Virus record (IMG/VR): IMGVR_UViG_3300009502_000090
Span: 1 to 43,486 of that record
DNA from: a virus
Strand: one strand, 5' to 3'
DNA length: 43,486 nucleotides
Part shown: positions 1-43,486 of the stretch, one piece after another
Position numbering within the stretch: position 1 is the stretch's first letter
Layout: each line of letters opens with the position of its first letter
The notes under the pieces: generated by a model
What the model saw: only the letters and a program-made list of their open reading frames with translations
Told to the model about the DNA's origin: nothing
Database searches by the model: none
Program-made: the position numbers and the translations under genes

Positions 1-2
1 AT

Positions 3-422
3 AAGGAACTGGCCACCACCTTCGGGGGTGTGAGCACCGTCACCAGTGATAACCTGGATGACCTGGGTCGGAAGCTGTACCGGCTCAATGCAATGGCGGT
101 CAACGGGCGTTACGGGGTCAAGGACTTTGAGGTCCCGATCTTTCACTACCGGCCGATGGCCTGGGCACTGATCGATCATTATCAGGCGCTCAAGAGCATC
201 CAATGCCTCCACTACCAGATGTGTGAGGAGGGCATTGAAGACAAGCCTTTGACCAAGGCCCTTGAAGCCCTTTCCAACAAGATCGCGATGTTTCTTGCTA
301 CCGACGACTTCCGGTACAAGAGTTGTGTTTGGGATAGCTGGCCGGCTGCTGGCCAGATGAGGTTGGTTGCAAGCTTTGCTAAGGGAACGGCCCGCATCCA
401 GGGCAAACGGGCTACGGCGTGA
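3..422 (+). CDS. Hypothetical protein, truncated by the left window edge
   Basis: The frame is open to the first bases of the window (it reads KELATTFGG before the first GTG at 30), so the gene probably begins outside. About 140 residues are visible, ending in a basic tail (AKGTARIQGKRATA). I recognise no family. A UUCG-loop hairpin lies directly after the stop, so this looks like the last gene of a plus-strand unit. A GTG start at 30 is possible but has no clear ribosome binding site. Confidence 0.6.
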   Translation, partial: KELATTFGGVSTVTSDNLDDLGRKLYRLNAMAVNGRYGVKDFEVPIFHYRPMAWALIDHYQALKSIQCLHYQMCEEGIEDKPLTKALEALSNKIAMFLATDDFRYKSCVWDSWPAAGQMRLVASFAKGTARIQGKRATA

Positions 423-428
423 CCTATT

Positions 429-446
429 GGGGGGCTTCGGCCCCCC
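429..446 (+). terminator. GC hairpin with UUCG loop
   Basis: Perfect stem GGGGGGC/GCCCCCC closing a TTCG tetraloop, followed by GCTTTGG. It lies right after the stop of the first gene and before the next gene. The T-run is weak, so termination efficiency is uncertain. Confidence 0.65.
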
Positions 447-462
447 GCTTTGGTGATCCAAG

Positions 463-476
463 TGAAACCGGTTTCA
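463..476. promoter_or_regulatory. Palindrome copy 1: TGAAACCGGTTTCA
   Basis: Exact copy of the dispersed 14-bp palindrome; the symmetry extends to 16 bp (GTG...CAC). It sits between the hairpin at 429-446 and the ribosome binding site of the gene at 493. Confidence 0.75.
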
Positions 477-492
477 CCAGACAGGAGGCGCC

Positions 493-978
493 ATGCTCTA
501 TTTCGCATATGGGAGCAATCTAAGCATCGACCGTTTATACAAGCGTTGCCCATCGTCTCGGTACATCGGCACCGCTACGCTACACGGTTACACCTTGGTC
601 TTTAGGGGCAGACCAAAGGACGCAAAGGCAACGATCGTGAAAGCCCCACACGGGGTGGTGGTCGGGGCTGTGTTTGACATGGCGGAACTTGACGGAATAG
701 CACTTGACCGCTTTGAAGGCACCCCTGAGGTATACCGGAGGGCAACGGTTCGGGTTATTGACTGGGAGGGCTACGAGGCCACGGTGATTACGTATATGAT
801 GACGGCCAAGACAGATGGTCGGCCCCGTGAAAGCTACCTGAACCACATCCGAAGTGGCTATAAGGACTGCGGGCTGCCTCTTGGTATGATCGACGTTGCC
901 ATGACGGGAAAACTACCGGTCAAGGCGGCAAGGGTCGTTGAAGAGGATTGGGACTGGGAACTTGGATGGGAATGTTAG
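493..978 (+). CDS. Gamma-glutamylcyclotransferase-fold protein (GGCT/AIG2-like)
   Basis: The 161-residue protein opens with the family hallmark YFAYGSNL (residues 3-10), which forms the substrate loop. LDRFEG contains Glu75, at the position of the catalytic acid in the family. Family members cyclise gamma-glutamyl peptides or amines to 5-oxoproline; the phage substrate is unknown. The length fits a single-domain member. The ATG follows a good AGGAGG ribosome binding site 6 bases upstream. The gene sits between two short hypothetical genes, just downstream of a palindrome copy. The fold assignment is confident; enzymatic function is inferred. Confidence 0.85.
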   Translation: MLYFAYGSNLSIDRLYKRCPSSRYIGTATLHGYTLVFRGRPKDAKATIVKAPHGVVVGAVFDMAELDGIALDRFEGTPEVYRRATVRVIDWEGYEATVITYMMTAKTDGRPRESYLNHIRSGYKDCGLPLGMIDVAMTGKLPVKAARVVEEDWDWELGWEC

Positions 979-987
979 GAGGATGAC

Positions 988-1200
988 ATGACAGCGCCGG
1001 TGAAGCGCGCACTGGTACGGCGCACAGACGAAAAGGCCATCGAGTTTGGCGAGATCGCTTTCGAGGGCAACTTTGGAAACGCTTCGGAAGCCGCCATCAT
1101 TTCGGGGCTTACATGGCAGGCGATGGGCCAACGTGAGATCGGCGACTTCGAGATCGAAATTGAAGGCAAGGTGGTTTTACGGTCGGTTGCTACCGGGTGA
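988..1200 (+). CDS. Hypothetical 70-residue protein
   Basis: A small acidic protein with a beta-rich C-terminus (GDFEIEIEGKVVLRSVATG). The ATG is preceded by TTAGGAGGATGAC and starts nine bases after the stop of the GGCT-like gene, so the two are probably co-transcribed. I do not recognise a family. It is followed by the hairpin-bearing repeats at 1206-1301. Confidence 0.65.
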   Translation: MTAPVKRALVRRTDEKAIEFGEIAFEGNFGNASEAAIISGLTWQAMGQREIGDFEIEIEGKVVLRSVATG

Positions 1201-1205
1201 TCTGA

Positions 1206-1301
1206 CTTTTTGGCCGCGCAAACCCGGCCCTTTAGGGCCGAGAGAAGTCACCAGCCTTTTTGGCCGCGCAAACCCGGCCCTTTAGGGCCGAGAGAAGTCA
1301 C
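1206..1301. repeat. Tandem 46-bp direct repeats with internal hairpins
   Basis: Bases 1206-1251 and 1256-1301 are identical, with a 4-bp spacer (period 50). Each unit holds a perfect 6-bp stem CGGCCC/GGGCCG with a TTTA loop (1225-1240 and 1275-1290), preceded by CTTTTTGGCCGCGC and followed by AGAGAAGTCAC. The repeats lie in a 203-bp gap between genes. No T-run follows on the plus strand, so they are not classic terminators. They could be RNA-processing hairpins or a duplicated regulatory segment. Confidence 0.85.
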
Positions 1302-1359
1302 GTCAACGAACGGCTTTCAACTCACAAGATGGTCGTTCGAGAGGTTCCGCTTTAACATT

Positions 1360-1375
1360 GGGGGCTCCGGCCCCC
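1360..1375 (+). terminator. GC hairpin before gene at 1404
   Basis: Stem GGGGGC/GCCCCC with a TCCG loop, followed by GCTTTGG. The design and trailing heptamer match the element at 429-446. It ends the non-coding block 1201-1403. Confidence 0.55.
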
Positions 1376-1403
1376 GCTTTGGTTCTTTCAACGGGAGGCC
1401 AAA

Positions 1404-1592
1404 ATGGTCGCAGGGTATCGGGTTCGTCTGATCAATCGGAGCACCAAGGAGGTGGCGCACGAGGGCATCGTCATCATGCACTTGAACCACACCATCGGGC
1501 TTATGCTGGACGATGGGGAGCGTATCGCAATCAACTTGAAGCGGTGCGGTTACACAATGCAGGGCGTGACCGCAAGGCGGGTTGCGGCATAA
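1404..1592 (+). CDS. Hypothetical 62-residue protein
   Basis: Starts with ATG after a GGGAGG ribosome binding site. The sequence looks like a small beta-barrel (MVAGYRVRLINRSTKEV..., then LMLDDGERIAINLKRCGY) with alternating hydrophobic residues. No family recognised. It follows a hairpin and precedes another very small gene. Confidence 0.6.
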   Translation: MVAGYRVRLINRSTKEVAHEGIVIMHLNHTIGLMLDDGERIAINLKRCGYTMQGVTARRVAA

Positions 1593-1635
1593 CTCGAAAT
1601 GGCCGGTTTCACGGCGACTTTTTAGGGGAACAACG

Positions 1636-1806
1636 ATGGGACACACAGAAGCAGACGAGGTAGCGGACAGCCTTTTGGCATCGGCCCCTCACCTCCACTC
1701 CCGTGCTCAGGCGGTGGCGTGGGTGAAGACCAAGATGGACGAGACATACGCGGTGGTCGAGGCGGTTGCCACGGCCCTATTTATCCGGCAAGTGTTGGCC
1801 GGCTGA
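1636..1806 (+). CDS. Hypothetical 56-residue protein
   Basis: The chosen ATG has AGGGGAA upstream; an in-frame start at 1582 would overlap the preceding gene and has no ribosome binding site. The protein is mostly helical (HSRAQAVAWVKTKMDETYAVV) with no recognisable domain. It ends just before the predicted promoter of the SNF2-type helicase. Confidence 0.55.
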   Translation: MGHTEADEVADSLLASAPHLHSRAQAVAWVKTKMDETYAVVEAVATALFIRQVLAG

Positions 1807-1844
1807 GGCAAAGGGGTGCGTGTTGCAACGCACCCTCAAAGCCC

Positions 1845-1873
1845 TTGACAGGGGCAAGGGCGCTTATTATGTA
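1845..1873 (+). promoter_or_regulatory. Putative sigma70-like promoter upstream of SNF2 helicase
   Basis: A perfect -35 TTGACA at 1845-1850 is followed by the AT-rich TTATTATGTA at 1864-1873. With 17-bp spacing the -10 would be TATGTA; TATTAT lies only 14 bp downstream. The -10 is therefore ambiguous. The start codon at 1914 leaves a leader of roughly 35 bases. Confidence 0.45.
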
Positions 1874-1913
1874 AGTGATGCTTTCGTTTTGTACATTCTC
1901 AATGGAGACTACG

Positions 1914-3920
1914 ATGGAGCTACTTCAAAAGGGACGTTTCTACATCGCGATCACCCAATATGCCGACCGGTCAATTCCCAAGACGGCGGAGTTTACCTGG
2001 GACGGTACGGGTGCCAAGTGCGGACAAAAGGGCTGGTTCACCCAAGACAAGACCAAGGCGGCTCGCCTTGCTGAATACGCCTCTCCTGCCCTTCGGGCGG
2101 ATTTGCTGGCCACCACGGCCCGCCAAGAGGCTATCCTGGAAGGCTCTATGGCCACCAGCACTGACCGGGTAATCATCACCAAGGACGGTAAAAAGTTCTT
2201 TCCCTACCAAGGCGGCGGCATTGCTTCGACCCTCGACAGGTTCGACCAGGGCAACGGCGTGTTGCTTGCTGACGACATGGGGCTAGGCAAAACACCCCAG
2301 GCGATTGGGGTCATTGACAACAAACCGGAGATCAAGCGGGTCCTGATCGTTTGCCCCGCGTCTATCAAGAGAAACTGGGAACGTGAGTTGAAGCGGTGGC
2401 TCGTCAAGGACTTGAGCATCGGCGTGCAAATCGGTGGCAACTTCCCGGCGACGGACATCGTGATCACCAATTTCGACATGCTCAAAGAGCACCGGTACAG
2501 CATCCGGGCGGTTCAATGGGACCTGTTGATCGTTGACGAGGCCCACTACCTGAAAAATCACAAGACAGGGCGTGCGGCTGAGGTCATGGGCAAGGACAAG
2601 GCTGGTGAGTTGATCGCCCCCATCCCTTGCAAGTTCAAGCTCTTCTTAACCGGCTCCCCTGCCCCTAACCGACCGACAGAACTTTATGGGCTGGTCAATT
2701 TCCTCGCTCCCGGGCAGTTCGGGTCCTACCGCAAATTTGAGTCTAAGTACGGAGGCGGTCAAAACCTGGACGAGTTGCAGTTGCTCTTACGCGAAACGGT
2801 TATGATCCGGCGCTTGAAAAAGGATGTGTTATCAGAGCTACCGGCGAAGATCAGGCAGATCGTTGAACTGCCCGCATCACCCGATGCGATGGCAGCGGTC
2901 AGGGCGGAACTGGCTACCTTTGAGCGGCTCCAGGAACTTCAACGGCTGATCAAGGCCCGTAAGGTATCTGGTGCAAATCCTGACGAGCCTGAATACAAAG
3001 CGGCGGTCGCGGAGTTGCGTGAGGCTGAAAAGGTCGTGTTCGCTGAAATGTCCAAGCGGCGTCATGAGACTGCGATCAAGAAACTGCCCATCGCCATCGA
3101 GTTCATTGACGAGGCGGTCGAGCAGTCGAAAAAGGTCATCGTGTTTGCCCACCACCAGGACATGGTGAAGGGTCTTGCAAAGCACTTCGGCACGCGTTGC
3201 GTTGTCATCGACGGCAGCACGCCCCCCGAAAAGCGGCAAGGGATCGTTGACCGGTTCCAGAATGACCCGGCGGTCGAGGTCATCATTGGTAGCGCGGCAA
3301 TGCGTGAGGGTGTCACCCTTACCGCTTCAAGCCACGTCATCCTGGTTGAACTTGATTGGGTGCCCGGCAACGTGTCTCAAGAGGAAGATCGGGCGCATCG
3401 CATCGGACAGTTGTCCAGCGTTCTGGTACAGCATCTGGTCCTTGAAGGAAGCCTTGACGCACGGATGGCGGTTCGCATCGTTGAAAAGCAGGCGGAGATC
3501 GATGCCGCCCTGAACACGCAAGCAAATGCGGGTTCATTGGGTGAGGTCAAAGCCGAGATCGAAGCCGGGCGTAAGGAACGTGCCGACGCTCTTGAAGCCG
3601 CAAAAGCGCGCGCAGAAGATGAGCGGGTTAAGATTGCGGCCCAGCGTTGCGGTCGCGAGATCGTGGTTGCCCCAGGGGTCACTGAGGCGGTCGTGCAAGG
3701 CATTCTGACCCTGGCCGGGTGTGACCCGGACCACGCAAGCCAGCAGAATGAAACTGGTTTCAACAAGCTGGACACCAAGTTCGGCAACTCACTTGCTGAA
3801 CAGATCAGCAAGGGTCGTACACTATCCCCGAAGCAGATAGCTGCCGCCGCTGCACTCCTTCGGAAATACCATCGGCAACTCGGAGCCGACATCCTCGGGC
3901 GGTTGGAGTGTGCAGCATGA
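1914..3920 (+). CDS. SNF2-family DNA helicase/translocase (SMARCAL1-like)
   Basis: 668 residues with a full SF2 core: motif I DDMGLGKT near residues 120-127, motif II DEAH (208-211), motif III LTGSPAPN, and motif VI EDRAHRIGQ, a signature of the SNF2/SMARCAL1 group. An acidic and basic helical tail follows the core. These enzymes translocate on duplex DNA and remodel forks or protein-DNA complexes using ATP. In a phage it may help replication-fork restart or clear host proteins; that role is inference. ATG 1914 follows GGAGACTACG; an earlier in-frame ATG at 1875 has no ribosome binding site. The stop overlaps the next start (ATGA), suggesting coupling. A palindrome copy lies inside the gene at 3749-3762. 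Confidence 0.9.
   Translation: MELLQKGRFYIAITQYADRSIPKTAEFTWDGTGAKCGQKGWFTQDKTKAARLAEYASPALRADLLATTARQEAILEGSMATSTDRVIITKDGKKFFPYQGGGIASTLDRFDQGNGVLLADDMGLGKTPQAIGVIDNKPEIKRVLIVCPASIKRNWERELKRWLVKDLSIGVQIGGNFPATDIVITNFDMLKEHRYSIRAVQWDLLIVDEAHYLKNHKTGRAAEVMGKDKAGELIAPIPCKFKLFLTGSPAPNRPTELYGLVNFLAPGQFGSYRKFESKYGGGQNLDELQLLLRETVMIRRLKKDVLSELPAKIRQIVELPASPDAMAAVRAELATFERLQELQRLIKARKVSGANPDEPEYKAAVAELREAEKVVFAEMSKRRHETAIKKLPIAIEFIDEAVEQSKKVIVFAHHQDMVKGLAKHFGTRCVVIDGSTPPEKRQGIVDRFQNDPAVEVIIGSAAMREGVTLTASSHVILVELDWVPGNVSQEEDRAHRIGQLSSVLVQHLVLEGSLDARMAVRIVEKQAEIDAALNTQANAGSLGEVKAEIEAGRKERADALEAAKARAEDERVKIAAQRCGREIVVAPGVTEAVVQGILTLAGCDPDHASQQNETGFNKLDTKFGNSLAEQISKGRTLSPKQIAAAAALLRKYHRQLGADILGRLECAA
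3749..3762. promoter_or_regulatory. Palindrome copy 2: TGAAACTGGTTTCA
   Basis: The only exact copy buried well inside a gene. It lies near the 3' end of the SNF2 helicase, where it encodes ETGF. It is about 155 bp upstream of the helix-turn-helix gene at 3917. Confidence 0.6.
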
Positions 3921-4177
3921 AAACGAAGAAACAAACGATGCGGGGACAGATCACCCGTCTCCGCATCTTCGGGCTGGTCAAGGAGTGGGTCCAAAAGTAC
4001 CACGAGTGGCCAACAAGTGACACCATCATGCAGCTAACGGGCATGTCACAGGCGACTATAAGGCGGCATCTTCGCTCGCTACAGAATGCGACTGGGCTTA
4101 ACGCCTTTCATGATGAAGACGATGGGGACATCCCGGAGGCTGTTGACATCTATCTTCACAAGCACCTTCCCGCGTAA
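3917..4177 (+). CDS. Small helix-turn-helix protein
   Basis: 86 residues starting MKTKKQTMRGQ. The middle, WPTSDTIMQLTGMSQATIRR, reads as a helix-turn-helix with recognition helix SQATIRRHLRSL, so DNA binding is likely. It starts inside the stop of the helicase gene (ATGA), implying translational coupling. The target is unknown; it is one of few obvious DNA-binding regulators here and could be tested against the dispersed palindrome. The acidic tail (DEDDGDIPE) is not part of the fold. Confidence 0.7.
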   Translation: MKTKKQTMRGQITRLRIFGLVKEWVQKYHEWPTSDTIMQLTGMSQATIRRHLRSLQNATGLNAFHDEDDGDIPEAVDIYLHKHLPA

Positions 4178-4188
4178 GGATCAAGACT

Positions 4189-4560
4189 ATGTACAATCTC
4201 GTAAAGCACTGGGTAAACCCTGAAAAGACGGCCTGCTACTATGGCCGGATCATTGATACCCTCCCCGATGGGCGGTATCTCATGGAAGTCCACGGACGGA
4301 TGTCCCACGATAATGCCATCGAATACCGGGAACTGCTTCCGACGTTTCGGGTAGCATCGTCCGATGATCCCCTCCTGGAGACCATCGAGTATACCAAGCC
4401 GAATGCCGAAGCAAACGCGGCGGTTGCCCGGACCCACGAGATCAAGCTGCAAGAAAAACTCTTGCTGGAAGCCCGGATCGCGAGTTATAACGCTGAACAG
4501 GCCCGGCGTAAGGCAGAGGAAGCGCGGGAGGCTACTAGGACGCGGCGCAAGACCGCTTAA
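4189..4560 (+). CDS. Hypothetical 123-residue protein with helical tail
   Basis: ATG follows AAGGATC. The N-terminal 60 residues look like a small beta domain (CYYGRIIDTLPDGRYLMEV). The last 50 are a charged, probably coiled-coil helix (LQEKLLLEARIASYNAEQ, then ARRKAEEAREATRTRRKTA). No family recognised. It lies between the helix-turn-helix gene and the recombinase, in the same direction with short gaps. Confidence 0.65.
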   Translation: MYNLVKHWVNPEKTACYYGRIIDTLPDGRYLMEVHGRMSHDNAIEYRELLPTFRVASSDDPLLETIEYTKPNAEANAAVARTHEIKLQEKLLLEARIASYNAEQARRKAEEAREATRTRRKTA

Positions 4561-4576
4561 CTCAACGGAGGTGACA

Positions 4577-5290
4577 ATGGTCAAAGCCATCGGATACGCA
4601 CGGGTTTCAACGTCAGAGCAGGCCGAAAATGGTGGATCAATTGATGCCCAGCTTTCACGCATCGCGGGCTACTGTAATCTATACGAAATGATGTTGATCG
4701 AGACGGTGGTTGACGCCGGCTTGTCCGCTAAGGATACCAATCGACCGGGGTTTCTGAAGGCCCTGCGTATGATTGAAGACGGGCAAGCAGATTGTCTTGT
4801 TGTGGTGAAGCTCGATAGGCTTACCCGTTCGGTGAGGGACCTAGCCACGTTGTTGGAAAAGTTCAACCCCGACCAAGGTGGTCCGTCTCTCGTATCTGTA
4901 ACCGAGCATCTTGACACCCGTACAGCCTCTGGACGGCTTTGTCTAAATCTCCTGGTTTCTGTGTCCCAGTGGGAGCGTGAGGTCATCGGCGAGCGTACCA
5001 AGGCGGTGCTACAGCATAAAAAGCACACAGGCAAGGTGTACGGTAAGGTCCCCTATGGATGGCGTCGTGAGGGTGATAATCTCGTCAAGGATGATGCTCA
5101 ACAGGCCATCATCATCGAAGCACGCGCTCGTGTAACAGGTGGTGAAACACTAGCATCGGTGTTGCGAGACTTTACAAAGCGGAAGGTCCCGGCAGCATGT
5201 GGTCCAACTTGGTATTATCGCGCACTTGAGCGCGTTGTAAAGAGGAACGAAAATGAGGAACCGTCAAGCACCATCGGTGGCAGTCTCTGA
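4577..5290 (+). CDS. Serine recombinase (resolvase/invertase family)
   Basis: 237 residues. The N-terminal catalytic domain carries GYARVSTSEQ with nucleophile Ser11 and Arg9, KLDRLTRS with Arg81 and Arg84, and QWEREVIGERT (about 131-141). A short recombinase-type segment follows (GKVPYGWRREGDNLV). These enzymes cut and rejoin DNA through a phosphoserine intermediate. At 237 residues it lacks the long zinc-ribbon and coiled-coil region of large phage integrases, so it resembles a resolvase, invertase or truncated integrase. ATG 4577 follows a strong GGAGGTGAC. Its end overlaps the next gene. No att site was recognised. Confidence 0.85.
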   Translation: MVKAIGYARVSTSEQAENGGSIDAQLSRIAGYCNLYEMMLIETVVDAGLSAKDTNRPGFLKALRMIEDGQADCLVVVKLDRLTRSVRDLATLLEKFNPDQGGPSLVSVTEHLDTRTASGRLCLNLLVSVSQWEREVIGERTKAVLQHKKHTGKVYGKVPYGWRREGDNLVKDDAQQAIIIEARARVTGGETLASVLRDFTKRKVPAACGPTWYYRALERVVKRNENEEPSSTIGGSL

Positions 5291-5480
5291 TCAGGTTACT
5301 GCTCCCTTTCTTGTTGATACGTCCCACGGGACCTGTATCATCTTCGCCCGCTCGGCAATGAGTGCCCGGCGCAAAGCGGAAAAGGCCCTGACCGCGTGGG
5401 CTGGCCCCTTCAAGGTGGCCCTGTCAACTATGCGGGACTGCCGGTTGGCTCATACGGCGGGAGCCCCAGTGATCCGGTGA
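5253..5480 (+). CDS. Hypothetical 75-residue protein
   Basis: Starts 38 bases inside the recombinase gene in another frame, after AGAGGAACGAAA. The sequence contains CIIFARSAMSARRKAEKAL, suggesting a small alpha/beta protein. No family recognised. Its TGA stop is exactly the first three bases of the palindrome at 5478. Confidence 0.55.
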   Translation: MRNRQAPSVAVSDQVTAPFLVDTSHGTCIIFARSAMSARRKAEKALTAWAGPFKVALSTMRDCRLAHTAGAPVIR

Positions 5481-5491
5481 AACCGGTTTCA
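5478..5491. promoter_or_regulatory. Palindrome copy 3: TGAAACCGGTTTCA
   Basis: Exact copy overlapping the stop codon of the preceding gene, 29 bp upstream of the -35 box at 5521. The position suits an operator or upstream activator site for the 5595 gene. Confidence 0.75.
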
Positions 5492-5520
5492 AAAAAGATT
5501 GCGAGGCTTGAATGTTGGAC

Positions 5521-5550
5521 TTGACGGGAGCCTCACGCATTTAGTCTAAT
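5521..5550 (+). promoter_or_regulatory. Sigma70-like promoter TTGACG-N18-TCTAAT
   Basis: The -35 TTGACG (5521-5526) and -10 TCTAAT (5545-5550) each match consensus at five of six positions. The -10 is framed by a GCATT/AATGC inverted repeat. The leader to ATG 5595 contains AAGGAGC. It drives the 370-residue protein. Confidence 0.65.
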
Positions 5551-5594
5551 GCGAACATGGTAGGTACACAGTCTCAAACTAAGGAGCTATCTCA

Positions 5595-6707
5595 ATGACC
5601 CTCACCCTTGACACACCGATGGACGCCAGCTTTTCAAGCCGTCTCCAGGCGTCACGCGCGGCCCGCGCCTATTTTGGTTCCGGCGCGCGTGTCGGAACGG
5701 AATACGCCATCGACGAGTGCGACGGTTCTTTTCTCGTTCGGGACCTGATCGCGGAGGCCGCAATGGCCGAGCGTGCCGTGAGCGGCAGGTTCTCTCTCCC
5801 TACCGACATAGCACTCCAGATCGAAAGTACCCCAGGCGTGTCTCTTGAGGACGCCCTGGCCCGTGAGGCCCGCGAGCTTACCCTGGTCTCAATCAGCACC
5901 CCGACTGAGGTCTTGCAGGCGATGGCCGAGTTGACCGATGAGAACTGGGCGTTTATCGCCCAGTTGGAGCACGACCAGCAGTTCGACGGAGAACCGGCCG
6001 ATGCCGAGTTGCTGGCCACCATCGACCCGGCCACCCTTACATCGACCGTTACCGAGGTCGATGAAGAGATCGGTTCCCCCTACGGTGAAGACGCCTTCGG
6101 CCCGGTACTTTGTGTCGAGGACACCACTGACGGGCTCCCCACTGACGTGGAAATAGACACTTGGCGGGCTCAAGTCGATGCGGAAACCTACCCTGCCCCG
6201 GAAGCCCCTACGATGACCGCTGGAGAGGCTAACGAGGCGCCGGTGTGCTCACCGCAGCCAGAGGCCGCAGGCCCTTCCTTGGTCATCCCCGGGGCACTCG
6301 CGGGAGTTGCGCCTCGTATACCAAGCGTGTTCGGTCGCAACCCTGCCCTGGTGGCGGCTCTTTTCGCCCTTGGTAATGTCCCTGGCCTCTCGTCAGATGA
6401 AAGTCTCGACGTTCATGCCTGGGCGTCGGCGGTATTCACCCGGTCACGGCAACCGGTTTCACAACGCCCGTCTCGGGCTCCTCGGTCAGCGGAACGGGGG
6501 CTTACCCGCAAGGAGCAGGTGTACGAGGCGTTGCGGCAGGCCAACGGAACGGGGGTCAGCGTTGCCCAGTTTCAAGAGATGTTCGGTGGGCTGGCTTCGC
6601 ACACCGTTCGGGGCATGATCAGCCACTTCAACGCAGCCGGTGATCGGCCAGTCATCACCAACATTCGCAACGCGGAAGGCCACCGAGTTTACACCCTGGT
6701 GCCGTAA
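5595..6707 (+). CDS. Hypothetical 370-residue protein with C-terminal winged-helix-like region
   Basis: ATG follows AAGGAGCTATCTCA. The first 200 residues are acidic and of unknown fold. A proline/alanine-rich linker follows (about 205-240). The last 65 residues (RKEQVYEALRQANG..., then FGGLASHTVRGMISHF) look like a small winged-helix module of the DUF3489 kind; this is a motif impression only. It has its own promoter and is followed by a hairpin, so it is probably a single-gene transcript that is well expressed. The role is unknown; DNA binding by the C-terminus is inferred. Confidence 0.7.
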   Translation: MTLTLDTPMDASFSSRLQASRAARAYFGSGARVGTEYAIDECDGSFLVRDLIAEAAMAERAVSGRFSLPTDIALQIESTPGVSLEDALAREARELTLVSISTPTEVLQAMAELTDENWAFIAQLEHDQQFDGEPADAELLATIDPATLTSTVTEVDEEIGSPYGEDAFGPVLCVEDTTDGLPTDVEIDTWRAQVDAETYPAPEAPTMTAGEANEAPVCSPQPEAAGPSLVIPGALAGVAPRIPSVFGRNPALVAALFALGNVPGLSSDESLDVHAWASAVFTRSRQPVSQRPSRAPRSAERGLTRKEQVYEALRQANGTGVSVAQFQEMFGGLASHTVRGMISHFNAAGDRPVITNIRNAEGHRVYTLVP

Positions 6708-6715
6708 CCACTACT

Positions 6716-6736
6716 GGGGGGTGATCCTGCCCCCCC
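6716..6736 (+). terminator. Rho-independent-type terminator after 5595-6707
   Basis: Stem GGGGGG/CCCCCC with loop TGATCCTG, followed by TTTTCC. It starts nine bases after the stop of the 370-residue gene. Confidence 0.65.
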
Positions 6737-6743
6737 TTTTCCT

Positions 6744-6971
6744 TTGGAGGATGTTAGGGTAAAAGTTGAGAGAGAACGCATCGCCAAGGCCAAAGTAATA
6801 CTCCAGGCCCGTGGCATCGCGGGCAAGGGTGCCTACCTGGAAGGAAAGCAGGTGAGCCGGAAGGTCGAACACCAGCAGCGGCTGGAAATCTATCGCTACA
6901 CCTGGACCGCCGAGGTCGTTGATACAGAAAAGGGGGGCGCGAGCCCCCCTTCCCTTTATTTTGCCAGATAG
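6744..6971 (+). CDS. Possible small basic protein, start unclear
   Basis: The frame from TTG 6744 encodes a plausible 75-residue basic protein (RIAKAKVILQARGIAGKGAY, then RLEIYRYTWTAEVVD). A strong GGAGG at 6746-6750 is followed at once by ATG in a different frame, which stops after three codons. No well-placed start exists in the long frame. The frame also reads through a strong hairpin at 6932-6949 before stopping. It may be a gene with a non-standard start, a frameshifted remnant, or chance. Confidence 0.35.
   Translation: MEDVRVKVERERIAKAKVILQARGIAGKGAYLEGKQVSRKVEHQQRLEIYRYTWTAEVVDTEKGGASPPSLYFAR
6932..6949. terminator. Bidirectional hairpin at strand convergence
   Basis: Stem GGGGGGC/GCCCCCC with loop GCGA. 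On the minus strand it is followed by TTTTC, on the plus strand by TTCCCTTTATT. It sits where the plus-strand block meets the minus-strand block, so it can serve both. Confidence 0.65.
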
Positions 6972-6996
6972 AGTGTATTCAAGATAAACCCACCTA

Positions 6997-7407
6997 TTAC
7001 GGGGTGGCGGTAGGAACCGCGCTAATGGGCGCGTCCGGCTCCGCTACCACCGTCGCCGGCACCACAACCGACGCAACCACGGGGGCAGGTTCAACCGCCT
7101 TGACCACATCCTCCTCGACTTCCTCAGTCACGGAATCGATGTGACTGTGGAGGTTGTCGAGGGCCTCATGGACTTCGCCGAAAGCCTCGTGCATTTCGTC
7201 GAAAAGGTCCTCGGCGACGTTTTCGGCTTCGGGGATCAACAGAACCAGGACCGCGAACAGCCCGGAGATGGCGGCGATGGTAATGCCCAGCGAGGCATCG
7301 CCGTGGCCGACCAGAACGAAAAGAACGGAGACCGTGATGGCCGCAATGGCAATCAACAGGGCTCCGATAGAACCACGCTCCTGGAAGCGGGCGGCGAGAT
7401 AGGACAT
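6997..7407 (-). CDS. Two-TM membrane protein, holin-like candidate
   Basis: 136 residues from ATG 7407, which follows AGGAGAGCACC. The N-terminus MSYLAARFQERGSIGALL leads into two membrane segments (about 12-33 and 39-58) split by a short polar turn. Then come an acidic amphipathic helix (ENVAEDLFDEMHEAFGEV) and a valine/proline/alanine-rich tail. A short N-terminus with an ERG-type motif, two helices and a PE boundary is common in phage holins, but the long tail is unusual and the lysis cassette is 31 kb away. The function is therefore open. It has its own promoter with a near-palindrome in the leader. Confidence 0.65.
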   Translation of the reverse strand: MSYLAARFQERGSIGALLIAIAAITVSVLFVLVGHGDASLGITIAAISGLFAVLVLLIPEAENVAEDLFDEMHEAFGEVHEALDNLHSHIDSVTEEVEEDVVKAVEPAPVVASVVVPATVVAEPDAPISAVPTATP

Positions 7408-7423
7408 GGTGCTCTCCTGATTT

Positions 7424-7437
7424 TGCAACCGGTTTCA
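7424..7437. promoter_or_regulatory. Near-copy of the palindrome: TGCAACCGGTTTCA
   Basis: One mismatch from the consensus. It lies between the predicted -10 (7470-7475) and the start codon at 7407, so it would fall in the leader of the membrane-protein gene. Confidence 0.55.
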
Positions 7438-7467
7438 TTCCGGCAACGGTTTATGCTGGATGTAGCA

Positions 7468-7497
7468 CCTATATGAGGCCTCCAACGGAATTAACAA
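7468..7497 (-). promoter_or_regulatory. Putative promoter TTGTTA / CATATAGG
   Basis: Minus-strand -35 TTGTTA (7497-7492) with -10 CATATA (spacing 16) or TATAGG (spacing 18). The CATATAGGTG block closely resembles those at 28749 and 38140. Confidence 0.5.
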
Positions 7498-7503
7498 GCA
7501 CTT

Positions 7504-7899
7504 TCACGGCGTGGTCGCCCACTCGGATGGGTTCGATACTTCCTCTTTTGGGAAGATGTGGTCGATCTCGGGAAGTCGAGATAGGTTCGTCTCGATTGCA
7601 TCGTAGTCAAGATCGACGTGGATGCTCTCCTGCTTCCCGGGATAGATGGACACTACACGGGTGAAGGCGACGAGGTGCGTTGGCCTGTCACTGTTATTCT
7701 CGGCGTGTTCGGATGCTGCTTGCAGCGCAGTTACCGCAGCGGTGGTCGGACCTTGGGCATCCGTCACGACTGCGTAAGGGATGCACAGAAACAAGTCTTC
7801 ATCAAACTCGTCGATCAGGATGATGATCACATGCACCGTGTAGGTTTTCTCGGCGCGTAGCAACGATGCTGCTGCGATGACTCGCTCTTGGACGATCAT
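7504..7899 (-). CDS. Hypothetical 131-residue protein
   Basis: ATG follows GGAGATAGTC, and the gene starts two bases after the terminase stop, so it is probably co-transcribed with it. The sequence is alpha/beta with an acidic segment (IIILIDEFDEDLFLCIPYAV). No domain recognised. A packaging- or head-related role is possible from position only. Confidence 0.6.
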   Translation of the reverse strand: MIVQERVIAAASLLRAEKTYTVHVIIILIDEFDEDLFLCIPYAVVTDAQGPTTAAVTALQAASEHAENNSDRPTHLVAFTRVVSIYPGKQESIHVDLDYDAIETNLSRLPEIDHIFPKEEVSNPSEWATTP

Positions 7900-7901
7900 G
7901 A

Positions 7902-10900
7902 CTATCTCCGATTTGACGATGGCCGTGGCCCACCACTACGGCGGCCTGACTTCGGCCTCTCCTTCGATGCTGGGTGCTCTTGGCGCTGCTTGGTGTTGGG
8001 CATAAGCTCCTTCCGAAACTCCTCAAAGGAGTTGCCGAGAGCCTCCGGCTGGCTCCTACTCGCATTCTCAGTTACGACGGTGACATTTTTGGCCCCTCCC
8101 CGCTCCCACAGGTGGCGCCGCATCATAATGGTGGCATAAACTCCGCACATACCATCGGCGGTATCCTTAGAGCCGTTACTTGGATGGTCAACGCAACGAT
8201 GCTCGTGATCCTCCTCAAGCATCGCAAGTTCCTTGAAGGCGATTGGGTTGTCAGGGCAGAGTACCCTGTGTCCATTGACAGCCGAACGGAACATCCGATA
8301 GAACTCAAGCCCCTTCTCACCATCCACTGAGCGGTGGAACGTGACGAACCGCTTGCGCTGAAGGATCTGACGGCTATCCGCTGACTGAAACTGATCGAAC
8401 GAAACATATTGAATGGGGATGCCAAGCTGATCGCGAAGGAGGTACAGGATTTCACGGACTTGAGAGAACTCTATTTCGCCGCCTGGGGGTGGAGTAATAG
8501 TTAATACCACGTCATAGGTGACTATCGGCATTTCCTCAATCACGATCTCACCTTTGCGACCCCTACCCTTTTGCATTTCAATGCCTGAGACATAGCCCAC
8601 GGCAAGGCCGCAATAGTCCCCGGTCAGGCCCAAGTCGATATGGCAAACACGGGGCATGTGCGGGTCGCGGCATTTGTACCCTTCGATGGGTAACGGGATG
8701 CCCTTCGATAGCTCGTACTTGAACCCGGCGAATGGGCTCTCGTTGCCCGCTTCCTTGAAGTCATCAGCCATCCGCCAAATGGCGCTCCGGTCCCAGAAGT
8801 AGGGGCGGCGGGCCAGCGTGCAAACACCCGCTAGGTCGCGCAAGGAGCCTTCCATGTCGTTGGTGAAGTCGCCCTTGTATTCCAGGGGCACTGTCATGGT
8901 CAACGCGCCCTCACGGGGCTCCTGGCTGTCTTCAAGCACCTGAGCCTGAAACCGTTCATTTCCCAGTTCAAGGCGGAACGTCTTACCGGAGTAGTTCTCC
9001 GCCGGCTTGATTTCCCAGATGGGCTTGTCCACCACATAGGTCAGCTTGTCGGCCTCATCCGATGCTTGGCGGGCGCGTTGCTCAAGAAAGTCGTCTGGGC
9101 CACCTTTTGACGAAACTAGCAGCAAGCATCCCGGGACCTTGCCCGTCTTCATGAAGCGGGATTTCCGGCGCCGAACCAATGTACTATAAATGGCCTTCGC
9201 CTGGTTAAACTCCCCCCCGTCACGCGCCTGTTTTGACTTCAAAACCTGAGCCATGAAGTTCATTTCGTCGATAATTCCCCCGATGATATTCATACCGAGG
9301 AGCTTGTTACTATAAGCGGCGCTTGGCATGACCAGAATGTTGTTGGGGAAGTGCATCTGGCTTTTGACGGTGCGGTCAAAGGGGAACTCTTCCTTGAAAT
9401 ACGGTACTTGCTCCATCATCTGGCGGAACTCGCCGAAAGTTACTGACTTAGAGAGGTCATCCGTTTTGTTGAGCATCGCGACCACGATGCTGGAGGTGGG
9501 CAGCAAGCCATACTTGGCCTGTGGGAACTTCTCGGTCGAAAGGAGGTAAATCTGGTAAGCCGTGATGACCTGTGCGACCGTTGTATTGTGCGTCACAACA
9601 AAGTCATCCGTGACGTATAGTTGATCCTTGGCGGCTACTTTGATGCACATGCACTCCTCCGAGCCGTCTGGATCGACAGAAGAGATCATTCGAGATGGCG
9701 TGTACTTCCCGGAGCGACGAACTGCGTCTTTCTTGCGAGGAAGCCAGAACATATCGAAGCCCGCTGGAGGGCAGATGGCCAACTGATGGTGATCTTTTCC
9801 AGACGCGGAGACCTTCACCGTCCTCTTGGTGGTGCAGCCAAGAGATCGCACAAGAAATGTCACATCGTCGATTAGACGACTTGAATTGCTTGAATACCGA
9901 ATCCCGCAGCCTCCAGCACCTTCAACCCACCCGTCAGTGTCCATAAGGCCGTGGAGCAAGTCGATGCGAGACGCTATAGAACTAAGAAGGTATTCCTGCG
10001 GTATGAACTTATCATCTGAACCCTTCCCTAAAAGCCCTAGAGACCTAAGAGAGGCGAGCATTTCGTTACTTCCAGCAATACCACCAGACATCGGACCCGT
10101 GATCCGATAATCATACTGGGAGACGTATTTCACAGAGAGGGGCGCTGGGACGGCCTCTGAAACACGGTCAATGGTTGGCTGGTCATTCGAGGAAAAGCGG
10201 ACCCCGTCTTTCAATGAACCATTACCGATAAGGACTCCGAGTACATAAGGGTCGATTGGCAACTGATTGCCCTGGAACTCTACGGCGTCCATTACGGGCG
10301 TATGCCACTTGAGTTGGCCGTTCTTATTGCGGACGCCACCTACAAAGCTGCTCAAGGATGCAGTCTTCCACGGCGCATCGGTATGGGCGGCAGAAGGGCT
10401 TCGGACAGACCACAAATGCTCGGCGCAGCATCTTGTGGAAGCCCCGTCGTTAAAGGAAACCTTGAAGACTTTACGGACGCCTTGGAAGAACACACCGATA
10501 ACCTCCGTAGGCTTCCCGTCTCTGCCAATCACGAAGTCGCCAACACGGATGTTCGCCATAAGCATCCACCCGTTTGGGGTAAGGAGCTTCGCAGACAAAG
10601 GCTGTGCCTTGCCGTAACCGATGGCCCCCATCAACAGTGCCTCCACGTACCCGTCCTCAACGATCTCCCGAATGATCCGGCGGTTCTCCGGCCAGATGTG
10701 GTCGGCATCGTAGCCCAGGAAGTAGTCATCCTCGATAAACTGGTCGATGCTTACCGGCTCATGGGTCTTGGTAAGGAGGGCGGCCATGTCGCCCCCGCTC
10801 TCACCAAGGGCTTCAAGGAACTCCATCAGGGCATCGGGGTCGTCACCATACTCGTGGGCCAAGGCCGCGAGAGCCGATGCTCCGATCTCGTCATGCACTT

Positions 10901-10958
10901 GGTTCCTGAGGTGCCGCCACAGCGCCTTGGACTGGTCAGTCGGCGTCTTGAAAGCCAT
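7902..10958 (-). CDS. terL: Terminase large subunit containing an intein
   Basis: 1018 residues as translated; removal of the predicted 341-residue intein leaves about 677. The spliced P-loop reads GAIGYGKT (host residues 111-117 plus the Thr after the intein). The Walker B-like segment IIGGIIDE follows. The C-terminal nuclease region shows HIDLGLTGDYCGLAVGYV and DTADGMCGVY, typical acidic metal ligands of the RNase H-fold terminase nuclease. It is the ATP-driven motor that packages DNA into proheads and cuts it. ATG 10958 has GAGGAAGAAGACG upstream and lies 23 bases inside the preceding gene; the longer upstream frame is only shadow. Order small candidate then large subunit is the usual one. 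Family call is confident. Confidence 0.9.
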   Translation of the reverse strand: MAFKTPTDQSKALWRHLRNQVHDEIGASALAALAHEYGDDPDALMEFLEALGESGGDMAALLTKTHEPVSIDQFIEDDYFLGYDADHIWPENRRIIREIVEDGYVEALLMGAIGYGKAQPLSAKLLTPNGWMLMANIRVGDFVIGRDGKPTEVIGVFFQGVRKVFKVSFNDGASTRCCAEHLWSVRSPSAAHTDAPWKTASLSSFVGGVRNKNGQLKWHTPVMDAVEFQGNQLPIDPYVLGVLIGNGSLKDGVRFSSNDQPTIDRVSEAVPAPLSVKYVSQYDYRITGPMSGGIAGSNEMLASLRSLGLLGKGSDDKFIPQEYLLSSIASRIDLLHGLMDTDGWVEGAGGCGIRYSSNSSRLIDDVTFLVRSLGCTTKRTVKVSASGKDHHQLAICPPAGFDMFWLPRKKDAVRRSGKYTPSRMISSVDPDGSEECMCIKVAAKDQLYVTDDFVVTHNTTVAQVITAYQIYLLSTEKFPQAKYGLLPTSSIVVAMLNKTDDLSKSVTFGEFRQMMEQVPYFKEEFPFDRTVKSQMHFPNNILVMPSAAYSNKLLGMNIIGGIIDEMNFMAQVLKSKQARDGGEFNQAKAIYSTLVRRRKSRFMKTGKVPGCLLLVSSKGGPDDFLEQRARQASDEADKLTYVVDKPIWEIKPAENYSGKTFRLELGNERFQAQVLEDSQEPREGALTMTVPLEYKGDFTNDMEGSLRDLAGVCTLARRPYFWDRSAIWRMADDFKEAGNESPFAGFKYELSKGIPLPIEGYKCRDPHMPRVCHIDLGLTGDYCGLAVGYVSGIEMQKGRGRKGEIVIEEMPIVTYDVVLTITPPPGGEIEFSQVREILYLLRDQLGIPIQYVSFDQFQSADSRQILQRKRFVTFHRSVDGEKGLEFYRMFRSAVNGHRVLCPDNPIAFKELAMLEEDHEHRCVDHPSNGSKDTADGMCGVYATIMMRRHLWERGGAKNVTVVTENASRSQPEALGNSFEEFRKELMPNTKQRQEHPASKERPKSGRRSGGPRPSSNRR
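9585..10607 (-). other. Intein with LAGLIDADG endonuclease inside the terminase P-loop
   Basis: Residues 118-458 of the terminase. The N-terminal splicing block is AQPLSAKLLTPNGW with RVGDFVIGRD after it. The C-terminal block is DDFVVTHN, followed by extein Thr. The first residue is Ala, not Cys or Ser, so splicing must use a variant mechanism as in other Ala1 inteins. Two dodecapeptides (YVLGVLIGNG and LLHGLMDTDGW) mark a LAGLIDADG homing endonuclease; the first has Asn in place of the usual Asp (IGNG), which may weaken cleavage. Insertion lies between Lys and Thr of the P-loop. Confidence 0.85.
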
Positions 10959-11685
10959 CGTCTTCTTCCTCAAAATCCTGCGGGATACTCTGATCGGCAG
11001 GTACGACGGTGACTTTTTCTGCCGTCGCGTCACGTTGTTGTTCGGCGATGATCTCGGCCAACTGTTTTGCCATCGCCCCGAGGCGGGCCTGCTTGGCGAG
11101 CCGGGCTTGAACCTCAGACCCTTCGGTGCGTTGTGACACACTCTCCATGGTCTTCTGGCTAACACCGTTGTAAAGATCACGCTGTTTGTTGATCTCAAGG
11201 AGCGACTGCAACGCAACGATCTTGGCCCTCTGGTCTTTGGAAGTCTCAATGATCTGCCAATACTTGCGCTCTAACATGGCCATACGGGCCAAGCCTTCGC
11301 CGCGCACCCTCTTTAGATCATGGGCCGTACCGACGATTTCAAAGCGAGCGAGCACCCTCTTGATGAACTTTTCGGCCTGGGGGACGGTGATCTGGAGCAA
11401 CTGAGCCATCATCCGGGGGTCTCGGTAGCCCTTGAGCATCGCAACTTCGGTTTTGGCGACCATTTGCTCTTCCCATAGGGTCTGGTCATCGCTTTTTGGG
11501 ATGGTGGTCTTCGGAAGGACGAGCACGGTCTTGGCCGTGCCAGCCTCCATCGGGGTTGGGGGTGCCATAAGGGAAGGCTGCGTGTCCTTCCCATACCCAC
11601 TGGTGCCTTCCTGAACGGCTACAGGGGGCTTTGCGCGCTTCTTCTTGTCCTTGATGCCCTGCAAGGCGTTCGTGAACCGTCCCAT
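10936..11685 (-). CDS. Probable terminase small subunit
   Basis: 249 residues directly upstream of and overlapping the large terminase. A central segment (YRDPRMMAQLLQITVPQAEK) reads as a helix-turn-helix, followed by long charged helices and an acidic tail (DFEEEDDGFQD). This suits a DNA-recognising, oligomerising small terminase, but the assignment rests mainly on position. ATG 11685 is one base after the previous stop and has GGAG eight bases upstream; a GTG at 11694 would overlap. It could instead be a head-scaffold-type protein. Confidence 0.55.
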   Translation of the reverse strand: MGRFTNALQGIKDKKKRAKPPVAVQEGTSGYGKDTQPSLMAPPTPMEAGTAKTVLVLPKTTIPKSDDQTLWEEQMVAKTEVAMLKGYRDPRMMAQLLQITVPQAEKFIKRVLARFEIVGTAHDLKRVRGEGLARMAMLERKYWQIIETSKDQRAKIVALQSLLEINKQRDLYNGVSQKTMESVSQRTEGSEVQARLAKQARLGAMAKQLAEIIAEQQRDATAEKVTVVPADQSIPQDFEEEDDGFQDAD

Positions 11686-11686
11686 G

Positions 11687-13021
11687 TTACGCACTCCGCT
11701 CGGCGCTTACCTCAGCGAAGGTGCGCCCATCGCTTTCGAGGGTTGCTTCCTTGGTGCTAAATGATTGCCAACGGCGGATGATCAGATCGATATACGTCGG
11801 GTCAAGTTCGATGGCAAAGCAGATACGCCCCGTCTGCTCACAAGCAATGATGGTGCTACCGCTGCCTGCGAAGGGCTCATAGATTGCTTGCCCTGGTGAA
11901 CTGTTGTTCTCGATGGGCTTCCGCATGCACTCGACCGGCTTCTGAGTGCTATGGTTGGTTTTGCCATCGCAGGCGTTGCGGGTCTGACCGGCTGGGTTCA
12001 TGCCGGCGATGTCCCACACGGTTGATTGGGTGCGGTCGCCACCGTAGTGCCCGTTCTTCCCCTCGCGGACGACGTACCAACACGGCTCATGCTGCCAATG
12101 GTAATCGCCCCGCGACAAGGTGAAGTGCGGTTTCTTCCAGATGATCTGGCTGCGGAGTTTGAAACCGGTTGCAACAAGGCTCTCGGCAACCTCATGGCCG
12201 TGAAGAGCGGAATGCCAGACATACGCGGTGTCGCCCGGGAACAAGGCCCACGCTTCGCGCCAGTCTGCCCGGTCATCATTCTGAACCACACCGCGCATGA
12301 CCGGCTTACCGTCTCCGAAGGCCCCGTTCCGGTGATCGCGCCAAGTAGCGTCATATTTGACGCCGTAGGGCGGGTCCGTGACCATTAGGTGTGGTTTCAC
12401 GGTGCCCAAAAGGGTGGATACGGTAGCAGCATCGGTGCTGTCACCGCAGATCAATCGGTGGTTCCCGAGCAGCCACACTTCGCCGATCCGGGAGATCACC
12501 ACGGCCTGGGGCTCAGGGGTTTCGTCCGCATCGGTATCACCACCGGGACCGTCTTCCTCAAGGAGCACGGCAAGCTCATCTTCCTCGAAACCGGTTGTGG
12601 TCAAGTCGAAGTCCTCATCCCGGAGGGCCTTCAACTCGATGGACAGCAAGTCCTCGTTCCATCCGGCGTCGTCGGTGATGCGGTTGTCCGCGATCACGTA
12701 GGCACGCTTCTGGGCATCGGTCAGGTGGTCCAGCGTTACCGTTGGGACTTCGGCCAATCCAGCCTGTTGAGCGGCTGCTAGGCGCCCGTGGCCGGCGATG
12801 ATTTCGCCTTTCTCGTCAATAAGGATGGGGTTGTTAAACCCAAACGTGTTGATCGAGTTGACGATTTTATCCACCTGCTGAGGGGTGTGGGTACGGCTGT
12901 TCCGAAGATAGGGGGTGAGGCTTGAAGTTGCCCGCCACACGATCTCGTGAGCACCGCGCCGGGGACCTGCTGGGGTCGGTACGGTAGCGCGCCGGGGCGC
13001 CTGTTTGTTAAAGCGGGCCAT
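11687..13021 (-). CDS. ParB-like domain fused to DNA methyltransferase
   Basis: 444 residues. The N-terminal part is a ParB/sulfiredoxin-fold domain with IIAGHGRLAAAQQAG (about 74-88). The C-terminal part is an amino-methyltransferase of the beta type, with catalytic DPPY (216-219) before the SAM-binding FAGSGS (about 400). The family methylates adenine N6 or cytosine N4, usually on phage and mobile DNA, and may protect packaged DNA from host restriction; the recognition site is unknown. ATG 13021 follows AGGGTGCAATC. The gene sits between a small probable virion protein and the terminase pair. The fusion is common in phages. Confidence 0.9.
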   Translation of the reverse strand: MARFNKQAPRRATVPTPAGPRRGAHEIVWRATSSLTPYLRNSRTHTPQQVDKIVNSINTFGFNNPILIDEKGEIIAGHGRLAAAQQAGLAEVPTVTLDHLTDAQKRAYVIADNRITDDAGWNEDLLSIELKALRDEDFDLTTTGFEEDELAVLLEEDGPGGDTDADETPEPQAVVISRIGEVWLLGNHRLICGDSTDAATVSTLLGTVKPHLMVTDPPYGVKYDATWRDHRNGAFGDGKPVMRGVVQNDDRADWREAWALFPGDTAYVWHSALHGHEVAESLVATGFKLRSQIIWKKPHFTLSRGDYHWQHEPCWYVVREGKNGHYGGDRTQSTVWDIAGMNPAGQTRNACDGKTNHSTQKPVECMRKPIENNSSPGQAIYEPFAGSGSTIIACEQTGRICFAIELDPTYIDLIIRRWQSFSTKEATLESDGRTFAEVSAERSA

Positions 13022-13030
13022 GATTGCACC

Positions 13031-13408
13031 CTAAAGGAAGTAGTAGCTCAGGGCCGAACCCGAGGCATAGCCGACGACGGTGACGGTAGCGGCCGGAAGG
13101 ACCAGCTTGGTGCCGGAGGCAATGCGGAAGCCCGCTGAACCATCGGAGACGGACGCGGCCGGGATTGCGGCGGCCGGCATGGCGCTGTCAAGGGAACCCG
13201 TACCGCCGGAATGATCACCCTGTCGGACGCGGAAGTCTCCGCTGTCGGACTGGAGAACGAGGAAGGTGGCGCCCTTCGGGGCTACCAGCACAGTCTTCGC
13301 CGTACCTACAACGGCATTGATGACCCCACCGATGGGCAGCGCAGCCACGGCATCCGGGTGGGGAATGGTGCCGCCGCCAGTGGCCGCAGGCATGGTGAAG
13401 GTAGCCAT
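13031..13408 (-). CDS. Small Gly/Ala-rich protein, possible virion protein
   Basis: 125 residues, beta-rich and low in charge (TKLVLPAATVTVVGYASGSA), with no signal peptide or transmembrane helix. The composition suits a head decoration or fibre-tip protein, but no family is recognised. It has a clear promoter of its own and AAGGATCACC before ATG 13408. It is flanked by two palindrome-like sites, so its expression may be separately controlled. Confidence 0.6.
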   Translation of the reverse strand: MATFTMPAATGGGTIPHPDAVAALPIGGVINAVVGTAKTVLVAPKGATFLVLQSDSGDFRVRQGDHSGGTGSLDSAMPAAAIPAASVSDGSAGFRIASGTKLVLPAATVTVVGYASGSALSYYFL

Positions 13409-13430
13409 GGATGGTGATCCTTGTAACGAG

Positions 13431-13444
13431 GGTAACCGGTTCCC
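13431..13444. promoter_or_regulatory. Diverged palindrome GGTAACCGGTTCCC
   Basis: Shares the AACCGGTT core. It lies just downstream of the -10 at 13447-13452, where a bound protein would block the start of transcription. Confidence 0.35.
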
Positions 13445-13446
13445 AC

Positions 13447-13476
13447 ATTATGTAACCACCATCCCGACTTTTTCAA
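13447..13476 (-). promoter_or_regulatory. Putative promoter TTGAAA-N18-CATAAT
   Basis: Minus-strand -35 TTGAAA (13476-13471) and -10 CATAAT (13452-13447), upstream of the 125-residue gene. An exact palindrome copy lies 20 bp upstream and a diverged one just downstream. Confidence 0.6.
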
Positions 13477-13495
13477 GCGGAAACCGTCGTTTCAG

Positions 13496-13509
13496 TGAAA
13501 CTGGTTTCA
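13496..13509. promoter_or_regulatory. Palindrome copy 4: TGAAACTGGTTTCA
   Basis: Its minus-strand TGA is the stop codon of the PhoH-like gene. It stands 20 bp upstream of the promoter at 13447-13476. Confidence 0.75.
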
Positions 13510-14295
13510 ACTTGCCCGAAGGAACGGGAGTGAGTTGTCGATATGGTCTTCATCTTCCTCGAAGGCGATGCTCCACGCCCGGCACATCTCCGAACGAACG
13601 CAGTCTTCAGGGGTGAACTTGATGACGCCGCAGGGGATGTTGAAGCGAGTGGCCAACCAGATGGCCGTTGCGAGGCCGTTGTCTTCGGAGTGGATATCAG
13701 ATTGCTTCGTGTCACCGTTGACGGACACCGTTGCCCCCTCACCGATGCGGGTCAGGAAGAGCTTCATCTGGCTCGGGGTGGTGTTCTGGGCTTCGTCAAG
13801 GAGCACGAAGGCGTCTTGAAGTGTCCACCCGCGCATGTAAGCGAATGGGATGGTCTTGATAACACCGGCACGCACCATACCATCGACCCGCTGTTTGCCG
13901 AGACGCTGATACAGGATGTCAATGATGGGTGCAGTCCAGGGGGCCATCTTTTCACTGAGATCGCCGGGCAGAAAGCCGAGGTGCTCTTCCCCCGCTTCGA
14001 CGGCGGGACGGCAGAGGATCAGGCTTTTCACTGATTTATCTGCCAGGAGCTTCGCCGCGATGCTGGCTGCGACGTAGGATTTGCCTGTACCCGCTGGGCC
14101 AAGGGCGAAGGTGAGACGGTATTCGTAGAGGGACCGGACGTATTCGATCTGGTTTTCCCCCCGTGGCTTGAAGGGGGCGATCTTCGCTTGGGGCTCGGTC
14201 GGCTCTTCAGCCCCCTTGCCGGGGGATTGCTGTGCGCCGCGCCTGTTGGGGCCGCGACCACGTTCCGACTGATAACGGTCTGCTCGTCTGCTCAT
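13507..14295 (-). CDS. PhoH-like ATPase
   Basis: 262 residues. Walker A GPAGTGKS (66-73) and Walker B FVLLDEAQNTT match the PhoH family of SF1-like P-loop ATPases. The first 45 residues are a basic, disordered tail (RRADRYQSERGRGPNRR). Family members are linked to RNA or nucleic-acid remodelling; the phage role is not established. ATG follows AAGGAGCAACCCC. The final TGA coincides with a palindrome copy. Confidence 0.9.
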   Translation of the reverse strand: MSRRADRYQSERGRGPNRRGAQQSPGKGAEEPTEPQAKIAPFKPRGENQIEYVRSLYEYRLTFALGPAGTGKSYVAASIAAKLLADKSVKSLILCRPAVEAGEEHLGFLPGDLSEKMAPWTAPIIDILYQRLGKQRVDGMVRAGVIKTIPFAYMRGWTLQDAFVLLDEAQNTTPSQMKLFLTRIGEGATVSVNGDTKQSDIHSEDNGLATAIWLATRFNIPCGVIKFTPEDCVRSEMCRAWSIAFEEDEDHIDNSLPFLRAS

Positions 14296-14306
14296 GGGGT
14301 TGCTCC

Positions 14307-14540
14307 TTACGCCTGATACATTTCACCGAATTTTAAGAGGTTGAACATCCGTCCAGATACTTCCTCGTCGGTGAGCGTTGAAGCTAGGCGCCGCTCTTGT
14401 AGTAGTGTATTTGCCAGACCCTCCTCGTCTATGGTTCGTTGCATCTCCCGCACCCGCGATGCGTACAACTCAATGTACTTTACCACAAGGCTTGGGCGAG
14501 CTTTTGTCGGTTGAGGCGCCGGAGCTTTCTTGCGAGCCAT
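14307..14540 (-). CDS. Hypothetical 77-residue protein
   Basis: Basic N-terminus (MARKKAPAPQPTKARP) followed by helices (IELYASRVREMQRTIDEEGL, TLTDEEVSGRMFNLL). No family recognised. The ribosome binding site GGGAGGGTCCG overlaps one arm of the inverted repeat at 14547-14578, so translation may be modulated by that hairpin. It lies 11 bases upstream of the PhoH-like gene. Confidence 0.65.
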   Translation of the reverse strand: MARKKAPAPQPTKARPSLVVKYIELYASRVREMQRTIDEEGLANTLLQERRLASTLTDEEVSGRMFNLLKFGEMYQA

Positions 14541-14546
14541 CGGACC

Positions 14547-14578
14547 CTCCCGGGTATGGTGTTACCCCTACCCGGGAG
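14547..14578 (-). promoter_or_regulatory. Perfect 10-bp inverted repeat covering a ribosome binding site
   Basis: CTCCCGGGTA (14547-14556) pairs with TACCCGGGAG (14569-14578) across a 12-base loop, between the reductase stop and ATG 14540. On the minus strand, part of GGGAGGG lies in the stem. No T-run follows, so an RBS-masking or RNA-stability role seems likelier than termination. Confidence 0.6.
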
Positions 14579-14602
14579 TATAGGCCTTCTGGTCAACAAT
14601 GT

Positions 14603-17600
14603 CTAGCTCTTGTTGAAGTCGATGGGGCAAGCACCACTGGCACAATCTAAATGGACACGGTCAACATCCTCTGCCAGCTTGGCGCTGATCTGACGGGAGA
14701 TGGCCTCGTACTCCGATTTGGTAACAGGGGTTTCGGGGAGATATTCATAGGCCGATCGGTCTTCGGTGAGGGGCATGACCGAGCACGCTTTGACGCCCGG
14801 TTGGTACTCCAGCAGCATTTCCTTGAGGTCTTCGGCGGAGACGATGGCTGGGTTGTATTTTAGCGAGTAGCTGATTTGGTTCGAGTGATCTGTTTGAAAC
14901 TGGTTTCCATGTTGATCACCACCCCGTAGCCAGTGGTTTTCAAGAAGACGCAGCCAAGCATACTGTTGCGCCGGAGTAGCCTCGGACGCCGTGACGATCA
15001 TGTCGTCGGGCAACAGCGTGGTCAGCACAGGGGTTGTTGGGAAGCCGATCACTGTCGTGCCGGTGTACGTGACCAGTTCCTTCGCAGGGTAGCCCTTGGC
15101 CTTGTATTCGGCCACCAAGGGGTCATCAGAGCGGAACTGAACCCAGCGAAGATACCGACGCTGACAAGGAAGATGGGCACCTTCGGAAAGGCCCCACAGT
15201 TTGCTGATCGTGCCACTGGGCTTGATAGTACGGTTGGTGTGCGGAATAGCCATCCCGAGCACCTTGGAATAGCTCTCGGCCTCTTCTTCAACAGCCCGAG
15301 CGAACCTGCTCAGGGTGATCCAGAACTGGGCCGAACGGCAGTGCGGGTTAGTGAAATCAGGGTTGATAAGCTCAATGAAGCCGCACCTGAAAAACTTGGC
15401 AGCGAACTCAAAGATGCCGGTCATCCCGACACCAATGCGGTTGGTGCGCCTCACTTCGTTGTTGTAAACGCTGTCCATGGTGTTGACCCGGATCAGTGCC
15501 CGCGTGGCGACACGGAATGCTTCCTCGGCCTCATCAAGACTTTCTGCGTGGTACGGGATGACATCACATAGCACACAGAAACCACCCAGGACTGAAAGGG
15601 TAACCTCGCCACAGTTGCTCACATCGTGCCCGCCGGACCAATAGGTGTGCGATGGTCCGTCAACCGTGATGTCAAATACCTCTTCCTCACCGATAAGATC
15701 GCGCTCAACGATGTCGAACGTGGTCTTAACCCGATGACCGCGAGGCCCATCACAGCGAGAAAGAGCCGCGAGCTTTTCGTTTTTGTACCCCTGGATGAAG
15801 CCAATCTTCTCAGCGAACACCAGAGCATTATGGGCGTTGACGTTGATGTCGTAGGACTGGCGGCTGGTGTACTCCCCATTCTCCCATTTAACGGACGACG
15901 ACTTGTTGGTGGTCCGGTATGAAACGATCCCAATAGACGAGAGCATCCACTGAACCTGAGCCGCAAGACCAGCAGAAGTTGTCTTGAGCGTCACCCGGCT
16001 TCCGCAGATTGATCCATTGGCTGAAAAGAGGCCACGAAGGAACGATGCCACCTCAGACGGCGTTCCGTACAGAAAGCGATCCGGGATAACACGCTCTGGC
16101 AGGTGGGGAAGCTCATCGTGGTCGATAGTCGTCTCGACCTTGAACGCTTTGCCTTTCTTGACAGAATGGTCACCAATGATCAGGTGCCCAACCTCAGAAG
16201 CGAAGTAGTCCTGGTCCCCCGCTCCGATGGTGAGATACACCTTATCATGGCTTGTCCGGTGTGCAGTCCCGTCTCCTATCATGAGACCATCCATGACAAA
16301 CTGGGCCAAGGGCTCAACCGAACCCAGAGGCCCGGCCAGCACGTCAATGCTATCCGCCTCCCCCGCCTCGATCTTGATGCCCCCAGAAACGACGCGGTGA
16401 TTTTCTGTGCCGACGAAAGCACCCGCGTTGGTCCGATACCAGTAAACAGGTTTCACGCCGGTCGCCTGCTTATTCACGACCGTCACCCACCCATCCTTGG
16501 ACCAAACCTTGTCCCCGATCTTGATTGCCCCCATGGTGCTTATACCATAAGGGGTAAGCACGGGCGCCCAAGCGGGCTGGCATGGGTTCACGATCATGCT
16601 GTAGGGGCTGAGGCGCACCCGGCGGGCAAGATCGGCCATCAGGTGAAGGGTTTCCCCGACGATGGGGTAGGTGTCGTTCCCGGCAAAGCTACCGTTGGCG
16701 ATGGTCTCCCACCCAGCCCAGTTCTCCACCAGCTTGTCCACGTTGATGATACCCGGCTCGCCGGTTCCGTCGCCGTAGGAGCACGAGATGATCAGGTCGA
16801 ATACCTTGCGCGCGTGCCGGGCGCTGGCACTGTGATAGAGCTTCTCGCCCTTCCGCAAGGCTAACAGCCCCCACGCTTCCTGGTCAAACAGGACGCTGTT
16901 GTTGGCGCTCCACAGGAAGGTTCCTGGCGCCGGCTTACCGAGGATAGCCAACTGATCACGGTAAAGGGCAACCTCAGTGGCGGTCAGACCCATGTATTCT
17001 ATGGGCCGCTTGCATTGGATGAACTCGAAGATGGCCGGGTCACGCCAATACATCGTGGCCATACGCGCCGAGCGACGGGCGCCTCCAACGAGGACGCACT
17101 CGGCGACCAAATGGTCGATCAGCATCGCCTGTTTCCAGGGCGTAATCCCGGCCCCCTTGAGGCTGGCGGCCTTGATTATGGCGTTCATCAGGGGAATGGG
17201 GCCAGAGGACGGGCGGTACTGCATTCCCCGGATGGGCTTGTTGCGTTCGCGCACGTCTGAGAAGTCGAGGATCAGGGTCTTGTTCTTGGCGGCCTTCGTG
17301 AAGGCCAGCACTTCCCACGTCTCGATTGCCTGCGCCCAGCCCTCACGGCTGTCAGGGACGCGGAACCAGATTACGTCGGGGTTGGTGCCCGGCGACCCAT
17401 ATTTATGGATGGCTTCGCGCCGACCATCATAGGCCGCGCCTGGGGTATAATCAGGGTGATCTTCGCTGAGGATGCAACGGAGGTGTGGAGCATTGTCAAA
17501 ATTGACGGCGATCATGTGGCTGCTGTAGTCCCGCCCAACACCACTGCCGGAAAGCAAAAGGCGAAAGAGTAAGAAAGTAGTCGCAGAAACGCTGCAATTA

Positions 17601-18016
17601 GTAAAGACTTCCTGCGGTCGGCCTGGCTGGCGGCTGTCCCCGTGTTGCAGATGGCGGCCACTCATGACCACCGTGCCGGCAAGCATAGCTTCGTACATCT
17701 TGAGGTAGTCGTCTTCACCCTCTTGAGTGAGGATAGTGTTGCCCCACGACACCCTCCTGGCAACCTCTTCCCAGGTCTCCCACCGGGTCTTCGGCTTCCG
17801 GCCTTTGAAACCGGCTTCATAATCGGTCTTGACCAGGAGATCAGCCGCTTCGGCAGCAGAAATCCAGGCTGGCGCGTCGGGGTCTTTGGGGTTGATCACG
17901 ACTTGCACACCCATCCCGGTGAGTTCATCGTTGTCGAGACGCTTGCGGAGGATGGTGCGCTCGGCCACCGCTCTCCCCATTCCAGGCTCGAAGTCCCGGA
18001 TGTTATTTTTCTTCAT
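14603..18016 (-). CDS. nrdJ: Class II (B12-dependent) ribonucleotide reductase containing an intein
   Basis: 1137 residues translated, about 814 after removal of the 323-residue intein. It reduces ribonucleotides using adenosylcobalamin, with no small subunit; none is visible. TNCSVS (140-145) and a later GGFCVLC give candidate redox cysteines, YGDGTGEPGIINVDK and KPSGTISKL are conserved barrel motifs, and the C-terminal CASGAC resembles the shuttle cysteine pair. Splicing recreates NPCGE, the thiyl-radical cysteine motif. ATG 18016 follows GAGGGACCACAAC. It has its own promoter at 18054-18082. Monomeric triphosphate-type (RTPR-like) is favoured; substrate level is not shown by sequence. Confidence 0.9.
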   Translation of the reverse strand: MKKNNIRDFEPGMGRAVAERTILRKRLDNDELTGMGVQVVINPKDPDAPAWISAAEAADLLVKTDYEAGFKGRKPKTRWETWEEVARRVSWGNTILTQEGEDDYLKMYEAMLAGTVVMSGRHLQHGDSRQPGRPQEVFTNCSVSATTFLLFRLLLSGSGVGRDYSSHMIAVNFDNAPHLRCILSEDHPDYTPGAAYDGRREAIHKYGSPGTNPDVIWFRVPDSREGWAQAIETWEVLAFTKAAKNKTLILDFSDVRERNKPIRGMQYRPSSGPIPLMNAIIKAASLKGAGITPWKQAMLIDHLVAECVLVGGARRSARMATMYWRDPAIFEFIQCKRPIEYMGLTATEVALYRDQLAILGKPAPGTFLWSANNSVLFDQEAWGLLALRKGEKLYHSASARHARKVFDLIISCSYGDGTGEPGIINVDKLVENWAGWETIANGSFAGNDTYPIVGETLHLMADLARRVRLSPYSMIVNPCQPAWAPVLTPYGISTMGAIKIGDKVWSKDGWVTVVNKQATGVKPVYWYRTNAGAFVGTENHRVVSGGIKIEAGEADSIDVLAGPLGSVEPLAQFVMDGLMIGDGTAHRTSHDKVYLTIGAGDQDYFASEVGHLIIGDHSVKKGKAFKVETTIDHDELPHLPERVIPDRFLYGTPSEVASFLRGLFSANGSICGSRVTLKTTSAGLAAQVQWMLSSIGIVSYRTTNKSSSVKWENGEYTSRQSYDINVNAHNALVFAEKIGFIQGYKNEKLAALSRCDGPRGHRVKTTFDIVERDLIGEEEVFDITVDGPSHTYWSGGHDVSNCGEVTLSVLGGFCVLCDVIPYHAESLDEAEEAFRVATRALIRVNTMDSVYNNEVRRTNRIGVGMTGIFEFAAKFFRCGFIELINPDFTNPHCRSAQFWITLSRFARAVEEEAESYSKVLGMAIPHTNRTIKPSGTISKLWGLSEGAHLPCQRRYLRWVQFRSDDPLVAEYKAKGYPAKELVTYTGTTVIGFPTTPVLTTLLPDDMIVTASEATPAQQYAWLRLLENHWLRGGDQHGNQFQTDHSNQISYSLKYNPAIVSAEDLKEMLLEYQPGVKACSVMPLTEDRSAYEYLPETPVTKSEYEAISRQISAKLAEDVDRVHLDCASGACPIDFNKS
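15614..16582 (-). other. Intein immediately before the reductase catalytic cysteine
   Basis: Residues 479-801. It begins with Cys1 (CQPAWAPVLTPYG) and ends SGGHDVSN; the next extein residue is Cys of CGEVTLS. The penultimate residue is Ser, not the common His. Two dodecapeptide-like motifs (GLMIGDGTAH and GLFSANGSIC) indicate a LAGLIDADG endonuclease. After splicing, NP joins CGE, so the catalytic Cys is also the +1 splicing nucleophile. Confidence 0.9.
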
Positions 18017-18053
18017 GTTGTGGTCCCTCAGAGTGCCAAGCCCCAAGCTATAG

Positions 18054-18082
18054 TATATAGGCACTTTAGTGGCTTGTGTCCA
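18054..18082 (-). promoter_or_regulatory. Putative promoter TGGACA-N17-TATATA for the reductase
   Basis: Minus-strand -35 TGGACA (18082-18077) and -10 TATATA (18059-18054); TATACT two bases further is an alternative. The -35 lies in the 3' end of the preceding 70-residue gene. Confidence 0.6.
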
Positions 18083-18278
18083 GCGGCGTTGAAAGTGACG
18101 ACATGTGAAATTTGTACGTCCGCACCGCGTGGCGTAAATCGTTGTTTATCGATTGCAACTCCTGGGAGGAGGCCCCACCCTCCACTGCTTTGTCAAGTCT
18201 CAACACAGCAGCGACCAGAGCTTCCTTGGATAGCTCACAATTCTTGGTGAGGTGGATCGGAACACGCACGACATCCAT
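18066..18278 (-). CDS. Hypothetical 70-residue protein
   Basis: The ATG at 18278 follows GGAGGGTCCG, the same ribosome binding site block as the gene at 14540; a TTG at 18290 is less likely. The helical sequence (LSKEALVAAVLRLDKAVEGG, then LQSINNDLRHAVRTYKF) suggests a small coiled protein. Family unknown. It follows a strong terminator, so it must be transcribed by leakage or from an unseen promoter. Confidence 0.6.
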   Translation of the reverse strand: MDVVRVPIHLTKNCELSKEALVAAVLRLDKAVEGGASSQELQSINNDLRHAVRTYKFHMSSLSTPLDTSH

Positions 18279-18286
18279 CGGACCCT

Positions 18287-18318
18287 CCAAAAAAAAGGGG
18301 AGGTGTTAGCCTCCCCTT
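18287..18318 (-). terminator. Strong rho-independent terminator
   Basis: Minus strand: stem AAGGGGAGG/CCTCCCCTT (9 bp) with loop CTAACA, followed by a run of T. It ends the transcript of the 495-residue gene, 21 bases after its stop. This is the best classic terminator in the window. Confidence 0.85.
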
Positions 18319-18338
18319 GCCCATTCGATGCGGCATCG

Positions 18339-19826
18339 TCATGCGTTGACGGTTTCCTGATCTTCGTCCTCAACTTCGGACATCGGGACCGCCGTGATGC
18401 GAACGTCGTGGATCAGTTCAATCTCACGGATTTGATCAGCCAGCGGGCGGACGACGCCGCTATTGGCAAGGCTTGCCCAGTCGTTGACGATGTATTTGAA
18501 CACCATGACGATCTGCTCGCGAGTGAAGTTCTCAACAAGGGCGTCAACCCCAGCCTTGGGCGCTGCGGTCTCAAGGGCACCCTTGAACAGTGCGGCCTCG
18601 TCACCCGTGACGGTAAAGGCCACCTTGAACTTGGCAACCTGTTCGTCTTCTGTGACACCGCCCGCCTTAATCCTTCCGATCTCAACGACCAAGTTGGGGC
18701 GGGAAAGCTGGGCGCCGATCTCGCACAACTCATCATAGTTCAGCTTGAGCAACTCGTCATTGAGGTCGAGGAACTTGGTCGCCTTGCTCCAGCCGACCTT
18801 AGCCAGCTTGGTGTAGTCAAGTCCGAGCACCTGAATGCGCTTGTAGAGTTTGATCAGGTACATTGCCCTACGGTAGCTGCAACCGACTGCCTCGTCACAG
18901 AATTTGACGAAGCCTTCCGCCCCCTTGTACTTATCCTCTTCCTTGTAGGAGCCAGTCCGCTCGATTTCGTACAGGATACCGCCGAGCGTGTAGAACTGCA
19001 ACTCGATGTCTTGGTGCGTCTTGATCGCCGCGTTGAGCATATCGCCGCTTTCCAGTGCGGCACGAACTGCGTCAATCGGCTGGACGTAAACGCCGCCTTC
19101 ATCCTTGACCGCATCGGTGGTATCGGGGGGCTCCGGGACTTCAACCGGGATGTCCGCCTCTTCACCAAGGACAACGTCGGCCAGGGTCCAAGTGCTTTTC
19201 GGTTCGCTGTTTCCGTTTGTCATCCGCTCACTTTCGTTGTCGATCACATTGGTGGGAGTATTCACGGTTTCCACTTCCGCGTCAACTGTGGGCTCTTCAC
19301 TGATCTCCTGTACCGGGATGGCCTCCGGTTCTGCAACCGGTACTTCGGCCGCAACAGGTTCGACCGTAACTGCGGGCTCAGGAGCCGCCACAGGGGTTTC
19401 AAGTGCAAGTTCCGGCTCCGGGGTGACGACCGGCTCGGCAGCTTTGGCCTTTCCAGCCTTGGGCTTGGTAGCGGCTTTGACCTTCTCAGCCTTGGGCTTG
19501 GCAGCCTTTTTGACCTTATCCTCACCCTCAATCTGAATTGGAAACTCTTCCTCACTCGCGAACGGGGTTTGATCGCTGGAGAGAACGAACTCCTTGGGGA
19601 ACACTGGGTCGCTAATGCGCTCGATGACGCCTTTTTCGTCGGGTCCGAAGCGGTCAGAGTGCGCTTTGAAGCCCATTGGTTGAGAGGGATCATTCGGTTC
19701 GTAAAAACCGAAGATGCGGAGGCGTTCACCAACTTCCAGCAACGGGTCCATCGTCAGATCGACGTACCCGGTAAACTGGACGTATTTGCCGATCAAGTCC
19801 TGATCGGGCTGTTTCTTAGCGGCCAT
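18339..19826 (-). CDS. 495-residue protein with low-complexity linker
   Basis: An N-terminal domain (about 1-100, IGKYVQFTGYVDLTMDPLLE) is joined by a Lys/Ala-rich then Pro/Glu/Val-rich linker (about 105-190) to a helical C-terminal domain (about 230-495; YRRAMYLIKLYKRIQVLGLD, SKATKFLDLNDELLKL). No family recognised. The linker suggests two independent modules. ATG follows AAGGAGCAACCTATC, and a strong terminator ends the gene. It sits downstream of the resolvase/nuclease group, so a DNA-metabolism role is possible but not shown. Confidence 0.7.
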   Translation of the reverse strand: MAAKKQPDQDLIGKYVQFTGYVDLTMDPLLEVGERLRIFGFYEPNDPSQPMGFKAHSDRFGPDEKGVIERISDPVFPKEFVLSSDQTPFASEEEFPIQIEGEDKVKKAAKPKAEKVKAATKPKAGKAKAAEPVVTPEPELALETPVAAPEPAVTVEPVAAEVPVAEPEAIPVQEISEEPTVDAEVETVNTPTNVIDNESERMTNGNSEPKSTWTLADVVLGEEADIPVEVPEPPDTTDAVKDEGGVYVQPIDAVRAALESGDMLNAAIKTHQDIELQFYTLGGILYEIERTGSYKEEDKYKGAEGFVKFCDEAVGCSYRRAMYLIKLYKRIQVLGLDYTKLAKVGWSKATKFLDLNDELLKLNYDELCEIGAQLSRPNLVVEIGRIKAGGVTEDEQVAKFKVAFTVTGDEAALFKGALETAAPKAGVDALVENFTREQIVMVFKYIVNDWASLANSGVVRPLADQIREIELIHDVRITAVPMSEVEDEDQETVNA

Positions 19827-19853
19827 GATAGGTTGCTCCTTGTTGCCCCGAGT

Positions 19854-19867
19854 TGAAACCGGTTTCA
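19854..19867. promoter_or_regulatory. Palindrome copy 5: TGAAACCGGTTTCA
   Basis: Exact copy. Its minus-strand TGA is the stop codon of the RuvC-like gene, and it sits 28 bases before the start of the 495-residue gene. Confidence 0.75.
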
Positions 19868-20458
19868 GGCCGGTGACTTGACTGGCAAGCGTTCACATGC
19901 CCTAGAGATAGCCTCATGGACTTCGGATTTCAATGAGAAAACGTCTGGGAAATGAAGGGCAGCCCCTAAAAGGGCCAGACCGGATGCGTCGGCCTCGTTG
20001 TTGTTTTCAACGTCAACTCCCCATCGTTTGAACAGCCCCTTGCTTACGGCACCCTTATCTGCGTTGCCGGTGCCCGTTGCAAACTTCTTCAGTACGTTCG
20101 GCGGAACGACAACGGCGTTGGGGATAACACTCTCGAAGAGCAATACGCGGATAACCCCACCAAGCTCACCAAGCGAGTGTGCCTGGGACTTGGCCCCGTA
20201 GGCATAGCCCTCAATTGCGACCACCAGGGGGTTGCCTGTGCGAAGCACTGCCCCTATCCGCTCCTTAAACCACGCGAGGCGGCAAAAGTCCCCCCGGGGA
20301 CAGGTCTTGGTCGGCATAGGGGGCGACGCAGTGATGGTGACAAGATCACTGCCCTTGAGTAAAGCGAGGCCAGTGGCCGTTAAGGACGGGTCGATGCCCA
20401 TAATTACAACTCCATCCGGCAGCGTGATCCCGAGCTTGCACATATTCCCGCGTGACAT
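19865..20458 (-). CDS. RuvC-like Holliday junction resolvase
   Basis: 197 residues from ATG 20458, which follows GAGGGTACT and comes just after the previous stop. The RNase H-fold pattern is present: MGIDPSLTATGLAL (Asp23), VAIEGYAYG, and a C-terminal NEADASGLALLGA acidic site. RuvC enzymes cut four-way junctions. Here it probably resolves recombination intermediates before packaging. It sits with a RecB/Cas4-like nuclease and the RecA-like gene. Confidence 0.8.
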   Translation of the reverse strand: MSRGNMCKLGITLPDGVVIMGIDPSLTATGLALLKGSDLVTITASPPMPTKTCPRGDFCRLAWFKERIGAVLRTGNPLVVAIEGYAYGAKSQAHSLGELGGVIRVLLFESVIPNAVVVPPNVLKKFATGTGNADKGAVSKGLFKRWGVDVENNNEADASGLALLGAALHFPDVFSLKSEVHEAISRACERLPVKSPA

Positions 20459-20465
20459 AGTACCC

Positions 20466-21371
20466 TCACAGGTTAAAGCATCGCACACACTGCGAGCAAC
20501 TTTTGGCTGTTGAAAGTTGAGGGTTGGCACACGTCCGATGTGGCAAAGTCTCATTGGCAACGGCATCCCTTACCCGGCCAGCAAGCACGAGCGCACCGTC
20601 TAGCTCTGCCTGAAGCTGTGGGGTAGTCGCGTCGATTTGGTATTCCTTATAAGGGCTTTCCTTGCGAGTGAACTGGTAGTCTTTGGTCGCGACAATGACT
20701 ATGACCTTGTCGTTGACCCGGTAGCCCTTGCGTTGGAGGATGCGGCGATACATGCACGCCTGAAACCGGTGGTCCCCCTTCGGGCTCTTCAACTCCTTCC
20801 ACTCCTTCGCGTTCATAGATTTGATCTCGACAACGATGATGCTGCCATCGCTCCATATCAGAGGAAGGTCAGGATGGCCTTGGACGCCGTATTCATCATC
20901 GATCAAATCCCATTCCTGATAGATGTCTCGTTCTTTTTTGCATACCGGGCATATGGGGCGGTCCATCGGGAAGGTCCCCTCGAAGGTGGCCGCTCCGCAT
21001 GGGCAGGTCCACTTGCCAAGCACCTTCGACGGGCCGTGCGCCCGGATGATATTGTCCCGGATATGGGCTTCCACCGCACGCCCGATCTTCCACACGATGC
21101 GGTCGAAGCCGCTCACCTGATTGTAGACAGGCGCCCCGTCGTTGAACCGCCTCATCAGCACCGCCGACCGTTCACATACCCCTATCAGGCTGGAGACGTG
21201 CATGTTCGACCCGGCATTGGTCGCACGTTTGGCTTCTGGGAGGTTGTCGCTCTTTGTCAGGAGCTTGGTCAGTAGCTCCTCGGGGATGCGGTTGGCATCC
21301 CTCTGGGGCAGACCGGTCCCGAACCCTTGAACGGCAGCGAGCTTCTGAGTTGCGCGGGTCAGGAGGGACAT
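20466..21371 (-). CDS. PD-(D/E)XK nuclease, Cas4/RecB-like
   Basis: 301 residues. The nuclease core shows GHPDLPLIWSDG followed by IIVVEIKSM, a PD...ExK site. Upstream is a CPCG...CPVC zinc-finger-like insertion. The C-terminus ends with a cysteine cluster (SCSQCVRC, plus an earlier Cys) that resembles the iron-sulfur ligands of Cas4/AddB-type nucleases. The family degrades or trims DNA ends. The likely role is recombination or host DNA turnover. The preceding gene overlaps its start by 13 bases, suggesting coupling. Confidence 0.8.
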   Translation of the reverse strand: MSLLTRATQKLAAVQGFGTGLPQRDANRIPEELLTKLLTKSDNLPEAKRATNAGSNMHVSSLIGVCERSAVLMRRFNDGAPVYNQVSGFDRIVWKIGRAVEAHIRDNIIRAHGPSKVLGKWTCPCGAATFEGTFPMDRPICPVCKKERDIYQEWDLIDDEYGVQGHPDLPLIWSDGSIIVVEIKSMNAKEWKELKSPKGDHRFQACMYRRILQRKGYRVNDKVIVIVATKDYQFTRKESPYKEYQIDATTPQLQAELDGALVLAGRVRDAVANETLPHRTCANPQLSTAKSCSQCVRCFNL

Positions 21372-21721
21372 CTTGTTCTCGCTATCTCAAGAATGGTGTC
21401 TAGTGCGCTCTCCGGAAGTATGACAAAGGAAGTACCGTCGCCAAATTCGATTGCCATACAGGGTATCTCAAGAGTACCAGCCACCGCGTTGGTTATATTT
21501 GATATATGTTCCGTGGTGACGGTAAATGAAAGGTGTTTCGTGGTCTTGGCTTCAATTCTCATGACGCCCTTAACCCGAACATCACCCTTCACCGTTTTGT
21601 TACCGGACCCGGGTGTCTGCCGGCCCCCTGTCCTCTTCGCGATCTCCTTTTCCTGCTGCTTTGCTCGGAGGTGCGATGGTGACAGGTTGCCTTGCAGGCA
21701 CTTAGGCTCCTTTAGAGCCAT
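21359..21721 (-). CDS. Small PD-(D/E)XK-like protein, possible resolvase
   Basis: 120 residues from ATG 21721, ten bases inside the end of the RecA-like gene; there is no clear ribosome binding site, so coupling is assumed. After a basic helix (RAKQQEKEIAKRTGG) comes GDVRVKGVMRIEAKTT, which has the D...ExK arrangement of small Holliday-junction-resolvase-like nucleases. The remainder (IPCMAIEFGDG) fits the core strand order. The assignment is by motif and neighbourhood only. Confidence 0.55.
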   Translation of the reverse strand: MALKEPKCLQGNLSPSHLRAKQQEKEIAKRTGGRQTPGSGNKTVKGDVRVKGVMRIEAKTTKHLSFTVTTEHISNITNAVAGTLEIPCMAIEFGDGTSFVILPESALDTILEIARTRCPS

Positions 21722-22836
21722 TGGTTGGTGTAACCGCACTTGATCCGCTGGAGACGGATCAATTCGGTCTTCATGGTCTCGAACGCCACCGGGTTGGCAT
21801 ACCACCAGTCGATGATGTCCTGGTGAGTGCGGAAGATCAGCACTTCACCGGTTGACGGGTCAATGGCACCGTCCACCGTGTACTTGCCGGCCGAGCCGCC
21901 CAGGAAGCCCGCGTCCTTTGCGAAGCCCTTGACGGTCTCACCTTCGTCAATGAAACCGGCTGCAAACTTGCCATCGCGGTTGCGGCAAAGGGTGAAGTCC
22001 CCAGCCGTGATGGAGCCACCGATTTTGGTTTTCTTGACTTCGATGCTGTGATCGTTGTGATCAGCAACCTCACGGCCCTGGCTGTCTTTACCCATGACTT
22101 CCTTGGACTTTTTCAATTCAAGGGACAGGGAAATGGCGTAGTCCTTGGCCTTGCCACCAGGGATTGACCGGGGGTCGCCGAACACCAAGCCGACCTTCAT
22201 GCGGTACTGATTGATCATCAGCAGGGTGGGCAGGAAACCCGCACGGCGACCTTCGTTGCAGGCGTTGACCGCCTTGACGATAAACCGGCCCATCAGACGG
22301 GCTTGCTCACCCATACTGTCGTTGCCAGCCGAGCGTTCGATTTCCTTTTTCGGAACCAAGGCAGGCAAGCTATCAAGGATGACCAGGGACACGTCACGGG
22401 AGCGCAGCAACTCGTCCGTGGCATCCACACCGGCTTCGCCATCAGGCGGGCGGACGAGGATCAGGCGGCTGTTGTCAACACCGTGACAAGCGGCCCACTC
22501 CGTGTCCCAAGTGCCTTCAGGCTCAACGCAGGCAACATACATGTCGGGGAACATGCGCTGTGCCGATGCTGCCGCCCGCATGGAGAGCAGGGTTTTGCCA
22601 GCAGCGGGCATGCCTAGCACCTGAGTAATCAGGCCACGCGGGATGCCGCCAAGGGTCGCCATGTCGGCAACGAAAATGCCGGTCGGAATGTGCTTACGGG
22701 GTGGAAGGTTGCCGGCCATCACGAAGACACCATCACCGCAACGCTTGGCGAGGGCATCCTTGAGATTTTTCAGGCTATCGGGCAGGACCAGGGGTCCTGG
22801 TTCTGTGGGTGCGGTGCGCTGGCGGATCTCAGCCAT
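21712..22836 (-). CDS. RecA-like recombinase
   Basis: 374 residues from ATG 22836 (GGAGGACAGACC upstream); it overlaps the preceding stop by eight bases. Walker A is GMPAAGKT (75-82), and LVILDSLPALVPKKEIE forms Walker B with a RecA-type continuation. LLMINQYRMKVGL matches the loop L1/L2 region, and GDPRSIPGGKAKDYAISLSL is typical of RecA/UvsX. It catalyses strand exchange on ssDNA. A UvsW-like helicase, SSB and resolvases nearby complete a phage recombination set. Confidence 0.9.
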   Translation of the reverse strand: MAEIRQRTAPTEPGPLVLPDSLKNLKDALAKRCGDGVFVMAGNLPPRKHIPTGIFVADMATLGGIPRGLITQVLGMPAAGKTLLSMRAAASAQRMFPDMYVACVEPEGTWDTEWAACHGVDNSRLILVRPPDGEAGVDATDELLRSRDVSLVILDSLPALVPKKEIERSAGNDSMGEQARLMGRFIVKAVNACNEGRRAGFLPTLLMINQYRMKVGLVFGDPRSIPGGKAKDYAISLSLELKKSKEVMGKDSQGREVADHNDHSIEVKKTKIGGSITAGDFTLCRNRDGKFAAGFIDEGETVKGFAKDAGFLGGSAGKYTVDGAIDPSTGEVLIFRTHQDIIDWWYANPVAFETMKTELIRLQRIKCGYTNQWL

Positions 22837-23194
22837 TGGTCTGTCCTCCATCGTCAAGCTCGCTCTCGATTTTGGCGCAGACCCAATCGGCGGCCTGATT
22901 GTATGTGTGCTCAATTTCGCCGGGTACGGCGTAGCACGGTAAGTCAAGGCTAACTTCGACCTTGACAGAGTTGTAATCACCCAGGTTGCGAGTAGTGCTG
23001 CTGCTGATTTTAACCCGGGCTATTGGGCCGTTAAACCAGGGGACCGTGATCGTATCGAGGTCTTCTTTCTCGAAGATCAGTTTCCCCATGTTAAACCGAC
23101 CACGCTTGACGGTAATGAACCCCTCGGCCCCTTCAACGTCAAGTATCCGAGCCGGTGGTGCTTTTACCGGCGCTTTTCGTTCCCGCAGTGCCAT
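22829..23194 (-). CDS. Hypothetical 121-residue protein upstream of RecA-like gene
   Basis: ATG 23194 follows GGGAGAAGC; longer frames to 23356 lack support. The beta-rich middle (GFITVKRGRFNMGKLIFE, then YNSVKVEVSLDLPCYAVPG) and a helical C-terminus suggest a single compact domain. I recognise no named family. Tight overlap with the RecA-like gene suggests a recombination accessory role. Confidence 0.65.
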   Translation of the reverse strand: MALRERKAPVKAPPARILDVEGAEGFITVKRGRFNMGKLIFEKEDLDTITVPWFNGPIARVKISSSTTRNLGDYNSVKVEVSLDLPCYAVPGEIEHTYNQAADWVCAKIESELDDGGQTNG

Positions 23195-23324
23195 TTTGCT
23201 TCTCCCGTCTTTTCCTTTGGTCGCTCTTAGCGCGACGGCGTTCTTTGAGACGGAAGGCGAGGTCGTTCTTGTACTTGTCTCGTCTTCTTTGGTTATAAAG
23301 AGGCCCCCAATAGTAATCAGACAT
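23139..23324 (-). CDS. Small basic protein, 61 residues
   Basis: The start ATGTCTGA overlaps the stop of the helicase gene, and GGAGCG lies upstream, a pattern of translational coupling. The protein is very rich in Lys and Arg (RLKERRRAKSDQRKRREKQ). It overlaps the next gene start by 56 bases. It may bind nucleic acid; no family is evident. Confidence 0.5.
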   Translation of the reverse strand: MSDYYWGPLYNQRRRDKYKNDLAFRLKERRRAKSDQRKRREKQNGTAGTKSAGKSTTGSDT

Positions 23325-24720
23325 TGCCACGCTCCTTCATGGTGAATACACGGCATCCTGTGTTCCGGTAGTCCTTGATGCGTGAGTCCAAGGCCCGGAC
23401 GAAGCTCTTGACGCTCTTATCTTCAAACGTCACCCAGATCGGGTCCTTTTTTCCCGGCATCGGGCGACGGGTTCGGCCGATTAACTGCTCGGCATCGGCC
23501 CGTGGCGTCACATCGATACCAGCGTCGAGACGTGGGATGTCGATGCCCTCGGTGATCATTTGGTAGGTGGCAAAGAGTATCTGGCTGTCCTTCATCACCC
23601 GGTCTAGGTGCTCAGAAGACGCCTTCTTTCTCTTCCCATCGACAATGAGTTGGCCGGTGAACATCCCGAGGTCTTCTTCAGGAATGCGATAGGCCACGCA
23701 CCTGTCCCGGAGGTGATGCAGGTGGTCGATGTTGTCACCAACCACCAGGGCTTGCCGGCCTGTCCTGTGCATTCGGAGGATCTGGTCGAGGATCATCCCG
23801 TTGCGGTAATTGTCACTGGTGAGGTATTCCAGCTTTTCTGACTTGTGGGCGTTATCATGTGGTGCCTCCTTCCGACAGGTGTACGGGATGACGTAAACGT
23901 CCATCGGAAGGGCTTCGGCTTCGCTACGCACGGACACATGCCCGAGGTGATACAGAAACACCTTGTCGGCCCCGTCACGGCGGCGAACAGTGGCACTCAG
24001 GCCGACGCTCACCCTTACGTTAAATTTGGTAACAGCCCGGGAAAAAATTTCACTTCCGATTTTGTGAACTTCGTCGAAAACCACTGTACCGAAGTAGTTC
24101 CAAAGGTCTGACGGGTAGTCCTCTTTCATCGAAAGCGACTGCAACATCGCTACAACGATTTTCTTACCTTTGTAGTCGCACTTCTGACCTTGCACGACAC
24201 CTATCTCGTCGTCAGTGAGGCCCAGCTTGTCCTTGATCTCCTTAACCCACTGATCGAGCAACCGGTCAAGGTGGACAACGATCAGGGCTGTGCGGCCTAG
24301 CTCGGCGATCATGTTCAGGGCGCAAACCGTCTTCCCACTCCCGGTTGAGGCAGATGCAATGAAGTTCTTAGCGTCACCGGCGGCGTCAAGCAACTCGGCC
24401 ATAAACTTGGCCTGCTTGGCCGGCTCTCTGACCCTTGGATGGTTCGGATCGGGCCTCTTTGGGCATTCTATGGGACTTCCGTTCGACCGGCGGTCTTCGA
24501 CCATCAGCGTTGGGAAGTGCTCCCTGCCCCATGCCTTCGGAATGCCGATATACCCGGGCATCCGGTCCTCATAGAGCTTGATCACCGGCTGGCGTTGGTT
24601 GAATTTCTTGGCCGCGAAGTTCCGTGGTACGACGGTGAGTTCCGAGCGCAATTCGGCGATGCTTCGGAGGGTGAACTGACCCACCGGGATATAGAGATAG
24701 TTCGACAAGATGGCGGTCAT
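23317..24720 (-). CDS. SF2 DNA helicase, UvsW-like
   Basis: 467 residues. SF2 motifs: I STGSGKT (about 130), II DEVH, III SATVRRRDGA, VI QLIGRTRR. The length and the short N-terminal domain resemble phage UvsW, which unwinds branched DNA and R-loops during recombination-dependent replication. ATG 24720 follows GGGGGCTATC. A palindrome copy separates it from the HNH gene. Confidence 0.85.
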   Translation of the reverse strand: MTAILSNYLYIPVGQFTLRSIAELRSELTVVPRNFAAKKFNQRQPVIKLYEDRMPGYIGIPKAWGREHFPTLMVEDRRSNGSPIECPKRPDPNHPRVREPAKQAKFMAELLDAAGDAKNFIASASTGSGKTVCALNMIAELGRTALIVVHLDRLLDQWVKEIKDKLGLTDDEIGVVQGQKCDYKGKKIVVAMLQSLSMKEDYPSDLWNYFGTVVFDEVHKIGSEIFSRAVTKFNVRVSVGLSATVRRRDGADKVFLYHLGHVSVRSEAEALPMDVYVIPYTCRKEAPHDNAHKSEKLEYLTSDNYRNGMILDQILRMHRTGRQALVVGDNIDHLHHLRDRCVAYRIPEEDLGMFTGQLIVDGKRKKASSEHLDRVMKDSQILFATYQMITEGIDIPRLDAGIDVTPRADAEQLIGRTRRPMPGKKDPIWVTFEDKSVKSFVRALDSRIKDYRNTGCRVFTMKERGNV

Positions 24721-24730
24721 GATAGCCCCC

Positions 24731-24744
24731 TGAAACCGGTTTCA
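24731..24744. promoter_or_regulatory. Palindrome copy 6: TGAAACCGGTTTCA
   Basis: Fills the 26-base gap between the stop of the HNH gene (24747) and the start of the helicase (24720). On the minus strand it lies just upstream of the helicase ribosome binding site. Confidence 0.75.
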
Positions 24745-24746
24745 AA

Positions 24747-25148
24747 CTAACGACACCCTTTTGTGCGAGGATTATTTTCGCCAGTCCGACCCTTGCAGTA
24801 AGCGATGAAACCAGGGGCATTCAGGTTTTCCTTCTGTGTGCCCCAAGCTAAATTCTCCGGCCGGTTATTGGTCTCATCTTCGTCAAGGCGCATCACTACC
24901 GCTCCATCGAAAGGCTTCGGGCCGTTGAAGGCTTCGCAAACCAGTCGATGAACCTTATAGCAGTGGCCTTTGAAAATGATGTGGTAGCGGCCGTCCTCTA
25001 AATCTCCGTACCGGGGTTGACCCCCATAAGTGCGGTATCCGCCGTGAGGCATCTCCGCTCTATAGGGGGTCCGCATAACCCTTCCGAAGCTGCTCGCCTC
25101 ATACTCTGGCAAGCGGGGGACAACACGCCAGCTTTCGCTGGTGGTCAT
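24747..25148 (-). CDS. NUMOD4/HNH-type homing endonuclease, possibly inactive
   Basis: 133 residues. The N-terminal SWRVVPRLPEYEASSFGRV is a NUMOD4-like DNA-binding motif. The HNH region reads VHRLVCEAFNGPKPFDGAVV, then RLDEDETNNRPENLAWG. In relatives the residue before LDED/xDG is usually the catalytic His; here it is Arg (VMRLDED). Such free-standing enzymes spread by cutting intact target genes. It sits between the SSB and helicase genes, and no intron is apparent. ATG follows AAGGGGACACGCC. Confidence 0.75.
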   Translation of the reverse strand: MTTSESWRVVPRLPEYEASSFGRVMRTPYRAEMPHGGYRTYGGQPRYGDLEDGRYHIIFKGHCYKVHRLVCEAFNGPKPFDGAVVMRLDEDETNNRPENLAWGTQKENLNAPGFIAYCKGRTGENNPRTKGCR

Positions 25149-25159
25149 GGCGTGTCCCC

Positions 25160-26197
25160 TTAGTTAAAAGGAATTTCGTCGTCCAGGTCAGGCTGTGCCG
25201 GCGGTTTAGCATTGGCAGCGCGACCCGCGAAGCCGCCACCGGTGCCCGTAGCAGCCTGCTGGGCAGCGGCAACTTGTGAAGCACCCTGGAAGCCTGCCGA
25301 GTGGTTGAAGCCACCCACGGGGTTGTGTGGGGCCTCGTAGCTACCGCGTTCGTTGGCAGTCACACTACCGGCCACGGCGGGCAGGAAGGGGTACTTCCGG
25401 TGAATGTCAGCAGCGGTCGGGCGGCGCAAGAAAGAGCCGTACAGGTAGGGCTGGAGCATACCGTTGGCCTCGACCCGCACCTTGCCATCGGCGGCAAGCT
25501 CGGCCGGGTGGCTGAAGTATTCCAGAAGCTGCTGCTCGGTCAGGGTGTCAACGTACTCGGGCTTACCGATGGCCGCTTCCCGTTGACCATCACGGGTCAT
25601 CAGGAGGTGAACGCCACGGGGGTTGCCGCCGGCACGGTCGAAGATACGATGGATGACGGCTTGCTGCTCGTTCTTGACGGCCAGGATGTTCCGGCGGAAC
25701 GGGGTCGTGATACCAGTCTTCTGGCTGGTGATCGCACGGGCGTCCAGAACGGAAACCAACATGATGAAGCCGCTTTCTTTGCCAAGGAAACGGCAAATCG
25801 GGCAGGTTTCTTGCAGCTTTGGGCAAGCCTCGAAGATGTCCTGCTTGGAGTTGCTGCCCGTGCGATTGCGCGCAAAGGCCGGCTCCCAGGTCAGGTCATG
25901 TTCGTGATAGGAGGGGATGCCTTGCGTCTGCAAGGTGAGTTCAGTCCCAGGTACACGCACGATGCTGTAGTCGAGGACGATAACGTCGGCTTGCTGGCCA
26001 ACACCCAAGCGGAAACGCCGGGGCTGGTAGGCTTGGGCACGCCGGGCAGCGGCGGCTTCGGCCTCTTGAGCGGACTGCTGGCGAGCGGTGTCGCCGGAAG
26101 CGGTCCAAGACAGGTCGTCAACCTTCGGTGCGGCCTGTGTCTGAGCTTGGGGACGCGCGGCGCCCCCGAAGGAGCGGTTACGGAGTTCCTGAGCCAT
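25160..26197 (-). CDS. Single-stranded DNA-binding protein
   Basis: 345 residues. The C-terminal end is DLDDEIPFN, the acidic tip that recruits partner proteins in bacterial SSBs. The middle contains a CPKLQETCPIC zinc-like motif. The N-terminus is rich in Ala/Gln and looks flexible. It coats unwound DNA at the phage fork. Placement beside primase, polymerase and the RecA-like gene supports this. The start overlaps the preceding gene by 20 bases, with AAGGACCCACCCG before ATG 26197. Confidence 0.8.
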   Translation of the reverse strand: MAQELRNRSFGGAARPQAQTQAAPKVDDLSWTASGDTARQQSAQEAEAAAARRAQAYQPRRFRLGVGQQADVIVLDYSIVRVPGTELTLQTQGIPSYHEHDLTWEPAFARNRTGSNSKQDIFEACPKLQETCPICRFLGKESGFIMLVSVLDARAITSQKTGITTPFRRNILAVKNEQQAVIHRIFDRAGGNPRGVHLLMTRDGQREAAIGKPEYVDTLTEQQLLEYFSHPAELAADGKVRVEANGMLQPYLYGSFLRRPTAADIHRKYPFLPAVAGSVTANERGSYEAPHNPVGGFNHSAGFQGASQVAAAQQAATGTGGGFAGRAANAKPPAQPDLDDEIPFN

Positions 26198-26522
26198 CGG
26201 GTGGGTCCTTGTATTCCAAAAGGGGTGGCTCTACGAGCGATTGTTCCAAGGATTGTTCCAGGGCGCCAAGAGCGTTGGCGATGTTGGATACAGTCTCGGC
26301 GATGCCGAGCGGGAACTTTGCACTCAGTAGACGAAACGCATTGAGAGGGCGGTCGTAATCCCAGAGGAAACAACCCCCGTTTGAGGATGCGATCAGCAGG
26401 CCAGCCTTCTGAAATACTCGGGCGTCAACTAGGAAGAGGTCCCCGGTTGGCGTTGGCATTCGGATGCCGCCGCTTGTTTTCAGTTGCTCATGCAAGATTT
26501 TCGCGTCTTCTTGACTGATCAC
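26178..26522 (-). CDS. Hypothetical 114-residue protein
   Basis: The GTG at 26522 is preceded by GAGGATACATACATC and comes just after the primase stop; the longer open frame to 26639 overlaps the primase and has no support. The protein is alpha/beta (GDLFLVDARVFQKAGLLIAS) with an acidic C-terminus. It ends inside the SSB start. Family unknown. Confidence 0.55.
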   Translation of the reverse strand: MISQEDAKILHEQLKTSGGIRMPTPTGDLFLVDARVFQKAGLLIASSNGGCFLWDYDRPLNAFRLLSAKFPLGIAETVSNIANALGALEQSLEQSLVEPPLLEYKDPPDGSGTP

Positions 26523-26568
26523 GATGTATGTATCCTCATTGAGAGTTACAAGTGGTGGTGTCCAAAAA

Positions 26569-27609
26569 CTAGGTGCGCCGGAAGCGATTTGAAACCGGTT
26601 TCCGTGGAATGAGGTCGTCCGTTTCCAGCATAGCCTCAACTTCGTCGATCAGCAGCTTGTCAACGTCATCGCACCCTTCTGGGTAGCGGGGGACGGAGAC
26701 AGGGACATGGCCGAGCAGCTTTCCGACCGCCCCGTGCTTCATGTCACGCTTGCCGTCCCTCGTCGGCTCCCAAATGCCAGCATACCCCGGTTCATCTGGG
26801 TCAAACAAAAGAAGGACGCGGTGAAAGAACATCCTAAGTATAGATGCCTTCTCCTCAGTCAACACCGAGCCTAGAGCCGCCCCGACGTTGGCGAACTGTT
26901 CGGTGCCAATGGACACAAGGTGGGCATAGGCGAACAAGCCTTCAACCATTATCACTGGCTTGCCTTGCTGCCAACGATGGCACCCAAGGATAAGATGCTT
27001 TTTTGGCAGGCCCACGTAGTCTCTTACCTTCGGCTGAGCCCTCGGAAAGATTGACCGACCTGAGAACCCGTACAACTCCCCTCCCCTCCCCCGAACCGGA
27101 AACACGATGCGGTTTTCGTCGGGATCGTAGCGAAGGTCCAGGCTGCGGACAGCCTCTTCGTGAAGTCCGATGGGACGGCCATTGATCAGGTATTCCCTGC
27201 CCGCCGGCACGTCCCAGGCGTTGTCCCAGGCGTTGACGAATAGCTCGTCCGGGTACGGTTCCGGGAGGGGCTCATCGTCATGAATGTGGTCCCCCCATTC
27301 CGGCAGCGAAATCCCCAGCATCTCGTCTTCGACCAGCTTGTGAAGGGCTTCCGGGTATGTGACCCCCCGAAGGCTTTCAAGCTCGGTCACGAGATCGGCA
27401 AGAGTACCCTTCCAGTGACAGGAAAAGCAGTTTCCGCGTGACATCTTGTTGTCGTTGAACACGACTCCGAAGGAGGGGTTGCTATCAGTCCCGTGCTTGT
27501 GTCGCCACGGCGCAAAGGGGCAAGGGGCATTCACCCAACTTGCCCCGACCCGTGTTTGAGCCTGGATGTTCAAGGCCCGAAGCACGTTATGGACATCGCG
27601 CTCTTTCAT
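26569..27609 (-). CDS. DnaG-type DNA primase
   Basis: 346 residues. The N-terminal zinc-binding motif uses Cys30, a His at 37 or 39, Cys61 and Cys64 (NCFSCHWKG). The TOPRIM catalytic domain shows VIMVEGLFAYA (Glu223) and LLLFDPDEPG (Asp270, Asp272), the metal-binding acids. It makes RNA primers; the helicase-interacting C-terminal domain of full DnaG is absent. ATG follows GAGGGCACG and overlaps the stop of a tiny upstream frame (ATGA). Confidence 0.9.
   Translation of the reverse strand: MKERDVHNVLRALNIQAQTRVGASWVNAPCPFAPWRHKHGTDSNPSFGVVFNDNKMSRGNCFSCHWKGTLADLVTELESLRGVTYPEALHKLVEDEMLGISLPEWGDHIHDDEPLPEPYPDELFVNAWDNAWDVPAGREYLINGRPIGLHEEAVRSLDLRYDPDENRIVFPVRGRGGELYGFSGRSIFPRAQPKVRDYVGLPKKHLILGCHRWQQGKPVIMVEGLFAYAHLVSIGTEQFANVGAALGSVLTEEKASILRMFFHRVLLLFDPDEPGYAGIWEPTRDGKRDMKHGAVGKLLGHVPVSVPRYPEGCDDVDKLLIDEVEAMLETDDLIPRKPVSNRFRRT
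26590..26603. promoter_or_regulatory. Near-copy of the palindrome: TGAAACCGGTTTCC
   Basis: One mismatch at the last base. It lies in the 3' end of the primase gene (encoding part of RKPVSNRF), 68 bp before the GTG at 26522. Confidence 0.45.
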
Positions 27610-27701
27610 CGTGCCCTCATATTCGGTGGTTCGCGAGGAACGGCCATATTAGGATTTCGGCGCACATGGTATAGGCAGTAAAGGTCGAGCGTTCCATCCA
27701 T
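27606..27701 (-). CDS. Possible 31-residue protein coupled to primase
   Basis: A short frame (MDGTLDLYCLYHVRRNPN...) whose TGA overlaps the primase ATG as ATGA, the coupling pattern seen elsewhere here. It fills the otherwise empty gap before the primase. The ribosome binding site is weak (GTGAG). No family recognised; it could be chance. Confidence 0.4.
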   Translation of the reverse strand: MDGTLDLYCLYHVRRNPNMAVPREPPNMRAR

Positions 27702-27708
27702 AGCGGGC

Positions 27709-28197
27709 TCACTTTCCAGGCAGAGCCGCTCGTTTGCCGACGCATACGATACGCCCCTTTGTGCGGAAGGCAAGCACCAAGTGGTGTACGTCAAGCCTTT
27801 CCTTGACGGTAAACAACAGAAGGGCGGATAGGGTGTCTGCCTGATTGCTGATCTTGCAGAACAACTTGGCTTCGGCATCGGTTAGGAAACCGGACGCCTC
27901 GCTGATCACTTCATTGATCGGCTTCAGGTTCGGCTTTGCCAAGTTCTCCTGGAAGTACCGCGATGCTGCTGTCACTCCCCGGATGTAGCAGGCGTGTGTC
28001 ATCTCCAGCATCATCTTCTGGGAGTGCAGATACTGTAGCAGCGTCTGCACTTCGGCTTCGGTCACGACGCCGATCACAGTGTCCCCAGGTTGTAAGTCCG
28101 GGAGAAAGGCGCTGAGGTTCACCCCAGGCTCTTCTGGTTCGGTTGGGGTAACGGGAGCAGACTGGCCCCCGAAGTTCCCGGTGAGTATCTTAGCCAT
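27709..28197 (-). CDS. Hypothetical 162-residue protein
   Basis: ATG follows GGAGCGCAAGG and overlaps the end of the preceding gene by eight bases. A proline-rich N-terminus (APVTPTEPEEPGVN) precedes a helical domain with scattered cysteines. The C-terminus (HHLVLAFRTKGRIVCVGKR) is beta-rich. It lies between polymerase and primase, so a replication accessory role is likely, but no family is recognised. Confidence 0.65.
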   Translation of the reverse strand: MAKILTGNFGGQSAPVTPTEPEEPGVNLSAFLPDLQPGDTVIGVVTEAEVQTLLQYLHSQKMMLEMTHACYIRGVTAASRYFQENLAKPNLKPINEVISEASGFLTDAEAKLFCKISNQADTLSALLLFTVKERLDVHHLVLAFRTKGRIVCVGKRAALPGK

Positions 28198-28708
28198 CCT
28201 TGCGCTCCTTCATCGACAATGTGGCTTCACCTTTGACAACTTTAGTTGATGCCACTAGGACGTTCTTGCCGGCGACCTTTTCGGTGGTAGCCTTGGCAGC
28301 GGTGACGATCTTGAGGAAGTCGTCGTTGCTGATCAGCCGTTGCAGCGCCGCGATGTCAATTTTCTCGGTCTCCTTTGCGGCCATCGTGATGTCAACAGTC
28401 CTGAAGCCACCATTCTCACCGGCCACAACGATCTCGAAGTCAGGGTAGCCTCCCCGGATGATCATCGCTACAAGTGCGGCCTTGGCAACCTCAGCAGCCT
28501 TCGTGGCGGCGGCGGCAGCCCTGTTGGTCAGGAATGCCTTGCGGGCTGCTTCCGTGAGTTCAGGCGGGAGATTGTGCTGCCGCTGTTCGACCGTAGCAAC
28601 AGGTGGCATTACTGCGGACACCACGGGCGCTTCGACTTCAACTTCGAGGGGCTTCGTCTCAACCCCAATGCCGCCACCAAGGCGACGACGACGAACTTCT
28701 GTAGCCAT
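28190..28708 (-). CDS. Hypothetical 172-residue protein downstream of polymerase
   Basis: The chosen ATG 28708 has AGGGAACACAGTC upstream; an in-frame ATG at 28735 lies within the palindrome. The basic start (MATEVRRRRLGGG) leads into an alanine-rich helical segment (NRAAAAATKAAEVAKAAL) and a lysine-rich alpha/beta end. No family recognised. It has a candidate promoter and a palindrome in its leader. Confidence 0.65.
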   Translation of the reverse strand: MATEVRRRRLGGGIGVETKPLEVEVEAPVVSAVMPPVATVEQRQHNLPPELTEAARKAFLTNRAAAAATKAAEVAKAALVAMIIRGGYPDFEIVVAGENGGFRTVDITMAAKETEKIDIAALQRLISNDDFLKIVTAAKATTEKVAGKNVLVASTKVVKGEATLSMKERKDG

Positions 28709-28720
28709 GACTGTGTTCCC

Positions 28721-28734
28721 TGAAACTGGTTTCA
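28721..28734. promoter_or_regulatory. Palindrome copy 7: TGAAACTGGTTTCA
   Basis: Lies between the -10 at 28749 and the start codon at 28708, in the leader of the 172-residue gene and just after the polymerase stop. Confidence 0.75.
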
Positions 28735-28748
28735 ACTTGCCTTCACCT

Positions 28749-28777
28749 TATATGGGCCTCAGGCGGCCAAACGTCCA
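28749..28777 (-). promoter_or_regulatory. Putative promoter TGGACG-N17-CATATA
   Basis: Minus-strand -35 TGGACG (28777-28772) lies in the polymerase 3' end, and -10 CATATA (28754-28749) sits within CATATAAGGTG. It resembles the reductase promoter and the block at 38140. Confidence 0.5.
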
Positions 28778-31365
28778 GCCAGATTGTTGAGAGCGCCGAT
28801 CTCGTCGTCGTTCCACCAACTTGGCTTACGGGGTTGAATGTCCGGGCGCTCAATCATGTTACCGAGGCTCGGCTTTTCGGGGTTGGCGATGCTCGGCTCT
28901 GCCAGGATAGGCAGCGGAGGGGTAAGGTCAAACCACTCTTGGAATGGAAAGCTCTCCATCGACCAGCGCAGATAGGCAGCGCCCTCTTCCGCCATCTCGA
29001 TTGGCACTTCCATGATAAGCGCGTCATGGATGAACGCCACGATGCGGTATATCTCAGGGTCGGCTTGAGCACTGAACCGGGCGAGGGCCGCGAGGCCGAG
29101 GTCCGAACCGAAACGCTGGACAGGCGCGTTGACCGCTTGGCGTTCAGCGAGCGCAACCATCGCCGGGTCAGTTGACCGGATAGACGGAAGGTGCCGGGTT
29201 GCCCCGTGAAGCGCGACGGAGGTCCCCGTCTCATGGGCGAACCGCTTCTTGCGAGCATGCCACGCAACGAGGCCCGGATAGTTATCGAAGAACAACTCGC
29301 GCGCTTCTTGGGCCTCCTTCTCTGTATAGTTTACGCAGTAGTCCGTAAAGGCATACGCCTGGAATGTACGCCATTGCATTCCATAGATGAACCCGAAGTT
29401 GCAGGCTTTGGCCTTAGTTCTAAAGGCTTTCTTTTCCTTCGGGGTAAGGGCGTTCCATTCTTCGAGGGTGATCTGCATAACGACCATTGCCGTGGCCGTA
29501 TGGATGTCTCCACCTCCCCGATAGATGCGGAGCATCTCCGGCTCCATCGCTTCCCAGGCGGCGATGCGAAGTTCGATCTGGCTCAAGTCGCAATCGACGA
29601 ACGTGAACCCGGGGCGCGGGATGAAGAGCTTTTGATACTCCGCAGCCCACCGAGAACGCTTGGGAAAGTTCTGCCCATTGGGATATTCTGAACTTGTACG
29701 CAGAGTATTAGTATTGTGGAGCTTATAGAACGGGTGAACTGCCCCATCCGTTGGGCAGATATACTTGGCGAAGGCGTCACCGAGGTAGGTGTCACCCAGT
29801 TTTGACAGCTTCGTGAAGTCCACGTATTCACGGCAGAACTGCCCGGCCTCGTCATTACGGGTGATGAAGTACGGCATGTGCGTCTTGGCCGAGGTGGAAG
29901 CGATCTGGTGTTCAGGCTCAAGGTCTACGGTGCCGGCCGTGAACTGGACGGGTTTCAGGCCGAAGCCAACGTCTGAGAATAGCACATCCCGAATGAAATC
30001 AGGCCGGGTCAAGGACATCAGCTTGTCGATGGTCTTGGCACCGGAATGAAATGCTTTGCGGATTTCCTTGCGCTGGACGGCTCCCGGTATCCGGCTCCAA
30101 AGGCTCCGTTCAAGGGTCTCGGCTTCATTGATGATGCTGGCCGTGAAGGTGGTCAGGTGTTCCAGGTCAATCTTGATCCCATAGGGCTCAACCACCTTGA
30201 GGAAGGCCAACAAGGCCGGGAACTGGATACGGCGGTAGCAGCGAAGCTGCCCACGGTTGATGGGCAAGCGGATCATCGCGTCCAGAACCTTGGCGAGCCG
30301 GAGGGTGGCATCCGCGTCACCACAGCCGTACTCCAACATCTCATCGAAGGGAACTTCACGCATCCGAGACTTGTCAGTCTTGGCGTCGAAGACATCGGAA
30401 TAACCAGCCATCTCTGGCACAAACTTTTTGACGGCGGAAGCCAAGTCCTTCCGCATAGCGTTCTCGTCAAGGAAGGCCCACAGTAACATCGTGTCGTGAT
30501 ACCACCCCTTGACTTCAATACCGAACTTGCGGAGCATCATCGCGTCGAACTTGATATTGTGCCCGACCTTTAGGATAGTCTGGTCTTCGAGTAGCTCTTT
30601 CAACTGTGACCGGACACGGGCCATCTTCACCGGATCATTGAGTTCAGGCCAGTAAACCGGGTCAACCGGAATGGCGTAAGCCTCGCCAGGAGCAACGGAT
30701 ATCTGGACTGTGATGGGCAGGATACCCTCTTGCCACCAGATCAGGCCGGTGGTCTCGGTGTCCACGCTTATAATCTTGGGCTTTGACGCGATGATGTCCG
30801 CGATGTCAATGCGCCACTGGTAGTCTTTCCCAGGAGGGGCAGCTTCCTGCCACCCGGAACGCCGGTAGCGCAACAGCGTCATCAGGTCGGCCTGGAGCGT
30901 CCCGCGATGCTCAGGCACCCGAAGGATGAAGCCGGGGCTGATCAGCGGGAACACCCGAACACCGTCCGCCCGGTGCTGGAGAAGGCCAGATACCTTCGTC
31001 ACCTTCATGGCCTTGCCCATGATAGCCCGTGTAGCCAGGGCTCCGAAGGTCACGACGACTTCCGGATTCGTCTCGGCGATCAGGTCATTGATTTGTTGGA
31101 TGTAGGGCTGGACGTGATCCCACTTCCGGGCCTCGGACTTGAGGTCCCCCTTGGCAACCTGGGGGCACAGGCCGACGAACCGGAAGTCCCCCTCGGCAAA
31201 GCCCAAGGGGGTGGCCAAGTCCGCGAAGGTCTGCAACTCCTGGGTACTGAGGGGCATTCCCCGGCGAGCGGCGAACTCGTTCGGGGCGTCACACACGACC
31301 AGGATGGGGGCGTTCGCCTGCCCAATCTTAGGGAAGGCGAACTTGGGGGTCGGATCAAAAACCAT
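28759..31365 (-). CDS. Family A DNA polymerase with UDG-like N-terminus
   Basis: 868 residues. Residues 15-170 resemble a family 4/5 uracil-DNA glycosylase fold (LVVCDAPNEFAARRGMPLS; SPGFILR) as in SPO1-type polymerases, without obvious catalytic residues. The 3'-5' exonuclease has SVDTETTGL (Asp202, Glu204), GHNIKFD (Asp274) and GCGDADATL. The polymerase has motif A DCDLSQIELR (591-600), motif B with Arg649, Lys653, Phe657 and Tyr661, and motif C HDALIMEVP. It is the replicative polymerase. Phe657 matches the E. coli Pol I Phe762 position. The start overlaps the end of the helicase gene. Confidence 0.95.
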   Translation of the reverse strand: MVFDPTPKFAFPKIGQANAPILVVCDAPNEFAARRGMPLSTQELQTFADLATPLGFAEGDFRFVGLCPQVAKGDLKSEARKWDHVQPYIQQINDLIAETNPEVVVTFGALATRAIMGKAMKVTKVSGLLQHRADGVRVFPLISPGFILRVPEHRGTLQADLMTLLRYRRSGWQEAAPPGKDYQWRIDIADIIASKPKIISVDTETTGLIWWQEGILPITVQISVAPGEAYAIPVDPVYWPELNDPVKMARVRSQLKELLEDQTILKVGHNIKFDAMMLRKFGIEVKGWYHDTMLLWAFLDENAMRKDLASAVKKFVPEMAGYSDVFDAKTDKSRMREVPFDEMLEYGCGDADATLRLAKVLDAMIRLPINRGQLRCYRRIQFPALLAFLKVVEPYGIKIDLEHLTTFTASIINEAETLERSLWSRIPGAVQRKEIRKAFHSGAKTIDKLMSLTRPDFIRDVLFSDVGFGLKPVQFTAGTVDLEPEHQIASTSAKTHMPYFITRNDEAGQFCREYVDFTKLSKLGDTYLGDAFAKYICPTDGAVHPFYKLHNTNTLRTSSEYPNGQNFPKRSRWAAEYQKLFIPRPGFTFVDCDLSQIELRIAAWEAMEPEMLRIYRGGGDIHTATAMVVMQITLEEWNALTPKEKKAFRTKAKACNFGFIYGMQWRTFQAYAFTDYCVNYTEKEAQEARELFFDNYPGLVAWHARKKRFAHETGTSVALHGATRHLPSIRSTDPAMVALAERQAVNAPVQRFGSDLGLAALARFSAQADPEIYRIVAFIHDALIMEVPIEMAEEGAAYLRWSMESFPFQEWFDLTPPLPILAEPSIANPEKPSLGNMIERPDIQPRKPSWWNDDEIGALNNLAGRLAA

Positions 31366-32653
31366 TGTGCTCTTCCCCTGGCATTCCCCACGTCACGTCG
31401 GGGAGATCAATACCACCATTCTCAACAGAGATACCACCCTGAGAGATTGGTTTATACGCCAATGTCGGGGACGGAGTAAACTCGAAAGAAACCGCGAACT
31501 TTCCGCAAGGTCCGTTACGATTTTTGTAAATCGTGTATACCCGTTCGTTTTCTTCATTAGGCTCGCGGCCCTCGGCCACACCAATGACAACTGAGGACAA
31601 CTGACCGATGGCGTCGGTTTGACCGATGTATTCTAGTCCGCCACCGCGCTCATCCTTGCTCGCCGACCGATTGAACTGTACCGACTGTACCACCGGCACG
31701 TTACGCTTGATTGCCATCGATTTGATCTCTTCGGCAACCTCACTCGCGGCTTCCCACCGCTTACCACCACCATTACCGCGCACCGGGGGGCGCAACAGGT
31801 AGCTGGCGTCGATGAACACGATGCCGGGCTCAAACTCGGCGGTCAGAGCGTCGATGTCATCAACGCTCTTTTTGATGTCACCGGCCAACAGCCGGAAGGG
31901 TACTGGGCTATTACGGGCAATGTCGATGGTACGGGCTGCGCTTTCAATTGAGCGTGCGTCAAGTCCGCCGGTAGCAAGGGCATTCGGGCTGATATTTGCC
32001 ATCATGGCAAGGCCGCGCCGGGCGGTTTGGACGTTGGTCATCTCCATCGAAACGAAAAAGACGCTGTGCCCAGCTTCCCAGCAGGACAATGCCATCTTCA
32101 ACATCGTCCAGGACTTCCCAATCTGTGGGCGGGCCACAATCGTTATCAGATCGCCCGGGGCTGCACCGTGGGTCACTTGGTCGAGCACCGGCCACCCAAG
32201 GGTGGCCCCCGTCAAGCCGTCGTTCTCACGGGCTTGGTCAGCCTCTTCCAACACAAGAGCAAACGCTTCGTGTAAATCCACAACCTGATCGAGCACTCGT
32301 CCGACCTGGAGTTGCTGGTTCACTTCTGCAACGATGCGTGTCACAGCATCCTGATCATTATTGGACATCGCTGTTTGCATTGCCCCCCAATGGGAGCGCA
32401 CCAAGGCGTAGCAAGCCCGCTGGACAAGGCGGTCAACGACAACCGGAACAGGCTCGGCGGTCGGGAACAGACGGATGCCTTCCGCCCGCAAGGTATCCAG
32501 CGACGGAAGATGCCCGTATTGAGCGAGGAAGGCGAGCACCCGGTTGTACGGAAGTAGCTCCTCTTCCATGAAAAGCTCAGGGCGAAGACGCCGAAACTGC
32601 GCTCGGTTTCCGTCGCGACAGATAGCGTGAAGCGCAGCCAATCCTTGAGACAT
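31355..32653 (-). CDS. DnaB-type replicative helicase
   Basis: 432 residues from ATG 32653, overlapping the preceding stop as TGATG. The RecA-fold ATPase has Walker A ARPQIGKS (174-181) and Walker B IVFIDASYLL. VQFNRSASKDERGGG and the terminal QIGQLSS region match hexameric DnaB-like helicases. It unwinds the fork 5' to 3' on the lagging strand. No primase domain is fused. Order loader-like protein, helicase, polymerase is typical of replication operons. Confidence 0.85.
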   Translation of the reverse strand: MSQGLAALHAICRDGNRAQFRRLRPELFMEEELLPYNRVLAFLAQYGHLPSLDTLRAEGIRLFPTAEPVPVVVDRLVQRACYALVRSHWGAMQTAMSNNDQDAVTRIVAEVNQQLQVGRVLDQVVDLHEAFALVLEEADQARENDGLTGATLGWPVLDQVTHGAAPGDLITIVARPQIGKSWTMLKMALSCWEAGHSVFFVSMEMTNVQTARRGLAMMANISPNALATGGLDARSIESAARTIDIARNSPVPFRLLAGDIKKSVDDIDALTAEFEPGIVFIDASYLLRPPVRGNGGGKRWEAASEVAEEIKSMAIKRNVPVVQSVQFNRSASKDERGGGLEYIGQTDAIGQLSSVVIGVAEGREPNEENERVYTIYKNRNGPCGKFAVSFEFTPSPTLAYKPISQGGISVENGGIDLPDVTWGMPGEEHNGF

Positions 32654-33192
32654 CAGTCCACCCGCACGGTAAGGGTTACGTCTGAAACCAGTTGCACGAA
32701 GTCGTCTGACCACCAGCCAGTGATAGCTGAAACCTGGACACTTGATTTTAGAAAGATCGGACGGTCCTTACTGATCCGATCTTTTAGGAAGTCCTCCACG
32801 TAGACCATTTCGTAAGGACGGAATGGGCAAGTGTTATCTAGTCGTTTCACATAGAAACCGTCGATGTATAACGCAGATGTGTCCATCCACTCATGCAGAA
32901 CTTCAGCGTCTTTGCTTACCGCTCTAACAAGAGTTGGTAAAGTTGTAACACGACAGCCAATACCAGACAAGTGCATACGCTTTGCCGCTAGATAGAATAC
33001 AGTATCTGCTGTGACGCTAGGGCCTCCAACGAAGAGGATGCCCTTACCATTCTTTATCTGTGTGGCATCCAATACGTCGGTTTCCTGGCTATATCTATCC
33101 CCATCTTTCAGGTCGGCAAACTCTTTCCTGATATAGCGTTGCCCGATGCCCGCTCGCATCAGAGAACGCTGGTGACTTTCCGATATGGTCAT
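32653..33192 (-). CDS. Probable helicase loader-like protein with degenerate P-loop
   Basis: 179 residues between an initiator-like gene and the helicase. The layout resembles a DnaC/IstB AAA+ loader: an N-terminal helix, GKGILFVGGPSVTADT (49-64) where a Walker A should be, SALYIDGFYV at the Walker B position and a helical lid. The Lys and Ser/Thr of the P-loop are missing and the second acid of Walker B is Gly, so ATP binding is doubtful. Function is inferred from position and shape. ATGA overlap with the upstream gene. A one-mismatch palindrome lies near its 3' end. Confidence 0.55.
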   Translation of the reverse strand: MTISESHQRSLMRAGIGQRYIRKEFADLKDGDRYSQETDVLDATQIKNGKGILFVGGPSVTADTVFYLAAKRMHLSGIGCRVTTLPTLVRAVSKDAEVLHEWMDTSALYIDGFYVKRLDNTCPFRPYEMVYVEDFLKDRISKDRPIFLKSSVQVSAITGWWSDDFVQLVSDVTLTVRVD

Positions 33193-34508
33193 CGTACCTC
33201 TCCGGGTTTTATAGAAAAGTCAACTTTGACATCCGTCATGACCAGTGGCCCCTTCGGTGGTTTATTAGGGCGTCGAGTGCCTGCCGATTGATGAAGCATT
33301 CGTGCCGTGTCTTGGCGTGCCGCTTCGGCAAGAAACCGCTCTTCCCTCACGACTTGGATGGTCTCAGCGTTTAAGGTGCCACGCTCCTTGGAAGCGGCCT
33401 CTTCAGCCATGAGGATATTGATCTCAAGTTCACTCTTCCCGGCCAGCTTCAAGTCGTTATACCTCGTCCTAAGCTCTCGTGGCAAATCGTTAATCAGCAA
33501 ACCATCGCGATAGTTGCGTATATAGCCGTCACTGAAACGATGGAACCAACTTTCCGATGGTAGAAGTGGGCACTTCGTCTCGCCCTTGTGTGCCCATGCC
33601 TTTGCACGGATGGCTACCCATTCACGGACTGACCACTCCATTGCCTCGGCGAACTCATTTTTGCCTTCATCCGAAAATTCTGACAAGGTGATGCCATACT
33701 TGCGCCGGATAGGGTCGGTCCAAGGCAGGCTGGTTTCCCCGAGCTTGCCGTAGGTCTCATCGAAGGCCCGCTGCCAAGTCTCTGCCAGCTTGTTCACAAA
33801 GCACTTCACGTCGGGTGGGATGGTGGCCTCTTCCTTCTGGTAAGCGGGAGCAGCAGGAGCAGCCGCTTCCTCTTCCTTGCGCGCTTCCTTTGCCTTGGCC
33901 TGGGCTGCTGCCCTGCTTGCACGCTCCCTCGGCGGTTCCTGGAACGGGTCAATCCGCGCCTCTGATCGGCTCTTCGGTGGCTTAGGTTCCTTGCAGCCCA
34001 TGGTATCACCCCCCATCGCAGCGTAATTCACGCTGTAACGCTTCATGCAACCCGGCGGATGGGAGGTAATGATCAACCCCATCTCTTCGAGTTCACTAAT
34101 GCGTCTTACGAAAGTCCGAAGGGACTTCCCGAAGGTGAGGGTTTTGCTTTCAATGCCCTTTCCCAGGGGCACGAAGCCATTCATGAACTCTTCACGGGTG
34201 ATCTCGACGTACTCGCGGCCCCACTGTGTGGTCATGCGGTCGAGGACCTGAAGGATTTTGATATGATCACCGGTAAGGCGCCCCTCAGTCGAAAGGGCAA
34301 CCATGGCTTTGCCGCTAGTAATCAAACGCGATAGATCGACCTTGTTACGGAGGTCTTTAAGATGCCTAGCAATCGGCCCGTACTTGGCTCGTGATCCATC
34401 ATATAGCGGAGACGACCGAGCCTCGGTTTGAGGGCCGTCGTCCGTACATGGCAAGGGCTTTGATGCCCCGCTGGCGGTTTTCTGTTGCATTGCAATCGAA
34501 CTCGTCAT
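33189..34508 (-). CDS. Replication initiator-like protein
   Basis: 439 residues from ATG 34508; an ATG at 34532 lacks a ribosome binding site. A winged-helix region (EFMNGFVPLGKG..., then SLRTFVRRISELEEMGLIIT) is followed by a charged linker (ARKEEEAAAPAAPAYQKEE) and a second helical domain. This two-domain layout in the first gene of a replication operon fits phage O/DnaD-type initiators, which bind the origin. The family is inferred, not recognised with certainty. A 200-bp gap lies upstream. Confidence 0.55.
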   Translation of the reverse strand: MTSSIAMQQKTASGASKPLPCTDDGPQTEARSSPLYDGSRAKYGPIARHLKDLRNKVDLSRLITSGKAMVALSTEGRLTGDHIKILQVLDRMTTQWGREYVEITREEFMNGFVPLGKGIESKTLTFGKSLRTFVRRISELEEMGLIITSHPPGCMKRYSVNYAAMGGDTMGCKEPKPPKSRSEARIDPFQEPPRERASRAAAQAKAKEARKEEEAAAPAAPAYQKEEATIPPDVKCFVNKLAETWQRAFDETYGKLGETSLPWTDPIRRKYGITLSEFSDEGKNEFAEAMEWSVREWVAIRAKAWAHKGETKCPLLPSESWFHRFSDGYIRNYRDGLLINDLPRELRTRYNDLKLAGKSELEINILMAEEAASKERGTLNAETIQVVREERFLAEAARQDTARMLHQSAGTRRPNKPPKGPLVMTDVKVDFSIKPGEVR

Positions 34509-34532
34509 GGCTTTTCGCCTTGCCCAAAGCAT

Positions 34533-34732
34533 TGATCGGGTGGGCGCCGAATGTCAAGGCCCATTTCCCTCCGATCTTCCTGACCTGTTCACCTAGAAAA
34601 GTCCCTAGATCGACAGGCCAGGATTACGTGGTGCCACATAGAGTGGATTGCAAGGTTTGTCAGTGGCTTGTGGTGGTTTCTACCTATAGTGTGTCAGAAT
34701 CAACTGGTAGTAGCCAGCGGATGAAACCGGTT
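34533..34732. other. Non-coding 200-bp leader of the replication operon
   Basis: No supported gene. It contains a minus-strand TTGACA at 34557-34552 without a good -10, an inverted CTAG element (GATCTAGGGACTTTTCTAGG, minus strand), a phage-promoter-like sequence at 34679-34701 and, at its right end, palindrome copy 8. A regulatory or origin function is possible, but no iterons are visible. Confidence 0.4.
34679..34701 (-). promoter_or_regulatory. T7-like promoter-like sequence
   Basis: On the minus strand the core CACACTATAGGTAGA is very close to the T7 consensus; 18 of 23 positions match the full T7 phi10-type promoter by hand alignment. It points to the initiator gene about 170 bases downstream. 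No single-subunit RNA polymerase is in this window, so activity is unproven. Confidence 0.35.
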
Positions 34733-34735
34733 TCA
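34722..34735. promoter_or_regulatory. Palindrome copy 8: TGAAACCGGTTTCA
   Basis: The minus-strand TGA is the stop codon of the 112-residue gene, at the right end of the 200-bp non-coding segment. Confidence 0.75.
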
Positions 34736-35071
34736 GAACACCCCCTGCATCCGAAGATGGATCAGGACTTCTACCTCAGCATCGACCGCATCCTCATAGC
34801 TGTCGAAATAGAGGTTGCCTCCAATACAGGTAAGCCCATCGGGGATGTCCTGGCCGAAGGCGTTGTGCCAGATCAGCGTCCCAAGGGTCTCACCCTTGAG
34901 CGGGCCGGCGACGAACTTGACGTAATAGAGTTGCACGGCTGCATCGAACATGATGTCGCTCACACGGTTGACCTGGATGCGGCCGAAGGACCGCAGATCA
35001 ATCCCCATGCCGCAGGGCATCCGAAGTCCAGATACCTCCCCGGCGCTGCCGATTGTAAGCACTTGGATCAT
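34733..35071 (-). CDS. Hypothetical 112-residue protein
   Basis: Strong ribosome binding site AGGAGGCTACG before ATG 35071. A beta-rich N-terminus (MIQVLTIGSAGEVSGL) and an acidic helical end (SYEDAVDAEVEVLIHLRM). No family recognised. It is the last gene of the transcript that carries the Ycf46/DUF1257/DUF2997 group and may belong to it. Confidence 0.65.
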   Translation of the reverse strand: MIQVLTIGSAGEVSGLRMPCGMGIDLRSFGRIQVNRVSDIMFDAAVQLYYVKFVAGPLKGETLGTLIWHNAFGQDIPDGLTCIGGNLYFDSYEDAVDAEVEVLIHLRMQGVF

Positions 35072-35083
35072 CGTAGCCTCCTG

Positions 35084-35278
35084 TTACCAGCGTAGCGTCT
35101 GGTGCTGCTGGGTGGTCTCTTCGGTCTCGTAGAAGTCGGACTTTAGCGTGCGCTTGGCGGTCCCGCCAATGGACGCTTCCAGTTTCTTGCTGGCCTCCAC
35201 ACAGGATGACCCGCTGAACCCCTGCCCTTCGATCACGACCTGTCCGGTCTTGCTGATCGTCACCTTCATGATCGCCAT
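35084..35278 (-). CDS. DUF2997 protein
   Basis: 64 residues. MKVTISKTGQVVIEGQGFSG with SSCVEASKKLEASIG is the DUF2997 pattern (small beta sheet plus helix). In cyanobacteria this family often neighbours DUF1257 (Ycf35) proteins, and here it directly follows one, three bases after its stop. ATG 35278 follows the GGGGGG of the previous gene's end. Molecular function is unknown in the family. Confidence 0.75.
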   Translation of the reverse strand: MAIMKVTISKTGQVVIEGQGFSGSSCVEASKKLEASIGGTAKRTLKSDFYETEETTQQHQTLRW

Positions 35279-35280
35279 GA

Positions 35281-35733
35281 CTAGCCCCCCACGTTAATGC
35301 GAAGATGGATGTTTCCCTGAGCATCTTCATGCTCGCTCTCGACGAGGTAGCCTTGTTGCGTTGCAGCACTATACATAGCGTTGCGCGCGTACCGTTTCAA
35401 CAACTTCCCAATTGCCCGCTGTGCCCGCTCTTCCTTGGTGATCTTTTCATCGAGGGCGACGGGTTCACCGACGAACGCGGCAACGTAGCCTTGCCATTCA
35501 TCGAACACCGGAACGAGCTTGCCGTCAACACGGTCGAAGCCCACGTCATACTTCCCATCCTTGATCCTCATGACGATGGGGCACTTGCCGTGCTGGTCGG
35601 CATAGTACATCCGGGGAACGGCGTTGCGGACAACCTCAACCGCCAGCCCCTTGGCCTTGAGGTCGTTGATGGCTTGCACCAGGGCCGCTTCGTCCACGAT
35701 CTCTATGCCCTGCAACTTTGTGGTGTGGCTCAT
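35281..35733 (-). CDS. DUF1257 (Ycf35-like) protein
   Basis: 150 residues opening MSHTTKLQGIEIVDEAALVQ, the usual start of DUF1257, with YDVGFDRVDGKLVPVFDEW in the middle. The family is named for plastid Ycf35 and has no established activity. The second half has a basic amphipathic helix (RAIGKLLKRYARNAMYSA). TAAGGAG precedes the start. The gene sits between an unknown protein and DUF2997 and is probably expressed with the AAA ATPase upstream. Confidence 0.75.
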   Translation of the reverse strand: MSHTTKLQGIEIVDEAALVQAINDLKAKGLAVEVVRNAVPRMYYADQHGKCPIVMRIKDGKYDVGFDRVDGKLVPVFDEWQGYVAAFVGEPVALDEKITKEERAQRAIGKLLKRYARNAMYSAATQQGYLVESEHEDAQGNIHLRINVGG

Positions 35734-35742
35734 TTCAACTCC

Positions 35743-36393
35743 TTATATATCGAGTACCCGACCAGGGCGAGCAACTGCGACCGCTGTTACCTTGCCGTCC
35801 TCAGTGACGGCAGCTTGGACTTCGTGAACTTCCCGACCGGAGCTTGCCCTGTCCATCACGGTGATCTCGAAGCAACGCCCGACTATCGCAGGATCGATGT
35901 TGCGGAACACCAGCGGAGTGATCTCGACGCCGGCCATCTTCAGGCCCCGTCCGTCAAGGATGTCAAACCGCCCCTCGACGTTCGCTCGGATGTACGCGCA
36001 CTTGGCCCATCCGGTAAGGATAGCGGAAACCCGAACCAACGGTGCCCCCTCACGCATCCGAATGTAGACGCACGAGTTCACCGGGGCCTTTTCGGCCGCC
36101 ACCTTTTTCTGACAGAACAACTTGAGGATAAGACCCTGCGGGACAGCATAAGCACTCGTGGTCCACTGACCGTGCAGGCTCTGGTTCTCAGTGTTGGGCG
36201 CGGCAGGTATGATCTGGACACGACCGGCAACGTCGATGGTCAACTTGGGATCAACACCGCGAGCTATCTGCCAAATGAAGTGCTCTTTGGCAATCGGAAA
36301 GTCTCTGGAAGGTACAACAAACTGGTGGAACTTTACCATACCAAGGTTGTTGCTTTCCTCTCCCGACATTGTTGAAATGAGCATGTTTGCCAT
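35743..36393 (-). CDS. Hypothetical 216-residue protein in the Ycf46 cassette
   Basis: ATG follows GGAGCACCAAC. An alpha/beta protein with several strands (KLTIDVAGRVQIIPA, RFDILDGRGLKMAGVEI, REVHEVQAAVTEDGKV). No family recognised. It lies directly between the Ycf46-like ATPase and the DUF1257 protein, ten bases from the latter, so it may be a functional partner. Confidence 0.65.
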   Translation of the reverse strand: MANMLISTMSGEESNNLGMVKFHQFVVPSRDFPIAKEHFIWQIARGVDPKLTIDVAGRVQIIPAAPNTENQSLHGQWTTSAYAVPQGLILKLFCQKKVAAEKAPVNSCVYIRMREGAPLVRVSAILTGWAKCAYIRANVEGRFDILDGRGLKMAGVEITPLVFRNIDPAIVGRCFEITVMDRASSGREVHEVQAAVTEDGKVTAVAVARPGRVLDI

Positions 36394-36426
36394 GTTGGTG
36401 CTCCGCGTTGAGGCTTAGAATATAGC

Positions 36427-36441
36427 GGGGGGTTAGCCCCC
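36427..36441 (-). terminator. Weak hairpin after the AAA ATPase gene
   Basis: Stem GGGGG/CCCCC with a TTAG loop, followed on the minus strand by GCTATATT. The poor T-run suggests attenuation rather than a full stop between the ATPase and the rest of its cassette. Confidence 0.35.
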
Positions 36442-36456
36442 ACGCCAGTCCTTATT

Positions 36457-38109
36457 TCAGAGATCGACCACTCGACCTGTTGGTGCTGTCCTTTCAACAG
36501 GGGGTGCCCGCCGGTTCCGCAACCTAACTTGACTGTCCCCTACGCCAGTGGTGCTGTTCGCTGGCCGTGCATTATTGCGAGCCCAGAGGGCCATCGCCTC
36601 AAACTGTTCAGCAAACGCCTCGGATAGCGGCACCATGTTCGCAAGCTGATCAGCGATCAAGGCTCCAGTCATAACAACGTCCGTCGTGAAGGCAACGATC
36701 TTGGCATCCTTCACAGCGCCCTCCAACTCGGCGGGCACGTACCCATTGGACCGGGCAACAGCTTGGTCGAGGTCGGTGATAGCCGCCGGGTCCACACCGC
36801 GCTTCCGCAAGTGGATTTTCAACACGGCAAGGCGCTCGGCGTCGTTGGGCACACCCACGCTCCAGACTTCGTCCAAGCGCCCCCGACGAAGGAACTCGGC
36901 GGGCAGATTGTCCACCCGGTTGGCCGTCACGACAACGAAAACGACCGACTTGGTTTCTTGCATCCATGTGAGGATGGCACCAAGAACACGCTGGCCGACG
37001 CCGCTATCCCCTCCCCCGCTCACCTGAAACGCCTTATCGGCTTCGTCGATCATCAAAACGCACGGGGACATCCCGTCAACCATCTTGAGTGCGCCACGGA
37101 CGCGCTCTTCGCTCTGCCCAACGAGGCTCCCGAACACGCGCCCCACGTCGAACCGGATCAGGGGAAGCCCCAATATATGGGCGGTCGCTTTGGCAACAAG
37201 TGATTTGCCTGTCCCCGGCGGCCCGGCCATCAACATGCCCTTGGGCGGGTCAATGTGAGCAGCCCTAGCCTCCGGTGAAAAGCACTTGGCCCGCATCGTA
37301 AGCCATTCCTTGAGGTTTTCCAGTCCACCGATATTACTTGCAGGCTCTGGTGTCATAACCTCAAGTATTTCAGTCCGCTTAACAACCTCGACTTTGACTT
37401 GCGTCACAATTTCGCTGATCTGTTCTATTGGCACGTCGGGGAGCAGCTTCTTATTTTCAATCAATGCGCGGGACAAAGCAGTCTCGGCCTCGAAAGCTGT
37501 CATACCTGACATCACCGCTATCAGACGGTCGCGGTCGCTTGGGGCAAAGCGGGGCCGGTTCTTCTCGCTGATCGTATCTGTGACAGAGGAAATACTTTCG
37601 GACAACTCACCCGCGCTCGGTGTGTCGAAGTCAAGGATAAGAACATCATCCTCAAGTTCGGGGGGCAGGCTGAAGCCCAGGGGAACGATCAGGGCAAGGC
37701 GCTTCCGATTGGTCGCGAAGCGTTCGGAGAACTGCTTCAGCGCAACCACCATGGGCGGGATTTTCGGGATGTAATAATGCAGGTACGACATCACGAAGAG
37801 GCCGTTTCCGCTTCCTTCAGCACCGACGTACATCAGCGCCGGCATTGGGTCTGAGTTATGGTCAGCCGCTTCATCAGAGGTCCCATCAATCGCCTTCTCC
37901 CAACCGTCCAGGCAGTTCCAAGCCTTGAACTCCAACCGGTTTGACAGCGCAAATATACGTAGCGCCCGCAGCGCCCGGCTGGGCTCCCGAGTACGGACCA
38001 TAACCACACCGACGCCAGCTTGGTTCAGGACGTTGAACTGGTGCTGAAACTTTGCCGAGTTTCCCTCGGCGATACGCCCTGCTCGGGTCGCGGAATTGAA
38101 AGTGGCCAT
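36457..38109 (-). CDS. Ycf46-like AAA+ ATPase
   Basis: 550 residues. An N-terminal degenerate domain (1-250) precedes an AAA+ core: linker IGGLENLKEWL (260-270), Walker A GPPGTGKS (296-303), FDVGRVFGSLVGQSEERVR (pore and helix region), Walker B VLMIDEADKAF (351-361), sensor region VVVTANRVDNLP, and Arg finger region RRGRLDE. The DVGR..GSLVG.SE signature is that of Ycf46/FtsH-like plastid and cyanobacterial ATPases. The family's function is unclear; a remodelling or protein-handling role is likely. It has a promoter and a nearby palindrome. The C-terminal tail is disordered and basic. Confidence 0.85.
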   Translation of the reverse strand: MATFNSATRAGRIAEGNSAKFQHQFNVLNQAGVGVVMVRTREPSRALRALRIFALSNRLEFKAWNCLDGWEKAIDGTSDEAADHNSDPMPALMYVGAEGSGNGLFVMSYLHYYIPKIPPMVVALKQFSERFATNRKRLALIVPLGFSLPPELEDDVLILDFDTPSAGELSESISSVTDTISEKNRPRFAPSDRDRLIAVMSGMTAFEAETALSRALIENKKLLPDVPIEQISEIVTQVKVEVVKRTEILEVMTPEPASNIGGLENLKEWLTMRAKCFSPEARAAHIDPPKGMLMAGPPGTGKSLVAKATAHILGLPLIRFDVGRVFGSLVGQSEERVRGALKMVDGMSPCVLMIDEADKAFQVSGGGDSGVGQRVLGAILTWMQETKSVVFVVVTANRVDNLPAEFLRRGRLDEVWSVGVPNDAERLAVLKIHLRKRGVDPAAITDLDQAVARSNGYVPAELEGAVKDAKIVAFTTDVVMTGALIADQLANMVPLSEAFAEQFEAMALWARNNARPANSTTGVGDSQVRLRNRRAPPVERTAPTGRVVDL

Positions 38110-38139
38110 TGAGGTTTTCCTCGCAATCGGAAGCTACAC

Positions 38140-38170
38140 CTTATATGCGCGCTTCCAGTCAGTGTGGCAA
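38140..38170 (-). promoter_or_regulatory. Putative promoter TTGCCA-N17-CATATA
   Basis: Minus-strand -35 TTGCCA (38170-38165) and -10 CATATA (38147-38142) inside CATATAAGGTG. It is followed by a short leader with GAGGAAAACCTCA before ATG 38109. Confidence 0.55.
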
Positions 38171-38180
38171 GCAGATTTTT

Positions 38181-38194
38181 TGAAACCGGTTTCA
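38181..38194. promoter_or_regulatory. Palindrome copy 9: TGAAACCGGTTTCA
   Basis: Eleven bases upstream of the -35 box of the AAA ATPase promoter, in the intergenic region. Confidence 0.75.
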
Positions 38195-38202
38195 CAAAGG
38201 TA

Positions 38203-38225
38203 CGGCCCGTCACGAGGACGGGCCG
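38203..38225. terminator. 9-bp GC hairpin downstream of the o-spanin gene
   Basis: Perfect stem CGGCCCGTC/GACGGGCCG with loop ACGAG, between the lysis cassette and the ATPase promoter. On the plus strand it is followed by CTTTGG, the trailer found after the hairpins at 429 and 1360; on the minus strand the T content is low. Confidence 0.5.
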
Positions 38226-38289
38226 CTTTGGAAAATTCCAGTTCACTGTTCGATTGCAGGTTCATATTTAGGTACCCTGCTGGGCGTTG

Positions 38290-38556
38290 TCAAGGGGTTT
38301 CGGTTTTTTGGATCGCTCGAAGCTCATTCCGTTCAGCCCCGTAGTCATCCACCAGTGCCCCGACCGCGCTCTCCGGGGGCAGCTTTTCGCGTTCGTTGGC
38401 CGCCTGGATCATGAAGGGCTGCGAGTATTCCTTCGGAACCGGGCACACCGATGCCGTGCTAATATGATCAGTTCCACAGGCACCTAAAGACAGGCTTACG
38501 ACCGCCAGGAGGATCGTTGCGAGGTGAGCCCAGAGCTTTCCCTTTTTGATCTTCAT
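38290..38556 (-). CDS. Outer-membrane spanin lipoprotein (Rz1-like)
   Basis: 88 residues with an N-terminal signal peptide and lipobox LSLGAC, predicting a lipoprotein cleaved before Cys27. The mature part is short and polar. o-Spanins of this kind sit in the outer membrane and join the i-spanin to complete lysis. It follows the i-spanin gene. GGAGGATTAGGTT precedes ATG 38556. The lipid modification implies a Gram-negative host. Confidence 0.75.
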   Translation of the reverse strand: MKIKKGKLWAHLATILLAVVSLSLGACGTDHISTASVCPVPKEYSQPFMIQAANEREKLPPESAVGALVDDYGAERNELRAIQKTETP

Positions 38557-38570
38557 AACCTAATCCTCCA

Positions 38571-38834
38571 TCAGAATGACCCGTCCCTCAACCGCTTAAC
38601 GGTGGAAGCCGGGTCAGAGGGAAGGGCTCCAGCTACGTCCCGAGCTTTGATCGCCCGTGCGTTCTCCTTGAGGACATCCAGCCGAACCACGGTTTCACCG
38701 AGGGCTTCTGCTTGTGAGGTCAGGCGGAAGAGCAACAGCCCGACGATTGCGACGATCACCGCGCCAATGGCTGCATAGATCGCCCACGAAGACGAGGTGA
38801 ACCACCCCGTGACAGCGGAAATGATAACGCCCAT
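38571..38834 (-). CDS. Inner-membrane spanin (Rz-like)
   Basis: 87 residues. An N-terminal membrane segment (AIYAAIGAVIVAIVGLLLF, about 18-36) is followed by a coiled-coil-prone periplasmic helix (TSQAEALGETVVRLDVLKE). This topology is typical of i-spanins. Its start overlaps the endolysin stop (TAATG), and the lipobox protein follows, so the pair forms a two-component spanin. Confidence 0.7.
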   Translation of the reverse strand: MGVIISAVTGWFTSSSWAIYAAIGAVIVAIVGLLLFRLTSQAEALGETVVRLDVLKENARAIKARDVAGALPSDPASTVKRLRDGSF

Positions 38835-39625
38835 TACTTACTCCGGTTCTTGATGACGATGATCACGGCGACAACCGCGACAACGCCGAGGACCGCAACG
38901 GCCACAGGAAACACCCACGTTGCGTTTGGAACGTTGGCTGCTACCACAGCACTCGTTACGAGGGCCACGCCCACAGGGCCGCCTACGGCGACTGCGGGGT
39001 GTGCCGGGGCCGGGATAGCCTGGGCCACGCGTGGCTTGGGCATTTCGACACCAGCAGGCTCAACGATGTAGCTGTAGGGACCGTTGACAGCCATCAGATA
39101 GTCGCTGCGGTTCATCATGCGTCGATGCAGCAGCCCCAGCACGAACTCGTGGTTTTGCTTCGAGTACATGCAGATTGCATCAGCGGCATTGGTCGGCAGG
39201 AAGGTCCCCTCCCCTATCTTCATGAGCGTGCCAACGTCGGCCGAGGCCGCCCCGAAGCACTTTCCCTCATGATGGAGCTTCAACCACGTCGATGTTTCGA
39301 GGGCGCCTTCTCCGCAGTTGTACGAAAAATCCAGCATCACATCCCACAGCGCCTGGGATGGACAGGGGTGCCCGCACTTGCGAAACCACTCCTTGATGTC
39401 GTCGGCCTTGCGGGTCAATTCCTTAACCAGCAACACCGTGGCCTCGGGTTCGGTCAAGACGACGCCCGGTTTGGCATATTCCGGGTCAACCGTTCCATAG
39501 CCGATGGTCTGGGTGCCCTTTCCATCGGAGCGGTCGTTGTAGACCCGTGCGTAAAAGCCCTCGCGCTGCTTGGCATCGTCGATCACGATCTGGCCAATGG
39601 CCAAGGCCTCGAATGCGTCGCTCAT
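38834..39625 (-). CDS. GH24 lysozyme endolysin with C-terminal membrane segments
   Basis: 263 residues. The lysozyme core carries Glu22 (KQREGFY), Asp31 (NDRSDG) and Thr40 (TQTIGYGT), the E-D-T triad of T4-type lysozymes with a small insertion. It cleaves peptidoglycan. Residues 150-200 are a linker, and two hydrophobic segments near the C-terminus (PVGVALVTSAVVAANVP and WVFPVAVAVLGVVAVVAVII) end in KNRSK. C-terminal anchoring is unusual; SAR endolysins anchor at the N-terminus. Confidence 0.85.
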   Translation of the reverse strand: MSDAFEALAIGQIVIDDAKQREGFYARVYNDRSDGKGTQTIGYGTVDPEYAKPGVVLTEPEATVLLVKELTRKADDIKEWFRKCGHPCPSQALWDVMLDFSYNCGEGALETSTWLKLHHEGKCFGAASADVGTLMKIGEGTFLPTNAADAICMYSKQNHEFVLGLLHRRMMNRSDYLMAVNGPYSYIVEPAGVEMPKPRVAQAIPAPAHPAVAVGGPVGVALVTSAVVAANVPNATWVFPVAVAVLGVVAVVAVIIVIKNRSK

Positions 39626-39670
39626 CTCTATTATCCCTCACATTGCGTTGGCGAAGTCGCCGTGCAGGCT

Positions 39671-39952
39671 TTAGCGAAGCCCCCGCCGATGGTCGTCCCA
39701 ACGCGCGTAGACGGCGAGGACGATGCCCGCCAGCGTCGACCAGACGAACATCTGGTGGAACATCGGGGCCACGCTGTCGAGCGGCTGAGTGGTCTGAGCG
39801 ATCTGTTGGACGGCGGCCAGGGCCGGGTCAACGATCTGATCCAAGACAGTTGAAAGTGCTGCAAGAGCCGCGCCCTTGAGTGTGCGGCTTTGGGAAAGGT
39901 CTGCGCGCGGACCCGCCGGGTCTGGCGCCACTGCGCTGGGCTGGTCAGTCAT
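39671..39952 (-). CDS. Holin-like protein
   Basis: 93 residues. A helical, moderately hydrophobic N-terminal half (LKGAALAALSTVLDQIVDP) leads to one clear membrane segment (VWSTLAGIVLAVYARW, about 70-85) and a basic tail (DDHRRGLR). Short membrane proteins with this order directly before an endolysin are usually holins. The start overlaps the dNMP kinase end by eight bases. The identity is inferred from position and topology. Confidence 0.6.
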   Translation of the reverse strand: MTDQPSAVAPDPAGPRADLSQSRTLKGAALAALSTVLDQIVDPALAAVQQIAQTTQPLDSVAPMFHQMFVWSTLAGIVLAVYARWDDHRRGLR

Positions 39953-40577
39953 TGGGAACCCCCATGTTTAAGGCTTTCACTTGCTCTAGTACATAGTAAA
40001 TGTCTCCTGAGTTATCGACCACTCTATCTGCAACGAACTCATGCCAGTGAACCTCTGACGGGTGCTGGACGTTCGTCACGAAGCGGAGATACCGATACAG
40101 CACCGGGTACTGACCAACCAGCTTGTCAAGCCATGTAGCTACCCGCTCAACGCTGGGCCTGCGGACCACCCATATCTCGCCCCCACGCTCTCGGATGGCG
40201 TTCACTTCGTTCGGGAAGCGCACGTCGTCAATAACAACCCGGCTGTAGGCACGCTGCCACTGCATCTTTTCGACGTAGCGAAAGAGCGCAATCACCCACA
40301 AGTCAGGGTGAATGAGGTTGCGGCCCCACTCCGTGCCGAGACTTTGGAGTGCCCACCTGGGGGTCGCCCCGCAAAGCTGGTCGGCGGGTATCTCTTTGTC
40401 CCCACCGTCAAGCTGTTCAGCCGTGAGGCACAAGGCCCCGAGCATCCGTTTGATGCCGTCCGCGAAGCGGATACGCTTCCAACCGCACTGAGCTTCAAGG
40501 GTTTTGGCGATCATCGTCTTGCCGCAGCCCCTGGCGCCAACCAATCCAATGATCGTCGCGCTTGAAACTGGTTTCAT
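39945..40577 (-). CDS. Deoxynucleoside monophosphate kinase
   Basis: 210 residues. Walker A GARGCGKT (14-21) and the RWALQSLGTEWGRNLIHPDLW segment are typical of T4 gp1-type dNMP kinases. It raises dNMPs to dNDPs for phage DNA synthesis, complementing the class II reductase. ATG 40577 is part of a palindrome copy (ATGAAACCAGTTTCA), and the upstream ribosome binding site is weak. No other ATG start is available in the first 30 residues. Confidence 0.85.
   Translation of the reverse strand: MKPVSSATIIGLVGARGCGKTMIAKTLEAQCGWKRIRFADGIKRMLGALCLTAEQLDGGDKEIPADQLCGATPRWALQSLGTEWGRNLIHPDLWVIALFRYVEKMQWQRAYSRVVIDDVRFPNEVNAIRERGGEIWVVRRPSVERVATWLDKLVGQYPVLYRYLRFVTNVQHPSEVHWHEFVADRVVDNSGDIYYVLEQVKALNMGVPND
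40563..40576. promoter_or_regulatory. Palindrome copy 10: TGAAACTGGTTTCA
   Basis: Overlaps the start codon of the dNMP kinase, so the encoded N-terminus is MKPVS. A bound protein or a folded RNA here would affect translation initiation directly. Confidence 0.75.
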
Positions 40578-40590
40578 TTAAGCCTGCTTT

Positions 40591-41445
40591 CTAATTTGTG
40601 CGCACAAGTGCGCCTCGGTTTAGTTCACAGTTCTCGGACCGCAGTTTCACCGTTTCTTGCGAAACGGCCAGAGCCGCAATCTCCCTGCGCGTAGTTGCTG
40701 AAAAGTTCAGCAACGGTTCAGGCCTAGCCGGCCTTACCAATTCCTTAGCGTTCGAGTTCATGGGTATGATGGCCTCCTGGCGCGGCACAACAGGAACCAC
40801 TGCCACAGTCTGTACTGGGTGGACATCCTGCCTCCAGATTAGGCCGACGAACCCGCTAATGCCGTTCTGAACATCTGTGATGGAAAGCATCACAAGTTCC
40901 GTCTTCCCATCCGACTTCTTGATCATGACCGGTCGCGTCTTCCCCACCGTGCGGGATACGCGCTTGTAGTTGCGCTGCTCTCGGTACTGGTCGATGTAGA
41001 AGTGATGCCGGTCAGCATCCGGGGGCGGCATTAGGAGGGACAGGTCCGCCCCTATTACCTCTTCCGAGCTATACCCAAAGATGTCTTCGGCGGTTGGGTT
41101 GAAGACCCGGATGGTTTGCGTGTTGTCAATGAAGATGAAACCCACCGACATTCCAGTTGACATGATCCTCATGAACTCAATCTCATGCTTAGGGATCAGG
41201 TGAGCCGGGATGACATCTTCCAAGGGGGCCGGCGGCGTCGGCTTGGACGGCTGTGCCGGTATCCCCTTCCCCAGCCACACCGACCACAGATTGGTGATCA
41301 ACAAGACGACATCGCGGCGGCTGACCCGAATGGCGACATAGTAGAGGATTACGCCTACCAGCATCCCGATGACGCTGGCGGCGTTTATCGTGTTCAGTAT
41401 GTCCCACATTGACGGCGGAACCGGGATCGGAGTAATGGGCGGCAT
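40591..41445 (-). CDS. Membrane-anchored PAS-domain protein
   Basis: 284 residues. One membrane segment near the N-terminus (SVIGMLVGVILYYVAIRV, about 25-42), a proline-rich linker, a PAS domain (about 92-207: VGFIFIDNTQTIRVFNPTAE, DIFGYSSEEVIG, LLMPPPDADRHHFYIDQYRE, SGFVGLIWRQD) and a 75-residue tail without a kinase or cyclase domain. PAS domains sense ligands, redox or light. The RHHFY segment aligns with the FixL haem-ligand region (His147), but the motif also occurs in non-haem PAS. It precedes the tail-fibre gene in transcription order only by position; its role is unknown. Confidence 0.8.
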   Translation of the reverse strand: MPPITPIPVPPSMWDILNTINAASVIGMLVGVILYYVAIRVSRRDVVLLITNLWSVWLGKGIPAQPSKPTPPAPLEDVIPAHLIPKHEIEFMRIMSTGMSVGFIFIDNTQTIRVFNPTAEDIFGYSSEEVIGADLSLLMPPPDADRHHFYIDQYREQRNYKRVSRTVGKTRPVMIKKSDGKTELVMLSITDVQNGISGFVGLIWRQDVHPVQTVAVVPVVPRQEAIIPMNSNAKELVRPARPEPLLNFSATTRREIAALAVSQETVKLRSENCELNRGALVRTN

Positions 41446-41458
41446 CTCACGGCCCTCC

Positions 41459-43486
41459 TTACGTGTTGACGGGGGTTATGATGATGTTGCTCAGAAAGCC
41501 TACGCTTCCCGATGTTGCGCTGCCTCCGTTGAAATAGACCTTGTAATTATAAGTCGAACCCATTGGAACAACACGTACAGTATAGGTCACTGCGCTTGTT
41601 GTTCCTGGTGTGTATTGAAAATCAAACGACGTTAGCGTTCCCATGCTCGATTGATTATTGTCGCATATACCCACATAGATCACAGTGGAACCAGCAAGTA
41701 CCGTGACCCAGAAGCAGTCCGCCGTCGTGAAGCACCCACCATGAACCTGTGCGTGTATCCACATGTTTTGAGTAGTAGACGTAGCGGCGCAGGAAAGAGA
41801 AAGAACCTGGGTTCCATCAGTCGCGGCTGGTGGAGTGTTGCCTGCCACCTTGTAGGGATATGAGGTCGTTGTAGGGTCGATTGTGGATGCTGAAGTGGTG
41901 CCAGAGTAGTATTGGGTTGGCGACCCACCACCACCGCCAGACGGGGTTCCGGCAATCCACTTGGATGATGCGTTGTCATATTTCAGGTACTTCCCATCTA
42001 TACCACTGCCTTCCGAAACATTCACGTCGGTCAGGCCGGATAGTGTCGATGAACCACTACTTATTAAAGTAGCCACCCACTTGCTTGTCGAGTTGCTCCA
42101 GGTCAGGGCGTAACCGTTTATCCCTGAGCCTTCAGTCACGTTCACGTCGGTCATCCCGGCCAAGGACGTTCCGATAGACGTGGCCACCCACTTCGATGTT
42201 GAGTTGCTCCAGGTGAGTGCCTTACCATCAATCCCGGAACCTTCTGTGAAGTTTACATCAGTCAATGCCGAAAGGGCAAGTGATGGCGTCCCCGGTTGCC
42301 ACAACGCAACCGAGTTATTCCATATCAAGGCCTTTCCGTTGTCGCCAGAGTTCTCAGAGACAGCGACATCCGCAAGGTTTTTCAAGGTGAAGGCACCGGA
42401 AACCCACTTCGACGAAACGTTCTGGTACATCAGAACGTAGCCGTTGATTGTGCTACCCTCGACGATGAAAACGTCGGACAGGTCCGAAAGGGCCGGGAGG
42501 GTTGCCACCCACTTCCCCGTTCCGTTGCTCCACTTGAGGTATTTGCCGTCAATACCTGACCCCTCTGTCACGTTGACATCGGACAAGCCGGAAAGGGCGC
42601 TGGCTACTGAGGCGGCGACCCACTTGCTGGTGCTGTTATTCCAGGTCAGGGCCTTACCGTCTATCCCGCTGCCCTCGGTCACGTTGACATCGGTGAGGGT
42701 GGCGAGGGTGGTCGTGAGCGATGATGCTACCCACTTGCTGGTCGAATTGCTCCATGTCAGGGCCTTGCCATCAATCCCGGCGCCTTCGGTGACGTTCACA
42801 TCGGTCAAGCCGGAAAGGGTGGTCACAACGAGGCCACCGATGGTGGTGTTCTCCCACTTCCCATCCGTCCCATTCCAGGCAAGCACCTGGGAACCAGACG
42901 GGCTGGAGATCGTAACATCCGAGCAACCGGAAAGGGCCGTGACCGGGGTACTGTTCACCCACTTGGTGGTCGAGGCGCTCCATACGAGTTGCTGCCCGTT
43001 CGCGATGCTGGTCAAGTTCACGTCGGCCAAGCCACTTAGTGACTGAGCGGGAATGGCCACGTTCTCCCACTTGGCAGCGGATGAAACCCAGGTAAGCACC
43101 TGCCCATTCGCCGCGCTTGAAACGGTAACATCGGTCAAGGTCCCAACTGTCGTGACCGGGGTGTACGCCACCCACCTCGCCGAGCCCGTGCTCCATTGGA
43201 TACTCTGCCCAGCCGTTGGGCTGGAAACAGACACGTCACTGAGGGCTTCAAGGGAAGGAGCAGTATACCCAGCGTTGACCCACTTGGCGGTCCCGCTGTT
43301 ATAAATCAGGGCTTGGCCATTGGTCGGGCTGGAGATGGACACGTCTGTGCAGCCGGCGATGCTGCTTGTAACCGCAGTCGCCACCCATTTGGTGGTCGAA
43401 TTATTCCAGGTGAGTGCATATCCGTTGATACCCGACCCTTCGGTGACATTTACGTCAGTGCAGCCAGACAAAGAGGTCGAGATCGC
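41459..43486 (-). CDS. Repetitive tail-fibre-type protein, open at right edge
   Basis: At least 675 residues; the frame runs off the window edge, so the N-terminus lies outside. About fourteen imperfect repeats of roughly 35 residues follow one pattern: LSGLTDVNVTEGSGIDGKAL, then W-(N/S)-N-(S/T)-T-S-K-W-V. The final 154 residues form a distinct beta-rich, Gly/Ser/Thr-rich domain with three Cys. Such repeats are common in phage fibres, and the terminal domain may be the receptor-binding tip. The gene ends just before the PAS gene. Confidence 0.75.
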   Translation of the reverse strand, partial: AISTSLSGCTDVNVTEGSGINGYALTWNNSTTKWVATAVTSSIAGCTDVSISSPTNGQALIYNSGTAKWVNAGYTAPSLEALSDVSVSSPTAGQSIQWSTGSARWVAYTPVTTVGTLTDVTVSSAANGQVLTWVSSAAKWENVAIPAQSLSGLADVNLTSIANGQQLVWSASTTKWVNSTPVTALSGCSDVTISSPSGSQVLAWNGTDGKWENTTIGGLVVTTLSGLTDVNVTEGAGIDGKALTWSNSTSKWVASSLTTTLATLTDVNVTEGSGIDGKALTWNNSTSKWVAASVASALSGLSDVNVTEGSGIDGKYLKWSNGTGKWVATLPALSDLSDVFIVEGSTINGYVLMYQNVSSKWVSGAFTLKNLADVAVSENSGDNGKALIWNNSVALWQPGTPSLALSALTDVNFTEGSGIDGKALTWSNSTSKWVATSIGTSLAGMTDVNVTEGSGINGYALTWSNSTSKWVATLISSGSSTLSGLTDVNVSEGSGIDGKYLKYDNASSKWIAGTPSGGGGGSPTQYYSGTTSASTIDPTTTSYPYKVAGNTPPAATDGTQVLSLSCAATSTTQNMWIHAQVHGGCFTTADCFWVTVLAGSTVIYVGICDNNQSSMGTLTSFDFQYTPGTTSAVTYTVRVVPMGSTYNYKVYFNGGSATSGSVGFLSNIIITPVNT
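41940..43486 (-). repeat. Coding tandem repeats, about 35 residues each
   Basis: Fourteen imperfect units encode L-x2-(L/C)-(T/S)-D-V at the start and K-W-(V/I/E) at the end. Two subtypes occur: TEGSGIDGK (mostly C-terminal units) and SSPxNGQ (mostly N-terminal units). DNA identity is high between some units (for example those near 42600-42800), which would allow unit loss or gain. Confidence 0.8.

Follow-up and report, generated by a model that had tools for sequence, protein, structure and literature searches.

Gene Content and Organization of the Locus

The window, i.e., the whole stretch of 43,486 nucleotides of the virus record IMGVR_UViG_3300009502_000090, carries five open reading frames on its minus strand between positions 34733 and 38109, encoding in this order an AAA+ ATPase, the protein G2, a DUF1257 protein, a DUF2997 protein and the protein G5 (Table 1). 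The sequence-only reading had described four adjacent genes and a fifth one (34733-35071) after them, and all five were confirmed in these places. In a comparison of two Rhizobium phages, dN/dS ranged from 0.11 to 0.19 for all five genes and equaled that of the neighboring replication genes. All five are thus under purifying selection in close relatives, which together with a gene order kept in dozens of genomes argues against a chance arrangement. An Rfam search of the window revealed no known RNA families, and a candidate hairpin between the AAA and G2 genes was discarded as not significant (z -1.3).

Table 1. Features of the five-gene module and its surroundings (positions in the window unless given as residues).
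Feature	Position	Strand	Remarks
AAA+ ATPase, Ycf46-type (putative)	36457..38109	-	550 aa; Pfam AAA, phrog_8638
AAA protein domains	N-terminal domain ~20-240, single classical AAA domain 256-480 (residues)	-	
Walker A GPPGTGKS, residues 296-303	37201..37224	-	K302 100% in 143 unique homologues
Walker B Asp355-Glu356	37042..37047	-	D355 99%, E356 100% (143 unique homologues)
Arginine fingers R408 and R411 (RRGR)	36877..36888	-	each 100% (143 unique homologues)
G2	35743..36393	-	216 aa; without Pfam family
DUF1257 (Ycf35) protein	35281..35733	-	150 aa; Pfam E 4e-7
DUF1257 Ser2-His3	35725..35730	-	Ser 100%, His 97% in 114 aligned sequences
DUF2997 protein	35084..35278	-	64 aa; Pfam E 7e-13
DUF2997 Cys26	35201..35203	-	invariant, 108/108 unique sequences
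G5, fifth module gene	34733..35071	-	112 aa; phrog_38408 E 3e-13
Exact palindrome TGAAACCGGTTTCA	38181..38194		upstream of AAA gene; phage-wide repeat
Exact palindrome TGAAACCGGTTTCA	34722..34735		overlaps G5 stop codon

The 180-bp gap upstream of the AAA gene holds an exact copy of the palindrome TGAAACCGGTTTCA, which is present in 21 copies at up to three mismatches (1.9 expected) and is probably regulatory. The dedicated promoter proposed in the sequence-only reading was not recovered by a consensus scan upstream of the AAA gene. As eight other cassette-bearing virus records are free of the palindrome, it is regarded as lying outside the module. A T7-like promoter after the palindrome at 34722 was considered and dropped, since the suspected single-subunit RNA polymerase of 868 aa proved to be DNA polymerase A, carrying a uracil-DNA-glycosylase domain; no such RNA polymerase was found among the other large open reading frames scanned.

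The AAA+ ATPase

The first protein of the module matches Pfam AAA (E 5e-30) and phrog_8638 of the PHROGs (E 1e-154), while AAA_5 remained under the Pfam cut-off. Besides the Walker A, Walker B and arginine-finger residues, the sensor 1 asparagine (N397) is conserved at 100% in the 143 homologues, so that the elements of a classical AAA+ protein are all in place. The top sequence matches in the PDB are the remodeling ATPases NVL, VCP/Cdc48 and AFG2, which share the Walker, sensor and arginine-finger motifs and are its closest solved sequence relatives. Judged by its sequence, the protein is an AAA+ ATPase of the Cdc48/NVL kind whose active site and arginine fingers are intact, and it is probably oligomeric because both arginine fingers are fully conserved. 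It differs from these relatives in having one recognizable AAA domain and an unrelated-looking N-domain; moreover, DUF1257, DUF2997, G2 and G5 are not known as Cdc48 adaptors.

Over 494 aa, the N-domain included, the protein is 36% identical (E 4e-93) to an AAA protein of a cyanobacterial plasmid, which in turn adjoins DUF1257 and DUF2997. It may hence be termed Ycf46-type, a label resting on this plasmid homologue rather than on plastid or chromosomal Ycf46 itself.

The Partner Proteins

The DUF1257 and DUF2997 assignments of the sequence-only reading held in Pfam profile searches, with 30.6 bits for DUF1257 (PF06868, Ycf35; gathering cut-off 22.2) and 48.6 bits for DUF2997 (PF11211; gathering cut-off 24.1), whereas G2 and G5 matched no Pfam family. 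Structure prediction with AF2 gave mean pLDDT values of 94.4 for DUF1257 and 91.6 for G2, the latter being predicted as a mostly beta fold. A Foldseek search of both against the PDB yielded no significant fold match (weak BamC and Bet v 1-like matches at an E-value of 0.03 or above were disregarded), and a PDB sequence search with the DUF1257 and DUF2997 profiles returned no match. In BFVD, G2 matched a protein of Pseudomonas phage SM1 (E 2e-13). HMM searches placed G2 at 45 loci, specific to the present phage lineage, and G5 at 59 loci. No mention of DUF1257 or DUF2997 in phages was found in the open literature.

Conservation of the Module in Phages

The identical five genes, with order and strand kept, occur in phages of Rhizobium, Agrobacterium, Rhodobacter, Aeromonas and Pseudomonas as well as in about 30 metagenomic phages; in total, the order was recovered at 35 roughly dereplicated loci, and across the loci surveyed no family member was encoded on the strand opposite its AAA gene. 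The AAA proteins of five-gene modules form one viral clade, apart from those of cyanobacterial plasmids. The set is therefore a core phage module rather than a stray insertion, and its functioning as one unit is strongly supported. Likewise, the earlier proposal of one uncharacterized ATP-driven system is well supported by the conserved order and strand, the co-inheritance and the (near-)invariant ATPase and arginine-finger residues.

In related phages DUF3150 takes the place of G2. The mutual exclusivity of the two (Fisher p 5e-11) is not taken as a measure of strength because G2 is confined to essentially one clade (three label changes on the tree), so that few independent events stand behind the p-value, and because some chromosomal loci appear twice in the roughly dereplicated set.

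The module sits between lysis and replication genes, which weakly suggests a client in phage DNA metabolism or in a late-growth switch. In the window and in relatives it adjoins a weakly O-like protein, DnaB and PolA, and a replisome-specific remodeling factor, e.g., for helicase loading or unloading with the AAA protein as loader, could be imagined. This is quite improbable, however, as cores adjoined by no replication genes are also found on plasmids and chromosomes, and neighborhood by itself is weak evidence.

The sequence-only reading had also considered defense against the host, for which the analysis gave no support. No PADLOC family fits the module beyond a weak, generic similarity of the AAA domain to IetA of IetAS; the other four proteins are without PADLOC match, the subtilisin-like partner IetS is missing from this different protein set, and the cassette is part of the phage core synteny. 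A counter-defense or superinfection-exclusion device, as also hinted at by a Geminocystis plasmid on which the AAA-DUF1257-DUF2997 core adjoins an RloB-like gene and a zeta toxin, is improbable given the constant position amid the core genes of several phage lineages, the low dN/dS and the chaperone linkage of chromosomal versions described below.

A Wider Core in Plasmids and Chromosomes

The neighborhood survey across phages and bacteria revealed co-occurrence far beyond the five-gene set: AAA-DUF1257-DUF2997 is a wider core, found again in phages with DUF3150, on plasmids from several phyla and on Desulfobacterota chromosomes. In a pattern search of genome contigs, all 23 DUF1257 loci had AAA before and DUF2997 after them. 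DUF1257 was present in 15 of 198 sampled Desulfobacterota genomes, and among the 15 best loci 14 had an adjoining AAA gene. Not every such AAA protein comes with the core, as some phages and plasmids carry it without detected DUF1257 or DUF2997; in Mycobacteriophage Firecracker, no partners of the AAA protein were detected.

One type of chromosomal Desulfobacterota locus features Hsp70 and a HEAT-repeat protein (8/8 long loci), and a Pseudanabaena plasmid shows the order GrpE-Hsp70-DUF1257-DUF2997-AAA. These neighbors lend independent support to the protein remodeling suggested earlier. The chaperone link derives from cellular versions, since Hsp70 is absent from the 22 five-gene phage records.

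DUF1257, DUF2997 and Ycf46 have otherwise been described chiefly in algal plastids and cyanobacteria. This emphasis of the sequence-only reading is true and at the same time misleading, as most hosts found are non-photosynthetic. In Synechocystis, the DUF1257 and DUF2997 genes, of the same Pfam families as in the cassette, are neighbors in the cluster duf2997-ycf35-fed7 (PMC4284462), whereas ycf46 belongs to the separate operon slr0373-slr0374-slr0376 (PMC7496141); the phages add G2 and G5 and have the AAA gene within the operon. A role in photosynthesis is unlikely. Synechocystis lacking Ycf46 has a reduced EcaB carbonic anhydrase activity, according to a report cited second-hand (PMC7496141, citing Jiang 2015), but with hosts including Rhizobium, Agrobacterium, Aeromonas and Pseudomonas, a viral clade separate from cyanobacterial plasmids and chromosomal relatives in Desulfobacterota, a phototroph-derived auxiliary cassette for photosynthesis or CO2 use is hardly credible.

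Proposed Function

On balance, the five genes appear to constitute a phage-encoded AAA+ protein-remodeling module. The ATPase would form a probably hexameric ring that pulls on or reshapes a client protein complex. The motor's dedicated partners would be DUF1257 and DUF2997, with the invariant cysteine of DUF2997 and the Ser-His end of DUF1257 at a working or attachment site, while G2 and G5 may be lineage-specific adaptors directing the core to a target of the phage or the host. This targeting might fall to DUF3150 in related phages and perhaps to Hsp70 and the HEAT-repeat protein in bacterial versions.

A different, less probable reading is an activase for metal, Fe-S or radical cofactors that would in principle resemble CobS/CobT. 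Its motor would open up a target enzyme, and DUF1257 together with DUF2997, the latter via its cysteine, would supply or protect a cofactor or redox group. Besides the invariant cysteine and the Synechocystis cluster with fed7, this is consistent with a Fer4_12 radical-SAM protein adjoining or near the core in plasmids of Paenibacillus, Rhodococcus, Treponema and Bacillus, in one Desulfobacterota genome and in several viruses, and with the loss of ycf34, ycf35 and ycf46 in red algae, which follows habitat (PMC5940233). It is also consistent with the presence of DUF3150, a partner in the sister phage modules, in an AAA_5/CbbQ_C-DUF3150-VWA operon. Phage CobS/CobT and DUF3150/VWA cassettes resemble the present module in combining an AAA+ motor with dedicated partners, and cobST occurs widely among tailed phages (PMC8651126). 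Nevertheless, the present ATPase is of the classical Cdc48 type, not MoxR/CobS, and neither the cassette proteins nor the two genes after them include a VWA match, which places the module outside CobS/CobT and MoxR-VWA systems. In addition, Fer4_12 was matched in one of the 22 five-gene phage records, and in Treponema AAA and DUF1257 lie 54 kb apart.

A more speculative and rather doubtful reading is that DUF2997 and DUF1257, through their Cys and Ser-His residues, manipulate under ATP control a redox, metal or thiol-linked group carried by the client. The module would then represent an undescribed, widespread AAA+ class common to plastids, bacteria, plasmids and phages, with Hsp70/HEAT, radical SAM, DUF3150 or G2/G5 as swappable aiming parts.

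To our knowledge, Ycf46, Ycf35 and DUF2997 are conserved genes of unsettled function. The operon in phages, together with the Hsp70/HEAT link in bacteria and the DUF3150 link, leads to the direct hypothesis that they may form one AAA+ machine. Phages with laboratory hosts offer a genetic system to test this hypothesis, in which the DUF2997 cysteine and the Ser-His end of DUF1257 would be the first sites to target.

Conservation of the gene unit

The sequence-only reading had proposed a phage gene cassette acting as one ATP-driven system. Five minus-strand ORFs were found at the positions it named, and Pfam assigned three of them to AAA (the Ycf46-type AAA+ ATPase of the module), DUF1257 (Ycf35) and DUF2997, each above the cut-off. 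The remaining two, the 216-residue G2 and the 112-residue G5, matched no Pfam family; in PHROGs, AAA is phrog_8638 and G5 phrog_38408. Between the Rhizobium phages L338C and RHph_I4, dN/dS was 0.11-0.19 for all five genes and similar for DnaB and an O-like gene, which marks all five as genuine genes under constraint.

The order AAA-G2-DUF1257-DUF2997-G5 recurs in both of these phages, in Aeromonas HJ05 and Pseudomonas SM1 and PA_L9, and likewise in Agrobacterium JP1 and Rhodobacter RcDurkin; those of the relatives' genes that carry no annotation beyond 'hypothetical' were assigned with HMMs built in this analysis, and JP1 and SM1 carry one additional annotated ORF within the run. In the window and several named relatives, the module lies downstream of lysis genes and upstream of DnaB/PolA-type replication genes. 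When 98 stretches were surveyed with HMMs (91 IMG/VR loci, five from named phages and two copies of the window; certain contigs are duplicated), AAA was detected in all of them, DUF1257 in 84, DUF2997 in 78, G5 in 59 and G2 in 45. All five are present in 35 roughly dereplicated loci. AAA and any module family on opposite strands occurred in none of 147 AAA-bearing loci. Pairwise distances of the five proteins were correlated over 35 loci (Spearman 0.42-0.74), demonstrating co-inheritance, which alone is no proof of interaction. DUF1257 or DUF2997 is mentioned in three open-access papers, not one of which concerns phages; subscription journals were mostly uncovered, which leaves novelty unproven.

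All 143 unique AAAs share the Lys of Walker A, the Glu of Walker B, the Asn of the sensor and the two arginine fingers. One Cys of DUF2997 is conserved in 108/108, and in the N-terminal Met-Ser-His of DUF1257 Ser is conserved at 100% and His at 97%; since the sets contain near-relatives, none of these percentages is an independent count. What is shown of the proposed ATP-driven system is one conserved gene unit built round an intact AAA+ ATPase. Confident AF2 models of DUF1257 (mean pLDDT 94.4) and G2 (91.6) had no significant match among solved structures; in BFVD, G2 matched a Pseudomonas phage SM1 protein (E 2e-13), in line with SM1 having a G2 counterpart.

The phage of the window

Two stretches of 14 kb each match a 96-kb IMG/VR virus contig with zero mismatches, and the 43.5-kb window is therefore very likely a portion of the same phage. 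The 14-bp palindrome TGAAACCGGTTTCA has 21 copies in the window at ≤3 mismatches against 1.9 expected, and the 96-kb contig has 21 sites (TGAAACYRGTTTCA); it was absent from eight other cassette-bearing virus records checked. The copies may be operators of a phage regulator. Further features are suggestive of inteins in two large ORFs, and the serine recombinase domain indicates that the phage may be temperate.

Features of the window and of plasmid pTRESU01
Feature	Position	Strand	Remark
AAA	36457-38109	-	module
G2	35743-36393	-	module
DUF1257	35281-35733	-	module
DUF2997	35084-35278	-	module
G5	34733-35071	-	module
Palindrome	463, 5478, 19854, 24731, 34722, 38181		among the 21 copies
Serine recombinase	4364-5290	+	Resolvase-type domain
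Second large ORF	7902-11249	-	homing-endonuclease and Hint-like matches; suggestive of intein
Ribonucleotide reductase	14603-18064	-	class II (B12-type) domains with LAGLIDADG insert; suggestive of intein
DNA polymerase A	28759-31365	-	3'-5' exonuclease; N-terminal uracil-DNA-glycosylase domain
PAS-domain protein	40591-41445	-	adjoins dNMP kinase; lysozyme close by
Two loci of Treponema succinifaciens plasmid pTRESU01	L148 6302-8408; L154 4333-6488 (surveyed loci)		DUF1257 within a contractile-tail gene cluster; ~54 kb away, radical-SAM protein, AAA and baseplate V gene

The core in chromosomes and plasmids

When genome contigs were scanned with a pattern from one DUF1257 subgroup, 23 loci emerged, most of them in metagenome bins of Desulfobacterota and Nitrospirota; in every locus AAA lies upstream of DUF1257 and DUF2997 lies downstream. 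DUF1257 was present in 15/198 sampled Desulfobacterota genomes, with AAA adjoining it in 14 of the 15 best loci, and in 3/148 Nitrospirota. The three genes also occur on Pseudanabaena, Geminocystis, Planktothrix, Rhodococcus, Paenibacillus, Bacillus and Nostoc plasmids, on some of which their order differs. On pTRESU01, a radical-SAM protein adjoins AAA and a baseplate V gene, ~54 kb from DUF1257.

The partners of this core vary with lineage. In all eight of the long loci from Desulfobacterota chromosomes that share one AAA type, an Hsp70-like protein adjoins it, accompanied by a HEAT-repeat protein. This protein is firmly identified as Hsp70 in locus L139 (Pfam E 8e-11) and through homology in the others: taken singly, the L138 type matches DnaK only weakly (E 2e-3), but against the Hsp70s of L139 or Pseudanabaena these proteins reach E 1e-30 or better. 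The Pseudanabaena plasmid pPg_01 holds grpE, Hsp70, DUF1257, DUF2997 and AAA together. Among 22 five-gene phage records, Hsp70 was found in none and a Fer4_12 match in one.

DUF3150, absent from the open-access papers searched (subscription journals mostly uncovered), occurs in many phage-type loci, and on a P. aeruginosa plasmid it has an AAA of the CbbQ type on one side and a VWA protein on the other. G2 and DUF3150 never shared a locus in the roughly dereplicated set; this mutual exclusion rests on few events, because in the AAA tree G2 is confined essentially to one clade and DUF3150 stands in the sister group.

Possible function

Protein remodelling, one of the two roles suggested earlier, is favoured because the AAA is akin to Cdc48/NVL/AFG2 and Hsp70, HEAT and GrpE proteins are neighbours; the other, defence against the host, found little support. 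The module may instead have a cofactor or redox role, with which the invariant Cys of DUF2997 is compatible, as are the Fer4_12 radical-SAM proteins adjoining or near the core on several plasmids, in one Desulfobacterota genome and in several viruses, the ferredoxin neighbour in Synechocystis (PMC4284462) and the pattern of gene loss among red algae (PMC5940233). In Synechocystis, Ycf46 reportedly affects EcaB carbonic anhydrase activity, as stated in a passage of PMC7496141 citing Jiang 2015. A role in photosynthesis does not fit most hosts. Under the favoured remodelling role, AAA would form a ring-shaped motor with DUF1257 and DUF2997 as its partners, and G2 and G5 would be the parts aiming it.
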